The position numbers were made by a program, and so were the translations under genes. A model generated the notes under the pieces. The model saw nothing but the letters and a program-made list of their open reading frames with translations. It was not told the origin of the DNA and ran no database searches. A stretch of DNA of 64,000 nucleotides from NCBI GenBank assembly GCA_917880885.1, contig OU862913.1, positions 25,119,286 to 25,183,285 of the forward strand, written 5' to 3'. The DNA comes from Limnephilus marmoratus. Its lineage: Eukaryota; Arthropoda; Insecta; Trichoptera; Limnephilidae. Positions 1-64,000 of the stretch are shown in pieces. The first letter of the stretch is position 1. Each line of letters begins with the position of its first letter.

Positions 1-96
1 TTAGAGCACAGGCGTCGGGTGGGAATGCTATCCTTGTTCTACCGGTATTACAATGGAAGATGCTCCAAGGAACTAGTGTCATTGACCCCTTTGACG

Positions 97-474
97 GTCG
101 GCGTAGTCCAGTGGTAAGGTTCTTGACTAGCACTCCGAAGGTCGCGGGATCGAATCCCGGCGTGGCAAATAAATTTTATTTGATTAATTTGTGTTATTTC
201 ACAATTTATTCATTTAAAATAATATATAGTATATTTGCGGCACGTTCCAGTGTGGAAGATACTCTCAGTATCGCCCTGGTGTAAGACCACCATTCAGAAT
301 TGAAACGTTGCTTGAAATGACGTTAGCCGTGTTTGGTGACCAGAGCTGAATAGCCAGATACTTCCCCACCTCCTTCTTCCCCATCTCCTTCCCTTCCTCA
401 TTGCCATAGTCCCACTGTCTCCAGACGGGAGCAGTTGGGACTCTTGTGCGGTGTTCAAATAAAAAAAAAATAAA
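97..474 (+). repeat. tRNA-derived SINE (family 1)
   Basis: A tRNA-like head lies at about 97-172, with A-box-like TAGTCCAGTGGTAAGG and B-box-like GGTCGCGGGATCGAATCCC. A unique body of about 290 bp and an A-rich tail (about 459-474) follow. A second copy of the same length lies in opposite orientation at 38686-39096, which fixes both ends. The head alone recurs, on the minus strand, at 57119-57177. It is not a functional tRNA gene because it continues into a shared body. Confidence 0.8.
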
Positions 475-775
475 GGCACCGGTGCATAGTCGGGAAACAC
501 ACAAAATCCGTGCCCAATACACCGTACATGGTTGACATTTGTCACATGAGAACGGGTCGCTTCTTCGACTCGTTCTTGTATTCAACAGCTCGGCTGTGGA
601 ACGATTTGCCTGCCTCCGTATTTCCTCCTTCCTATAACATGGGTCTCTTCAAGACCAGTGTTCATTCCTTCCTCTCCTCAAAAAGACCCTCCACACAGCA
701 TCTCAGATGACATAGGCCCTGAGGGAAATTATTTTCCTCAGGGCCTCCTGTGTGGAGTTAATGTAAAAAATAATA
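475..775 (+). mobile_element. LINE 3' end fragment with terminal hairpin
   Basis: The plus strand encodes a typical non-LTR ORF2 C-terminus up to the stop at about 708. It has the pattern RxFxxSFLYSTARLWNDLP followed by a short YN..LFK..V motif. A 3' UTR follows with a perfect hairpin CCCTGAGGGAAAT...TTTTCCTCAGGG at about 718-747. The last ~90 bp are shared with a ~430-bp SINE-like repeat at 14795-15258, 57590-58012, 40083-40430 (minus) and, as a scrap, at 60930-60985. The element is 5'-truncated and starts directly after the SINE tail. Confidence 0.7.
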
Positions 776-1196
776 TTAAAAAAACAATAATAAACTTACA
801 CTGAAAATTTTGTATTTTTTTTTTTTTTTTTTTTTTATTGTTGATACATTATTATTTTACAAATTTTTATAGTACAAACCAGTAATGTTGGCCTCACTGG
901 GTTGTATACCCGTGCTGAGGCCCCCATTTTATAATATAATACTTTATACATTATACTCGTAGTTTGAAAAAAAAGAAATATACAAAGTTGGTGACAAAAC
1001 AAACAAAAAAATTATTTTAAATAAAGATAATTTTAAACTAAAAATAGAGATAAAAAATTAAAATTATTTTTAATTAATAAACTAAAAAAAAATAAAGTAA
1101 TTAAACGAAAATCGGCGTATAGTTATGTTTTATGTGTTTGTGAGTGTTTCGTGTTTTATATTGGTTTTGTGTGTTGGGAGTATATGTTTTATTCTT

Positions 1197-4173
1197 TTAT
1201 GTTATGAAATTTTGGTAAAATTGTCTATTTTGTTCTTTAATCCATTTTTTTATTTTGTTTCTGAAATTATTTTTGTTTTCCTCAATTTTTGTTTCAAGTG
1301 AAAGATTGTTGAATGCTTTTATAGCTTGGTATTTATGGTGTCTTTTTCCAAAGGTAGTGTTTACCGTCGGAGTTTTTATGTTTTCTTTGTACGCTTGTCT
1401 AACTGGTCTATTAGTGATATTTGGGGTTTGTTGGAGTGTCTTTTTTTGGTCAAAAATGTAGTTCAGTAGTGTTTTTACATATAATTGGCGTATATCTAGA
1501 ACGTCACAACTTTTATATATTTGATCTGTATCGGTTAGTCTGTGTTTTTTAAGTATTACTTTTAAGATCGTTTTCTGTGCGATTTCTATTTGAGCGATAG
1601 CTGCGTTTGTTGCTCCTCCCCAAGCAATTAATCCATATTCTATTATTGATTGACAAAGTGCGAAATATATTGTTTTCATTTGTTTTATTTTATATATGTT
1701 TCTTATGTTTAGGAAAATGTGTATTGTTCTGAGGAGTTTATTTGTGATTTGTTTAATATGATGTGTCCATCTAAGGTTATGGTCAATTACGATACCTAGA
1801 TACTTTATTTGATCCGTTTTTTCTAGAGGAGGGCAATCGCAGATGTTTGTGTTAATGCATTCGTGTATTTTTATGGTATTTGTATCGTTTTTTGGCTGTC
1901 CCGTGTTAGTTATACTGTACGTTGAGAATTTTGTTTTCGATATGTTTAGTGTAAGTGTGTTTGAGTCCAGCCATGTTTTCACTTGCGTGATTCCTAGATT
2001 TGCTTTGTTATATACATTTTTCCAATCCTTAGCTTTAAAGAGTAAAACTGTATCGTCTGCGTAACTGATTATTTCACCGTCTATTTCCATGCTGCAAAGT
2101 TCATTTATATAAATGGTGAAAAGAATGGGCCCTAGTATGCTTCCTTGTGGAACTCCGTATGTAATCGGCAGTGGTTTGCTAGTATGGTTATTAATTTTGA
2201 CTTGTTGTGTTCTGTCGCTCATATAACTTTTCAATAGTTGGAGTTCTTTATCTTTGATACCCATATTTTCTAGTTTTTTAAAAAGTGTTTTGTGGCAGAT
2301 TGAATCAAACGCTTTAGCTAAATCTAGATATATCGCTATGCATTTATACCCTTGATCTAAGTTGCTATGTATATAATCTATTGTACTTGCCAAAGCTTCT
2401 TTTGTGCTTCTTTTTTCTCTAAATCCATATTGTTTATCCGAGATTAATTTGTTTTCTTCCAGGTATTTTATAATTTGGATTTTTAATACTCTTTCGTAAA
2501 TCTTTGATAGCGAGTTTAACAATGTGATTGGCCTATAGTTAGTTATTTCCATTTTGTCTCCGGATTTATAAATAGGTATTACCTGTCCTTTTTTAAGAGT
2601 ACTAGGAAAGATGGCGTGTGTTATGCTAAGGTTGATTAAGTGTGTTATAGGTTTTAATATTTCATTTTTTATTATTTTAATGCAATCCGTTGTTATCTCA
2701 TCTAATCCAGGAGCAATCCGGTTTTTTAAAGTGTTTATTATTTTGTTAATTTCCTTTTCCGAAGTTGTTTTTATTATAAATCTGTGTTGTGTCGGTTTAG
2801 TATTGATGTTAGAAATGTTTGTTTGTGTTATTGTGTTTGTGCTATGTTTTTTACGGTTCGCTAAAACTTTCCCTATAGTTGCGAAGAAGTTATTGACATG
2901 GTTTGCCATAAATTCTGTATTTGTTTCGGCATCAATTTTGTTTGAGTTAATATTTAGATGTTCAATAGTATTTTTCTGTTTGTATTTTTGTGTGTATGTA
3001 ACTTCTTTTAAAATTCTCCATATTTCCTTTGGGTTATTATTTTCTTTAAGTTTTTCTCTGTAGTATAACTCCTTAGCTACTCTAATAATTTTCGTGCAGA
3101 TGTTTCTATATCTTTTATAGTAATTAAGTTGTTCCATGTCATACGGTGTGTGTTTAATTTGTTTGTGAATTTTGTCTCGTTTACGAATACAGTTTAATAT
3201 TCCTTGTGTTATCCATAATTTAATTTTTTTTGCTTTGTGTGTAAGTTTTATATGTTTTATTGAAGTGAAATTATTTATTTCTTGCGTTAACGTATTTGTA
3301 AATTTATTCCAGGCCTCTTCGACATTATCTATTTGGTATATTGTATTCCAGTTTATTTTTTGTAATTTTTCTTTTAAGTTTGAGTAGTCAATTATTTTTT
3401 TTTGTAAATATTTTATGTTGGTTCGAATTAGTGTTTTCGGTGTCTATAGCTATCATATTCATGTAGTGATCTGTAATTGTGCTTTCAAGTACTACTGTTT
3501 TGGTTTTTAGTTTTGTCTTGATCATTATATGATCTATACAGCTTTTAGTGTTTTGTGTTACTCGTGTTGGGACATTAATCGTTGGCTCCAGTCCATGCTG
3601 TGCTAGTATTGTTAGGTATTCTATGTTTTGTGGGTGTCCGTTTTGTAGAGTGTTTATGTTAAGGTCTCCTATGATGATGATATTTTTGTATTTGTTGAGG
3701 TCATTTAATGTATTGTTAAGTTCTGTTAGGAAGTTTGTAATGTTGTTTTTGGATGGAGATCTGTACATAGCTAGGATACATGTTTCTTTTTCATATGTAA
3801 TCTGTAAGCAATTGGAGTCTATGATGTTTATTTCTTGAACGCTTATGTTTTTTTTATCACTGATGTACGTAACTATACCATCATTTTGGTTTTTGTGTAT
3901 CTTTGTGTGGTGTGTATTATAGTTTTTGATTGTTTTTGGGATATAGTTTTCGTTCAACCAGCATTCTGTTAGCACAATGACATCAAAATTATTGTCAATC
4001 TGTTGGAGGTATATTATAAATTCGTCAAAATTTTTATTGATCGATCTAATGTTTTGGTGCAATATTTTGATTCTATTTTTTTCTTTTGTGATGTTGGTCC
4101 ATAGATTAAAATCATTTGTACTTATACAGTAGTGTTGATTGTCCGAGTCTATATATTTCATGTAATCAGCCAT
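1197..4173 (-). pseudogene. LINE ORF2: endonuclease and reverse transcriptase, one frameshift
   Basis: ORF2 nicks target DNA and copies the element RNA into it. The endonuclease part (4173-3388) shows LHQNIRSINK near the N-terminus, an acidic VLTECWLNE motif, GDLNIN, and the DHIMIK and TITDHY catalytic blocks. The RT part, open from about 3395 to 1197, shows YLDLAKAFDSICH, YGVPQGSILGP, the catalytic ISYADD and a cysteine-containing thumb/C-terminal region. The two parts are joined except for a single one-base slip in a run of nine A (T on the plus strand) near 3393-3403, after which the reverse-transcriptase frame stays open upstream of its first Met. This is either a recent inactivating slip or a sequencing error in a homopolymer. 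About 990 residues would be encoded. Confidence 0.8.
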
Positions 4174-4231
4174 GTTGGTGTGTATTTGTGTAATTATATG
4201 ATGTGAGGTTGTGTTTGGTGTACAGTAGTTT

Positions 4232-5041
4232 TTATGTCAGTTTATTAGATATATCGTTCAAGTGTTTTATTTCTATAACTTTTGAGTCCTTGGTTTTTCT
4301 TACAAGTATTTTTCCGGATTTTATCCATACATATTTATAGTCTTTTTCTTGGGCTCTTTTTCTGGTGTTCCAGTGCAGATTTTTATAGTATTGCGTTAGA
4401 GCCGCATTTACGTTAACATATTGGGCTCCTTCCCCGTTGAATTTTTTTATCGCGTCACTGTGTTTGGCTGCTAATATGGTATCCGCTTTTGTTATATCCG
4501 CAAAATTAATTGTAATTTTTTTCTGATCATTTGGTCTGTGTTTTGTGATTTTGTAGGTATCCTCTGGGGTAATCGTAACGCCTGCGAGTTCAGTGATCCG
4601 CGCAACAGCATGAGCTAGGGATGTGTCGTCCTGTAGTTTTAGACCGCTTATTTCTATACTTTTCAAAAGGGCCGATTGTTGTATATCCGCTAGATGGATT
4701 TCTACCGTAGCCAATCTGTTTTCTTTTTCCGCCAGTTCCTCCTTGAGTTTATTGACTTTGTTTGGAATGTCCATAATTTGTTGCAGTTTTTGTATAATGT
4801 CATCATATTTGTCGTTAATGAAGTTCGTGAAGGTTTTTATTTCTTGCAGCTCTGTTTCAATTTTATTGAGCATCACTGTCTTCATTTCCTCGAATTTCGT
4901 ATTGATAAATTCAAATATTGACTCACTGTCTATATTAATCATAGATTGGTGTGTCGCCGACGGTGAGTCCATGGTGCCAGTTAATAGGGGTGAGGATGTG
5001 GTTTTCTTCGCGCTGGAGAATTTACTGCGAGATTTAGACAT
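4232..5041 (-). CDS. LINE ORF1 protein (coiled coil plus FP-like C-terminus)
   Basis: This 269-residue ORF1 protein is expected to bind the element's RNA and form the ribonucleoprotein particle. The first ~40 residues are Ser/Thr/Lys-rich. Residues about 45-125 are heptad-rich (a run of EEMKTVMLNKIETELQEIK type, then KLKEELAEKENRLATVE) and predict a long coiled coil. Residues about 150-262 resemble the Baculo_FP-like C-terminal domain common in insect LINE ORF1 proteins, with a YKYVWIKSGKILVR signature; this is a transposon protein, not a viral gene. It is intact and lies 58 bp upstream of ORF2. The start is the first ATG of an open frame with an in-frame stop upstream. Clade unknown. Confidence 0.75.
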   Translation of the reverse strand: MSKSRSKFSSAKKTTSSPLLTGTMDSPSATHQSMINIDSESIFEFINTKFEEMKTVMLNKIETELQEIKTFTNFINDKYDDIIQKLQQIMDIPNKVNKLKEELAEKENRLATVEIHLADIQQSALLKSIEISGLKLQDDTSLAHAVARITELAGVTITPEDTYKITKHRPNDQKKITINFADITKADTILAAKHSDAIKKFNGEGAQYVNVNAALTQYYKNLHWNTRKRAQEKDYKYVWIKSGKILVRKTKDSKVIEIKHLNDISNKLT

Positions 5042-5842
5042 GTTGATTGCGTTTTTTTTTTTTTTTGCTTGTAGTTATAATTCTATGGTTTGTTCACAGA
5101 TGCCCCATATAATTTATTTTTTTAATAATTTTGGTGTATTGTCTATGACAGAAATGACTTTTTTTTTTCAAAAAACACATAAATTGTCTGTGGTTTATTA
5201 TGTCTTGTTTCGTTTTTTTTTTTTTTGACGAGATTTGTAGTTGTTTAGCACTGCCACTACCAAATAAACTCACTGTATTTAACGAATCACTGGTTCTTTG
5301 TTTTTTTTAGTGTTTTTGTAGTGTTTTTTGCTTAATTGTCACTTATTTTGCAATAAAAATTGGAGCTGTCAGAATGAGGTGTTGTTCCTTAGCGGTTATC
5401 CATAGATTTAATTAAAATATACATTAAAAACATATTAACAACCTATTCAACAACATTCCTTTTTTTAGTTTTCTGCGTACGTTGAGACCTATTGGGCATA
5501 ATTATGCACATTTTCAATTTCCTAATAAACAATACAAAAAAAAAATTAAAAAATATTTTTGTTTTATTAAAACCCCAATGAAGCCTAATCCACTCTTAAA
5601 TATTTTTTTTCTCGTTCAACAATAATTCAGGTCTGAACGGGTTAAAATTATATTTGATTATGTTATTATCGAGTTCTGTAAGTAATTTAGAATGTATCTT
5701 AGTTAGAACGGTTTAGACGGGTAAGGTCATTTTCTAACTGTGGTGAAGTCACTAACGGACGACTTATTTATAATGTTTTAAATTTCAATTTATGGAGTCT
5801 AAATTGATTAATTGCCGGTTAATCCAAATTGCAGAGAAACTA

Positions 5843-8313
5843 CTTTGAACATCAACATACTCCCAAATAACCCACACCACCAATGTCACGACTACCTGAA
5901 TATGTTAGAGTTCCATGGATTAATTAGTACCATCAATATACCAACAAGAACAGCTAATGAATCTACATCATGCATTGATCACATAATGGTCAAAACTAAT
6001 AAACAAAACAAAAGTATCGTTTACAAATCAACAATTACAGATCATTACACAACAATATTCACATTACAATCCGACGCCACAAAAACCAGAAGGGATCAGT
6101 CAATCATATACAATAATATTAATTTTGAAAATCTAAAAAACGTAATTAAAAATAAATCTTGGCAAGAGCTCTTCCAAATACAAAACTCAGATGATGCATG
6201 GAATTATTTTGTTGAATTTTTGAAAAATGAATTAATTAATAATACCACAATTTTAACAAAAAAATATCCTAACAAAATTAAACCCTTGAAATCATGGATA
6301 AACTTTTCAATTATCAACTGCATTCGTAGAAGAAACGCACTACACAAAAAAGTTAAAGAAAATCCTTACGACATAATATCACTAAACATCTACAAAAGAT
6401 ATAGAAATACATGCGGCGAAGTCATTAGAAAGGCGAAAGAAATCTACTACAGAGACCAAATCCAACAAAGTAACAACGATCCCAAAAAAATATGGCAAAC
6501 TCTAAGAGAAGCCACAAATACACAAAACACTAAAGACAAACAGGACATAAGTAAACTTTGTATTGACGGAAACATTATTGACACCTCAAAAAACCCCAAG
6601 CTCGTTGCGGATTATATCAATAATTTTTTTACAAATATTGGTTCAAATCTTGCTTCTCGTCTGCCAAATTGTGGGAATGCTCTACCCGCTGAAGCAGAAC
6701 TTCAATTTCCCAAAAGAAGATTCAATTTTCAAACTGTGTCAGGGGAAGAGATTCTAAAAACAATTAATTCCCTAAAAAACACTTCTTCTGCCGGGGTAGA
6801 TGGAATAACAACTAAGATATTGAAAACGCTGGCTATGGAAATTACATTGCCTTTTGAATACCTAATTAACCTTAGTATCAGTCAAGGACACTTCCCCTCA
6901 AACCTGAAACAAGGTATTGTTATTCCCATACATAAAACAGGTAACAAGACAGACATAAACAACTACAGACCAATAACTATACTGACCACTCTATCCAAAA
7001 TATTTGAAAAAATTATTAATGCCCAGTTGGTAAAATTTCTGGTTAGCCATAAAGTACTCTCAGAAAATCAATACGGATTTCAAGAAAACAAGAGTACTTC
7101 AGACGCTATTGCCGCCGTAACTGACTTCATTGTAAAAAACCTTGATAGAAGCAAAAAATGTATTTCAATATTTTTAGACCTTTCTAAAGCCTTCGATACA
7201 ATATCACACAGTAAATTAATAAACAAACTTCAAATAATCGGTATTACAGGCAACGAACTTAACTTTTTTAAGAGCTACCTTGATGAGCGCAAGCAACAAG
7301 TGAAAATAATGAACACACTTAGCAATCAGTGCTCAACTAACTATGGCATACCACAAGGTAGTATATTAGGACCGTCTTTGTTCCTTTTATATATCAATGT
7401 CTTATGTAACATTAATATTCAGGGAAAAATAGTTAGTTTTGCCGATGACACTGTTTTACTGTTTGAAGCTGACACTTGGGTAGATGTCTACAAAAAAGCT
7501 GAAACGGATATAAACATTATAAAAAAGTGGTTAGATACAAATACGCTCACTTTGAACACCGAGAAAACTAAATATGTCACATCAAGCATAAATATAACTG
7601 GTCAGCCTCATGATGATGCCTCCATTAGGATACACAAATGTTTTAATTCCGATGAATCTTGTCAGTGTCCCTACATTGAGCGCACTACACAGATGAAGTA
7701 TCTCGGCCTCACAATTGATCCATATCTCAAATGGAATATTCATACTCAAATAATTGCAAACAAAATAAGAAAAACCATGCACTTTTTCAGAACGATAAGA
7801 AACTTTCTCGACTTACAACACTTGAAAATGATTTATTTTGCAGTCTGTCAATCTATTATTGAGTATGGTATCATTGCATGGGGAGGCGGTACTGCATCAG
7901 CACTAGACCCAATCATAAAGGCACAGAAAACTATTATAAAATTGATTCTTAGACTACCTCTAATTACAGACTCGAACTTAATCTTCAATATTATGAATGT
8001 GTTTGATGTTCGGCAGATATATGCAAAAACAATCCTTACTCATCTATACACAAATATACATAAATACTATGAAAAAAGATTAAATACTTGCTTTACTCGA
8101 AACAATGACAAAGACTTACTACAAATCCCCAAAACGCATACTACTTTTGGTCAACGAAATTTCAGATACCTTGCAACAAGACTTTACAACATTCTTCCAG
8201 ATAGAATAAAAAAATGTGATTCCCAAAAAAATTTCAAAAATAACATAAAAATTTGGATCAAAAATAATGATAGGGCCTTTACCGGTGCACTTACCCAAAT
8301 TCGAAATTATTAA
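5843..8313 (+). pseudogene. LINE ORF2 fragment: partial endonuclease plus intact reverse transcriptase
   Basis: The open frame covers the last third of the endonuclease (it starts within the GDLNIN block; SCIDHIMVK and STITDHY are present), then the whole reverse transcriptase with IFLDLSKAFDTISH, YGIPQGSILGP and the catalytic SFADD, and a CPYIERTTQMKYLGL region. It is uninterrupted for about 820 codons to the stop at 8313. It lacks ORF1, a promoter and most of the endonuclease, so it cannot move on its own. An ATG at 5812 belongs to flanking DNA and is not a real start. It is roughly half identical in protein to the LINE at 817-5290, so the family has more than one lineage here. Confidence 0.8.
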
Positions 8314-8694
8314 TGATTTGGTATTACACAATGGAAATATACAAGCGATGTATTGGTTGCTTTTATTTAAAATTATTATTAATGTAACCAATCTATTATG
8401 TGATTACTTTTTTAATAAAAGTGTAGGTATGTTTATAAGTATTATAAATTGATTTAAAAACTACTGCCTCAACACAGGCTAGCCTAGTGAGGCAGATTAC
8501 TGAAAAACCAAAATTTATAACTATTTTCTATTTTTCATTTATCTACTGTTCATATTTATATTTTTTTTCTGTTGATATCCTTTTGTACTTGTGTAATTTT
8601 AAACCACTGTAAACATAACACTGAAGAACTTTTTTTTAGTTATAATCTTGCAAATTTCATTCAATAAAGATATATTATTATTATTATTATTATT
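5843..8694 (+). mobile_element. 5'-truncated LINE, same family as 817-5290
   Basis: The ends are fixed by the empty site in copy B (around 13588-13591). ACTA at 5839-5842 is repeated at 8695-8698, giving a 4-bp target duplication. The 3' end is a (TTA)n/(ATT)n simple-repeat tail at about 8672-8694 instead of poly-A, preceded by AATAAA. Insertion cut the element inside the endonuclease domain. Confidence 0.85.
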
Positions 8695-9516
8695 ACTAAT
8701 TGAGAGAGTGTTTACGTGGGATTCAGAATCTTTCCCTTTGGTTTCCCTTGCACTAAGTGTAGGGGTTTTCTTAATTGATTTAAGAATGACGTTATTACTA
8801 TGACTCATTTAAGTGCATTATATTGTTTCGGTTTTGTAAACATACTAAGTAGTGGGAAATAAATAATTTTCCTTACTTATTAATTTGCGTTGTGTTGGTG
8901 TCATTCGTTCGTTTATTGATTTCTAATTGTTCAAGCAAATTTAATCTAAGACCCTTTCGTTCTATATGTAATGTTTTTGACTGTATGTTTTTAAAGTGGA
9001 ACGTGATTATTCACTAAGAGATGTTCTGCCAATTAAGAAGAGTTGTTTTATTTTTATAACAACATCGTATATGTTCTTTGAATCTAGTTGCGAATGCCCT
9101 GCCTGTTTTCCGGTGTAAGTATCGTTGCAGTCGGCGTGGTCACATTTTTATTCATATAATATGCCACCGTTTTTGAGTTCAGCATTTCTCATTTTAGAGT
9201 TTTAAGGCTCGTTCCTAAATTATTATTGCTTCTAGAAGCTATATTTAAAACACATATTGTAATTTCTTTTGCAATTTTTAAAGATATTAGGCCGAGAAAT
9301 TCGAGAAATGCAATTTTTTCTAATTTATTGTTATGTACCGGATATATTAATTTTTTTTCTTGTTTTTTATTATTTTTTGCCTCATAGCCGTTATTAATCG
9401 CGATTCTTTTAATAGTTTCCTTTTCTTCTACGTATGCTTTGTTATCTCAGGGAAAGTTAATGAGTCTACGTACCATTATAAGGTTAGTTGATAATTTTTG
9501 GAACGATGGATGAGTT

Positions 9517-9832
9517 TTTTTTTTTTTTTTTTTTATTTATTTAATATAGATATATAGTACAGTGGTTTTATATAAAATACATATTGGTACAAAAATTATT
9601 TAAAATTGCAATCTCACCAAAGAAGAAGCTTGTTCTTGTGCTTGATGAGCGAGTTACACTAATTATAACAGAAATAGAATAACATTATGCAATAGGTAAG
9701 TATGTAATGGGAACAATTGAAACTTCTGGATTATCTATAAGTGTAGGTGTACATCCATGGGATACGGTTACATACTAAAATATTGTGCGCTTAAGAGAAA
9801 TTCGAAAAGTCTAAATAAAATAGAAGAGAATA
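9517..9832 (-). repeat. Retroposon insertion in copy A, poly-A at the left end
   Basis: Absent from copy B at 14416. It begins (plus strand) with about 18 T and ends before GAGTT, which is repeated on the left at 9512-9516, giving a short target duplication. Reading on the minus strand it ends in poly-A, as a SINE or LINE 3' end would. No coding sequence is visible. Confidence 0.7.
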
Positions 9833-10309
9833 GAGTTGAATTTGCATTAATTGTTGTGTCTGTAAAAGTTGGTTTTCTAAATATTTCGAAGGTATATTCC
9901 TAAATATTTTCTAAATACATATTCTTATAAAATTATTTTTACACTAAACGACAAGAAAGTTCGGGGAAGATAACATTTAAAATATAATATTCTAGAAACA
10001 CAACTTTTGCTATTTTTTTCATTGTCAGTAATTATTTTTCGAAAAATCGTAAATGAGCCATTTTTATACCTTTTAACGATTGCATAAAAAAAATTTATGT
10101 ATAAAAAATCTTGCTTATTTCTAGTAATTAAATTTGAAAGTTTATTACATCACCTTTTAAAAACAGTTTTAGTTTTCATATACATTTAGAGATATTATTA
10201 TTTGGATTTTATTGCAAAGCGGAAATATTTTGACCTTCTGACAAAATGTGTGTGAAACTTGAGGAGTCAAAGCCGTAATTAATAAACATGAAAATAAACT
10301 TTAGTAAAC

Positions 10310-10578
10310 CTGCCTTAAAAAAGTTGCTTCCATCAACTGACGTCATTGGCCAGGGAGAGAATGGGGCTGGCTTGAGAGTGCTGATATTCTCAACAGGTGA
10401 CCAGGGACATGGCTAGAATGTGGCTTGGTTGAGAGTGCTGGTTCTCTCGTGTGGTGTCCATATACATGGATGGAATTTGGCTGGTTTGAGGGTGCTGGTT
10501 CCATCAAGATATTTCCAGGAACAAAGGAAGTGTTTATTGAGTGTAGATCTCTCCTCAGTGATGCCCAGGAACAGAGAT
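10310..10578 (-). other. Exon-like repeat block, type 2 (copy A)
   Basis: On the minus strand the block begins after an acceptor-like TTTCATGTGCAG and ends before a donor-like GCAG|GTTTAC. It holds four or five degenerate 57-bp units, each about 19 codons with the pattern W-x-P-x-x-x-x-STL-x-x-A-x-F. One frame is open except for a TAG near 10412; the second frame is also largely open because 57 is a multiple of three. The same TAG is present in copy B (16781-17055), whereas copy C (12391-12656) has CAG there, so the stop arose after C split off. Protein unknown; it may be non-coding or decayed. Confidence 0.45.
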
Positions 10579-10752
10579 CTGCACATGAAATACAAATAAT
10601 AAAAATATGTTTAGTCTAATAAATATTCTGACAGCCTAAAGTATTTTGTTTTACTGCAGGTGACATACTCGTAATCTGCAACTGACCCTTTTTTAAGCTT
10701 AAAATATTGATAAAGTATCAAAAAAGCGAAGTATAAAAAAACAATGGTTAAC

Positions 10753-10957
10753 CTGCCTTGGAAATGTTGCATATGTCAAGTGATGACACGGGCCAGAGAT
10801 AATATGTGGCTGGCTTGAGAGTGCTGGTTCCCTTAAATGGTGTCCAGGGATATCGATAGAATATGGCATGGTTGAGAGTGCTGTTTCCCTCAAGTGATGT
10901 CGAGAACAGAGACAGAATGCAGCTGGCTTGAGTTCCCCATTGATCGGTGACAGGTAT
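10753..10957 (-). other. Exon-like repeat block, type 1 (copy A)
   Basis: The minus strand shows an acceptor-like TTTGTTTCACCTACAG before the block and a donor-like GGCAG|GTTAAC after it. One frame is open throughout (68 codons): it starts IPVTDQWGTQ and then has three 19-residue units such as STSLEGNSTLNHAIF and WTPFKGTSTLKPATY. No database family comes to mind. Together with the type-2 block downstream the length is 474 nt, a multiple of three. Whether it is translated is unknown. Confidence 0.45.
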
Positions 10958-10999
10958 CTGTAGGTGAAACAAATTATTATTGCAAAATATAAAAATTAG

Positions 11000-12000
11000 T
11001 ACCCTTATTTGAAATCAATAACTCCGCAGGTATGATAAAATGCAATAAGTTTAGAACATATACAAAAAGCACCGCTGCAAAAGGCAGAGGGTGAACAAGG
11101 CTAAAAACAAAATAAATCAACGAACACAATTCAAACCTCTATTTTAAGCTAGTCACAGGCGAGATTATGGTACTTATTGAATATATATTATACGAGATTA
11201 TACGCATTATTTCATTAATGATTTGCTACATTAATGAAATCTATATTTCATAATTTAAAAGATGAATAAAGTAGCACACATCCATACAAGATATTTGATA
11301 AAATTTTTGGTTACAAAAATATTTTTTTAATCTTGGTTGGGTATTTTTGCCTCAAATAAAAAAAATTAAGATTTGTATGAAACAGGCAACGCAGCTGTTT
11401 CACTTAACTGCTCGTGCTAATTTGTCCACCTTTGGGAACAACTCATGTAGGTCTTGTAAAAATTGTTTAATAGCATGGGTGGCACCCGGGACTGATGTCA
11501 CCCCCCGGGGCGTGGTGTCATCCCCCCCCCCCTTATTAAAGTTGAATTGAGAAAAATTCAATACACTAATGTGGACTTCATAAAATTGGTTCATCCACAA
11601 ATATAGGCTATGCTTTGTTCGCCCCTAAAAAGACACAAAATTCGGGGCACTCCACGGGGAAAATATGAAAGAAAATAACACCGTGTTCATGTTAACAATA
11701 CTTTGGTGACAATATCCTTCGTAATTTTTATTTAGTCAAGTGTCACCCTCCTATCGGGTTGCACCTAAGGCGGACCGCTCTCCACGGACCGCCCTCCACC
11801 CCCCCCCCCCCCTCGCTAAGCCACTACCCTAACCGCATTATCGTGATAAATGTGATCTGATTTGTGTTAAAAAGAAAAAACATCTCGCTTTATATTCAAA
11901 ACTAAAATTTAACCACAAAATTATTAACGTGAAACCAAACTTTCCGACCGCATTTGAAAAAAATTTAAAGTATTGCGTAATTATTTATTTATTATTTATA
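11000..12000. other. Gene-free stretch with decayed repeats and poly-C runs
   Basis: No gene is supported. A module beginning near 11405 (TTTGGGAACAACTCATG) also occurs just upstream of the NACHT gene at 32905 and at 51995, so it is a dispersed repeat. Poly-C tracts at 11522-11532 and 11800-11812 mark GC-rich MITE-like insertions near 11480-11830. Confidence 0.4.
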
Positions 12001-13020
12001 CACTAAACGACTAAACGATAAGAAAGTGCGGGAATGGTAAAATTTAAAATATGATATTCTAATAACACAAGTTTCTGCTATTTTTTTCATTGTCACTAAC
12101 TATTGATCAAAAAAAAACGTAAGGTGAGCCATTTTTATAACTTTTAACGATTGCATTAAAAAAAATTATGTACAAAAACACTTTTTTATTTCTAGTAATT
12201 AAATTTGAAAGTTTATTTCATCACCTTTTAAAAACAGTTTTAGTTTTCAAATATATTCAGAAATATTCCATTCATTTGGATTTTATTGCTAAGCGGAAAT
12301 ATTTTGGCCTTGTGACAAAATGTTCCTGAGACCTGAGGGGTCAAAGCCGTAATTAATAATCATGGACATAAACTTTAATAAACTTGCCTTTAAAAAGTTG
12401 CCTCCGTCAATTGACGTCATTGGCCAGAGAGAGAAAGGGGATGGCTTGAGAGTGCAGATATTCTCAAGTGGTGACCAGGGCCATGGCTGGAATGTGGCTT
12501 GGTTGAGAATACTGGTTCTCCTGTGTGGTGTCCAAAGACATTGATGGAATGTAGCTGGTTTGAGGGTGCTGGTTCCCTCAAGTTATTTACAGAACAAAGA
12601 AGTGAATGTGTTAATTGAGAGTAGATCTCTCCTCAGTGATGCCCAGGAACAGAGATCTGCAGATGAAATACAAATAATAAAAATATGTTCAGTGTAATAA
12701 ATATTCTAACAGCCTAAAACTTTACTAACTTTTATTGCAAGTGACATACTCGTAATCTTAAACTGACCCTTTTATAAAGTATTAAAATATTGTTAAAGTA
12801 TTAAAAAAGCGAAGTATAAATAACAATAGTTAACCTGCCTTGGAAATGTTGCATATGTCAAGTGATGACAGGGGCCAGAGATAAAATGTGGCTGCCTTGA
12901 GAGTGCTGGTAAAACAGCCTAAGGTGGTTTCGGTGCTGGTTTCCTCAAGCGATGTCGAGAACAGAGACTATCGGTGATAGGTATCTATAGGAGAAACAAA
13001 TAATTATAACATGATAGTAA
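12000..13020. repeat. Third, shorter copy (C) of the duplicated module
   Basis: It matches the 3' half of copies A and B: a module with AAATTTGAAAGTTTAT and a fixed GCGGAAATATTTTG segment (12205-12320), followed by type-2 and type-1 repeat blocks (12391-12656 and 12835-12984, minus strand). It is more diverged from A and B than they are from each other in the left part. In the type-1 block it shares an AAAACAGCCTA insertion with B but not with A, which suggests gene conversion or a complex duplication order. Confidence 0.65.
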
Positions 13021-14794
13021 AAAAAAATAATTTGAAATAAACAACTCCCCAGGACGAGATTATAATATTTTAAGAGATTATACGCTTTGTTTATTTAATT
13101 GTGTTATTTCAAAACGATTAGTGAAAATTATTCAACATTACACAATAAACTGCCACAGTTAAAATTTCATTGATTTAATAAATGAATATTTATTAATAAT
13201 AAATTGAAGATATTGTTGGCATTACGTTGTTGAATCCGAAAGCTTATCAATGCAAGAAGTTCTGGACTATCAAATGCATTATTTGGTATTTGATACATGA
13301 ATACCGAGTCAACTTTAAATCCTTCTGTCCTTCAATTTAAGCATTTTATGCGTATTTTAATCATTTAAAAGTTTTTTTATTTAAGAAATTTAATTAAAAT
13401 TATATTTGATTATGTTATTATCGAGTTCTGTAAGTAATTTAGAATGTATGTTAGTTAGAACGGTTTAGACGGGTAAGGTCATTTTCTAACTGTGGTGAAG
13501 CCACTAACGGACGACTTATTTATGTTTTAAATTTCAATTTATGGAGTCTAAATTGATTTATTTCCGGTTAATCCAAATTGAAGAGAAACTAATTGAGAGA
13601 GTGTTTACGTGGGATTCAGAATCTTTCGCTTTGGTTTCCCTTGCACTAAGTTTAGGGGTTTTCTTAATTGATTTAAGAATGACGTTATTACTATGACTCA
13701 TTTAAGTGCATTATATTGTTTCGGTTTGGTAAACATACTAAGTAGTGGAAAATAAATAATTTTCCTTACTTATTAATTTGCGTTGTGTTGGTGTCATTCG
13801 TTCGTTTATTGATTTCTAATTGTTCAAGCAAATTTAATCTAAGACCCTTTCGTTCTATATGTAATGTTTTTGACTGTATGTTTTTAAAGTGGAACGTGAT
13901 TATTCACTAAGAGATGTTCTGCGAATTAAGAAGAGTTGTTTTTATTTTTATAACATCGTATATGTTCTTTGAATCTAGTTGCGAATGCCCTGCCTGTTTT
14001 CCGGTGTAAGTATCGCTGCAGTCGGCATGGTCACATTTTTATTCATATAATATGCCACCGTTTTTGAGTTCAGCATTTCTACTTTTAGAGTTTTAAGGCT
14101 TGTTTCTAAATTATTATTGCTTCTAGAAGCTATATTAAAAACACATTTTTTAATTTCTTTTGCAATTTTTAATGATATTAGGCCGAGAAATTCGAGAAAT
14201 GCAATTTTTTCTAATTTATTGTTATGTACCGGATATATTAATTTTTTTTCTTGTTTTTTATTATTTTTTCAATGTTTTTTGCCTCATAGCCGTTATTAAT
14301 CGCGATTATTTTAATAGTTTCCTTTTCTTCTACGTATGCTTTGTTATCTAAGGGAAAGCTAATGAGTCTACGTACCATTATAAGGTTAGTTGATAATTTT
14401 TGGAACGATGGATGAGTTGAATTTGCATTTATTGTTGTGTCTGTAAAAGTTGGTTTTTTAAATATTTCGAAGGTATGTTCCTAAATATTTTCTAAATATA
14501 TATTCTTACTAGCTGACCCGGCAAACGTTGTTTTGCTATACCTATACATTATTTCTAGGAATATTACTACTAATTATGGCAAAACAACGTTTGCTGACCC
14601 GACGAACTTCGTACCGCCTCGGAATCAATAGCTGTTGAATTAAATTCAGTTTTTTCATTAAGTTAAAAATTACGCAATGAAGCAATTATCAATGCGCCAC
14701 TGTCCGTGTTTTGTTTTGTCAGTATTAGAGATGGCGTTGTGTACGGATTAATATTTTTGTGATTTTCTTACTTTTACAATTACTTACGGGAATT

Positions 14795-15258
14795 CGGGAG
14801 GCGGATACGGGTGCCGCCGCCCCGGGAACCATTTATTGAATAACCAAAACCTCTGTCATAGATCACCCCAAGTGGTTCGCTACGTTTGGTGATTTAGCAG
14901 GGGTGCCCGGGTTCATGAGGTGACTTATGTCCAGGTCTTAGCAGTTGATGCGCCTACCCACCTGCTGCGTGGCGGGCCAGATCGAGAGAGACTGGTTGAG
15001 GGAGGCCTTTTGACCTTTCCAGCCGGACTCTCTCGACCCATTGCCTTGCACCGCAGTTGGAGGGATGGATTCATACGTCTGTCACTCCCGGACACACTGA
15101 CCCCCAGATTTCTACCCACCCATCATACCTTTTTCCTTCCCAGAACTTTCTATCCTCCCCATTCCTTAAAAAGATCCTCCACACAGCATCCCCTAAGATA
15201 ACATAGGTCCTGAGAGAAATTGTTTTCCTCAGGGCCTCCTGTGTGGAGCTTATGTCAA
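14795..15258 (+). repeat. SINE-like ~430-bp repeat sharing a LINE 3' end
   Basis: It begins GGGAGGCGGATACGGG, has a conserved middle (CCTTGCACCGCAGTTGGAGG) and ends with the same ~90 bp and CCTGAGG/CCTCAGG hairpin as the LINE end at 475-775. Related copies lie at 57590-58012 (+), 40083-40430 (-) and 57190-57420 (-, partial). Short open frames inside it are not genes. Confidence 0.7.
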
Positions 15259-15743
15259 AAAATGCGTTTCATTTCAGAGATTTATTATAATTATAGCTGG
15301 TCCCGGCATGCGTTGCTATGCCATTTAATAAAGAAATTGTTTCTCCCTGAGTGTCCTTTCCCATTCGTCCCGTTTCCCTTCCGTCTCCCCTTCTTCTCCT
15401 GCGTCCTCTTCCCCTCTCGCGTTCCCACTCCGTCACCTCCACCTTTCCACTCCCCACTCCACTCCCTCCCCCCTTCCTCCGTTTCCCTTCTCCCGAGTTC
15501 TCCTCCTCCCTCTCAGGTTTCCCTCCCCCTCCCAGGTTCCCTTTCCCCTCTCACCTTCGCCTTCCACCTTCCTCACTTTCCACCTTCCCCGCCTTCCCTC
15601 TTCCCTTTACCGCTCTCTCATCCCGCCAACCCTCCTCCCGCGTTCCATATAATTAAGATCCATGAATGTTTTACTCAACAGAGGTGCATATGGTACCACG
15701 GACAATCATTCATTAAAAATATCAGTAGCAATATTGTAAAGTG

Positions 15744-16265
15744 AAAATAATTTTCTTCGGAGTGGAACACCCTTTATTCACGCACAGTTCAGTAGTATAC
15801 CCCTTACAATATTGCTGAAGTTCTTTAAAAATAGGAGAATTCTTTCAATACAAAATGTATGGGGAAAATAATTTTCTTCGGAGTGGAACACCCTTTATTC
15901 ACGCACAGTTCAATATTATACCCCTTACAATATTGCTGCAGTTCTTTCAAAATAGGAGAATTCGTTCCCTACAAAATGTATGGGGAAAATAATTTTCTTC
16001 GGAGTAGAACACCCTTTATTCACGCACAGTTCAATATTATACCCCTTACAATATTGCTGCAGTTCTTTCAAAATAGGAGAATTCGTTCCATACAAAATGT
16101 ATGGGGAAAATCATTTTCTTCGGAGTGGAACACCCTTTATTCACGCACAGTTCAATATTATACCCCTTACAATATTGCTGAAGTTCTTTCAAAATAGGAG
16201 AATTCGTTCCATACAAAATGTATGGGGAAAATAATTTTCTTCGAAGTGGAACACCCTTTACTTTT
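15744..16265. repeat. 121-bp tandem repeat, about 4.3 copies
   Basis: The phrase AAAATAATTTTCTTCGG starts at 15744, 15865, 15986, 16107 (one base different) and 16228, an exact period of 121 bp. The units are nearly identical, so the array is young. It sits inside the composite insertion next to the pyrimidine-rich tract. Confidence 0.9.
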
Positions 16266-16780
16266 AGGGGTATGAAAAATAGATGTTGGTCGATTCACAG
16301 ACCTACCAGATAAGCACACAAAATTTCATCAAAATTGGTCCAGCCGTTTCGGAGTTGTATGGTAACAAACACCGTGACACGAGAATTTTAGATATTCTTA
16401 TAAAATTATTTTTACACTAAACAACAAGAAAGTGCGGGGAAGATAACATTTAAAATATAATTTTCTAGAAACACAACTTTTGCTATTTTTTTCATTGTCA
16501 GTAATTATTTTTCGAAAAAATCGTAAAGTGAGCCATTTTTATACCTTTTAACGATTGCATAAGAAAATTTATGTACAAAAACTTGTTTATTTCTAGTAAT
16601 TAAATTTGAAAGTTTATTACATCACCTTTTAAAAACAGTTTTAGTTTTCAGATACATTTAGAAATATTATTATTTGGATTTTATTGCAAAGCGGAAATAT
16701 TTTGACCTTCTGACAAAATGTGTGTGAAACTTGAGGGGTCAAGCCGTAATTAATAAATATGAACATAAACTTTAGTAAAC

Positions 16781-17055
16781 CTGCCTTAAAAAAGTTGCTT
16801 CCATCAACTGACGTCATTGGCCAGGGAGAGAATGGGGCTGGCTTGAAAGTGCTGATATTCTCAACAGGTGACCAGGGACATGGCTAGAATGTGGCTTGGT
16901 TGAGAGTGCTGGTTCTCTTGTGTGGTGTCCATAGACATGGATGGAATTTGGCTGGTTTGAGGGTGCTGGTTCCATCAAGATATTTCCAGGAACAAAGGAA
17001 GTGAAAGTGTTTATTGAGTGTAGATCTCTCCTCAGTGATGCCCAGGAACAGAGAT
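16781..17055 (-). other. Exon-like repeat block, type 2 (copy B)
   Basis: It is the counterpart of 10310-10578, with the same acceptor-like and donor-like edges and the same internal TAG. It has a 6-nt longer segment near 17000. No function can be assigned. Confidence 0.45.
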
Positions 17056-17232
17056 CTGCACATGAAATACAAATAATAAAAATATGTTTAGTCTAATAAA
17101 TATTCTAACAGCCTAAAGTATTTTGTTTTACTGCAGGTGACATACTCGTAATCTGCATCTGACCCTTTTATAAAGCATTAAAAGATTGATAAAGTATCAA
17201 AAAAGCGAAGTAAAAAAAAAAAAATTATTAAC

Positions 17233-17383
17233 CTGCCTTGGAAATGTTGCATATGTCAAGTGATGACACGGGCTAGATATAAAATGTGGCTGCCTTGAGA
17301 GTGCTGGCAAAACAGCCTAGGGTGGTTTTGGTGCTGGTTCCCCTCAAGTGATGTCGAGGACAGAGACATTCGGTGACAGGTAT
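17233..17383 (-). other. Exon-like repeat block, type 1 (copy B)
   Basis: Acceptor-like TTGCTTCTCCTATAG and donor-like GGCAG|GTTAAT flank a 151-nt block that lacks the DQWG segment of the copy A block and carries the AAAACAGCCTA insertion also seen at 12835-12984. It is shorter than the copy A block, and the reading frame is not kept. Confidence 0.4.
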
Positions 17384-17639
17384 CTATAGGAGAAGCAAGT
17401 AATTATAACATAACTGTAAAAAGAATTGAAATAAATAACTCTGCAGATGTGATAAAATGCTATTAGTAAAAATATTCACCAAATCACCGCTGCAAAAGAA
17501 ATGAAACTTTCAGATGAGAAAAGAACTCGCTAGTATTATATATTTCTGACCTGCCTCATTAAAAATCTCATTGATATCATTACATAGTAATAAATAAATG
17601 TAAATAGTAATAAATAAATGTTATATTTAATTGAATGAA

Positions 17640-17930
17640 GACAATATAAGCGAAAGTCAACCGAAAATCTGAGAACAGAAAATCAGAAAAAGATATTGAC
17701 ACCTCTGGGACTTGAACCCAGGACCTCTTGCTTTCCAGGCAAACGCGCTAACCTCTGCGCCACGGTGCCGATATCCCATTCGGTCATTTTTAACTGTATC
17801 ATACTTCGACTAAGAACCGCCCACATTATCTTCATTCTCTTAACGCATATATTATTGGCAACTATCTTTATGTATGATTGCAAGATTCAAACCCGAACAA
17901 AATGCTCTCTAGATAGTGTCTGGATAAATC
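17640..17930 (-). repeat. tRNA-derived SINE (family 2)
   Basis: The minus strand has a tRNA-like head at about 17695-17770 with D-arm-like GTGGCGCAGAGGTTAGC and T-arm-like GGGTTCAAGTCCC. The tail is shared with copies inside the hAT elements at 26318-27897 and 43161-44581 and with the pair at 37040-37260, including TCTGATTTTCTG and a final run rich in ATTTAATT. Different heads carry different anticodon-loop sequences, so these are decayed SINEs and not tRNA genes. Confidence 0.65.
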
Positions 17931-17957
17931 TTTATCCATTTTATTTTCATATGCTGT

Positions 17958-18150
17958 TGAATATTCAACGACCGGTCAGGGTCTGAGTGGGCGTTTTCGT
18001 CCCACCCGGGCGTCGCGTGTTCGATTCCTCGGCTAGGTAAGTCCTATAATACGACGCAAGCAACGTTTTTCGCTTACTGTGGTAGTGGTAGGAGGTTTTC
18101 AAACATTGTTGAGTTATTCGAAACCCGAGCATGTTTGTTTTTCTTTTAAA
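17958..18150 (+). repeat. tRNA-derived SINE (family 3)
   Basis: A B-box-like GTGTTCGATTCCTCGGC and the body CGACGCAAGCAACGTTTTTC are matched at 58709-58885. The body ends at a poly-T/A-rich tail. No structural tRNA is formed. Confidence 0.6.
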
Positions 18151-18396
18151 AAAGTTTTTCTTTTAAAGTTGTAATTAAAGATCACTGAATATTTTACTTG
18201 AGAAAATCTGACTAGATATTTGACATTATGAGATTCCTTAGTTTGTTTTCATTGCACCAAATTGACGATATTATGTTGAAGAAAATTACAGCTATTTTGA
18301 ATAAATACTTGAGTAATGTAGTGATGAGGTTATATCTCTGGTTTGTGACTAGCCTCAAATAATTAAAGCCGTAATTATTAATTAAGATTATTGAAC

Positions 18397-18670
18397 CTGC
18401 CTTGAAAAAGTTGCTTCTGTCAAGTAACATCATTGGCCAGGAATAGAAAGTGGCAGTTTTGAGAGTGGTGATCTTCTCAACTGGTCTTCTCTATGATGCT
18501 CATCTTTTCAAGTGAAGTCCTGGGACGTCGATATAGTGTGAATGATTTAAGAGTACTAGTACTCTCAAGTGGTGTCCAAGGACATCGGCTAGTTCCCTCA
18601 AGAGTGATGTGGATAATGTTGATGAAATTTGACATTGTTGAGTGGTCCCCCATTGATCGGTGGCAGGGGT
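18397..18670 (-). other. Exon-like repeat block (D)
   Basis: It starts after acceptor-like TTTTTAATCTTCAG and ends before GGCAG|GTTCAA. It begins like the type-1 block of copy A (ACCGATCAATGGGG) and holds 57-bp-type units with several disruptions. Homologous to the blocks at 10-17 kb but clearly older. Confidence 0.4.
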
Positions 18671-19286
18671 CTGAAGATTAAAAATCATTTTATTTATAAT
18701 TGTATGTGAGTACCGCATAAGAGTCACAATTTTGCGTTAAAATGTCTATTATTGATAATTATAAATATGTTCTGGATAAGGAAGGCCACATAATAAGAGT
18801 TTTAATGGTAGGTAAAACTCCATCATTACAAAATTTTCACCTTTTAAAACTCTTTGTAGTTTTCGGATATGTTTAGAAATTTTCCATTTATTTGGATTTT
18901 ATTGCAAGGTGGAAATATTTTGAACTTCCAACAACGTAGACCCGGGGCCTGAGGGTTTAAATAGTTAGTGGTACAAACTGGTTAGTATACATCACATGGA
19001 GATCCCAAAAAAAAACTTTTTTTTCAAACTAAACATTTAGGTTTTTTTCATCTTTTCGGCAACTAAAGGGTCAATTTTTTTTTGTAACTGGATCTATGCT
19101 TCGACGCTGAATACAAACATAGATATAACTCCCTAGTAACCGATATTTTATAAAAATTTAAGCAAAAAAAAATACCAACTGATTTACTCGAAAACAAAAT
19201 CAAACAAAGTTGTAGTGTGTATGATGCTTCCAAAACAGTTGTATCGCCAAAATAAATCCATACTCCTAGTGATTTTTTATAATATT

Positions 19287-19665
19287 ACTAGCTGACCCGG
19301 CCACACGTTGCTGTGGCTAATAAAACACAACGTCATCTACAAGATGGTTATCCAACCTTTATAACCACCGCCGTCTTTGAGTTTATCGCGAAGAGACAGA
19401 CAGATGCCACGGAGGACTTTAATTTATAATACTTAGAGATGGTGTGAAAGATTATAATAATGTGCATGAAATCCTTGAGGTAACTAACGTATTTAAGTTA
19501 ATAAGTATTAATACTGTATCCGTCTAAATAACTTTTCAATTACGGCAATGTACGTGACCATTTTTTTAGAAGATAGAATGGGTATAGTAAGTTATCCGTA
19601 AAAGATAGATATATGCCTTTGCGGACTTTTTTGTAGATCTATAAAAGAGGAATAGTTTAGTACTA
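19287..19665 (+). repeat. Dispersed repeat (TAGCTGACCCGGCCACACG type)
   Basis: It matches 52298-52660 over most of its length, including the phrase GAAGAGACAGACAGATGCC. It begins with the same CTAGCTGACC motif as the insertion at 14509 but has a different body. No coding capacity. Confidence 0.75.
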
Positions 19666-20430
19666 AAGTACAAAGTACTAGAAATCGAGACTAATGCAAT
19701 TGTCTTGCTTTTGACATCCCTCTTTGAGATTTGTACCCCTCGTCTACAGTATATAACGTCTTTGGTAATTTTAGTAAGAAAAACTTAAGGGGAGCCATTT
19801 TTAAAAGTTATTTTTATATTTAAAAAAATATTTTTTTATTATGGATTATAATATTTGAAAGCATATTTCATCATTTTTCAAACACAGCTTTTAGTTTTTG
19901 AATGTATTCAGAAATATTCCATTTATTTAGATTTTATTACAAAGCTGAAATATTTTGACCTTCCGACAAAATGGTGGACGATATTAAAATTTAATTCCAC
20001 TTATTTTTAATTGCGTACTTCCCCGCTTCTTTGAATGCTATCAATACTGTATTAACCACAATAGGCACAGAATTATTGAGCTAAGAAATTGGCTCTCACC
20101 ACTGAATTAATTTTATACCAAAAATTGAAAATCTACTTTAGTGTACTAAATCTATTGTAACTTTAAAAATTATATTCAAATGAATTAATTTCTTTAAATT
20201 TTTTTACATATTGGATTAAGGTAAAGAAAATTTAAATAAAATAGAATACGTTTAAATAAGGATGCAAATATAACTTTTTCTTTTTTCACATTTTTTTTAC
20301 ATTTTTAATTATAAAGTTACAAAAAAACATTATTTATAAATCGAACATTGATAATTTTTGTTTTTTTTTTTGCATAAATATATACTAATAACTAAAAAAA
20401 ATAATTTAGTATGATAGTCCTCAAAGAAAA

Positions 20431-20850
20431 GGAGGCGTCTACTAATATCTACAGGAATTCCAAAAACTGAAAAAATCGAACTAATATCTATGAGAACCAA
20501 AGTGTTGACGAATATCTACAGCTCAAACTGTTGACTAATATCTATGAGAACCAAAGTGTTGAAAAATATCTACAGCACTGGCAGAGGTTGGATTTGCAAT
20601 TATGTATAGCATATTGGAATCACGTAATATTGCGTATGCAGTTTAAAAAACTTAATTTATGTAAGTATGTACGTAAAAATCCCTAATATCGGACTATAGT
20701 ACACATTTAGATGATTAGTCCAACCTACGCTCTGTAGATATTAGTTCAACCTACGCTCTGTAGATATTAGTCAACACTCTGAAGTTTGTAATTCAACATA
20801 TGAGCTGTAGATATTCGTCCGACATACAGGCTGTAGATATTAGTATCTGG
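20431..20850. mobile_element. Non-autonomous element with 54-bp subterminal repeats (copy 1)
   Basis: Both arms are made of repeated ATATCTACAG / ATATCTATGAG boxes, pointing inward from each end. The unique core contains GCATATTGGAATCACG. It is the same element as 55710-56140 and 61532-62315, whose ends are fixed by 8-bp target duplications. The right end abuts a fold-back element. No target duplication could be confirmed for this copy. Confidence 0.7.
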
Positions 20851-21310
20851 GGTCCTAGCAAGGGCGGATCCAGGGGGGGGGTCATGGGGGTCATGACCCC
20901 CCCTGGGCTGGGTCCAGGACCTAGGTGGACCTACTTTTTACTTGTATCTATTATTATAAAAATTAAATTATAACTTCTAGTGACTTGACCACGACTATGT
21001 GCCCCCCCCCCCCCCTGGCGCTATGTGACCCTCCCCTGGCGACAAAGCTGGATCCGCCCTTGGGTCCTAGCATGGTCGATGGATATAGGTTTTATCAAAA
21101 ATGTCGGTAACTTGCCATCACTCCCGAGCACGACTGCAGGCCGCTAACGAACAAACAATAGTTCACAATGACTAGGGTTTCCTAATATATTTGACGTAAA
21201 CTGTTGTTTATTCGTTAGCGGCCTGCAGTCGTGCTCGGGAGCGATGGCAAGTTATCGACATTTTCGATAAAACCTATAACGATCGACCATGCTAGGGGAC
21301 CTGGAGTCAA
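20847..21310. repeat. Fold-back MITE (interrupted)
   Basis: CCTAGCATGGTCGAT at 21065-21079 is mirrored by ATCGACCATGCTAGG at 21282-21296. The arms of roughly 105 bp meet around a short loop near 21170, with the centre GCGGCCTGCAGTCGTGCTC. The left end is split by the small MITE at 20860-21062. Confidence 0.8.
20860..21062. mobile_element. Small hAT-like MITE
   Basis: AAGGGCGGATCCAGG at the left and GGATCCGCCCTT at the right form inverted ends. GGTCCTAGC at 20851-20859 is repeated at 21063-21071, giving a target duplication of 8-9 bp. The ends match those of the MITE at 26769-27423. It contains long poly-G and poly-C runs and no gene. Confidence 0.8.
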
Positions 21311-21622
21311 AGAAAACAGGGACGTGAAAGGCCACTGCCACAAGCCTATAACCACTCGCCATTTTGAAGAAATTAAATGGCGGCTGGCTGCTTCAAACAT
21401 AAATATCAGGGAAAAAACTGAAGAAACATTACTGCCAATAATACGAAATGAATGCTGTATTACCAACAAAGCTCTTGACCTTTTAAATTTTACTCAAAGA
21501 TTGCACTTGTTATGCTCATTATTCGATTTTTGGTCGACCTACTCTAGCCCGTCTGTGAGCCGGGTTTTGTGGCCAATGGTTAAAACTGACTTCAACCTAA
21601 AAATAATAATCTTATTGCTTAC

Positions 21623-21697
21623 CTTATAGAAAGTAATACAGAACGGGACTGCCTCGAGATTGTTGATTCCTTCCGGTGATGTCCACAGACAGACTTT
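21623..21697 (-). other. Exon-like single repeat unit (E)
   Basis: On the minus strand TTTTAATTACAG precedes and GTAAGC follows a block of exactly 75 nt (25 codons, open). It reads CLWTSPEGINNLEAVPF in the middle, one unit of the same repeat family as 22121-22536. The good splice signals and phase make it the best candidate for a real exon of this family. Confidence 0.5.
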
Positions 21698-22120
21698 CTG
21701 TAATTAAAACATATTATATAATGTATGAGCAATTTCTTCATACCGATTGTCCAGTTGATTAGTCAGACATCTCCAAATACTAAGTTTTGAAATAATTTGG
21801 AAAGCAATTTATGAATGCTCAACATAAATTCAACTTTATTAACAAGTGTCTGTGTTTTACATATGAAATCTTACATATTAAAATCAATATTTGCTTGCTT
21901 GTTCGTATTTTATGCACTGCTGTTCATCTGATTGCGATGAAACTTTGGTGATTTGTTGTGCACAAGCCTGCGAAGGTTTCTATTTATAATGGTAAGCTCT
22001 GGCGTTATTAAATTTGTATAAGTAGTACCCATATACTCGCCCCCCCCAAATTGAAAATAAGATTTCTTTTGATTTGCCAAATATCTTAATAAATGAAGAA
22101 ATAATAAAAAATATATGTAC

Positions 22121-22536
22121 CTCAAGAGGTGTCCAGGCGCAGACGTGGATCGTTGCTGCATTTGGAGTGTTAATTCCCCCGAGAGATGACCAGAGGCAGA
22201 CGTGGATTGTGGTTGCATTCAGAGTGTTTCCCTCAAAAGATGTCCAGTGGCAGACGTGGATTGTTGTTGCATTCAGAATGTTCCCCTCAAGAAAGGTCCA
22301 GTGACAGACGTGGATTGTTGTTGCATTCAGAATGTTCCCCTCAAGAAATGTCCAGTGGCAGACTTGGATTGTGGTTGCATTCAGAATGTTCCCCTCAAGA
22401 AATGTCCAGTGGCAGACGTGGATTGTTGTTGCATTCAGAATGTTCCCCTCAAGAAATGTCCAGTGGCAGACATGGATTGTGGTTGCATTCAGAATGTCCC
22501 CCTCAAGAGATGTCCAGAGGCGGAGATTGTTATGAG
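22121..22536 (-). other. Exon-like array of 54-bp repeats (F)
   Basis: Seven units of about 54 bp (18 codons) are nearly identical. On the minus strand they read in the style CHWTFLEGNILNATTIHV. The frame is open from upstream of the array through the donor-like CTTGAG|GTACAT at 22121. A candidate acceptor AACTAGTTCAG lies at the other end. The array is homologous to the 57-bp units at 10-18 kb. The gene is not recognised. Another plus-strand frame is open too, so translation is not proven. Confidence 0.5.
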
Positions 22537-22629
22537 CTGAACTAGTTGAACTTTTGGATGACGTTTTTTTACATGTAATCATGTTAAAATTTTTGTTTCT
22601 TGTAACATTATTACAGATGTAGAGATAAA

Positions 22630-23240
22630 ACACATAGTTGACGTCGGCGGTATTTATCTTTTCTCGGGAGATTTTTTCAATGTAGATGAGTGTTTCAGGC
22701 TAATAATTATTTCTTATTATAATTATTACATAAAGTTGACATTAGTACACACTCATATAATAAATTTAAAAAAAAAAATTTCTTACGATGCACATAGGTG
22801 CAATAATTATAAATTTATTATTTATCAAAAAAAAAAAAAATTTTAAAGTTATTTTAAAATTATTATTATTACTGTTTTATTATATTTACATTGACGAATT
22901 TTTATGAGAATATTGTACATGCATATTTAGTTTACTCACTTCGTTCAAAGTTTATAATATGTAATATTTAACTTGATATAAACATTTAAAATGTATTTTG
23001 GATTCATTAAGGTACACTTTTATTGTAGAATTTGCGCAAATTTTAACAAGAGGCACTTTTAATATTATCAGTTGTGGTTGTAAACAGATCATTTTTGTAT
23101 TTTAATCTTATTTTTATTTAGAATACTTGTGTTATATATTATTTATTCACTTTTTAGAATGGAACATGTAATATTTTGTGATTGAATTAGTAAAATAACC
23201 ATAAACAGTTGTGATAATAGAAGTCCAGCTGATGGTGGTG
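22630..23240. other. Downstream flank of the NACHT-ankyrin gene
   Basis: 22635-22715 is a SINE tail (GTCGGCGGTATTTATC) shared with 46060-46125. The remainder is AT-rich. On the minus strand AATAAA at 23147-23142 lies about 100 nt after the stop codon at 23246 and is a plausible poly-A signal. Confidence 0.5.
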
Positions 23241-23245
23241 TATTT

Positions 23246-26200
23246 CTATAGGTGCTCAGCAGGTCTGGCTTCCTGGTGGCCACGGAGAAGATCAACTATC
23301 TCTTGGTGACCCCTTTGTTCCGCCCAGTAGAGAGCTGTGCGACCATCCTCGTCCTGCAATGATATATTGGCGTTGTACTGCAGAAGTAACTTCACAATAT
23401 TCACACGTCCATAGAGTACCGCCTCAGACAATGCTGTTTTACCGGTTCTGTTCTGATGGTTTATTTCTGCCCCGGAGTCTAGCAGCATGCGTGTCACCTC
23501 GTGGTGTCCATTCTCTGCAGCCATCATCATGGCAGTAATACCATCACCATCTGCCGAGTTAATATCTGCCCCGGAGTCTAGCAGTAAGCGTGTCACCTCG
23601 TGGTGTCCATTCTCTGCCGCCTTCATCATGGCAGTAATACCACCACCATCTGCCGAGTTAATATCTGCCCCGGAGTCTAGCAGCATGCGTGTCACCTCGT
23701 GGTGTCCATTCTCTGCAGCCATCATCATGGCAGTAATACCATCACCATCTGCCGAGTTAATATCTGCCCCGGAGTCTAGCAGTAAGCGTGTCACCTCGTG
23801 GTGTCCATTCTCTGCCGCCTTCATCATGGCAGTAATACCACCACCATCTGCCGAGTTAATATCTGCCCCGGACTCTAGCAGCATGCGTGTCACCTCGTGG
23901 TGTCCATTCTCTGCCGCCTTCATCATGGCAGTAATACCACCACCATCTGCCGAGTTAATATCTGCCCCGGAGTCTAGCAGCATGCGTGTCACCTCGTGGT
24001 GTCCATTCTCTGCAGCCATCATCATGGCAGTAATACCATCACCATCTGCCGAGTTAATATCTGCCCCGGAGTCTAGCAGTAAGCGTGTCACCTCGTGGTG
24101 TCCATTCTCTGCCGCCTTCATCATGGCAGTAATACCACCACCATCTGCCGAGTTAATATCTGCCCCGGAGTCTAGCAGCATGCGTGTCACCTCGTGGTGT
24201 CCATTCTCTGCAGCCATCATCATGGCAGTAATACCATCACCATCTGCCGAGTTAATATCTGCCCCGGAGTCTAGCAGTAAGCGTGTCACCTCGTGGTGTC
24301 CATTCTCTGCCGCCTTCATCATGGCAGTAATACCACCACCATCTGCCGAGTTAATATCTGCCCCGGACTCTAGCAGCATGCGTGTCACCTCGTGGTGTCC
24401 ATTCTCTGCCGCCTTCATCATGGCAGTAATACCACCACCATCTGCCGAGTTAATATCTGCCCCGGAGTCTAGCAGCATGCGTGTCACCTCGTGGTGTCCA
24501 TTCTCTGCAGCCATCATCATGGCAGTAATACCATCACCATCTGCCGAGTTAATATCTGCCCCGGAGTCTAGCAGTAAGCGTGTCACCTCGTGGTGTCCAT
24601 TCTCTGCCGCCTTCATCATGGCAGTAATACCACCACCATCTGCCGAGTTAATATCTGCCCCGGACTCTAGCAGCATGCGTGTCACCTCGTGGTGTCCATT
24701 CTCTGCCGCCTTCATCATGGCAGTAATACCACCACCATCTGCCGAGTTAATATCTGCCCCGGAGTCTAGCAGCATGCGTGTCACCTCGTGGTGTCCATTC
24801 TCTGCAGCCATCATCATGGCAGTAATACCATCACCATCTGCCGAGTTAATATCTGCCCCGGAGTCTAGCAGCAAGCGTGTCACCTCGTGGTGTCCATTCT
24901 CTGCCGCCTTCATCATGGCAGTAATACCACCACCATCTGCCGAGTTAATATCTGCCCCGGAGTCTAGCAGCAAGCGTGTCACCTCGTGGTGTCCATTCTC
25001 TGCCGCCTTCATCATGGCAGTAATACCACCACCATCTGCCGAGTTAATATCTGCCCCGGAGTCTAGCAGCATGCGTGTCACCTCGTGGTGTCCATTCTCT
25101 GCCGCCTTCATCATGGCAGTAATACCACCACCATCTGCCGAGTTAATATCTGCCCCGGAGTCTAGCAGCATGCGTGTCACCTCGTGGTGTCCATTCTCTG
25201 CCGCATTCATCATGGCAGTAATACCATCACCATCTGCCGAGTTAATATCTGCCCCGGAGTCTAGCAGCAAGCGTGTCACCTCGTGGTGTCCATTGTATGC
25301 AGCTGCCATCATGGCAGTAATACCATCACTATTTGCAGAGTTAATATCTGCCCCGGAGTCTAGCAGCATGCGTGTCACCTCGTGGTGTCCATTCCTTGCA
25401 GCCCTCATCATGGCAGTAATACCACAACGATCTGCCGAGTTAATATCTGCCCGGAGTCTAGCAGCATGCGTGTCACCTCGTGGTGTCCATTTATTACAGC
25501 CCACTTCATGGCAGTATCACCAACATAATTTGCAGAGTTAATATCTGCCCCGGAGTCTAGCAGCATGCGTGTCACCTCGTGGTGTCCATTGCTTGCAGCG
25601 ATCATCATGGCAGTATCACCATAACTATTTGCAGAGTAAATATCTGCCCGGAGTCTAGCAGCAAGCGTGTCACCTCGTGGTGTCCATTTATTACAGCCCA
25701 CTTCATGGCAGTATCACCAACATAATTTGCAGAGTTAATATCTGCCCCGGAGTCTAGCAGCATGCGTGTCACCTCGTGGTGTCCATTGCTTGCAGCGATC
25801 ATCATGGCAGTATCACCATAACTATTTGCAGAGTAAATATCTGCCCCGGAGTCTAGCAGCAAGCGTGTCACCTCGTGGTGTCCATTCTCTGCCACCTTCA
25901 TCATGGCAGTAATACCACCACCATCTGCAGAGTTAATATCTGCCCCGGAGTCTAGCAGCATGCGTGTCACCTCGTGGTGTCCATTGCTTGCAGCGATCAT
26001 CATGGCAGTAATACCACAACGATCTGCCGAGTTAATATCTGCCCGGAGTCTAGCAGCATGCGTGTCACCTCGTGGTGTCCATTTATTACAGCCCACTTCA
26101 TGGCAGTATCACCAACATAATTTGCAGAGTTAATATCTGCCCCGGAGTCTAGCAGCATGCGTGTCACCTCGTGGTGTCCATTTTTTGCAGCGATCATCAT

Positions 26201-26317
26201 GGCAGTATCACCATTACTATTTGCAGAGTAAATATCTGCCCCGGAGTCTAGCAGCAAGCGTGTCACCTCGTGGTGTCCATTTTTTGCAGCGATCATCATG
26301 GCAGTATTACCATAACG
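23246..26317 (-). pseudogene. C-terminal ankyrin array of the hydrolase-NACHT protein
   Basis: This is the continuation of the gene at 27898-32780 beyond the hAT insertion. It encodes about 30 ankyrin repeats of 33 residues (99 bp), with the consensus ADINSADGxGITAMMKAAEN and GHHEVTRMLLDSG. The last two repeats are divergent (NRTGKTALSEAVLYGR and DEDGRTALYWAEQRGH) and act as the cap before the stop at 23246. Three units carry the same one-base deletion (CCCC to CCC in the segment starting at 26041, 25646 and 25449). Each shifts the frame by one, and together they restore it, so the final 22 repeats are in the original frame. In between, the frame closes within about 17 codons. Either the gene is broken here or these are homopolymer errors copied by duplication. 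Confidence 0.75.
23469..26317 (-). repeat. 99-bp ankyrin-coding tandem array with higher-order pattern
   Basis: The 99-bp units are almost identical at the DNA level, including silent sites. Between about 23470 and 24960 they follow a three-unit (297-bp) order: GDG/MMM with RMLLDSG, GGG/MMK with RMLLESG, GGG/MMK with RLLLDSG, interrupted by two-unit versions. The diagnostic GACTC variant starts at 23871, 24366 and 24663 (steps of 495 and 297 bp). This pattern shows very recent unequal exchange or gene conversion. Confidence 0.9.
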
Positions 26318-27897
26318 CAGTGGCGGCGTAGGGTAGATTGGCACCCGGGGCGGTTTTTTATTGAACACCCTACATAAAATAAAACACCAAATACTAAACA
26401 TGCTTATGAGACTTCATTTTACTAAAATATTCGATCACAATATCAAGATTGTTTTCCCTTCTCTTTTAATTGATAATATAGAAAAATTCGTTATCCGCGC
26501 TTGGCTCATTGTGGACCTCAGATAAGATTTTATTAAGGAGACAGAAAAAGATATTGTCACCTCTGGGACTCGAACGCGGGACCTTCTGTTTACATGGAAA
26601 CAGCTCTACCAACTGAGCTAAGGTGTCTATATCCAATTCGGTCACATTTAACTGTATCATTCTTCGACTAAGAACTACGAACTTTATCTTCATTTTCTTA
26701 ACGCACATATTATTGGCCGCTACCTTTATATATATTGCAAGATTCAAACCCGAACTAAATGCTATCTACAAGGGCGGATCGAAGATTCTTTTCTGTGGGG
26801 GGGGGGGGCACAAGGGGCGGACGGGCAAAAAATCAACAATTACTGTTAGGATTTTTTTCTGGGGGGGCACAAGGGGCGAATGGGCAAAAAAATCAACAAT
26901 TACTGTTAGGATTTTTTTCTGGGCGGGCACAGGGGGCGGAAAGGCAAAAAATCAACGAATACTGTTAGAAAAATGAACTTACGTATCATATTTCAAGTTT
27001 ATTTCTACAAGTTCAAGTATGTATATGAAGGTTTATGAAAGTATGGGAGTTGTTTTACAACTCTCATAATAATTATTCAATCTATTCTAATATGCAGGGT
27101 TCTGTTAAAATAAAATAAGAAGAATGGTACTCACTTGGTTTATTGACAAATAACAATTACTAAATAATAATGAACAGAGATGTTGCTTGGTGCACCTATT
27201 GTCACGGAGTGACAGGCCGTGCCGCGTCTCTCCCGCGTCTCTCCGCGGTGGTGGGAGTATCGACACTCCACAAAAGTGTCAAAACAATGGAAAATTAAAT
27301 GTTTAAAAAATACAGTTTTAGCTTCTAAGTATATATTGTGACGGAATCTCCACAGTACAGAAAAATACCCTCTGGGGGGGGGGCCTCACCCCCCCCCCCC
27401 CCCCTCTCCTATATCCGCCCTTGGCTATCTAGATAGTGTCTGGATAAATTATTAATTAGCTCAGTTAGTAGAGCTGTTGCCATGTAAACAGAAGATCCTG
27501 GCTTCAAGTGCCAGAGGTGCCGATAACTTTTTCTGATTTTTCTGTCTCCAGATTTCCGATTGAGCTTCGCTAATTTCTTCTTTCAACGCCTGCTTTACCG
27601 GTATTGGGATTACGCATCTCTTAGAGTGTTGATACAAGCTTCTCAAAATTATTCTTCAGTTTTAGAAAGGGAATTAGAAATTCTATTAAAAAAAATAATA
27701 TATAGTTGCGACGCATTTCAAAATATGATAATGTAAGTAGCTAGATACAAGAGTACGTAGTTATTTATTGAAATGTCTTTACAGCAGGAGATTTTGTGCG
27801 CATTCTTTGGCTGTACGAGTGGGTTGTCGTTGTCACCCCTTGGTGCTTGGCAGCCGGGGCGGACCGCCCCCTCCGCCCCCCCCTTACGCCGCCACTG
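26318..27897. mobile_element. Non-autonomous hAT element inside the ankyrin array
   Basis: The termini are CAGTGGCGGCGTA and TACGCCGCCACTG. The 8-bp target CCATAACG lies on both sides (26310-26317 and 27898-27905). It carries two tRNA-like SINE heads in opposite orientation (26556-26628 minus, 27455-27521 plus) and a nested MITE (26769-27423). The same element in the opposite orientation lies at 43161-44581. No transposase is present. Confidence 0.92.
26769..27423. mobile_element. Nested hAT-like MITE
   Basis: The ends are CAAGGGCGGATC and ATCCGCCCTTG. The target GCTATCTA is duplicated at 26761-26768 and 27424-27431. The sister element at 43161-44581 has a single GCTATCTA at the matching place (about 44125, minus orientation), which is the empty site. 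It includes a short tandem repeat (AATCAACAATTACTGTTAGG, about 26838-26960) and poly-G/C runs. Confidence 0.88.
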
Positions 27898-30800
27898 CCA
27901 TAACGATCTGCCGAGTTAATATCTGCCCCGGAGTCTAGCAGCAAGCATGTCACCTCGTGGTGTCCATTCTCTGCAGCCATCATCACTGCAGTAACACCAA
28001 AATTATTTTCGCAGTTAATGTTAGCCAACATTTCTTTAGAATATATAATACAATTATTTTCGTACTTTAATGTGCTATCACGGTATTTAAATATTTTCTC
28101 CTTTCCATCGTTTATCTGTTCATAGGTTTCTTCAGATTGATTTAATAAAAAATGAACAATTTTTAAATATCCCCGCTCCGCTGCACAATGCAAGGGAGTA
28201 TACCAATATATATCATGCGATACACAAACTCCTTGTTTTGCAAATAATTTAAATAATGTATGATATTGTTTTTTTATTGCTAGATTTATAGCAGTATCTC
28301 CCTGACCATCAGTGGTAATCAATAAGGATGCTCGCTCTGTATCACTTTCCAGGTCACTGAAGATCTTTACCACAGTCTCATAGTCATCATCTCTCACTGC
28401 CGCAATAAATGGCGCAAATATAATATCTTTTATATGACGTGTTCTTACCAATGCCTGGTTTACGCTAGGTAAATGCTGTGTATTTAAGACATATTCTTCA
28501 AAATAAGATCTTTCGATGTTTTTTTTATATTCCTTGCCTAAGAAAGTAGCAAGCATTAGTCCTACTATTGACTCATACAAGCAACTCCTTACATTCTCAG
28601 TTATTTGGTTTACAATATTAGTATTTCCCTTCTCCAATGCTATATTTAGCATGGTCCTCCTATCCTTATCTCTTGATGTAATTAAAGAAATATAGCCTTC
28701 ATCAGATATCCTGCTGGGCGGACCACTAAGAAGAACTCCAACAATGCGTGTATTCTGTTCCTCAGCTGCTATATGTAATGGAGTTTTTTTATGATCGTGG
28801 TAGAATAGCTGACGATGTTCAGACCAATGTTGATAAATTTTTGGGTGATTTTCCAGTTCTTCATCAGAAATTGGCGTTGTTTCAAGCTGTGTCTCGATGA
28901 ACATTCTGATTATTTTATAGTCTGGCATGAGCAAAAATTTACAAAATTCATTTTTAATCAGTGTGTTTTCTTCTTTACTGTTTCTTCCCTGTCGGAGCCA
29001 TCGAACAAAGAAATCAGCACAAAAGTATTCTTGGAACGTCCGGTGAACAAAATGGAAAGTTCCATCAGTTTTATACTTTAACAGCCCGAGACTACTTATG
29101 TCTTTCACTTCTTCGGTCGTCAGGTCAGATAGTTTAATGTTTGCCAAATATTCCGTGGTGAATGTCGGGTCGATGGTCTGGAAAGCCAAGACACAATGCT
29201 TTTCCATCACATCTTTAAACATAGCTTTTTGGTGGGTAAGTGGAAGATTGTAGATATTAGTCTTTTGCTGAAAATATATTTTTTCCTTGACTTCAATGAA
29301 CTGTTTATACAAGACAAACAGATTGGTGATTTTGGACAAGTTATTGACTTGTTCAGGAGGTATCACAGACTGTATGGCCTGCTGGAGGAACACTTCTGCC
29401 AGCATACGGATCTGCAGCGGGATGCCCATGAAGCTGGCCACATCGTTCCTAAGCACTCCCTTAACCTCCTTCCGCAGACCTCTGGTAAACTGGCGCAGCC
29501 TTCCCTTCTCCAGCTCTCCGTACTGTGGGAGTTCCAACGCCAGGTGAGGAAGCCAGAAGTTCACCAAATAATCCTCCTGCTCTTCTTCTGTAATTTTTTC
29601 CAGTTCTACCGCAAATTCTTCCAAATCGTTTTCAAGCCAATTTTGTTCGTATTTCCGTGTAGTCATTACTGTTTGACAGGTTGTAACAGTTTTTAAATAT
29701 TTCAGGAGCTTCGCCATTTTAACTTTGTTTTCCTCAAAAATTTCATCAAAAGCATCTACCAAAACACAAACCTGCCTCGAATTGTCTGATTGTAGGCAAT
29801 ATTCTAATAGACTGCTCACTATTTTTTTATCCGTAGGTAAATTCGACGCGTGAATCAAAAATTTGATGACAGATTTCATGTCAAGTCTCGAAGGTAATTT
29901 TAAGTTAACCAAATTCTTATGTTCAATTCTCAATACCCAGGACTCTGGGATGAGCTCCGACATGCGCGTTAGTATGGTGGTCTTCCCCATACCAGGATCA
30001 TCAGCGATGATGGTATGCTTCTTCTTCCTGACGCAGAAGTCCTCTTCCTTAATGGGGTCCTCGGAGTCCCTGGTGATGAAGGGGCGCAGGCCATCCAACG
30101 AGCCCTTGGAGTATTTCCACACTAGACACGGCTTGCCTCTAATCTCCAACATTTCAAAATAATGTCTCCTAAATGATTCCTCCTTTTTTTTGTCTTCGAC
30201 ACTCAATTCTTGAGATGGTGATCTTATTATAAAGTGACTGTTTTTTGTAAGTGCGTCCTCAGCTTCCCCAGTTAAGCCAAAGGTTTGAATTAACGATTTT
30301 TTATCTTTAACGTTGTTGAATATAAATAAATCCTTATCTTCCTTGTACTGGACGAATACATTTATGGATTTAATAGTGAGTCGACTGTGGAACTTCCTGG
30401 GCAGGTACACACTTGTATTGAAAACTTCATTCAGGGTGAAGCCTTCAGCGGATAAATTGAAAAAGTAAATTAGTCGAGCTGACCCCTCCCGACATTTTTC
30501 CAAAAACATATCTTGCCCATCATCCTTTGTGGTGTATATTCTCCCCCTTAAACCCTCCCCCACCTCCCCCCAGTAGTCCTGGACGAGCCCCTCTGGATCG
30601 CTGATCACCAGCAGCGGTCCATCAGCCCCACTCCTCTCCAGTAATGTGGTAAGCCCCTCTCTGTCAACTATCTTATTCCCTTTGGAATAGAGAGCACTTT
30701 GTTCACAAAGCCGGGGGAGGGTATTGGAGATTTTTTCTATACACAGTTTGTCCATCACAAGGTCCTTTAAAAAGGGTGAAATCAATTGATTTATTTTTTC

Positions 30801-32780
30801 ATTTGGAGTTTTACAGTCATTTCCCAGTATAACTTCGAAGCTTAGGGTTTCTTCACCTATTATAATTGCATCTCTGGAGAATATTTTTTCTCTAGACAAA
30901 GGAGTTAGATCTTCTAATTCAAATTTTTTTAAAGTCTTTGTTTCAACAGTTAGTTTAAAATCATCAAATAGTTGTTCACCAATTGACTGAGATCGAATGA
31001 TCACAAGCTTCTTGTGAATAAATAATGTTAAATTTAGCAATATGGTTCTCATTAGATCGCAGTCTGGGGGTATTTGAGGTTGGTTAGTATCAGTTGAAGG
31101 TGGAAAATTAAGAATGCACAAGTTATTATTGGTAACGTCGCGCTTGTTCAAACCTTTCAAATCTATAGCTGTGTTTTGCATATCATTCCAATTTAATATT
31201 GTATGACAGTTTGGATGCGTGTAGTCTTTTATGTCCAAAGATGTTAAGATATTGCACAATCTGGCAGCTTCAAAGTCAAAATCACTTGTCACAATTATTT
31301 GCAAAACACGCTTAGAAGATTCTAAGAATGGCTCCAGCCCCAAGGTGTCCTCACAGTCTAGTACATTGGGTAAGGTGCGGAGGTATGCCTGACTAGCCGA
31401 GTATAAGGGAGCTGACTTTATACTCTCACTCTGTATTTTGATAGCATCAATGATCCCAGGAAACCAGCGCAATAATTGTTTGGTTTGTCCAATCACCTTT
31501 CTCAAATCATCCTTTGAACCGGAGATGATAGAATTTTTTCTAGTTTTTATCTTAAATTCTGGGAATTCTAGTGTGTCCAGCATTTGTTTAGATGTGAATG
31601 CTTTAATTTCGGTTAGTTCAATTAGTGGATTACTTTGAAACAAGCTCCAACTTTCAATGAGGTTAAACTCTTCTGTGGAAAACACTCCAAGATGGCAAAT
31701 TTTTCCCAACGATTGAACCGTGCTATACTTCAAGATTCGTTTTTCTTCTGAGTATATTCTCTCAGCATTTTGTTCAGCAACTATTTCTATGCTCTCGTGG
31801 CTGCCACTAGAACTCTCAGGAGGAGCTTGTAAGATGTAGGAATTGGTGAACTTTTCCAACTCGTGGTAATGTTTGCGCTCGTCCCATCCTTGAGGCCAGT
31901 TCAGTACATCATATGTATCCTTCGCATCGTCAAAAGCTTTGATGAAAACACCTATACTGTGTGTGTCTGTATCGCAAAAGGTAAGTATGTTGGGCGGATG
32001 GGAGTCGCTGGGGAGAGCGTCACGTTTGATATGAAACTGATGTAGCTGACCTGCGTGATACCCGCTGGTGTTCACCAAGTTTGGAGCGGAAAAGTAGGTT
32101 GTTATGTCCAATTCTTTGGTATACATCGATTGATCATATCGAACACTATAATTCCTGCTTATTTTGATGAGCATATCTTCGACCCCAGGGCTGTCCAGTG
32201 CCAAAGTATGGGCGTGAAGGCCTTCATCAGGGCGGACGATATTGCAGAAGCCAGAGTTTGACTTTTTGAGGTATTTGACCGTCATGGTGGTGATTCCGGC
32301 CAGCCATGCTCCGAGTGAGTGGCCCGTAAAGGACATAACAAACCGACTGCCATATTCTTCGTTTACATCCAGAATTGCTCGCTTGACGTCATCTGCAAAT
32401 GAAACAGCCGAATTCATGTGGGGGGTGTTCATGTTGCAAACGACACCAATACCATCTGTTAAGATCGCTCCCCAACACGTGGGGTCTGTTCCCCTGTGAG
32501 CTAGGACCACTTGCTGCTGTATCGGGCTCCAACAGGCGCATCCGAAGTATCCATTACTCCGGGAGTTGTTCCGTGCCGTGGTGAGTAGAAGCCATCCTTC
32601 AGGCAGGTCTAGCTTCCCAGAACAATCCGAGTAAGCTAAATTTGCCAAAGCTGCCAACACTCTATTATTAGGAAACGGTTCCATCGCGAGTTTGGTTCTG
32701 TTGTCAGCAATGCGATGGAAGGATTCCAGGCTTTTCCGCCAGTTGGCTTGGCTATAAACCAGGTTCTTGTCGGCCTGCAT
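27898..32780 (-). CDS. NLR-like protein: lipase-like hydrolase, NACHT NTPase, ankyrin repeats (N-terminal part)
   Basis: A single uninterrupted frame of about 1628 codons. Residues ~75-280 form a class-3-lipase-like alpha/beta hydrolase: AHRGTD (94-99, oxyanion side), the nucleophile elbow GHSLG with Ser155, ALDSPG (194-199) and a late DTHSIG with His274 as probable catalytic His. Residues ~920-1260 are a NACHT NTPase: Walker A DDPGMGKTT (927-935), Walker B VLVDAFDE (1006-1013), sensor-like VMTTR (1038-1042) and the winged-helix signature FVHRTFQEYF (1244-1253). Ankyrin repeats start near 1330 (KTPLHIAAE), again at 1527 (YTPLHCAAERG), and run into the tandem array. By analogy with NLRs, the repeats would sense, NACHT would oligomerise, and the hydrolase would act; this is inference. 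At 27897 the frame enters the hAT element, adding 43 foreign codons. An acceptor-like TTGCCCTTCTTGCAG ends at 32818, so translation may begin in an upstream exon. Confidence 0.85.
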
Positions 32781-34100
32781 GTTGGAAAGATGGGAGATGG
32801 ACTTTCTGGAGCTGATTCTGCAAGAAGGGCAACAATAGACAGAGTTGGTATTGTGGCAAACAATTCAAATCGCTATTCAAATATTTTAACCACTGAGGCT
32901 AATTTGTTTGCTTTTCGGAACAACTCATATAGGAATCATTTTGCCTCCTTTAACAATTAGAGTGAGATATATAAACGGTATTGGAATGAGAAAACACCAT
33001 GCTCTATATTCAAATCTAAAAGAAACCACAAAAGAATTGTTATGTATTCCTTTATAAAACCATTAACCACTGGAGCGCTTTTTGCCACAATATGGCACTA
33101 TTTAAAATATCCCGGATTGCTTTGCTGCCAATTCTGGTAAATTTTCCCTCATTTGTAAGTAATTAAGTAGAAGTTTACGACTTTATAATATTTTTTTTAT
33201 AAATCCTACGAATATGTGATAATCGACAAAAGATAGGAAAATTCATTGACTATATAGAACTATAATAAGTTTGTATGTCTCCATATTAAAATTAGGAGGT
33301 ATGATTTTTTTTTATGTGAGCGGAAAATATTCAAAATGATTACCAAAAATTCTCAACCAATCGGAGAAAAAAGTTTTATAGTGTGCTTCGCTTCAGTGGA
33401 TAATAAATAACATTTGTAATTCATTTGAATAATAAAATATGTGCATGTTTATTTTTTCATTAGCAATTTTGGTTATAAAATACGTAGTTAAGATGAGCCA
33501 TTTTTAAAAGTTTTAAATGTTTGTGTTCAAAAATTTTATATTTGTAAAATTACATGGTTATTTCCAATAATAAAATTTTAATGCGTTTTTCATCACCTTT
33601 CAAAAACAGTTTCAGGTTTTCGGATGCATTCACAAATATTCTATTTATCAGGATTTAAATGCAAAGCGGAAATATTCTGACCTACTGACCGAATATAGTC
33701 GCGACCTGAGAGGTTGAAATAATGAGTCCTGATTCGTAATTTACTAAACATGTTCCTCAAATAATATTAATTTAAGAAAAACCGCGAAGTCAAATCTTCT
33801 TTGCTGGTTTTTTATTTCTTTTTTAATCTAACCCAAACAAAGAACCAACCTATTTAGGATCGCAGTTTCATATTTTGGGTTAAACAAAAGAAGAAAAATA
33901 CACATTTTAAAACTTATCAATAATAATGGCCGAAAAATGAAAAATCGGTTTTAATTTTAAATAAATAACTGAGAACATATTAAGATGCATTAATTTCCAT
34001 TTCAATTGGCCTAACCTTACCTAACCTAACCCATTATCAATCTATTGTGTATTGATGCGCTCCATTATGACATTCCAAGAAAGAGATTATGACATTATGA
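32781..34100. other. Upstream flank of the NACHT gene, dispersed repeat modules
   Basis: 32818 is a candidate 3' splice site (minus strand). 32900-33060 is the GGAACAACTCATA module also at 11420 and 51995. 33570-33730 is the module ending GCAAAGCGGAAATATTCTG that recurs at 10135, 12210, 16610, 18830, 19850 and 56900. No gene and no clear promoter element is visible. Confidence 0.5.
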
Positions 34101-34104
34101 CATT

Positions 34105-34625
34105 CCGAGGGAAGCGTATTAGGACCTATACTATTTCTGATTTATATAAATGACCTTATGAATCTTCCCATCAATGGAAACATAATGAGCTTTGCAGAAG
34201 ACACTGTTATTATATTCCACGAACAAGATTGGACAAGAACCTACAAAGAGGCGGAACTTGGCCTGGCTGTACTTCAAAACTGGCTAAAAGTAAACTCCCT
34301 TACATTAAATGTTAATCAAACTAAATATCTAACTTTCTCCAAAAACAAAAGAGGATAACCAATGAATGTGCATACCCTCAAATTACATGTATGTCAAAAT
34401 ACTTTTCCACAATGTTCCTGCCCGTCTATATCCCAAACAAAAAGTATTAAATATCTTGGGATTGAAATTGATGAAAAACTACAGTGGGATTCACACATTG
34501 ATCTTACCTCAAAAGAGGTAACAAAACTCATCTACTTCTTCAAAAAATTAAGAAACATCTTGTCGATGAGAGGTTTAAAAAATGCTCTTCTGAAAATCTC
34601 GAGCAAACGGAGAAAAAAGTTTTAA
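34105..34625 (+). pseudogene. LINE reverse-transcriptase fragment
   Basis: It reads SVLGPILFLIYINDL, then a degenerate catalytic box SFAED in place of FADD, then LQNWLKVNSLTLNVNQTKYL, a stop near 34357, and on to IKYLGIEIDEKLQW. It belongs to the same family as the LINEs at 817-5290 and 5843-8694 but is older. The loss of the second catalytic Asp makes it inactive. Confidence 0.75.
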
Positions 34626-34739
34626 ATTGCGCTGTCGCTCCAGTAGTAAAGAAAAGATAAATCCATCACTAACAGGAGATGCTACAAAAAAATGAAACAT
34701 CTTTAGTATCTGTCTGTCTGCTGGTCGCTTTTGCATTCC

Positions 34740-35240
34740 TCATTGATGAAGTTATTTAATTAAATAAAGAAAATCAATAAAAAGTAAAATAAAAAAAAAA
34801 CTAAAGTAAATTAAGTAAAAAGTTTTAAAAAAAAGTTTAATGTAATTTAATTTATTTTATTTAGTTCTAATTAACATTTTTAATCTTAATGAAACAAATA
34901 AAATAAACCAATAGATAAATTAAATTAAATAAGTATAAATAAATAAATTACATCAATCAAATTAAACATTTATTTATAAATGAAATTTAATTTCTTAATA
35001 AAAATAAAAACGGTAATTTTAAAATAATACAAAATAATAATAGCATTAAAAAAACTTTAATTCAATAAAATATGTAAAATTAATAACAATAACATAATTA
35101 ATAAAATCCGTAAATGAAAGAAGACGGAATAAACAGAATAAATAAAATTAATTTTAAGTAAACAGAATAAATAAAAAATAAAATAAAAACACAATTTAAA
35201 TAAATAAATAAAATTGAAAAAAAAAAATTATTATTAAATA
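34740..35240. repeat. A-rich low-complexity tract
   Basis: Irregular runs of AAATAAA/TAAATAAA without a fixed period. No gene. Confidence 0.8.
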
Positions 35241-35244
35241 GATT

Positions 35245-36170
35245 TTGGCGCCACCAAATAAAAAAAAGATGGCGTACTTATTTGTACAGTCGGCTGAGGA
35301 AAAAAGCACTGTTGCTACCTACATATGACATAAGTATGATAAAAGAGGTGACGTAGGTAACGCGATAAGAAAAGATGACATAGTTAGCTCATCATGCATA
35401 TTAAGTGGAAATAAAATAAATAAGTACTAAGTCCAGTTTTAAGTTATTGAGTTCCTTATCAGCAAGTTAATATATTCCATTCCATCAGTTAATTAAAAAA
35501 GGACTTACCGGAAGAAGTTGATGATTCTTGATTGATACGGAGCAAAGTCAAATCACTTTAATTTATTGTTATTTTGAAAACTTTAATATTATTACAACTG
35601 AACACTGGGAATACAGATAGGCAGGTAACTAATTGTCAGGTTTGGTTGAAATAGTTTTGCACACAACAAGATAACTCACAGCTTGACACAGGTATAACGA
35701 ATTCTGAAGAAAGAATTAAATTTGTCGTTAAGCAGAAGAAAAAATTAGAAAGTCACAAGGTGTGAGGTGTTTTAACAAGGATGGGCTTGATAATAAGTAA
35801 AGTGTGCAGGTATTTGCAGTATCAGTAGGTAGTCTGTTAAAATAGCTTATCAATTATTGCTATCAATAGCACCTGCTTAATCTTATCTGTCTCAATAGAT
35901 AAACACCAAGGAGCGAGCAGTTCGATCACTTCAATTTTTCATAACTTGATTTTAAATTTTCAAGGCCGAAAGTATTATCGTGTTTTATTTTTGGGACGTT
36001 TTGCCGTGTTGCGCTATCTCCTTCTAGAACCAACAATTCACACAGCGTTACAGGGCAAATGTGTAATTGAAGATTGTCATATTTTTTATTGGTTTTGTAG
36101 ATTCTTATTTACCATGAAATGGGAATTATTTAAATTTAGGCGCCTCCTATCTGGACTGCCCGGGCTTCAC
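35245..36170. other. Gene-free stretch
   Basis: AT-rich, no convincing reading frame. A degenerate arm of the fold-back element at 54767-55005 (TTTTGCCGTGTTGCGCTA) lies near 36000-36045. Confidence 0.4.
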
Positions 36171-36179
36171 CCTCGTAGG

Positions 36180-37030
36180 CAAGTTCAAACCTAAAGGAGG
36201 TGTCTGTCTCTATAGACGAGCTGACGTCATCTGTGTGCGATTGTTGAATCTAGAAAACTCCAGATTCGACGTAACGTGGGTACGCGTCAATCTTGCCGGT
36301 ACGGTAAGATTCTACGCATGTTTATACTGCTCACCGAATCTTTGCGAATCAAGTTCAAGAAGTCACAGCGCCTTTAGGATCGTCCGACCACTGCCTGGTG
36401 ACGACATCAATCCCTATAAACTTCAGACCGCCAAACGAGAAGCTGAAGAGGAAAGTGTGGCACTATAGGTCAGCAGATTGGTTCGGTCTGCGGGCACATT
36501 TTGATGCTTTCCCGTGGTCAGCTGTCTGTTTTCGGACTTCGGATCCCTCAAGATGTGCCCAGGAAATTGGTGAAGTCATCACATCCGCGATGGATGGCTT
36601 CATCCAATCTACTGTTAAGGACACTGGTGTGGGCTCAAAGCCATGGTTCAGTCAACAATACTCTGAAGCAGTGCGACGAAAAAATGCGGCTTACCGAGCC
36701 TACAACACATCATCCGAATACAGAACAGCTTACAACAAAATGGCAAAGGAAACCAAGAGAATCATAAATAGATCAAAATTCGAGCACGACCTGCAGATCA
36801 GCAGAAAGCTGGCTGCATGCCCGCAAGGCAGCAGAGCATTCTGGTGGTTTGCGGACTCAACAGGTCGCAATTCCCGCAAATCCAGTCTGCCACCGCTTGA
36901 CGTGACGGCTCACTATCAAACACCGCCAACGAAAGGGCTAACCTATTAGGGAAAATGTTTGCGGATAACTCAACCCTCAATGACCAAGGTGCTGCCCCGA
37001 CGTCGGTTCCTCATTGCGGTTTTCATATGA
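36180..37030 (+). pseudogene. LINE fragment: endonuclease end and linker to RT
   Basis: 36196-36345 encodes GGVCLYRRADVIC and LYCSPN, endonuclease blocks. A gap then brings LGSSDHCLV (36376-36402), the C-terminal endonuclease motif. The linker KPWFSQQYSEAVRRKNAAYR and SSLPPL leads toward an RT that is not present. It comes from a different LINE lineage (CR1/Jockey-like) than the family at 817. Internal deletions and frameshifts make it dead. Confidence 0.7.
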
Positions 37031-37039
37031 AAAAGCTGA

Positions 37040-37260
37040 GGATCCGGCATGCAAGGCAACAGCTCTACCGATTGAGCTACGGAACCCATATTAATTTTGT
37101 CACTTTTAACTGTATCATACTTCCGTAGCTCAATCGGTAGAGCTATTGCCATGTAAGCAAAGGGTCCTGGGTTCGAGTCCCAGCGGAGCCAATATCTTTT
37201 CTGATTTTTCTGTCTCCAGATTTCGATTGAGTTTCGCTTATATTGTCTTCATTTAATTAA
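37040..37260. repeat. Inverted pair of tRNA-like SINE heads (family 2)
   Basis: A minus-strand head at about 37043-37086 faces a plus-strand head at about 37120-37191 (GTAGCTCAATCGGTAGAGC and GGGTTCGAGTCCC). The tail TCTGATTTTTCTGTCTCC follows. The same head-to-head arrangement is found in the two hAT elements at 26318 and 43161. Confidence 0.65.
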
Positions 37261-37289
37261 ATATTATAATTTGAGATTTTACTCATAAA

Positions 37290-37410
37290 GTTTAAAAAAT
37301 TAATAATAAATAATATTTTAAGTGTTTGAATGTTCTTGAATTCTTTTCCAATACGGAATAAGAATCCTAACATTCTAAGGGCTTTCTTCACAATCATGTT
37401 AACTTTTTGA
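37290..37410 (-). pseudogene. Short LINE scrap
   Basis: KALRMLGFLFRIGKEFKNIQ on the minus strand matches the post-RT region of the LINE at 46934-47905 (YKMLGFLLRVCKVFKSAK). Confidence 0.5.
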
Positions 37411-37922
37411 CCGCGGATGGCATGTATACGTGCCCTGCTCGACTTGGCCCGTACGCGGATGGCACGTAGACATGCATATAGTTTTCGCTCTTCATATCTC
37501 GGCTGCGTCATACTATTTTTGGTTGAAAATTGTTTTCAACACATCTTTGAAACTTTTTTCAGTGACATCTACCGTATTCACTCGCAAACAAATTGACAAA
37601 TTAGTTAAAAGATAAATCTTCGATCGACCGAGAAATTTTCTCAGAGCATACGGACAGACTGAACATTTCATATTTTGGCCGCTGTGTGGCGCGAGCGTCG
37701 ATTTTAGCTGATTTTGGCGGAATGTGCGCCGATAGGTAAATCATGCATAATCATTCACACTTACCATGAAAGAAAAAACTATTAGTTTAAAATTTATAAC
37801 TGCTTTAGTGTTAAGTTTATGTTAGTGTAATAAATCGTATCATATAAGTGGACCCAATTATTCTGCGAGTCGAGTATCAAGTTTTACGATCGACGCAGTG
37901 GCTGACAGATTGATGACGCAAG

Positions 37923-37938
37923 ATGGCGGCAATCGGAG
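37923..37938 (+). other. Possible short first coding exon
   Basis: AAGATGGCGGCAATCGGAG is followed at once by a strong donor GTATGT at 37939. AAGATGGCGGC is a frequent start-codon context of housekeeping genes in animals. If real, it encodes MAAIG plus one base and the rest lies beyond an intron filled by the hAT at 38306-41202. No further exon was found. Confidence 0.2.
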
Positions 37939-38559
37939 GTATGTTATTTTTGTATGGAATAATGTTATTTATTTATCACGCCGAAAATAAACAATGTAAA
38001 AATTATTTCATGGTGTGAAAAAATACTTTGTATATTGGTTGACATGTTTATTAAATATTGTGAGTTTGGGAGATATTCTACGTATAAAGAAAAATGATTA
38101 CGATTCCTTGTAAACAGTCCCGCGTACAGGAGTAGTATGCTTAGGCCAAAGACGCGGAGAAAGGGTTAATATGTGCCTCGAATGTGAGTTTACTATCAAG
38201 TAGAACATCTAGATCACGAATTTGAGTAACCCTTTTGAGTGATTAGCTGGCTATATGATAGTTATGATCAAATTTAATTTTATTTCTAATGAAGGTAATC
38301 ACATACAGGGGCGGCCCTAGGGCGGTGCGAGCGGTGCGACCGCACAGGGCGCCGTCGTAAGGGGGCGCCGAAAACACCCGACCACTGATCGACTGTCTAT
38401 CGACCGTGCGCTTAAATCATCGGTCGGTGCGGGAAGTAAGCAGTGTTGCCAACGTAGGCGATTTTTTGCTATTTAGGCTACTCAGGACAAGAAAAGCGAC
38501 TGGTCGCCTATTAGGCTTCTTCAGAGACAGGTTATTTAAATCAGCCGAATCGCAAATAA

Positions 38560-39707
38560 TTAAAAAAAAATACAATAATGCTGTCGCTGAAAGAATTTTT
38601 AGCGTAATGGGGACAATCAAAACAATCATGGACTTAGCAAACGCATCGCAATTGCTGAAAAACTGCTCGAAATTTGTGAAGCAGTTTTTTTTTTTACATG
38701 AATACCGCACAAGAGTCCCAACTGCTCCCGTCCGAAACCAGTGAGACTATGCCATCCCCAAATGGGGTATGTTGTGAGGCTGAAGGTAGTGGGGAGGGAA
38801 GGAGGTAGGGAAGAGGAAGGTGGGGAAGTTCCTGGCTATTCAGATCTGGTCACCAAACACGGCTAAAGCCATTTCAAGCAACGTTTCAATTCTGAATGGT
38901 GGTCTTACACCAGGGCGATACTGAGAGTATCTTCCACTCTGGAACGTGCCGCAAATATACTATATATTATTTTAAATTAATAAAATTGTGAAATACACAA
39001 ATTAATCAAATAAAATTTATTTGCCACGCCGGGATTCGATCCCGCGACCTTCGGAATGCGAGTCAAGCGCTTTACCGCTGCACTACGCCGGCCGTCTTAT
39101 TCGCCTGCTCAAATAACAGCTAAGGAAATAGCTTCCCAGGCTGGGATAGATTCTACGCTTAAGACAGTCCGATCCCGAAGAAAGAAGCGATTATTTGAAT
39201 ATGAAGCTGCAAAAAATTAACGTCTTTTACCCTATGATAGATACAATTGAAAATGCAATGGTAACTCGGTTTGAAAAATTATCTAAATTCAATGATACAT
39301 GGTCTTTTTTGTATAACATCAAAATAATTCCTGATAAATCTTCATTAGAAAAAGCCGGCGCAGATTTGCAAATCATTTTAACTGATGGGGAAAAATATGA
39401 TGTCTCTAGTTGCGAATTGGTTGAAAAACTTTTGAGCCAAAACCCATTACTAAAATATCTTGACTCAGCAGAGCCACTACAAGTTATTCAACTTATAAAA
39501 AAAATGATTGGCAGGATATATTCCCAAATGTGTGGACGGATGTTTTAGTAAATTAAAACGTACTTACGTTCGGCTATGTGTCAAGAAAGACTGTCAGATC
39601 TTGCAATTTTATCAATAATTGAGAATGATATCCCAAGGGTTAAATTAGATTTAATAAAAAAAATCGCAAAGACAAAAGCAAGAAAAGTTGTGTCTGGTTT
39701 TTATTGA
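38560..39707 (+). pseudogene. hAT/ZMYM1-like transposase remnant
   Basis: 38575-38680 encodes NAVAERIFSVMGTIKT, which looks like a hAT C-terminal block. After the SINE (38686-39096) the reading resumes as QAGIDSTLKTVRSRRKKRLF, shifts frame, and gives TRFEKLSKFNDTWSFLYNIK and LLKYL.SAEP (39270-39490). After another shift it gives FSKLKRTYVR and CQERLSDLAILS, ending KKIAKTKARKVVSGFY before the stop at 39707. The order fits the ZMYM1/TTF-type hAT transposase C-terminus (dimerisation region). At least three frameshifts, one SINE and a deletion make it non-functional. Confidence 0.75.
38686..39096 (-). repeat. tRNA-derived SINE (family 1) inside the hAT element
   Basis: Complement of 97-474, with T run (A tail) at 38686-38695 and B-box complement GGGATTCGATCCCGCGACC near 39034. 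It interrupts the transposase remnant, so it is younger than the hAT insertion. Confidence 0.85.
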
Positions 39708-40082
39708 TTTCGCAAATTTAATTAAATAAATGTAATCAAACATATATTTTTTAAACGACTTCAAAAAGGAAGAGGTTCTCAATTCGACTTTATATTTTTT
39801 AATGTTTGTTACCTCAGAACTTTCGACTGGGTGAAACGAAATTGATGATTTTTTTTTATTTGAAAGCTAGTGCTTCCCGTGTGGTCCAATTTCAATTTGG
39901 TTCAGTTTTGACAATGGCATCCACGAGAAAACCATATATGTAAGTCTTAAATTTGCATTAAGTATGTGCGTGACAAATGGATGAATAACTCAATATCACT
40001 CCAACCGATTTCAATGATTCTTTTTTTATTGGAAAGGATGTACTTCAAGGGTAGTTTGATGAGAGTTTGTTAGGTTCTGATT

Positions 40083-40430
40083 ATGGGATCTTTTTTTTTA
40101 CATGAGATCCACACAGGAGGCCCTGAGGAAAAAAATTTCCCTCAGGGCCTATGTCATCTTTGGGGATTCTGTGAGGAGGGTTTTTTTGGGAAAGGAAGGA
40201 GAGGAGAGTTCTGGGAAGGAAAAAGGTTTAAGGGGTGGGTAGGAATCTGGGGTTCAGTATGTCCTGGTCATCCGCCTCCAAGACCTAGACAAACCTCACC
40301 CCATGAACCCGGGCACCCCTGCTAAATCACCAAACGTAGCGAACCACTTTGGGTGACCTATGGCAGAGGTGTTTTTATCCAATAAAGGTTCCCGGGCCGC
40401 AGTACCCATTCCCGCCTCCCTAATTTATAT
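40083..40430 (-). repeat. SINE-like repeat with terminal hairpin
   Basis: Minus-strand copy of the repeat at 14795-15258. The hairpin (CCTGAGGAAAA/TTTCCCTCAGG) lies at 40121-40150 and the conserved start CCGGGAACC at 40384-40400. Confidence 0.7.
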
Positions 40431-40671
40431 GATCTATGACAAAGTAACGGAACTTTTTAATTCTTAGGAGCAAATTAACGATACTCGGCCGAATCTTTTA
40501 TAGGCTATCCGGATCTTTGAGTCACCTACCGTAACGTCGTTATGGTCAAGTAATGTCTGTCTCACACGAGCAGCACGTTTAGTAAGTCTACCCATATTCA
40601 GTCAATTTAGTCAAAGTACAAATTCATTAAAAATCAAAAAATAAACAAAAAATTTAACAAAACATAAAACG

Positions 40672-41030
40672 ACTTAAAAACTGCACTAAAAAGTAAAAAA
40701 ATAATTTCTTATTCTTCTACAACATAATAATCAACTAACGTTTTCTGCTCATCAATATGTAGGTACGATCGTTATTTTTGGAGTCGGTGTCAGCCAAGGT
40801 ACCCGGCCCGTCGTGTTCACTTAACAGCTCGCCTCTCGCCTCGTCAAGTCGATACAAGCACATCTCACCTATAACTGTGTAAGTAGTTACAAACCTACCT
40901 TGGCTGACGCCGACTTCAAAAATAAAAATGGTACCTACATATTGATGAGTAGAAAAAGTTAGTTGATTTAGTTGTAGAAGAATACGAAATTATTGTTATT
41001 ATTATTATTGCATTTTTTGAAGTCGTTTTT
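40672..41030. repeat. Fold-back element ending in AAACGACTT
   Basis: AAACGACTTAAAAA at 40674 is mirrored by TTTTTTGAAGTCGTTTT at 41013-41029. The arms (for example TCATCAATATGTAGGTAC and its complement near 40945) surround a unique centre near 40860. A related AAACGACTTCAAAAAGGA end is at 39753 and again at 63967-64000, so this is a common dispersed family. Confidence 0.75.
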
Positions 41031-41261
41031 TTATTTTGTTAAAATTTTTGTTTTTTCTGATATTATTTCTCATCTGTCCTACTAGGTACTTCAATTAAAG
41101 TTGCATAACTGCTAAGAAAGAGCTCTATTTTTGGAAGGGGGGGGGGGGGGGCGCCACCAAGAGATTTCGCACCACCTAATAATTTAGCTAGGGCAGCCCC
41201 TGATCACATAACATTTAAAAGTGTTCATGTTGAGATGATTAATTATACAGTGTTCATTAGG

Positions 41262-41421
41262 GAACGTACCCATACTACGTGACACGTTTAGGGGGGGGGG
41301 GGTCTTCAAAATGTCACGCTCGGTACAAATGAGTGGCGGGTTGCTTAGGTTTTTGGTCACCGGGGGGTGGGGGGGGTTAAAAATTCCAAAAGTTGGTCAC
41401 GTAGTATGGGTACGTTCCCTT
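41262..41421. repeat. MITE with AGGGAACGTACCCATAC ends
   Basis: AGGGAACGTACCCATACTAC at the left and GTAGTATGGGTACGTTCCCT at the right, with G runs inside. A damaged copy lies at 59080-59185 within another hAT remnant. Confidence 0.8.
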
Positions 41422-41426
41422 AGGTC

Positions 41427-41818
41427 TATACAGGGTGTAACAGAACGTACCCGAGGGATTTTAACCAGTGATTCCTGAGCGTATTTGGAGTAAAAAGTGT
41501 AAATGAAATTTTGGTCTCCGGTGACTTATTTAATGATATTTTTTTATTTTTTAAAAATTTTTTTTCTTCAAATTCAAACAAAAAAAAATTTCTTCCGCTT
41601 TTTGTCATTGGTCACTCAGCCGAGTAACCGACCAACCCCTCAACCCGCTTCCAACTGTCCAACACCTAACATTTTTTAATATTTTTATAGAAAAAATAAA
41701 TAAAAAAAACATCAAAAATGTCACCGGAGACCAAAATTTCATTTACATTTTTTACTCCCAATAACGTCAGGAATCGATGGTTAAAATCCCTTGGGTACGT
41801 CCTGTTACACCCTGTATA
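41427..41818. repeat. Fold-back MITE inserted in a LINE
   Basis: TATACAGGGTGTAACAGAAC and its complement TGTTACACCCTGTATA form the ends. The arms include GAAATTTTGGTCTCCGGTGA. The flanking TA duplication would fit a Tc1/mariner-type mover, but no transposase is present. Confidence 0.75.
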
Positions 41819-42190
41819 GAACTTCTTGTAATTTAATGCAGTCGATGATAGAGTTAATCGGAAGATATATTTTCATATCATCAGCGAAGAGTAGAACATT
41901 TGCATAATTAAAGCATTTTATAATGTCGTTGATGAAAATTGTAAATAGTAACGGTCCCAGGTGAGATCCTTGGGGTACACCGGAAGGTGTATTTATGAAC
42001 TCAGAAATGAAACCATTAATTGTTACTCCTTGAGTGCGCCCATCAAGATAAGAGACTAACCATCGATACAAATCCCCGTGAATTCCCAAAGCCAGTAATT
42101 TGGATAAAAGAAGATTGTGATCAATTTTATCAAACGCTTTCGAGAAGTCTGTATAGATTACGTCAACTTGGATTTGATCATCCATTTATC
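41819..42190 (-). pseudogene. LINE reverse-transcriptase fragment
   Basis: It reads VDVIYTDFSKAFDKIDH, then SGVPQGSHLGPLLF and the catalytic box LLFADDMKIY. It is open for about 120 codons and stops at the MITE. It belongs to the same lineage as 46934-47905. Confidence 0.75.
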
Positions 42191-42589
42191 TTGTCTACAA
42201 GTCCAACAAATCTAACTAAGTGTCCCTTTCTCAATCTTGCACACTTCCCTTACGTTAGATTTATTAATAGCTTAATGAATTCAGTGAATATTATATAAGT
42301 TTTATAAAAAAACCAAAATATTGTAAATTGATTATCACTCAACCTGATAATACATATAACCAACCTACACCTGCCTGTCTCCGTAGCCTTATCAGAGTTC
42401 AGCACCAAATATAAATATTACTAAAATGTGAATCCAAGAATTTCCTAGTACATAATCCATTTATAATAGGTATAAAAACATCTTCCACCATTGCTTATCT
42501 CCTACGAGTATTTTAAATTGATAAGACGTTGTGACAAAGAGAACGCCCGTATTGATTTATGTTCGGTTCATGAAGGCCACTCGAATGAT

Positions 42590-42850
42590 TTTTGGCATAC
42601 TATGATAAGATTACAAAACGTCTTGAGCGATCACTTGCCGTAATGTGCCAAATTATTGTTCCACATTTTAACTACTGTTTGACTATTCTTTTGCAGAGTA
42701 ATAGCGGAGGACTAAATAAGTTGCAACTTCTCCAAAATAGAGCAATGAGAATAATAATTAGGCGAAATAGATTCTGTTAGAATAGAAATGTTAAAGGAAC
42801 TAAATTGGCTAATAGTGAAACAGTTGCTTTTCTTGAACACAATGATATTA
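42590..42850 (+). pseudogene. LINE C-terminal fragment
   Basis: VPHFNYCLTILLQSNSG followed by LNKLQLLQNRAMRII is the conserved region after the RT domain. A stop at 42778 and a frame change before LKELNWL show decay. Confidence 0.65.
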
Positions 42851-43160
42851 ATGATTATTATCTATATATATAAAAATCTATTGCTGTTCGTTTGTCTCGC
42901 TAAAACTCGAGAACGGCTGGGCCGATTTAGCTGATTTTGGTTTTGAAATGTTTGTCATAGTACAGGGAAGGTTTAAACGGTGAGAAAATATGGAAAAATT
43001 GCGGGGAAGATGGTAAAAACAACAATTTCATTTTCCCATACAAACTGTTCTATCTACTTTTCTTTCAATCATTTACCATTTGTCTCTTCCGTACGGTAGA
43101 CTCGGGTCCACTCGAATTGAAGCACATATAAAATTAAGGGTTTTGAATTGACATCATATA

Positions 43161-44581
43161 CAGTGGCGGCGTAAGGGGGGGGCGGAGGGGGCGGTCCGCC
43201 CCGGGTGCCAAGCACCAAGGGGTGACAACGCCAACTCACTCGTACAGACAAAGAATGCGCACAAAATATCCCCCTGTAAAAACATTTCAATAAATAACTA
43301 CGTACTCCTGTATCTAGCTACTTACATTATCATATTTCGAAGGCATCGCAACTATATTTTTTAATTATTTTTTCGAATATAATTTCTAATTCCCTTCCTA
43401 AAACTAAAGAATCATTAATTTTTAGAAGCTTGCATTAACACTCTATGATATATGATATATGTGATCCCAACACCGGCAAAGAAAGCGTTGAGAGAAAAGA
43501 TGCAGGATCAACACTCATACCAGCTTTGTGTGACTTCAGTTTTCTATGCTATCTTTCCTTTTGGTGTGAAGTCCTAGAATAGGTTAATCAGACAAAAAGA
43601 TAAATATAAAAATCTGGGCTATCATTGGAAAAGTGTGTAATAAAACTCTTAAAATTTTCTTTAAAATCAATGCAACCAAATAATGGAAAAGGCTATTTGC
43701 TACGCAACAAAAAATGTGAGGACTTAGACGTCCGATTGAAGGAAAAAGAGGAAGGAGGATATTTCGAAAATGTCTGGAGCAATGGTCCGAGATGCCGGAC
43801 TTACATTACCAAAGGACCTGCAGAGAGAAATGTTTAAATGTCACGATAGATTTTACGAAGAACTAGACCATCGTTATAGGGCAATGGTTTCTATTTTGGT
43901 TATATTTAGTGTTTATTTTTATATTTAACTTTATGAGTAAAATCTCAAATTGTAATATTTAATTAAATGAAGACAATATTAAAGAAACTTAATCGAAAAT
44001 CTGGAGACAGAAAAATCAGAAAAAGATATTGGCACCTCTGGGACTCGAAGCCAGGACCTTCTGCTTACATGGCAACAGCTCTACCAACTGAGTTAATTAA
44101 TCATTTATCCAGACACTATCTAGATAGCATTTAGTTCGGTTTTGAATATTGCAATCATATATAAAGGTATAATATAATATGTGCATTAAGAAAATGAAGA
44201 TAACGTTGGTAGTTCTTAGTCGAAGAATGATATAGTTAAAAGTAACCGAATTGGATATAGACATCTTAGCTCAGTTGGTAGAGCTGTTGCCATGTAAGCA
44301 GAATCCTGGGTTCGAGTCCCAGAGGTGCCAATATCTTATTATGATTTTTCTGTCTCCTTAATAAAATCTTATTAAGGTCCACAATGAGCTAAGCGCGAAT
44401 AACCAATCTTTCTGTGTTATCAATTGAAAGAGACAGAGAAAACAATCTTGATAATGTGATTGAAAATTTTATTAAAATGAAGTCTCGTAAGCATTTAATA
44501 TCAGCATTTGGTGTTTTATTTTATGTAGGGGTGTTCAATACAAAACCGCCCCGGGTGCCAATCTACCCTACGCCGCCACTG
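43161..44581. mobile_element. Non-autonomous hAT element, sister of 26318-27897
   Basis: CAGTGGCGGCGTAAGG and TACGCCGCCACTG are the termini. ATCATATA is repeated at 43153-43160 and 44582-44589. It is in the opposite orientation to the copy in the ankyrin gene and carries the same inverted tRNA-like heads (44031-44097 minus, 44260-44330 plus). It lacks the MITE nested in the other copy. Confidence 0.92.
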
Positions 44582-45109
44582 ATCATATATCCACATCCTT
44601 GAAAGTTTCAACTCTATTCAACAAACCACAAATACCGATATATTGTTTGATTCCCTCCCTCTATTTAAGAAAAACATTTTTAGCACACTGAATTCGCACA
44701 CATAACACACACATCCACACACCCTCCCACACCCCTCTTCTTCAATAAGTTACTAAATTAATTTAGGTATAATGTATTACTTATCACACAAAAATATAAG
44801 ATAACAGCGACATGTCATTGGTACCAATTATTGTATTAACTCTATAACTTTGTAAATATTTCCCATTATGTAATAATGTACTGTTTGTTTCTGTAAAATA
44901 AAAATAAATAAATAAATAAATTACTCGGATGTATGAATTACTATATATGAGCATAACTTCCAAACAACTGCACCAAATTGGATAATTCTTTTTTTTTTGT
45001 TCGTTTGTATAAAACTACTGTTGAGCTCTGGCATTATGAAATTTGTATAAAAAATTGTAATAGGTGGCACGCGAGCAGTTTGAAAACTGAATGTACCGGG
45101 AATGAATTT

Positions 45110-45312
45110 GTGGAATGTGAGAGATGGATGGGTGAGGAGGGTGGGGTGGAGGGGGTTGGGGGAGGGAAAGAAGGGGGGTGTAGGAGGGTGGGGGGAAGGT
45201 GGACGGGGAGGGATAGGGTTGTGGGGAGGGGTAAGGGAGATTGGGGGTGGCGGAGTGATGGGGGGAGTGGAGTGGGGAGAGGGAAGATGGAGGAGACGGA
45301 GTGGGAATCACC
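45110..45312. repeat. Purine (G-rich) tract
   Basis: About 200 bp of almost pure purine on the plus strand, preceded by AATAGGTGGCACGCGAGC. It has the same arrangement as 45665-45990 and, complemented, as 15340-15650. Open frames through it are compositional. Confidence 0.8.
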
Positions 45313-45350
45313 CTAATACCATGCGAGCGAAGCCGCGGGAAAAAGCTAGC

Positions 45351-45610
45351 GTTTTATGGGCAATCAAGATACGGAAGTTGAACGGCGTTGTGATCATAAT
45401 CCAACAGTGAAACGAACCACTGTCCAAGAACTGCAAACGTTTCTTCATCAGAACAATGATTTAGTAAAAATGTTCAAAATGGCATTAGAACGTATGCCAT
45501 CGGACAGCCATAATATTAAACGAAACATGGATCTATGCGTGTTTGGTACTCTTTCACGCAAAAACTACTTAATGGATTTTAATGAAACTTTACAATTATA
45601 TAGCTCACCC
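45351..45610 (+). pseudogene. Helitron Rep/helicase N-terminal fragment
   Basis: FMGNQDTEVERRCDHN and LQTFLHQNNDLVKMFKMALE, then MPSDSHNIK, follow the conserved N-terminal (Helitron_like_N) region of Helitron proteins. The fragment is about 80 residues long, lacks the HUH and helicase domains and ends where the next repeat begins. Confidence 0.6.
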
Positions 45611-45611
45611 A

Positions 45612-46065
45612 TTAGAAAAACATACATATACAAGCTCTGGCATCATGAATTTGTATAAAAAAATTGCAATAGGTGGCACGCGAGCTGTTTGAAAACTGAA
45701 TGTATCGGGAATGAATGTATGGAATGCAGGAGGGGGGAGGGGAACCTGTGAGGGCGGGGAACTCTGGAGGGGGGGAGGGAACTCGGGAGGGGGGAGGGAA
45801 CTCGGGAGGGGGATCCACGGAAGGGGGTAGGCGAATATGGGGGGGGGAGGGGAACTCGGGAGGGAGGTTCACGAGATGGGGGGAGGGGGGAGTAGAGTGA
45901 GAAGAGGGAAGGTGGAGGAGGAGGAGTGGGAACGCAAGAGAGGAAGGGGACGCGGGGGAGGAAGGGGAGGAGGAAGATGAACGGGACAAGTGGTAAAGGA
46001 CACGCAGGAAGAAACAATTTCTTTATTAAATAGCATAGCAACGCATGCCAGATACCAGCTAGTAA
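45612..46065 (-). mobile_element. Non-autonomous Helitron-like repeat with purine tract
   Basis: Read on the minus strand it starts CTAGCTGGTATCTGGCATGC, then GAAATTGTTTCTTCCTGCG, a pyrimidine tract, and ends with the GAAATTTGTATA-like segment. The order is the same as at 15297-15660. No coding sequence. Confidence 0.55.
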
Positions 46066-46121
46066 GCAATTAGCCTGAAACACTCATCTACATTGAAAAA
46101 ATCTCTCGAGAAAAGATACAT

Positions 46122-46195
46122 GCCGCCGACGGGACTTGAACCCGCTTCCCTCTGATATCCGGTCAGCTGCTCTTTAACCACTGAGCTATGTCGGC
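46122..46195 (-). repeat. tRNA-like SINE head (family 4)
   Basis: The minus strand folds as a cloverleaf with a D arm (AGCTCAGTGGTTAAAGAGC) and a T arm (GCGGGTTCAAGTCCCGT), but the acceptor stem has two mismatches and the anticodon loop lacks the invariant T before the anticodon. The body continues into TATCTTTTCTCGAGAG, shared with 22640-22715. I call it a SINE head, not a tRNA gene. Confidence 0.55.
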
Positions 46196-46204
46196 TTATC
46201 TAAT

Positions 46205-46560
46205 GCCCGCCAAATAATTCAATATATACTAGTGTTTCATTCAACAATTACTGCTTATTACATGTATCTTTTCTCGGGAGAATTTTTCAATGGTGACCAG
46301 ACAACTCAGAATGAAACCAACTCAGAAGCACCTCAGAAAGGTCATTAGGAGTGATGATAAAAAAAAAATTTAAAAAATTGCTCAAATAGGTTAAGTTAGG
46401 TTAGGGTTGCCGGCTATTTTAAAATTATTTTTTCATAGCTTTTAATGACTTTTCTGAGGTGTTTCTGAGTTGGTTTCTTTATGAGTTGGCATGGAACCTT
46501 TTTCAATATGAAGTGTTTCAGGCTAATAATTAATGCTTATAATAATTGTTATTTGTTTAT
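46205..46560. other. Gene-free stretch
   Basis: A short TTAGG-like run (TTAAGTTAGGTTAGGGTT, about 46391-46408) between a pair of inverted segments (GAAACCAACTCAGAAGCACC and its complement near 46460). Possibly a small fold-back MITE. Confidence 0.5.
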
Positions 46561-46769
46561 TTGTTTATTTGTTTATTAGGAACATACACAGTACATAAGT
46601 TTACAAGTTATAAGGAATGTTAAATAAAGTAATTACATGCTTTAGTACCTATTACGTAAGTCCGTATAATATCTGGGATAATACGCCTGGGATTTGAACA
46701 GTTCTTAAAACTTAACTAATGAATGAAAGAGAAGAATAATATTAAGGAAAATTGTATACAAAGATAAAA

Positions 46770-47905
46770 GAGATTTTTTTTTTTTTTTTTAGAACAAGAA
46801 TTACATGCTAACAAATTGTAATTAGTTTAGTGAAAAGATGAGTATTTTTATAGCAATAAATACATGCTCATGAGTAGTAATTAAAGTTTAATGAAAATAT
46901 AAGTGTAAATAAGAAGTTTTAAAATTAATTATATCACGCCAACAAATTTAGTAAATTAGTTTTGTATGTTTGCAGGGAGTTGTGGAAAATGTCTAAGTGT
47001 AATAATTTTTCATAGTGTGTATAAGATGTGATTGCGCGAGAGATTGGTGAGTTTTGTGCTGCATTAGTATTATTGGATCCTATGTGAAAAAGTGAAGTGT
47101 GCCTGGTACGCCTCATTGGAACATTTAAACCAATGACAGATAGCAATTCGGGACTATCTATTTTATTATTAAGCAGGTTATGTAGAAATATCAGATCTGA
47201 CAGTGTGCGTCTTTTTTGTAAAGATAACATATTATTTGAAGTTTTGTTGTATTTCTTGAGTAAATATTTCGAAAATTTATTCTGTATACTCTCTATTAAG
47301 TCTATGTATACCTTATATTGAGGATTCCATATGGTGGAAGCATACTCCAGTGGACTTCTGACCAATGAACAGAATAATATTTCCAGAGTCTTAGCACTTT
47401 TAAAAACTTTACATACTCTTAATAGAAAACCTAGCATCTTATAAGATTTTGATATAATGTATTCGATGTGCTTATCAAATATTAGTTTGCTATCCAAGTG
47501 AACACCTAGATCTTTACATGTAGACAAATATTTTAGAGGTTTGTTATTCAAGTTGTAAGGATAGGTTATTTTATTTTTATTTCTAGTAAACGTAATCGAG
47601 TGACACTTGGATATATTTAAGGACAATAAGTTTGATTCACAGTATGTGCACAAATGATCAAGATCTCTTTGTAATTCGATGCAATCGGATAACGACTGTA
47701 TAGGTTTAAAAATTTTCATGTCGTCCGCATACAATATAAAGTAACTATTTGGGAAGCATACAAGAATGTCATTTATATAAATATTGAATAGGAGTGGTCC
47801 GAGATGCGACCCCTGGGGCACACCTGAGACGATTTCTATTAAGCAAGATGCGAAACCATTGACAACCGTAATTTGGTGTCGATTACTAACATAAGATGCG
47901 AAAAA
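46770..47905 (-). pseudogene. LINE: reverse-transcriptase C-terminal half and 3' end
   Basis: From 47905 it reads SNRHQITVVNGF, VSGVPQGSHLGPLLFNIYIN, the catalytic LYADDMK, LSLNISKCHSITFTR, YKMLGFLLRVCKVFKS and LEYASTIWNPQY, and stops at 46934. The last 300 codons are intact. A T run at 46771-46789 marks the poly-A tail. It is 5'-truncated within the palm, and lacks a frame-breaking change in what remains. Confidence 0.75.
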
Positions 47906-48560
47906 TGTTATGCATAAAAAATCTTGTCTTAAACATTAGTTCATCAATTAAAAATAATAATTGATATTATAAAAAATATTTTTTTTCACTTTTATGCCTT
48001 TTTAATTTTTAATTAAAATGTAGGTTACATAGCTTTAGATTAACACCATGATTATATTTTAGTATTGCCATTTGAACGACAGTGGCGCCCTCCTATGTTT
48101 TCTACTCTTTTTTGACAGACTCTGACTGTACAAATATTATTTAGCCAGTATTTTAACCAATTTTATTGTTAAAGCTTTGTTCCTTGTGATGTAGATGTCA
48201 GTAATTAATTTGTAAGTAAGGGCGCAAACCTTTTTTATCGGTAACATTTTTAAAAGCTTCAACGAAAATAGAACAGGTGGCAGTAAAAATTCACCTAATA
48301 ACAAAAAAGAACATTATTTTTTACAAAAAAAATGCAACTTTTGGCAAAAAATCAACCAACAAAAAAGTTTTTGTACTGTAATACGTCTATTTTTTATGCA
48401 GTGAAACAGTTTCGACTTTACGCCACGCTCCTAATGTGAGTGGTTTGGTTTATTTATGGTCTTACGCATCGAATGACACAGCCTATCGCTATCATCTCAT
48501 CCAATTTCAGAGAAATGCGTGTGTATGCGTGAGTGCCTCCAAAAGTTGGTAGAATGAATT
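47906..48560. other. Gene-free stretch
   Basis: AT-rich DNA with no supported gene. A short GC-richer segment near 48080-48130 contains CAGTGGCGCCCTCC, possibly a MITE end. Confidence 0.35.
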
Positions 48561-48629
48561 GCCATCGACAACGAGTCCATCTTACGAGTTTCAGCTCGAT
48601 CAGATATTAATAAGAAACAGAAATTACAC

Positions 48630-48955
48630 CTGAAGTTCCTGAAGGTGATGAAATTTGGGTTCATCATTATGAACCCGAGTCTAAACAGGACTCAATGCAG
48701 CGGCACAGAAAGGCACACCACCCACCCAAGAAGTTTAAGGTGTCACAATCGGCTGGGAAAATCATGGCGACAGTCTTTTGGGACTCTGAAGGAATTCTGA
48801 TGATCGATTACAAAGAAAAGGGTGTTTCCATAACCGGAGATTACTACGATTCAATCCTAGAGCAATTAAAGGAAGTCATCAATGAGAAAAGAAGGGGAAA
48901 ATTGAGCAAGAGTGTCCTTCTGCACGACAACACACCTGTTCACAAGATATTTTAT
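48630..48955 (+). pseudogene. mariner transposase remnant
   Basis: It encodes the block GDEIWVHHYEPESKQ, then PPKKFKVSQSAGKIMATVFW and LLHDNTPVHK. These are the two conserved catalytic-Asp regions of mariner (D34D) transposases: the first DE(x)W block and the second HDN block. N-terminal DNA-binding domains are missing, and the copy is cut by the LINE fragment starting near 48960. Confidence 0.8.
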
Positions 48956-48959
48956 TCGG

Positions 48960-49725
48960 TCTGTTTTTTTTTACAGAGTAGGGGGGGAATCGCAGATGTT
49001 GGTGTTTATACATTTTTATTGCAAGTACGGGGAGCCAAGGGAGAGGAGTCGATTTTAAAGTTCCGCTTATGGTTCGCATTGTGGCATTAAGCTGAACGTC
49101 GATAATGGAAGTGTGAGCGCTTCTAGCCCATACTGGAGCACAGTATTCAGCTGCTGAGAAAACCAGGGCAAAACATAACCCCGCCAAATATTAGGCGATA
49201 GATTGCAACACTGAGGGAATACAAGAAGGCGCTGCAAAAAAGCGCAATACCTTTGCACGATGATGTCGTTTCTCACCCGGCATGCCGCTTGAAGTATTTA
49301 AAACCCTTCTGGATTGAAGGAGAAAGACTCCTTCGATCACCTCTCACCCCAGAAGATAGGTGGAAAAGCTTGAGTGGCAATCAGCAAACGACAAAAACGC
49401 CCATCTTGTTGAAGACCCCTCTGAGAGACAACCTGGGTTCTCATTGCCTCGCAAACTCTGGACCGCCATCAATAGGATAAGGTTCTCCCATAGCCGTTGT
49501 GGTCACATGATGCATATATGGGACCTTAAAGAGTCGGCAATGTGTGAATGCGGTGCGGTGCAGACCACCGAACATGTGGTCAACGAATGCCCGCTCCATT
49601 CATTCCCCGGCGGGATTGATGAGGTCCATACGGCAATGCCTGAGGCCCTAGACTGGCTCGCAGACCTAGATGTCCCCCTCTGACCCCCCACCATACGAAA
49701 GAAGAATATATTTATATTTATCATA
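48960..49725. pseudogene. LINE 3' end with inverted 5' segment
   Basis: On the minus strand 49187-48990 reads GLCFALVFSAAEYCAPVWAR, then STPLPWLPVL. On the plus strand from 49168 the next part of the same LINE follows: PPNIRR, RLLRSPLTPEDRW and a final MCECGAVQTTEHVVNECPL zinc-knuckle-like region, with stop at 49681. The inverted piece ends exactly where the sense piece begins in the protein, the signature of twin priming at target-primed reverse transcription. Confidence 0.7.
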
Positions 49726-49729
49726 TCTC

Positions 49730-50530
49730 TTCAAATTGGTCACATTTTGGCCAGCAAACGTCTGAGGGTGTTAGCAAAATGGACATAATATGGCCAAAAA
49801 TAGTCCAGGGGTTATCATATTTTCTATTAAGATGAAGCCATAGTAAATAATGCAAAATCATTCAAAATCATGTATTTTTGTTTTGAAAATTTAATCACTT
49901 AGAAGTATTGTAGATGCTTCAATTAAATACTGCGTGTAGAACATACCTTGGCCCTTAAAAAGGTCGGTCATTTTTTTAGAAGTCTTTTAATAAGCCTAGA
50001 AAAAAATAAAGTATAAGGTCTATAAAAAACATTTTCAAGTCCAAACTCTCCTATTTATAAACCCCTTTTCGTATATGGTTTTATTGTATAATGTGGCAAA
50101 TTCAGTTTATTTTATAATAATCGCAAAAAAAAATGATATTTACGCCCGAACTTCACAAAATAAAATAAAATATGCATTATGCATTTTTGACATCAATCAA
50201 TACGGCCCGCACTCTACGAATTTGGATTCTTGAAGTGACCCTTATGGCATGAGCACAAGAACCATGAAGTGGGCACACCTATTTCGTATCAGTCACGCCC
50301 CAGCAGGAGCGGGAAACACGTGTGACTCTGGGTCGCTTAGTTTTGTGAAATAAATTTTTAATTTCAGTTTTATTACAATAAACAATTCATAAAAGAGGAA
50401 TTAATATTTTTTACAGACCTTTGCGAAATCAACATGTAAAAAAAATTATCAAATACTTTATCCAACCTTTCCAAAAGCTTTTTCTCAAGTATTTTTAAAC
50501 TCCATCGATTTTTTCCTGAACTATTGGATC
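49730..50530. other. Gene-free stretch
   Basis: No supported gene. AT-rich with one GC-richer patch (about 50210-50340). Confidence 0.35.
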
Positions 50531-50537
50531 GCCTTAA

Positions 50538-51340
50538 TAATATTTGATTTAATTTCCAGGTTTCTATTGCTGTACATAATAGAGAAAACAAAAAATATTT
50601 TAACCCCTCAGAAAATCGCCAATATGCACTTTAAATGTCTTAAACGAAATGACATTTTACGAAAACTTTGTGTTACTACCGCTCCACAATTAACGCTCTA
50701 TAAATGAAACATTTGTGAACGTAGCCGAATAGTAATAACTGTTTTAGACAGGTTACAAAATAAGCTTTCGAATAAATAATAATATTAAAAATAAATATTA
50801 ATATTTGTAAATATTAAAAATTAGAATGCAAACATTAAAAAAATGTCAAAATGACTCACGTGATGTTTTTATGTAAAAACGGTACTTAAATCACAGATTA
50901 TGTAAACAACAATAATTATTCTATTGTATAAATGTGTAATAAACACTTTTGTAATCTCACTTTTTTATCATTTCATATAAAAATATTTAATAAAAATTAA
51001 CAATGTCGGGAGCGGGCGCGCGTAGGAAATTTGGGGGGATAAATTATGTGTCAGACTGCGCGTCTGACAGAATGTTCTTTTTATCTATTTCTATGGACAA
51101 CTTGAATAGAGATGTGCAGCATGATTCACTATCGACATTTCACTTTTTATTTTACGGATGTAACTAAAACAATAAAGAAGTTATAACGGTTTCTATGGAG
51201 GCACACGCGCTGACGTGTAAACACGCTTATTGTACTTGACTGCTGTCGTATTTTTAACGCTTATATCTGCTTACGTTGCGGAGGGGTTAATAATATTTGA
51301 TTTAGTTTCCAGGTTTCTATTGCTGTACAGAATAGAAAAA
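50538..51340. repeat. Dispersed repeat, partly inverted relative to 56690-57050
   Basis: 50640-51000 is the complement of 56700-57045 (for example GAAACATTTGTGAACGTAGC against GCTACGTTCAGAAATGTTTC). A 60-bp segment with CCAGGTTTCTATTGCTGTAC occurs directly repeated at 50556 and 51308. Confidence 0.7.
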
Positions 51341-52290
51341 ACAAATATTTTAAAAACAATAATAAAAAACATAATCTCTTATCCTACAATTTATATTTAT
51401 TTTATCAAAGATGTTGTCGTCCACATACAAAAAGTGTAACAAACAATATTCAAAAGAAAAGAAAAAAAATACAAATTCAAAATACAAATATTCTGTATCC
51501 TTACAATAATGTAAAACTTAAAATAATAATAACAGCAATAATGCTCAAAATTATTTAAATTCACAATATAAATGAAAAAAAATTATGAAAAAATTCTCAT
51601 AAAAGAACATTGTAAAACAGTTTTTTTTTTAAATTAAATTTGTTTATGGTGTTGAATTTTTTTCTTTCCCTCATGGTGTTGCCATGTTATCGATTGTATG
51701 TAGAAGGTGGATATCCTATTTACACGGCGCTGGCAACACTTTAAACGGCAGCCTTTACAGGGTTGGAGAGTTCGTCAATCATTTTTTGTTCAACTGAAAT
51801 ATAAAAAAAAATTTCAAATTAGTACATAAATATATCTGGCTAACTAACCATCATGTTGTTCCTCCGGAGTGGTATGCACAGAGGATAGACTGCCATTCAA
51901 CTCTGTTTCGGCACACAATTCTCGCTTTATTCACATCCATGCATCGCCTCGTTCATATTCTATTAATTTTCTCTTATTTAACCCAGACAATTTGTTCGGT
52001 TTTGGGAACAACACATAAAAATCATTGTGTCTCCCTTACTTAATAGAGAGAAATATGATTTAAAGGGTGTTAGAAAGAGAAATTACCACGCTTCATATTC
52101 AAATAAACAAAATAACCACAAAAGAAGTAAAATGTAGAAGTTATGAAACCAAAGTTTCGAATCATAATTTGAAATAAATTTATGAAACTTTCGGAATTTT
52201 TTTACAATTATTTTTACATGAAATGACATAAAAATGAAGTGACAATAACGTTTGTATTACATTTGTCTAATAACATGTGTGTTTTTTATT
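51340..52290. other. Gene-free stretch
   Basis: AT-rich. 51980-52150 is a diverged copy of the GGAACAACTCATA module upstream of the NACHT gene. Nothing coding is supported. Confidence 0.4.
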
Positions 52291-52297
52291 TTTTTAC

Positions 52298-52935
52298 TAG
52301 CTGACCTGGCAACGCGTTGCTGTGGCTAATAAAACACAACATCATCTACTGGATGGTTATCCAACCTTTATAACCACCGCCGTCTTTGAGTTTATCGCGA
52401 AGAGACAGACAGATGCCGCGGATGACTTTAATTTATAATACGTAGAGATGGTGTGAAAGATTATAATAATGTGCATGAAATGCTTAGGGTAACTAACGTA
52501 TTTAAGTTAATAAGGATTAATACTGTATCCGTCTAAATAACTTTTCAATTACCGCAATGTACGTGACCATTTTTTTAGAAGATAGAATGGGTATAGTAAG
52601 CTATCCGTAAAAGATAGATATATGCCTTCGCGGACTTTTTTTGTAGATCTATAAAAGAGTAATATCCCACCATGCATTGTTTTGTTATATCCCAAAAGGA
52701 TTAGGCAGTGTTTTCGATGAAAGCTACCAGGCGGCTTGACTTTTTCCGACACTTCTAACAATTATCGTTATGTTTCAACCAATTTACACAAATCCTTGAT
52801 AAATTACATACCTAAACCTTCCTCACGAAACACACTATCTATTGGTGAAAACCGCATGAAAATCAGTTCAATTGTTTTCGAGTTTATCGCGAACAGACAG
52901 ACGACGCGGGGGACTTTAATTTATAATATGTAGAG
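52298..52935 (+). repeat. Dispersed repeat, second copy of 19287 type
   Basis: It matches 19295-19665 and continues with a further 270 bp ending GGGGGACTTTAATTTATAAT, a phrase that also occurs near its start, as an internal or terminal duplication. Confidence 0.7.
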
Positions 52936-53640
52936 ATTAAGGTGAGCCATTTCTTAAAACATTTTTATGTTTGCTTGTAAAAATATTATATTATGGCAAG
53001 GTACTGTTTAATGTACAATATATTTGTTCTACTGGCAATTTTGAATGCTGGTCACACGGGATAAACAATACTTTAGTTCCAATTTCTACCACCAAAATCA
53101 TTTTCGTCCAAAGTGTCCTGGTGTGTAAAGCTATCAGATTTAGCCTCGCAACTTTCTGAGATTTAATATTGTGCCAAATCATTGTATTATTCAACAATTT
53201 TAAAATAAAGTGAATATCTGTTGATAATCAATTCATGTTATCATTTAACTCCTGTGACACATTTACAGCGAACACGCGTACAGCGAACAGAGTACGGCAT
53301 ATGAGAACAGCGCCCGAGTCCATTTCTCAATGCGCAGAACCTAATGCACACTTTAGGGGACAATCCGAGCTGTCCTCTTAGGCGTTATGGTTCATCCCTT
53401 GCGTTTCTTTTGGGATCTGAGAATCGCACACGCGCACTCGAATGTGAATTTCAAATACGGTGGGTACAAACCATTGGATCCCCACTGAACCATTTGTTTG
53501 CGTAGTTTCGGGCGGGAATCGCTCACGTTCAAATTAAGTTCGATAATAATCTTCCAACGTTATTTTAATTATGCTATATCGTAAATTGGTATATATCTAT
53601 AGACATTTTATATTATTTTGTGTTTAGGTATCCGATAGAC
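52936..53640. other. Gene-free stretch
   Basis: Open frames on both strands at 52971-53197 show no family resemblance and no repeat. 53260-53530 is GC-richer, unique-looking DNA without a convincing frame. Confidence 0.3.
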
Positions 53641-54571
53641 CAGGACTTCCCAACCAGGGGGGATTAGAGAAATGTCAGGAGGGGCGTAATAGCGAAATCG
53701 CCTTGCCGTCCATAGCTATATTTATCTATAGCTCTAGCAAAGACTGAACCCAAAATCGACCAATTGGTACAGAGCACGCAAGCTCAAGTATCTCACTAGT
53801 ACTTTAATTTTTTTTATTTATTTGTTCTAAAATTACTTTGAAAGTTATTAGACATTATCTAATTATAAAAATATAATTTAAATAAATAAAAAATAATAAT
53901 AGAATAATAATGTATAATTAAAAGAAAACTAAGAAATGTAAATGTAAAAGTAATTAATGATTAAAGCTGGGAACATACTAGGCCCACGCTATGCGAAGTA
54001 GGTAGACGTCATCATTTCCATATCTGGACTACTTACCATCCATACATTTTCAATGGAAACGGGTGCTTTAGAATCACACTAGCCCCACGCAACGCGTAGG
54101 TGGTGTCGGTTTGCATTGCGTGGGGCTAGTGTGAATACATATACATAGAAAATGTATGGATGGTAAGTAGTCCAGATATGGAAATGATGATGTCTACCTA
54201 CGTCGCATAGCGTGGTATGGGCTTAGTATGTTCCCAGCTTAAAAGTGTACCTACTCTTCTATTAAAGGGGGCATACATTAATTACCTGAGCAGTTTTTCT
54301 TCCAATCTAGACCCCTCCGCCCCCCTTGGTGAGTTAAATTTGGGCCACTTCGTACATTCTTTTCGAGTAACATGAGGTTTTACTGGACCCCCCCCCCCCC
54401 CCCTTTTGAGATCACTTAATTAATGTATGCCCCCAAAGATCCATAATAAATAATCCATAGTCAATATAAAAAAATGTGTTTCTTATTTTTGTTGAAACTT
54501 AATTAAGGGGGGCATGAAAATATTTTTTTTTTATTCGGGGAGGCTCGGCGAAATAAAGGTTGGGAACCCTG
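53641..54571. mobile_element. Non-autonomous hAT-like element
   Basis: The ends are CAGGACTTCCCAACC and GGTTGGGAACCCTG. CGATAGAC is repeated at 53633-53640 and 54572-54579. Two smaller fold-back MITEs are nested: 53961-54243 (ends AAGCTGGGAACATACTA, long arms around ACACTAGCCCCACGC) and 54266-54437 (GGGGGCATACATTAATTA and its complement). No transposase. Confidence 0.88.
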
Positions 54572-54766
54572 CGATAGACAAACCAAATAATTTTTTTAGA
54601 AATTTTATATTATATTCTACGGTTGGTGAGATTACAAGTATGTAAAAAATGTCGATCCCCACCACCAAAGAAGTGCTCGAGCCTCCACTGGGCCTAGTAA
54701 TGTTAAAATTGAGTGAGGTGGGTAAATTATAACACAGAACAGGTTAGGTTGGGTTAGATTAGATTA

Positions 54767-55005
54767 TTTTTGTTGTTTGTTTTTGGGGTGTTATGCCGTG
54801 TTACGCTACCTCCTCCTTTAGCCAACGTTTCGGACAGCGTTACAGTGTCCATCATCAGGGCAGATGTGTTGATGATGGACAGATGTGTTTATGATGTGCT
54901 GATGATTAACAGTGAAACGCTGTCCGAAACGTTGGCTAAAGGAGGAGGTAGTGTAACATGGCATAACACCCCAAAAACAAACAACAAAAATATTTTTGGC
55001 CGTGA
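54767..55005. repeat. Fold-back MITE
   Basis: The arms TTTTTGTTGTTTGTTTTTGG ... CCAAAAACAAACAACAAAAA and TAGCCAACGTTTCGGACAGC ... GCTGTCCGAAACGTTGGCTA are near-perfect complements, about 95 bp each, around a loop with short ATGATGGACAGATGTGTT-type repeats. Confidence 0.85.
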
Positions 55006-55076
55006 AAATCTAAAATCATATCTAGATTAGATTAGTTTGAGTTGAGTTAGATTAGGTTAGGTAGGAGTGTACATAC

Positions 55077-55233
55077 GCTCCCTGTTGCGCTTCTTCTCCT
55101 CTTCGTTCTTGGCGTCGCGGATGACCTTGAGACGCGCCTCTTCCTCACGGATGCCAACTTCTCGCTTGGAGAGGCGTGACTGGTGAGCAGCCCCGTACAG
55201 GATCCCCACCACCAGGAAACTCCAGCGCCCGGC
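55077..55233 (-). CDS. ATP5ME: ATP synthase subunit e (one exon)
   Basis: This 157-nt exon on the minus strand sits between a good acceptor (TTTGTTTGTTTCAG) and a strong donor (GTATGT). It reads AGRWSFLVVGILYGAAHQ, SRLSKREVGIREEEAR and then DAKNEEEKKRNRE. This matches subunit e of mitochondrial F1Fo ATP synthase, a small membrane protein of the Fo dimer interface: a transmembrane segment with the conserved GxxxG-type face (VVGILYG) followed by a charged helix. Family members are about 70-100 residues, so this exon is the middle. The first exon (a short PVxVSPLIK-like segment) and the last exon were not found. Subunit e is nuclear-encoded in animals. Confidence 0.75.
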
Positions 55234-55504
55234 CTGAAACAAACAAACAAACGCATACATCATTCGCACATTGCGCTGGTCAGGTACTTCCCAAACTTCC
55301 TCTTGCCCATCTCCTACCGCTGCACAAGTAGTTGGAACTCTTGCAGGCTAATCACATTGTACATCATTCCCTAATAAAAATGCTGGTTGGAATTTTCATG
55401 CACTATATTATGCTCCAAAAGCGAGAACTTTTGTTAACTGTTTAACAATACTGTGTGTGTTTAACAATACAACTCCGACCCCTAAGCGTCAATATTTATT
55501 TATT

Positions 55505-56480
55505 TATTTTTTCAGGTTCTCCATAAAACAGTTATACACCAAATTATTACAGGAGAAGATTACAATATACAAGAGAAAAAAAGGCCAAGGGGGCAGTTTC
55601 ACTATGTTGAGACATATGTCAAAAGATAGTTACTGAACTCTCTATAGGTAACATTGAAGATGTCAATGTTCAATGCAGAATCGTTAAGCAGTTGAATTGC
55701 TCTATTTAAGACTCCAGATACTAATATCTACAGCCTGTATGTTTGACGAATATCTACAGCTCATATGTTGAACTAATATCTACGAACTTCAGAGTGTTGA
55801 CTAATATCTACAGAGCGTAGGTTGAACTAATATCTACAGAGCGTAGGATGGACTAATCAGCTAAATGTGTCCAATAGTCTGATATTAGGGATTTTTACAT
55901 ACATACTTACATAAATTAAGTTTTTTAAACTGCATACGCAATATTACGTTATTCCAATATGTTATACATAATTGCAAATCCAACCTCTGCCAGTGCTGTA
56001 GATATTCGTCAACACTTTGGTTCTCATAGATATTAATCAACAGTTTGAGCTGTAGATATTCGTCAACACTTTGATTCTCATAGATATTAGTTCGATTTTT
56101 TCCGTTTTTGGAATTCCTGTAGATATTAGTAGACGCCTCCCTATTTAATGGGGCATTCTGAAAGGAAGAAGTTCTCGCTTTCGGAGCATAAAAAGTATGT
56201 GGGATCTCCCACGAGTATACGCGTTAGGGACATATAGGTTAATCTCCTTCAACATAGGTGGATTCAGTACAGTACCGGAGATCAGTTTAAAAAAATGTTT
56301 CCCCAAAAATATTTTTCGGCGGGCTTCTAACATATTAAGATCGAGCATTCCTGTTAAGAACAACGATGGATACAGGAATGGGTAGTATGGATATTCCCTC
56401 ATATACAGGTAACGCATAAACCTTTTTTGTACTTTTTCTATAAACAATAGCAGTCGAGTACAATAAGCTGGTTTTTTCAA
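55505..56480 (-). pseudogene. LINE C-terminal fragment split by a DNA element
   Basis: 56480-56150 encodes the post-RT tail: LLFIEKVQKRFMRYLYMRE, LEARRKIFLGKHFFKLI and VPNAYTRGRS. The remainder, with poly-A at about 55500-55515 (complement), lies beyond the element at 55710-56140. Confidence 0.65.
55710..56140. mobile_element. Non-autonomous element with 54-bp subterminal repeats (copy 2)
   Basis: CTATTTAA at 55702-55709 is repeated at 56141-56148. The ends GACTCCAGATACTAATATC and the complement of GGAGGCGTCTACTAATATC are imperfect inverted repeats. Each arm holds several ATATCTACAG boxes; the core is unique and about 150 bp. It interrupts a LINE fragment. No open frame. Confidence 0.85.
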
Positions 56481-56689
56481 GTTAACGCGTGTGTTCCCAC
56501 AGAAATTGTTATAACTCTGTTATTGTTCTAATGACAACCATAAAACAAAAAGTAGAAGATCCATATTAAATCAAGCTTCACATCTCTATTCAAAGTTGTC
56601 CATAGAAGTACATAAAAAAGACTTATTTTGTAGAAACAGTTTTCACGAGCCAAATCGCCTACGCGCTGTTAGAGATTGTTAATTTTTTA

Positions 56690-57050
56690 ATAAATATTCT
56701 TGTATGAAATGGTAAAAAAGTGAGGTGACAAAATTGTTAATTATACATTTATACAATAGAATAAGTGGTTTTTTTAAGTGATCCGTGATTTTAGTGCCGT
56801 TTTCACATAAAAACAGCATGTGAATCATTTTTACAATTTTTTTATGTTTGCATTCTAAATTTTAATATTTACAAATGTTAATATTTATTTGTAATATAAC
56901 AATTTGAAAGCTTATTTCGTAACCTTTCTAAAACAGTTTTTACTATTCGGCTACGTTCAGAAATGTTTCATTTATAGAGCTTTAATTGTGAAGCGGTAAT
57001 AACACAAAGTTTTTGTAAAACTGACATTTCGTTAAAGACATTTTAATTGA
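56690..57050. repeat. Dispersed repeat, inverted partner of 50640-51000
   Basis: See 50538-51340. The last 150 bp also resemble the GCGGAAATATTTTG module of 10-20 kb in order and spacing. Confidence 0.65.
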
Positions 57051-57118
57051 ATATTCGCGATATATCGGACAGGTTAAATGAATTAATTATGAAATAACAC
57101 AAATTTATCAAATAAAAT

Positions 57119-57420
57119 TTATTTGCCCACGCCGGGATTCGATCCAGCGACCTTCGGATTACAAATCAAGACCACGCCAGTCGCCGATGTTGTGAGAGTC
57201 CGGATGGAGAGGTCAAAAGGTCTCCCACAACCAGTCTGTCCCGATCCAACCTGCCACGCAGCTGATAGGCAGATGCATACACCACCAAGACCCAGACAAA
57301 CCAAGCCTCATCAACGCGGGCCTCCCTGCTAACTCAACATCGTAGTGAACCACTTGGGTTGACCTATGGCAGAATTGTTGGTTATCCAATAAATGGTTCC
57401 CGGGGCGGCGGTACCAAATT
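57119..57420 (-). repeat. SINE family 1 head joined to a SINE-like repeat
   Basis: 57119-57177 is the complement of the tRNA-like head of family 1. 57190-57420 is a minus-strand copy of the first half of the 14795-15258 repeat. The latter then recurs in the plus direction at 57590, making a loose inverted pair. Confidence 0.6.
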
Positions 57421-57589
57421 CAAGCGTATTTTGATTGTAATGGAACTCACGCACATGTCGACCAATACAAAAATATATTTAAATGGCGGAACAGGAATCA
57501 TTTTATACGGAAATTTAGAACTTTGATTAAATAAAAATATAATTTCAATGCATCTTTTATTACCTATCGAAAGACAATTAGTTGTTTCA

Positions 57590-58012
57590 TTTTTAATTTG
57601 GGAGGCGGGTATGGGTAACGCCACCCCCGGGAACTATTTGTTGGATAACCAACACCTCTGCCATAGGTCACCCCAAGTGGCTCACTACGTTTGGTGACTT
57701 AGCAGGGGTGCCCGGGTTCATGGGGTGAGGTTTTCAATTTTTTTTCGGCTGATGCGTCTGCCCACCTAGAGAGAGACTGGTTGAGGTAGGCCTTTTCGCC
57801 TTTCCAGCAGGACTCTCTTGACCCATCGCCTTGCACCGCAGTTGGAGGGATGGATTCATACGTGTCACTCTAACTACCTTTTTCCTTCCCAGATCTTCCT
57901 TTCCTTCCCCTTCCTTAAAAATACCCTCCATACAGCATCCTCTAGGATGACATAGGCCCTGAGGGAAATTATTTTCCTCAAGACCTGTATGGAGCAAATG
58001 TAAAAAAAAGTT
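57590..58012 (+). repeat. SINE-like repeat with terminal hairpin
   Basis: A full-length copy of the family at 14795-15258. It begins TTGGGAGGCGGGTATGGG; the hairpin CCTGAGGGAAATTATTTTCC starts near 57958. Confidence 0.75.
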
Positions 58013-58700
58013 ATTAAGTTGAAATGTAGTGTAATTCTTAAAATCTGTGCCTAATAAAAGTGCAGCGATTAGTGGAATATTTAACAGAGGTTTAAACATC
58101 CAAACCTAAGAACATTATTCGTGTAAACCAATTACAAATATATAATAAATGTAGGTAGCTACCTACCTAAAATTAAAAATATATAATATTATATAGATAT
58201 AGGTACGAATTGTACAGCAGTAGTAATACATTTAAAATTGGTAATTAAATACTGAAAGGCATCTAAAAGATGCAATATATATGTTATAATAGACAGATAC
58301 GGTACCAAAAGTCGTCAGTAAAGTTATATAATGACGTAAAATCCTAACCTCAAAATGACAACCGAAAAACTCGAAATTGATAATAATTCAATAAGACTTT
58401 AAGGAAGATGCTGTGTTTAATATATTGATTTACCTTAATCAGCGGGGAAATTCGGACGGGGGGGCCAAGAGGGAGTCCGGACATTTTGATATTTGTAGGT
58501 TTTGAAAATTACACGAAAAATTTATCTAAACTGCGGACACCCGACTAATGTTGCCAGCGGCAGGAAAATATTTATCTCAAATTATTATTTTGCAAAAATA
58601 ATAATTTTGTGATTGATTAGTACATAATTTTCTTTGCAATATTTTGTATTTAGTTAGATCACATATATGGTGATGGGCTCCTAATAATTATTCAAATATA
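58013..58700. other. Gene-free stretch
   Basis: AT-rich. No supported gene or repeat family. Confidence 0.3.
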
Positions 58701-58708
58701 TAATAAAT

Positions 58709-58885
58709 GCCCTGTCGGTGGCTTAGTTGACACGCGTTTGGGTCCCACGAAGCCTGCCGTCGTGTTCGATTCTTCGGCTGGCTAAGTCATCCATCACGAC
58801 ACAAGCAACATTATCCGCTTTTTGTGATGATAGTAGAAGATTTTCAAAAATTGTCAGGCCATTCAGGAATGTTTGTCATTCTCTA
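58709..58885 (+). repeat. tRNA-derived SINE (family 3)
   Basis: Head GTCGGTGGCTTAGTTGACAC and B-box-like CGTGTTCGATTCTTCGGC, with a body matching 17990-18150. The tail ends in TATAAAAAAATAATAATATT. Confidence 0.6.
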
Positions 58886-59000
58886 TAAAAAAATAATAAT
58901 ATTATATCAAAAAATTGAAATGAGACTATGTTCATGACAAAAAAATGCATTTAGCTTCTTTCAGATGTGCGCCGAATCGTCACAAGGAGTTAGTATAAAC

Positions 59001-59670
59001 CAGGGCTTCCCAAACTTATTTCAACTGTGACGCCCTTGGGAAGTTGCCATATTTTTGCGACGCCGCCCCCCCCCCCCCCCCCGGTGACTAAAAATCTAGG
59101 CCCCCCGCCGCTTATTTGTACCAAGCGAGGTATTTTGAAGCCCCCCCCCCCTGAACGGGTCACGTAGTATGGGTACGTTCCCTAATAACAGAAAATAATT
59201 TGTCAGAAAAACTCCAAAGAGTATCTAAATTTTTTATTAGAGAATAAAGAACACAACATAAAATCAAAAATGGAAGCAAAAAAATAGATTAAAAAGCAAC
59301 CACACCATTTTTTCTTTGGTATCAATGAGAAGGATGTGCTTGCTTTTCTGAGTATAGTTTCTCAAAACGAGGATGAAGTTTCGAAATTACCACTCTCGTC
59401 TCTGCCTCCAAATTTATTTTCGATCTGTACTTGTTCTTAATTACTGCAACTGCAGAGAAACCTGTCTCGCACAAGTATGATGTCGCAAACGGTAATAAAA
59501 CCCTCAACGCTGCAGTGCTGATGGAACGATATTCTTGATCAATAAGTGGCGCGGGACTCGGTCACTCCGGATTGTGCGTGTGGGAGACTCTATAAAGATT
59601 GCCTCGCGACGCCCCTGGGATGACACCGCGGCGCCCCGGGGCGTCGCGACTCACAGTTAGGGAAGCCCTG
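59001..59670. mobile_element. hAT element remnant
   Basis: CAGGGCTTCCCAAAC and the complement of CAGGGCTTCCCTAAC form the ends. GTATAAAC is repeated at 58993-59000 and 59671-59678. It keeps a fragment of the transposase C-terminus (59322-59507, minus) and a half MITE (59080-59185). Confidence 0.9.
59322..59507 (-). pseudogene. hAT (ZBED5-like) transposase C-terminal fragment
   Basis: FATSYLCETGFSAVAVIKNK followed by RSKINLEAETRVVISKLHPR is the C-terminal dimerisation region of the ZBED5/Charlie-type hAT family. Only about 60 residues remain; the element is an internal-deletion derivative. Confidence 0.75.
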
Positions 59671-59679
59671 GTATAAACT

Positions 59680-60750
59680 ATCAAAGTATCAAGAATTATT
59701 TTGTTTTTAAATTTTAAACTTCACTTGTACGTAAATGATGATCTTGGCCATGTAAAGTTTCTTAATAGTTACATTTTTTAAAATTAAGTTGAGGAAACAA
59801 ACTTATTTATTAAAAATCACAAAAAATAAGAATAAACAAACATTCAGACGGTTTTATGGGTGACAAACATTGAAAACACAAGTTAATTTTATTATTATAA
59901 GTTTAGTGTCACCATTCACCATATTGATTTTTGAAGTAAAAACTTCTTTAGCACCGTTGGTTGTGATTTGAAACTCGATGAAACGGAAACGAGTGACACT
60001 AAAAGAGACAAAAACATACAGAATTTAGTTTGCGAGAGAATGAGACAGCAATAAAATACTCAGTTCCAATACATATAATACGATAAATCCACGGTTCCAC
60101 GAAGTCCCTTTTAGTGTAGTGGTTTAAAGCACCTGGTGAACATTTGCAAACATTCAGCCGACTAGGAATCGAATCCTACGAACTCCAAAAAAAATGTAGG
60201 TATTTATATTTGTAAAATCAATATCCAATCTTCAATCACTTAAAAATGATCAGGCATAAGAATGCGACATCTAGCGACTCAGAAGAAGAGACAACAAATA
60301 CAAATAAGATGACCAAATGTATAGGAAAAGGTGCACTGGAATTCGACGACTAAAATATGGAAAAAAATCATCCTTCACATTGATAAAAAAAGTGCTTCGT
60401 AGTCTCCATACTCTTATCTATTTTAGTTTCTGAAGGTTTCACTTCTACCGCATGTGAATTGCACTCAGATTTTTTTAAACTTTCCGACTAAAATTATTTT
60501 TATTAGCAATTACAAACGACGAAGCTTATAAATGTGTATGAAACAAGTTGACAAACAAGTTCACAACACAATACCAAAAGGGAAATTATTTTTTGTGGTA
60601 TTTGATGCTTTGTGCCTACCCCCATAATTATTATTGTTGGGTAAATGTGTTTCATAAAATTGCAGCACTTGAACATCACAAAAATGACAAATTACATAAC
60701 CTAAAAATTGAAGACATTTGTTTAGAAAAATAATATTGCACTAGTGATAA
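59680..60750. other. Upstream flank of MRPL43
   Basis: AT-rich. A tRNA-like SINE head lies at about 60108-60187 (TAGTGTAGTGGTTTAAAGC and GGAATCGAATCC). A 61-codon open frame at 60548-60733 ends 20 bp before the MRPL43 start and has no family resemblance. No TATA or initiator is obvious. Confidence 0.35.
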
Positions 60751-60752
60751 AA

Positions 60753-60889
60753 ATGTCGAACAACCACCTATTCCTTAAGTCGGGCTTCGTGCGCGCCCCT
60801 CTGGAAAACGGGCTGGGGCGCCACGTCTGCCAGCTGCAGAGAGTGGTCATCAAATTCTGCAAAAACAATGGCTCCAGTCGAGGAGTGAG
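60753..60889 (+). CDS. MRPL43: Mitochondrial ribosomal protein L43 (mL43), exon 1
   Basis: mL43 is a nuclear-encoded protein of the mitochondrial large ribosomal subunit with a thioredoxin-like L51/S25/CI-B8 fold. The exon begins at ATG 60753 and reads [20 protein letters not shown], then [20 protein letters not shown]. This matches the N-terminus of the family (GxGRxVxQLQR and the SSRG turn). It ends at GTGAG|GTTAG in phase 2, and the next exon completes the codon. The start is the first ATG that gives the family N-terminus; nothing upstream aligns. Confidence 0.87.
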
Positions 60890-61020
60890 GTTAGATTTAT
60901 TTTCATTTATCGGCGAGAGTTTTAAAAAAAAAGACCCTCCACACAGCATCACCAAAGCTGATGCAGGCCCTGACCATGGAATTTGCCAACTTTAATTTAT
61001 GTTGTGCGTTTGATTCCCAG
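60890..61020 (+). other. MRPL43 intron 1 with a SINE-like scrap
   Basis: A 131-bp GT-AG intron (GTTAG ... TTGATTCCCAG). Nearly half is a fragment of the hairpin repeat (AAAGACCCTCCACACAGCATC, about 60928-60985), truncated before the hairpin is complete. Confidence 0.8.
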
Positions 61021-61127
61021 GGACTTTGTGGAGAATGACCTGATCAACTTTGCTCGGGAACAACCAGGAGTAGCCGTTTACCTTAAGCCGAGAAGACATC
61101 GCACTCCTGTCATAGTCGGAGAATACC
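61021..61127 (+). CDS. MRPL43: Mitochondrial ribosomal protein L43 (mL43), exon 2
   Basis: Continuing from exon 1, it reads RDFVENDLINFAREQPG, then VAVYLKPRRHRTPVIVGEY. This is the conserved core of mL43 (FxExxxxxFAxxxPGVxxYxxxR, VxxEY). The donor is C|GTAAG at 61128. Exons 1 and 2 cover about 80 residues, roughly the first half of the protein. The exon encoding the NG.. C-terminal part was not found up to 64000 and would lie beyond a repeat-filled intron of at least 2.8 kb. Confidence 0.87.
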
Positions 61128-61224
61128 GTAAGCATGCATTGCACTAATATCATTCCATGGCAGTTGATCTTCTGACAATTGGCCCCAAGAACATACTTAA
61201 GCCTCGATGACACAGGGCGAGTTT

Positions 61225-62485
61225 ACAAGCTACGGAAAAAATTCGGGGGTAAAGTTCGGTTTATGGGCGAAATTCCTAAAAAATAAAACTAGTTATTTTT
61301 ATACTAATTTGGGGTCGGGGAATCCGAATCTGAAAGAATTAGGCGGCGGCAAGCAATATTAACTGAATTACACGACTTTAAAATTTTTTATACACATACA
61401 GGAAAATAGCCATTTTGGAAGCATTCTGATTCCTAGAAAATCAAACTAGTTATTTTTATACTAACTATGGGCCGGGGAATCCGAATCGTGAATACTTCGT
61501 GTGTCAAAATGCTTCCGAAATGACTATTTTCGACTCCAGATACGAATATCTACAGCCTGTATGTCTGACGAATATCTACAGCGCATATGTTGAACTAATA
61601 TCTACGAACTTCAGAGTGTTGATTAATATCTACAGAGCTAAGGTCTGACGAATATCTATGACGGTCCCGGTGTTGATTAATATCTACAGAGCGTAGGTTG
61701 AACTAATATCTACAGAGCGTAGGTTGGACAATTATCTAAAGAGGGCAGCTGAGCAAGAGGTTGTACGGAAAAGCATAAATTACTTCATTTACGTAATTAA
61801 TAATTAGATTACGTAAAGGCTTAAACGTTTAAAGTACATGAAGTTTTTGCATAATATTACATATTTTGCTATTTACGAGGACAATAATTTATTGAACAAA
61901 CATGGAGGTCATAATACAAAGATATTTTTTTATTTATTTCGAAATACACGGCACCACATGTGCCGTTAACATAAATAACCTAACCTAACCTAATGTAAAT
62001 AATAATATTTTATTATTTACATACATACACAAATTAAGTTTTTTTTTAAACTGCATACGCAATATTAAGTTATTCCAATATGCTATACATAATTGCAAAT
62101 CCAACCTCTGCCAGTGCTGTAGATATTCGTCAACACTTTGGTTCCCATAGATATTAGTCAACAGTTTGAGCTGTAGATATTCGTCAACACTTTGGTTCCC
62201 ATAGATATTAGTCAACAGTTTGAGCTGTAGATATTCGTCAACACTTTGGTTCCCATAGATATTAGTTCGATTTTTTCAGTTTTTGGAATTCCTGTAGATA
62301 TTAGTAGACGCCTCCCTATTTTCATGTGTGTGTGTATAGAAAATTTTAAAGTCGTGTAATTCAGTTAATATTGCTTGCCGCCGCCTAATTCTTTCAGATT
62401 CGGATTCCCCGACCCCAAATTAGTATAAAAATAACTAGTTTTATTTTTTAGGAATTTCGCCCATAAACTGAATTTTTTCCAAATT
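61225..62485. repeat. Fold-back element split by a younger insertion
   Basis: 61250-61415 (TAAAACTAGTTATTTTTATAC and GGGGTCGGGGAATCCGAATC) is mirrored by 62325-62475. A third copy in direct orientation follows at about 62520-62640. The element at 61532-62315 lies in the middle of the palindrome. Confidence 0.8.
61532..62315. mobile_element. Non-autonomous element with 54-bp subterminal repeats (copy 3)
   Basis: CTATTTTC is repeated at 61524-61531 and 62316-62323. The left arm (61532-61745) and right arm (62110-62315) are built from the ATATCTACAG boxes; the right arm has exact 54-bp units. The core carries about 300 bp of extra AT-rich DNA, including CCTAACCTAACCTAATG near 61978. No open frame. 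Confidence 0.87.
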
Positions 62486-62831
62486 CGGTTTACGGGAGAT
62501 GGTCCTAGATAAATTTTTTTTTTTTTATTTTAATTATGGGCCGGAAAATCCGAATCTGAAAGAATTAGGCGTCGGCAAGCAATATTAACTGAATTACACG
62601 ACTTTAAAATTTTCTATAAACACTAAGGAAAAAACGTCATTTTTAATGCGCTGACATAAGAAGTCATAGAAAAACAAGAAATGTACAAAAACATGTGTCG
62701 GCAGTGTTACCAACTCTCAAAAATATTTATCCCTATATCAATAACGTAAAACTTTCCGACACGACACTTCCTCACATGATAATTCATCACATAACACATT
62801 AACCTGAAAACCTAACCTAACCTAACCTAAC

Positions 62832-63186
62832 GCTAGGTTTGTGTAACATGGTTTGTGCCCCTTTATACCGCCTGCTCGCGTCAAGGCAAGAAAACATCCC
62901 AGTTTTCAACTAGTTTAGCGGCTACGCTAGGTTTGTATAACATGGTTTGTGCCCCTTTATACCGCCTGCTCGCGTCAAGGCAAGAAAACATCCCAGTTTT
63001 CAACTAGTTTAGCGGCTACGCTAGGTTTGTATAACATGGTTTGTGCCCCTTTATACCGCCTGCTCGCGTCAAGGCAAGAAAACATCCCAGTTTTCAATTA
63101 GTTTAGCGGCTACGCTAGGTTTGTGTAACATGGTTTGTGCCCCTTTATACCGCCTGCTCGCGTCAAGGCAAGAAAACATCCCTCAT
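62832..63186. repeat. 94-bp tandem repeat, 3.8 copies
   Basis: GCTAGGTTTGT starts at 62832, 62926, 63020 and 63114, an exact 94-bp period. The units differ at only a few bases. Preceded by CCTAACCTAACCTAACCTAA and followed directly by a 54-bp array. Confidence 0.92.
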
Positions 63187-63410
63187 TCTTATTAGTCAAC
63201 AGTTTGAGCTGTAGATATTCGTCAACACTTTGGTTCTCATAGATATTAGTCAACAGTTTGAGCTGTAGATATTCGTCCACACTTTGGTTCTCATAGATAT
63301 TAGTCAACAGTTTGAGTTGTAGATATTCGTCAACACTTTGGTTCTCATAGATATTAGTGAACAGTTTGAGCTGTAAATATTCGTCAACACTTTGATTCTC
63401 ATAGATTTAT
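63187..63410. repeat. Free-standing array of the 54-bp subterminal unit
   Basis: Four units of GTCAACAGTTTGAGCTGTAG plus GTCAACACTTTGGTTCTCAT type, as in the right arms of the elements at 55710 and 61532, but without the element's ends. It may be a partial copy or a locally amplified satellite. Confidence 0.8.
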
Positions 63411-63572
63411 AATTTTATACTAATTATAATTTGGGGGGCCAACTGTCAGGCAATCAACTGTCGAGTCACCCACTAATACGACTTACTTCCTCCAGCAAGG
63501 TGACACAACAGCGTTACTGTCTGAATATTTGAATTATTTATATGTCGCTCCGTGCGAAAGTTTTGATAATAC

Positions 63573-63960
63573 AGTGGAGCGTCGATTATCCGAACGTCGA
63601 TCATCCGAACGACCGCTTATCCGAACTACTACGTCCGCCCGACCCGCTCGTGCCTACTCTCAAAAACGTCTACAATGCAGACGAAACCGGGCTCAATTTG
63701 AAAGCTTTGCCACGAAAAACTCTTGCTTTGGTTAGCAGCGTTTAGCTTTGGTTACAACTTAGCCATTTGCATTGGTCCTAAAATAGCAATGATCATATCA
63801 CTGCCTACGTACATGTGCTAATGGTACTGGCAGCCACCGATTGCCCGTGCTTGTAATTGGTAAAAGCAAGAAACCACGTTGTTTCAAACAATTTAATATT
63901 TCTGCGATGCCTATCGTTTACACTTCGCAAAAGAGTTCTTGGATGGATAGTACATTAATG
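63573..63960 (+). pseudogene. Tigger/pogo transposase remnant
   Basis: A Tigger-like inverted end (CAGTGGAGCGTCGATTATCC) lies at 63573, followed closely by transposase core: VYNADETGLNLKALPRKTLA (63670-63730, first catalytic Asp region of the DDE_1 family). After a frameshift and small gap come TGSHRLPVLVIGKSKKPR and YTSQKSSWM. The N-terminal CENP-B-like DNA-binding domain is deleted. Dead copy. Confidence 0.8.
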
Positions 63961-63966
63961 GTTTTT

Positions 63967-64000
63967 TAAACGACTTCAAAAAGGAGGAAGTTCTCAATTC
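63967..64000 (+). repeat. Start of an AAACGACTTCAAAAAGGA repeat, cut by the window end
   Basis: Same start and next 20 bases as 39753-39786. The rest lies outside the window. Confidence 0.7.

What the first reader, a model, noticed from the sequence alone, without database searches (positions are those of the whole stretch)
23246..32780. An insect NLR-like gene: lipase-type hydrolase, NACHT and ankyrin repeats in one protein
Seen: GHSLG nucleophile elbow with a plausible Ser-His pair, then a complete NACHT (Walker A, Walker B, sensor, winged-helix signature), then ankyrin repeats. Established: NACHT proteins with an enzymatic head and a repeat sensor are defence or cell-death switches in fungi, plants, vertebrates and bacteria, while insects are usually described as lacking canonical NLRs. 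Inference: this gene could be an innate immune sensor whose activated form hydrolyses lipid. The ~640-residue middle region (280-920) has no family I recognise and may hold a new domain.
Basis: partly seen in the sequence, partly recalled or inferred. Interest (0 to 1): 0.88.

Follow-up and report, generated by a model that had tools for sequence, protein, structure and literature searches.

The report
Lipase-headed double-ATPase animal immune-switch gene
This gene, probably from an arthropod, joins a lipase-like domain, a predicted ATPase-like domain without an ATP-binding loop, a NACHT switch with intact motifs and ankyrin repeats in one reading frame, and it likely served as an infection alarm that would cut lipids, although the repeat end of this copy is broken by a transposon and three frameshifts.

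The parts
27765..32780 (-). Coding frame from the first Met (residue 29 of the open frame 27765-32864) to the stop: lipase head, middle domain, NACHT, first ankyrin block
   Evidence: the start agrees with P0001, whose first residue aligns at residue 35
31875..32687 (-). Class-3-lipase-like head, about residues 60-330; Ser183, Asp224, His302
30708..31427 (-). Middle domain, residues ~480-719: predicted STAND/AAA+-type ATPase fold without a P-loop (pseudo-ATPase)
29562..29999 (-). NACHT nucleotide-binding domain, residues 956-1101 (Walker A GMGKT 958-962, Walker B VDAFDE 1036-1041, sensor MTTRK 1067)
   Evidence: Pfam NACHT E 4.5e-4, under cut-off; P-loop in 65 of 65 family NACHTs; motifs
28965..29561 (-). 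Helical and winged-helix part after the NACHT, with FVHRTFQEYF at 1272-1281
   Evidence: alignment A1; the winged-helix name is by motif, not by a fold prediction
27898..28802 (-). First ankyrin block (~residues 1355-1655), still in the frame of the head
   Evidence: Pfam Ank_2 E 2e-24
26318..27897 (-). hAT-like insertion, 1,580 bp, ends CAGTGGCGGCGTA / TACGCCGCCACTG, flanked by the 8-bp duplication CGTTATGG; interrupts the ankyrin frame
   Evidence: a second copy at 43161-44581, 85.5% and 87.6% identical in the two end pieces
23246..26317 (-). Second ankyrin block: 29 anchored head-to-tail units (28 distances: 25 of 99 bp, 3 of 98 bp), then a diverged C-terminal cap and stop; the three 98-bp units (starting 26080, 25685, 25488) shift the frame

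Best explanation
The gene encodes a lipase-like head, a predicted P-loop-less ATPase-like domain, a NACHT with intact Walker motifs and ankyrin repeats in one frame, and most likely it served as an intracellular STAND defence switch in which repeats that bind a trigger would let the NACHT assemble and free the lipase to attack membranes. Shown by calls: the domains, their order, the conserved catalytic and Walker residues, the lack of a P-loop in the middle domain of all 72 relatives that have it, the spread over animals, and the breaks in this copy. Predicted: the folds. Inferred: that the ankyrin part is the sensor; that the middle domain is a regulatory partner of the NACHT (a latch or an assembly surface) because it could not bind nucleotide in the usual way yet is kept; that activation is by nucleotide exchange and oligomerisation as in other STAND proteins; that the output is lipid hydrolysis leading to death of the infected cell or damage to the invader. 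This copy has lost its distal repeats from the frame, so it would make at most a short-repeat form and may be a recent pseudogene.
Against: No expression, activity or infection data. The window copy is broken. Repeat variation gives pS 0.056 and pN 0.051 among the 7 distinct units of the last block, i.e. no excess of replacement change; enrichment at ligand-contact positions is weak (entropy p 0.02, count p 0.11; positions recalled from designed ankyrin proteins). EDS1 has the same fold and is a scaffold rather than an enzyme (recalled), so conserved residues do not prove activity. The middle and the protein's own NACHT are not detectably homologous in sequence (hhalign 21%). Foldseek alone gives the middle only E 4.6e-4 to a ClpA chain. 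The window's own Lipase_3 and NACHT scores are under Pfam's cut-offs.
Confidence: 0.5

Rival explanations
1. This copy is simply a decaying pseudogene of a multigene family and has no present function.
For: hAT-like insertion in the ankyrin region and three one-base losses, each in the unit after an AMKWAVIN unit (3 of 3) and so copied along with the array rather than scattered error.
Against: The 1,699-codon frame with lipase, middle, NACHT and the first ankyrin block is open, and the last block is open over 756 codons. A truncated product could still act. Not exclusive with the best explanation, which concerns the family.
Confidence: 0.55
2. The lipase head is no longer an enzyme but a signalling scaffold, as plant EDS1 is.
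Confidence: 0.15
3. The protein is a non-immune lipid regulator: a STAND switch that controls lipid turnover in response to a metabolic signal.
For: STAND proteins also serve in non-immune signalling (recalled); no infection data exist here.
Against: Patchy spread among the hits, several genes in one mite (five Blomia proteins), different heads and repeats on the same core, and near-identical repeats (up to 93% in Blomia P0063) are habits of defence families.
Confidence: 0.2
4. The lipase head was captured from an intracellular symbiont effector and was fused to an animal NACHT gene once.
For: The best-scoring prokaryotic heads belong to Amoebophilaceae and Rickettsiales; heads form one animal-type group against one bacterial group in the tree (96/86 and 98/91).
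Against: The tree is unrooted, so direction is open; bacterial heads already sit on STAND proteins with NB-ARC and TPR, which suits reuse of a shared module equally well. The NACHT tree does not resolve whether lipase-headed proteins form one group.
Confidence: 0.2

Closest known systems
Fungal NLRs with sesB-like or patatin lipase heads and internally conserved ANK/TPR/WD repeats (Dyrka 2014, PMC4986451, passages seen)
   Same: Enzymatic lipase-type head, NACHT/NB-ARC, ankyrin array of near-identical units (last block 93% mean residue identity over 19 units; yardstick there is over 85% over 100 residues)
   Different: Not a fungal gene; head is class-3-lipase type (homology with sesB not tested); extra pseudo-ATPase between head and NACHT
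Lipase + NB-ARC + TPR proteins of Rickettsia endosymbionts and Amoebophilaceae (L001, L002, L005, L008, L010)
   Same: Homologous lipase head with the same catalytic residues, followed by a STAND ATPase and repeats
   Different: NB-ARC and TPR in place of NACHT and ankyrin; no middle domain detected
Arthropod NACHT-ANK proteins without this lipase (Anoplophora P0013, Periplaneta P0014, Aedes P0015/P0016; unnamed P0012); arthropod NACHT homologues of prophage WO (PMC5062602, passages seen)
   Same: NACHT and ankyrin; P0012-P0014 also share the middle domain
   Different: Other or unassigned N-terminal heads; no lipase match; the Aedes pair shows no middle (0.1%)
Avs4 (bacterial anti-phage STAND protein, 8dgf)
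   Different: Middle has no P-loop; 9% identity in the structural alignment; Avs4's head and sensor are of other kinds (recalled)
Bona fide animal NLRs (NACHT + LRR)
   Same: NACHT with Walker motifs and winged-helix signature
   Different: No LRR, no death-fold head; ankyrin repeats and a lipase instead
Rickettsial RLip (PMC12507273, passages seen)
   Same: Distant similarity of the lipase domain
   Different: A secreted effector without NACHT in the paper's text; far below the family cut-off (19.4 against 440 bits)

Membership tests
STAND NTPases, NACHT branch | Walker A, Walker B, sensor and winged-helix signature in order | tested here: met
   Motifs at 958, 1036, 1067, 1272; family alignment; window Pfam NACHT below its cut-off, P0003 and P0013 above it, P0007, P0011 and P0014 below
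Bona fide animal NLR | C-terminal leucine-rich repeats | tested here: not met
   Pfam scan lists ankyrin repeats and no LRR
Bona fide animal NLR | Death-fold head (CARD, PYD, DD) | tested here: not met
   Head is a lipase fold
Class 3 (GXSXG) lipase-like alpha/beta hydrolases | Fold and Ser-acid-His set | tested here: met
Class 3 lipases | Lipid hydrolysis | not testable with these tools
   needs protein
Fungal-type NLR with internally conserved repeats | Enzymatic head + NOD + repeats over 85% alike over 100 residues | tested here: met
   19 units of the last block: 93.3% mean residue identity, minimum 81.8%, 96.4% in DNA; all 25 full units 86.9% mean, minimum 72.7%; breaks interrupt the frame
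Fungal-type NLR | Common descent of the lipase head with sesB or patatin | not tested
   no fungal NLR was compared
Avs family | Active STAND ATPase with P-loop in the Avs4-like domain | tested here: not met
   No P-loop in the middle of 72 proteins; the loop columns hold letters in 70 of 72 rows and none has GK[ST]
RLip (NF052630) | NCBIfam cut-off of 440 bits | tested here: not met
   19.4 bits
hAT transposons (the insertion) | Terminal inverted repeats and 8-bp target duplication | tested here: met
   CAGTGGCGGCGTA ends, CGTTATGG duplication, second copy; superfamily by recall
hAT transposons (the insertion) | Transposase | tested here: inconclusive
   Longest stop-to-stop frame listed wholly inside it is 119 codons; its frames were not scanned with profiles

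The most novel reading that the evidence does not exclude
Animals from Hydra to mites and fireflies keep an ancient class of double-ATPase defence switches in which a dead, Avs4-like STAND domain permanently gates a live NACHT, with a lipase as interchangeable warhead that is shared with, and perhaps traded with, their intracellular bacteria, and with an ankyrin array that is rewritten by repeat duplication as in fungal NLRs.
Probability: 0.3. Interest if true: 0.86.

Novelty: new variant of a known kind. Interest (0 to 1): 0.64.

Why it matters
Arthropods and Hydra are described as lacking bona fide NLRs (passages of PMC4986451, PMC7308585). A family with an enzymatic head, a STAND core and near-identical repeats in these animals would be a candidate for a missing intracellular sensor class and would tie animal, fungal and bacterial STAND defence together. 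The P-loop-less ATPase domain kept beside an intact NACHT makes a clear, testable question: does a dead STAND domain gate a live one? The lipase head shared with symbiont STAND proteins raises whether hosts and intracellular bacteria draw on one arsenal.

Tried and rejected
Rejected: (1) one intact protein over 23246-32780: the insertion and three 98-bp units break it. (2) A bacterial or viral origin of the whole gene: no full architecture in the genome-contig scan (22 relatives, each listed match in the lipase or in the NACHT part; in the 20 loci examined no protein matched both profiles), none in viral contigs (50 pattern stretches, 0 relatives), phages or plasmids. These scans start from short patterns or need E 1e-5, so they do not exclude distant ones. 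(3) The middle as an internal duplicate of this protein's NACHT: hhalign 21%. (4) The plus-strand frame 23457-25541 (694 codons) as a gene: it is the antisense of the 99-bp array. (5) Naming the species through the LINE reverse transcriptase: 1,100 hits at E 1e-50, 120 listed, none with a species name. (6) PADLOC on the window protein: PDC-M72A over the ankyrin part and a weak mad8 match (E 0.0024) over the NACHT. (7) Adaptive change in the repeats: pN about equal to pS. (8) A further copy in the window: tblastn of residues 1-1440 finds only the gene itself.

Corrected on checking: my first P-loop count used a stricter pattern for the middles than for the NACHTs. With the strict pattern only 9 of 65 NACHTs match; with one common pattern 65 of 65 NACHTs and 1 of 72 middle envelopes match, and that one is P0013's NACHT P-loop caught by the envelope.

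Absent from the lists but not excluded: inflammasome NLRs and other NB-ARC or NACHT structures are not among the 50 rows shown for the middle by VIA; Foldseek lists CED-4 (2a5y_C) at E 8.2e-3, rank 48.

Literature: ten searches and passages of nine papers showed no lipase-NACHT-ankyrin protein in an animal and no P-loop-less STAND domain before a NACHT; most listed papers were seen only as title and start of abstract, and most subscription journals are not held.

Full report
WHAT IS THERE. On the minus strand one frame is open from 32864 to 27765, 1,699 codons, with a Met at 32780 that fits the start of the nearest relative P0001. Pfam finds ankyrin repeats (Ank_2 E 2e-24), Lipase_3 (E 2e-4, 21.7 bits against a cut-off of 22) and NACHT (E 4.5e-4, 20.5 against 26.7). 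The last two are under the curated cut-offs in the window protein. Of the relatives, Lipase_3 passes in P0003, P0007 and P0011 and fails in P0001; NACHT passes in P0003 and P0013 and fails in P0007, P0011 and P0014. The family alignment keeps GHSLG-x-WLA and GMGK unchanged in all 12 rows. Motifs in the window protein: GHSLG 181, DSPG 224, THSIG 301, GMGKT 958, VDAFDE 1036, MTTRK 1067, FVHRTFQEYF 1272. No second copy lies in the window.

THE BREAKS. After about residue 1655 the frame runs into an element of 1,580 bp (26318-27897) that begins CAGTGGCGGCGTA, ends TACGCCGCCACTG and is flanked by the 8-bp repeat CGTTATGG. A second copy lies at 43161-44581, 85.5% and 87.6% identical in the two end pieces. 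By its ends and 8-bp duplication it is hAT-like (superfamily by recall). Beyond it the ankyrin array continues to 23246: 29 anchored units; of the 28 distances between them 25 are 99 bp and 3 are 98 bp. The three short units each follow a unit of the type AMKWAVIN, and all three AMKWAVIN units are followed by a short one, so the shift was most likely inherited and copied with the array rather than being scattered sequencing error. The last block is open for 756 codons and ends in a diverged cap and a stop.

RELATIVES. The first search gave 16 proteins, a profile search 78 (only 7,986 candidates were scored). Of the 92 proteins then at hand (window included), 60 have lipase, middle and NACHT at E 1e-10. 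Named holders: Hydra vulgaris (P0010, with TPR), the millipede Chamberlinius (P0011, no repeats found), the mite Blomia tropicalis (five proteins with lipase and middle, four of them with a NACHT match: P0063, P0068, P0073, P0075; P0059 without), the spider Parasteatoda (P0064). Fireflies Pyrocoelia (P0078) and Aquatica (P0079) have lipase, a diverged middle, NACHT and ankyrin. Most others are unnamed metagenome or assembly proteins. Anoplophora, Periplaneta, P0012 and two Aedes albopictus proteins have NACHT and ankyrin without this lipase. So the middle and the NACHT occur together under different heads, though not always: the Aedes pair shows no middle.

THE BACTERIAL CONNECTION. In the scan of 84,980 species genomes, which starts from two short peptide patterns, 22 loci encode a relative, each listed match lying in the lipase or in the NACHT part; in the 20 loci examined no protein matched both profiles. 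Lipase relatives: Amoebophilaceae, Rickettsia endosymbionts of two beetles (hosts recalled as beetles), other Rickettsiales, Proteobacteria MAGs, two Bacillota and the two loci left out. Six proteins were scanned with Pfam: all six match TPR and Lipase_3 (L006 just under the Lipase_3 cut-off); five match NB-ARC, three of them above its cut-off (L002, L005, L008), L001 and L010 below it, and L006 not at all. L003, L004, L007 and L011 were not scanned. No bacterial middle was found at E 0.01 in 20 loci. A tree of 68 heads (26 of 94 rows left out by hand, mostly near-duplicates and fragments) separates an animal-type group (48 rows, 96/86; it includes the unnamed HEAT-repeat protein P0082 and P0083) from a bacterial group (16 rows, 98/91); four rows (P0080, P0081, P0092, L007) lie outside both. 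The root, and so the direction of any transfer, is open, and several long branches are flagged. The NACHT tree (27 rows) separates animals from two cyanobacteria but leaves the deep animal order unresolved.

THE REPEAT ARRAY. Nineteen full units of the last block are 96.4% identical in DNA on average (minimum 88.9%) and 93.3% in residues (minimum 81.8%); all 25 full units 92.5% and 86.9% (minimum 82.8% and 72.7%). Of 13 variable codons 12 change the residue; the most variable ankyrin positions are 10, 3, 13 and 2. Positions 2, 3, 5, 13, 14 and 33, the surface positions of designed ankyrin proteins (recalled), carry more entropy than random sets (p 0.02) but not significantly more variable sites (p 0.11), and pN is about equal to pS (0.051 and 0.056). 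The array meets, by its mean, the 'high internal conservation' yardstick of fungal NLRs (over 85% identity over 100 residues; passages of PMC4986451), but selection is not shown. A crude self-comparison of 92 stored proteins finds similar near-identity in P0063 (93%), P0082 (91%, HEAT repeats) and P0042 (86%).

MECHANISM. Most likely: repeats bind a trigger, the NACHT exchanges nucleotide and assembles, the lipase is released or clustered and attacks membranes. The middle, an ATPase fold that should not bind nucleotide in the usual way, would act as gate or assembly surface. Each of these steps is inferred from STAND proteins in general; none is tested here.

KNOWN OR NEW. Papers seen in passages say arthropods and Hydra lack bona fide NLRs (PMC4986451, PMC7308585), yet arthropod NACHT genes were noted in connection with prophage WO (PMC5062602), a shrimp NACHT-LRR gene is reported (PMC12370184) and two tick genes are listed as LRR and NACHT domain proteins (PMC4141456). 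Fungal NLRs with lipase heads and ankyrin repeats are the nearest described kind. RLip, a distant lipase relative, is a secreted rickettsial lipase; NACHT does not occur in the RLip paper's main text. Ten literature searches gave no description of this animal architecture or of the pseudo-ATPase. I file it as a new variant of the STAND/NLR-like kind, not as an NLR. That the organism is an arthropod is probable from the named relatives, not shown; no search named it.

Noticed in passing
L001, L002, L005, L008, L010: Intracellular bacteria (Amoebophilaceae, Rickettsia endosymbionts) encode lipase + NB-ARC + TPR proteins with open frames of 984-1,653 residues: STAND proteins with a homologous lipase head, role unknown (defence against phage or host-directed).
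   Followed up: partly
43161-44581 and 26318-27897: Two copies of a hAT-like element without a long frame; tRNA-like segments called by ARAGORN lie in both (26555-26627 and 44260-44330), so those tRNA calls belong to the repeat.
   Followed up: partly
1200-8310: Two LINE-type retrotransposon regions on opposite strands with reverse transcriptase; the minus-strand one also has an endonuclease frame and a Baculo_FP-like frame, in three separate open frames.
   Followed up: partly
22120-22521: 54-bp tandem repeat, 7.4 copies, beyond the 3' end of the gene; it gives open frames on both strands.
   Followed up: no
15743-16260 and 62830-63182: Tandem arrays of 121 bp (4.3 copies, 96%) and 94 bp (3.8 copies, 98%).
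   Followed up: no
48614-49087: Transposase fragment (Transposase_1, E 9e-21), mariner-type by recall.
   Followed up: no
P0013 (Anoplophora): N-terminal part holds an OTU-like DGNCFFHA motif (recalled) and an unassigned stretch before the shared middle + NACHT: a different head on the same core.
   Followed up: no
P0059 (Blomia tropicalis): Carries two lipase heads in tandem and the middle, but no NACHT match; possibly a gene-model fusion.
   Followed up: no
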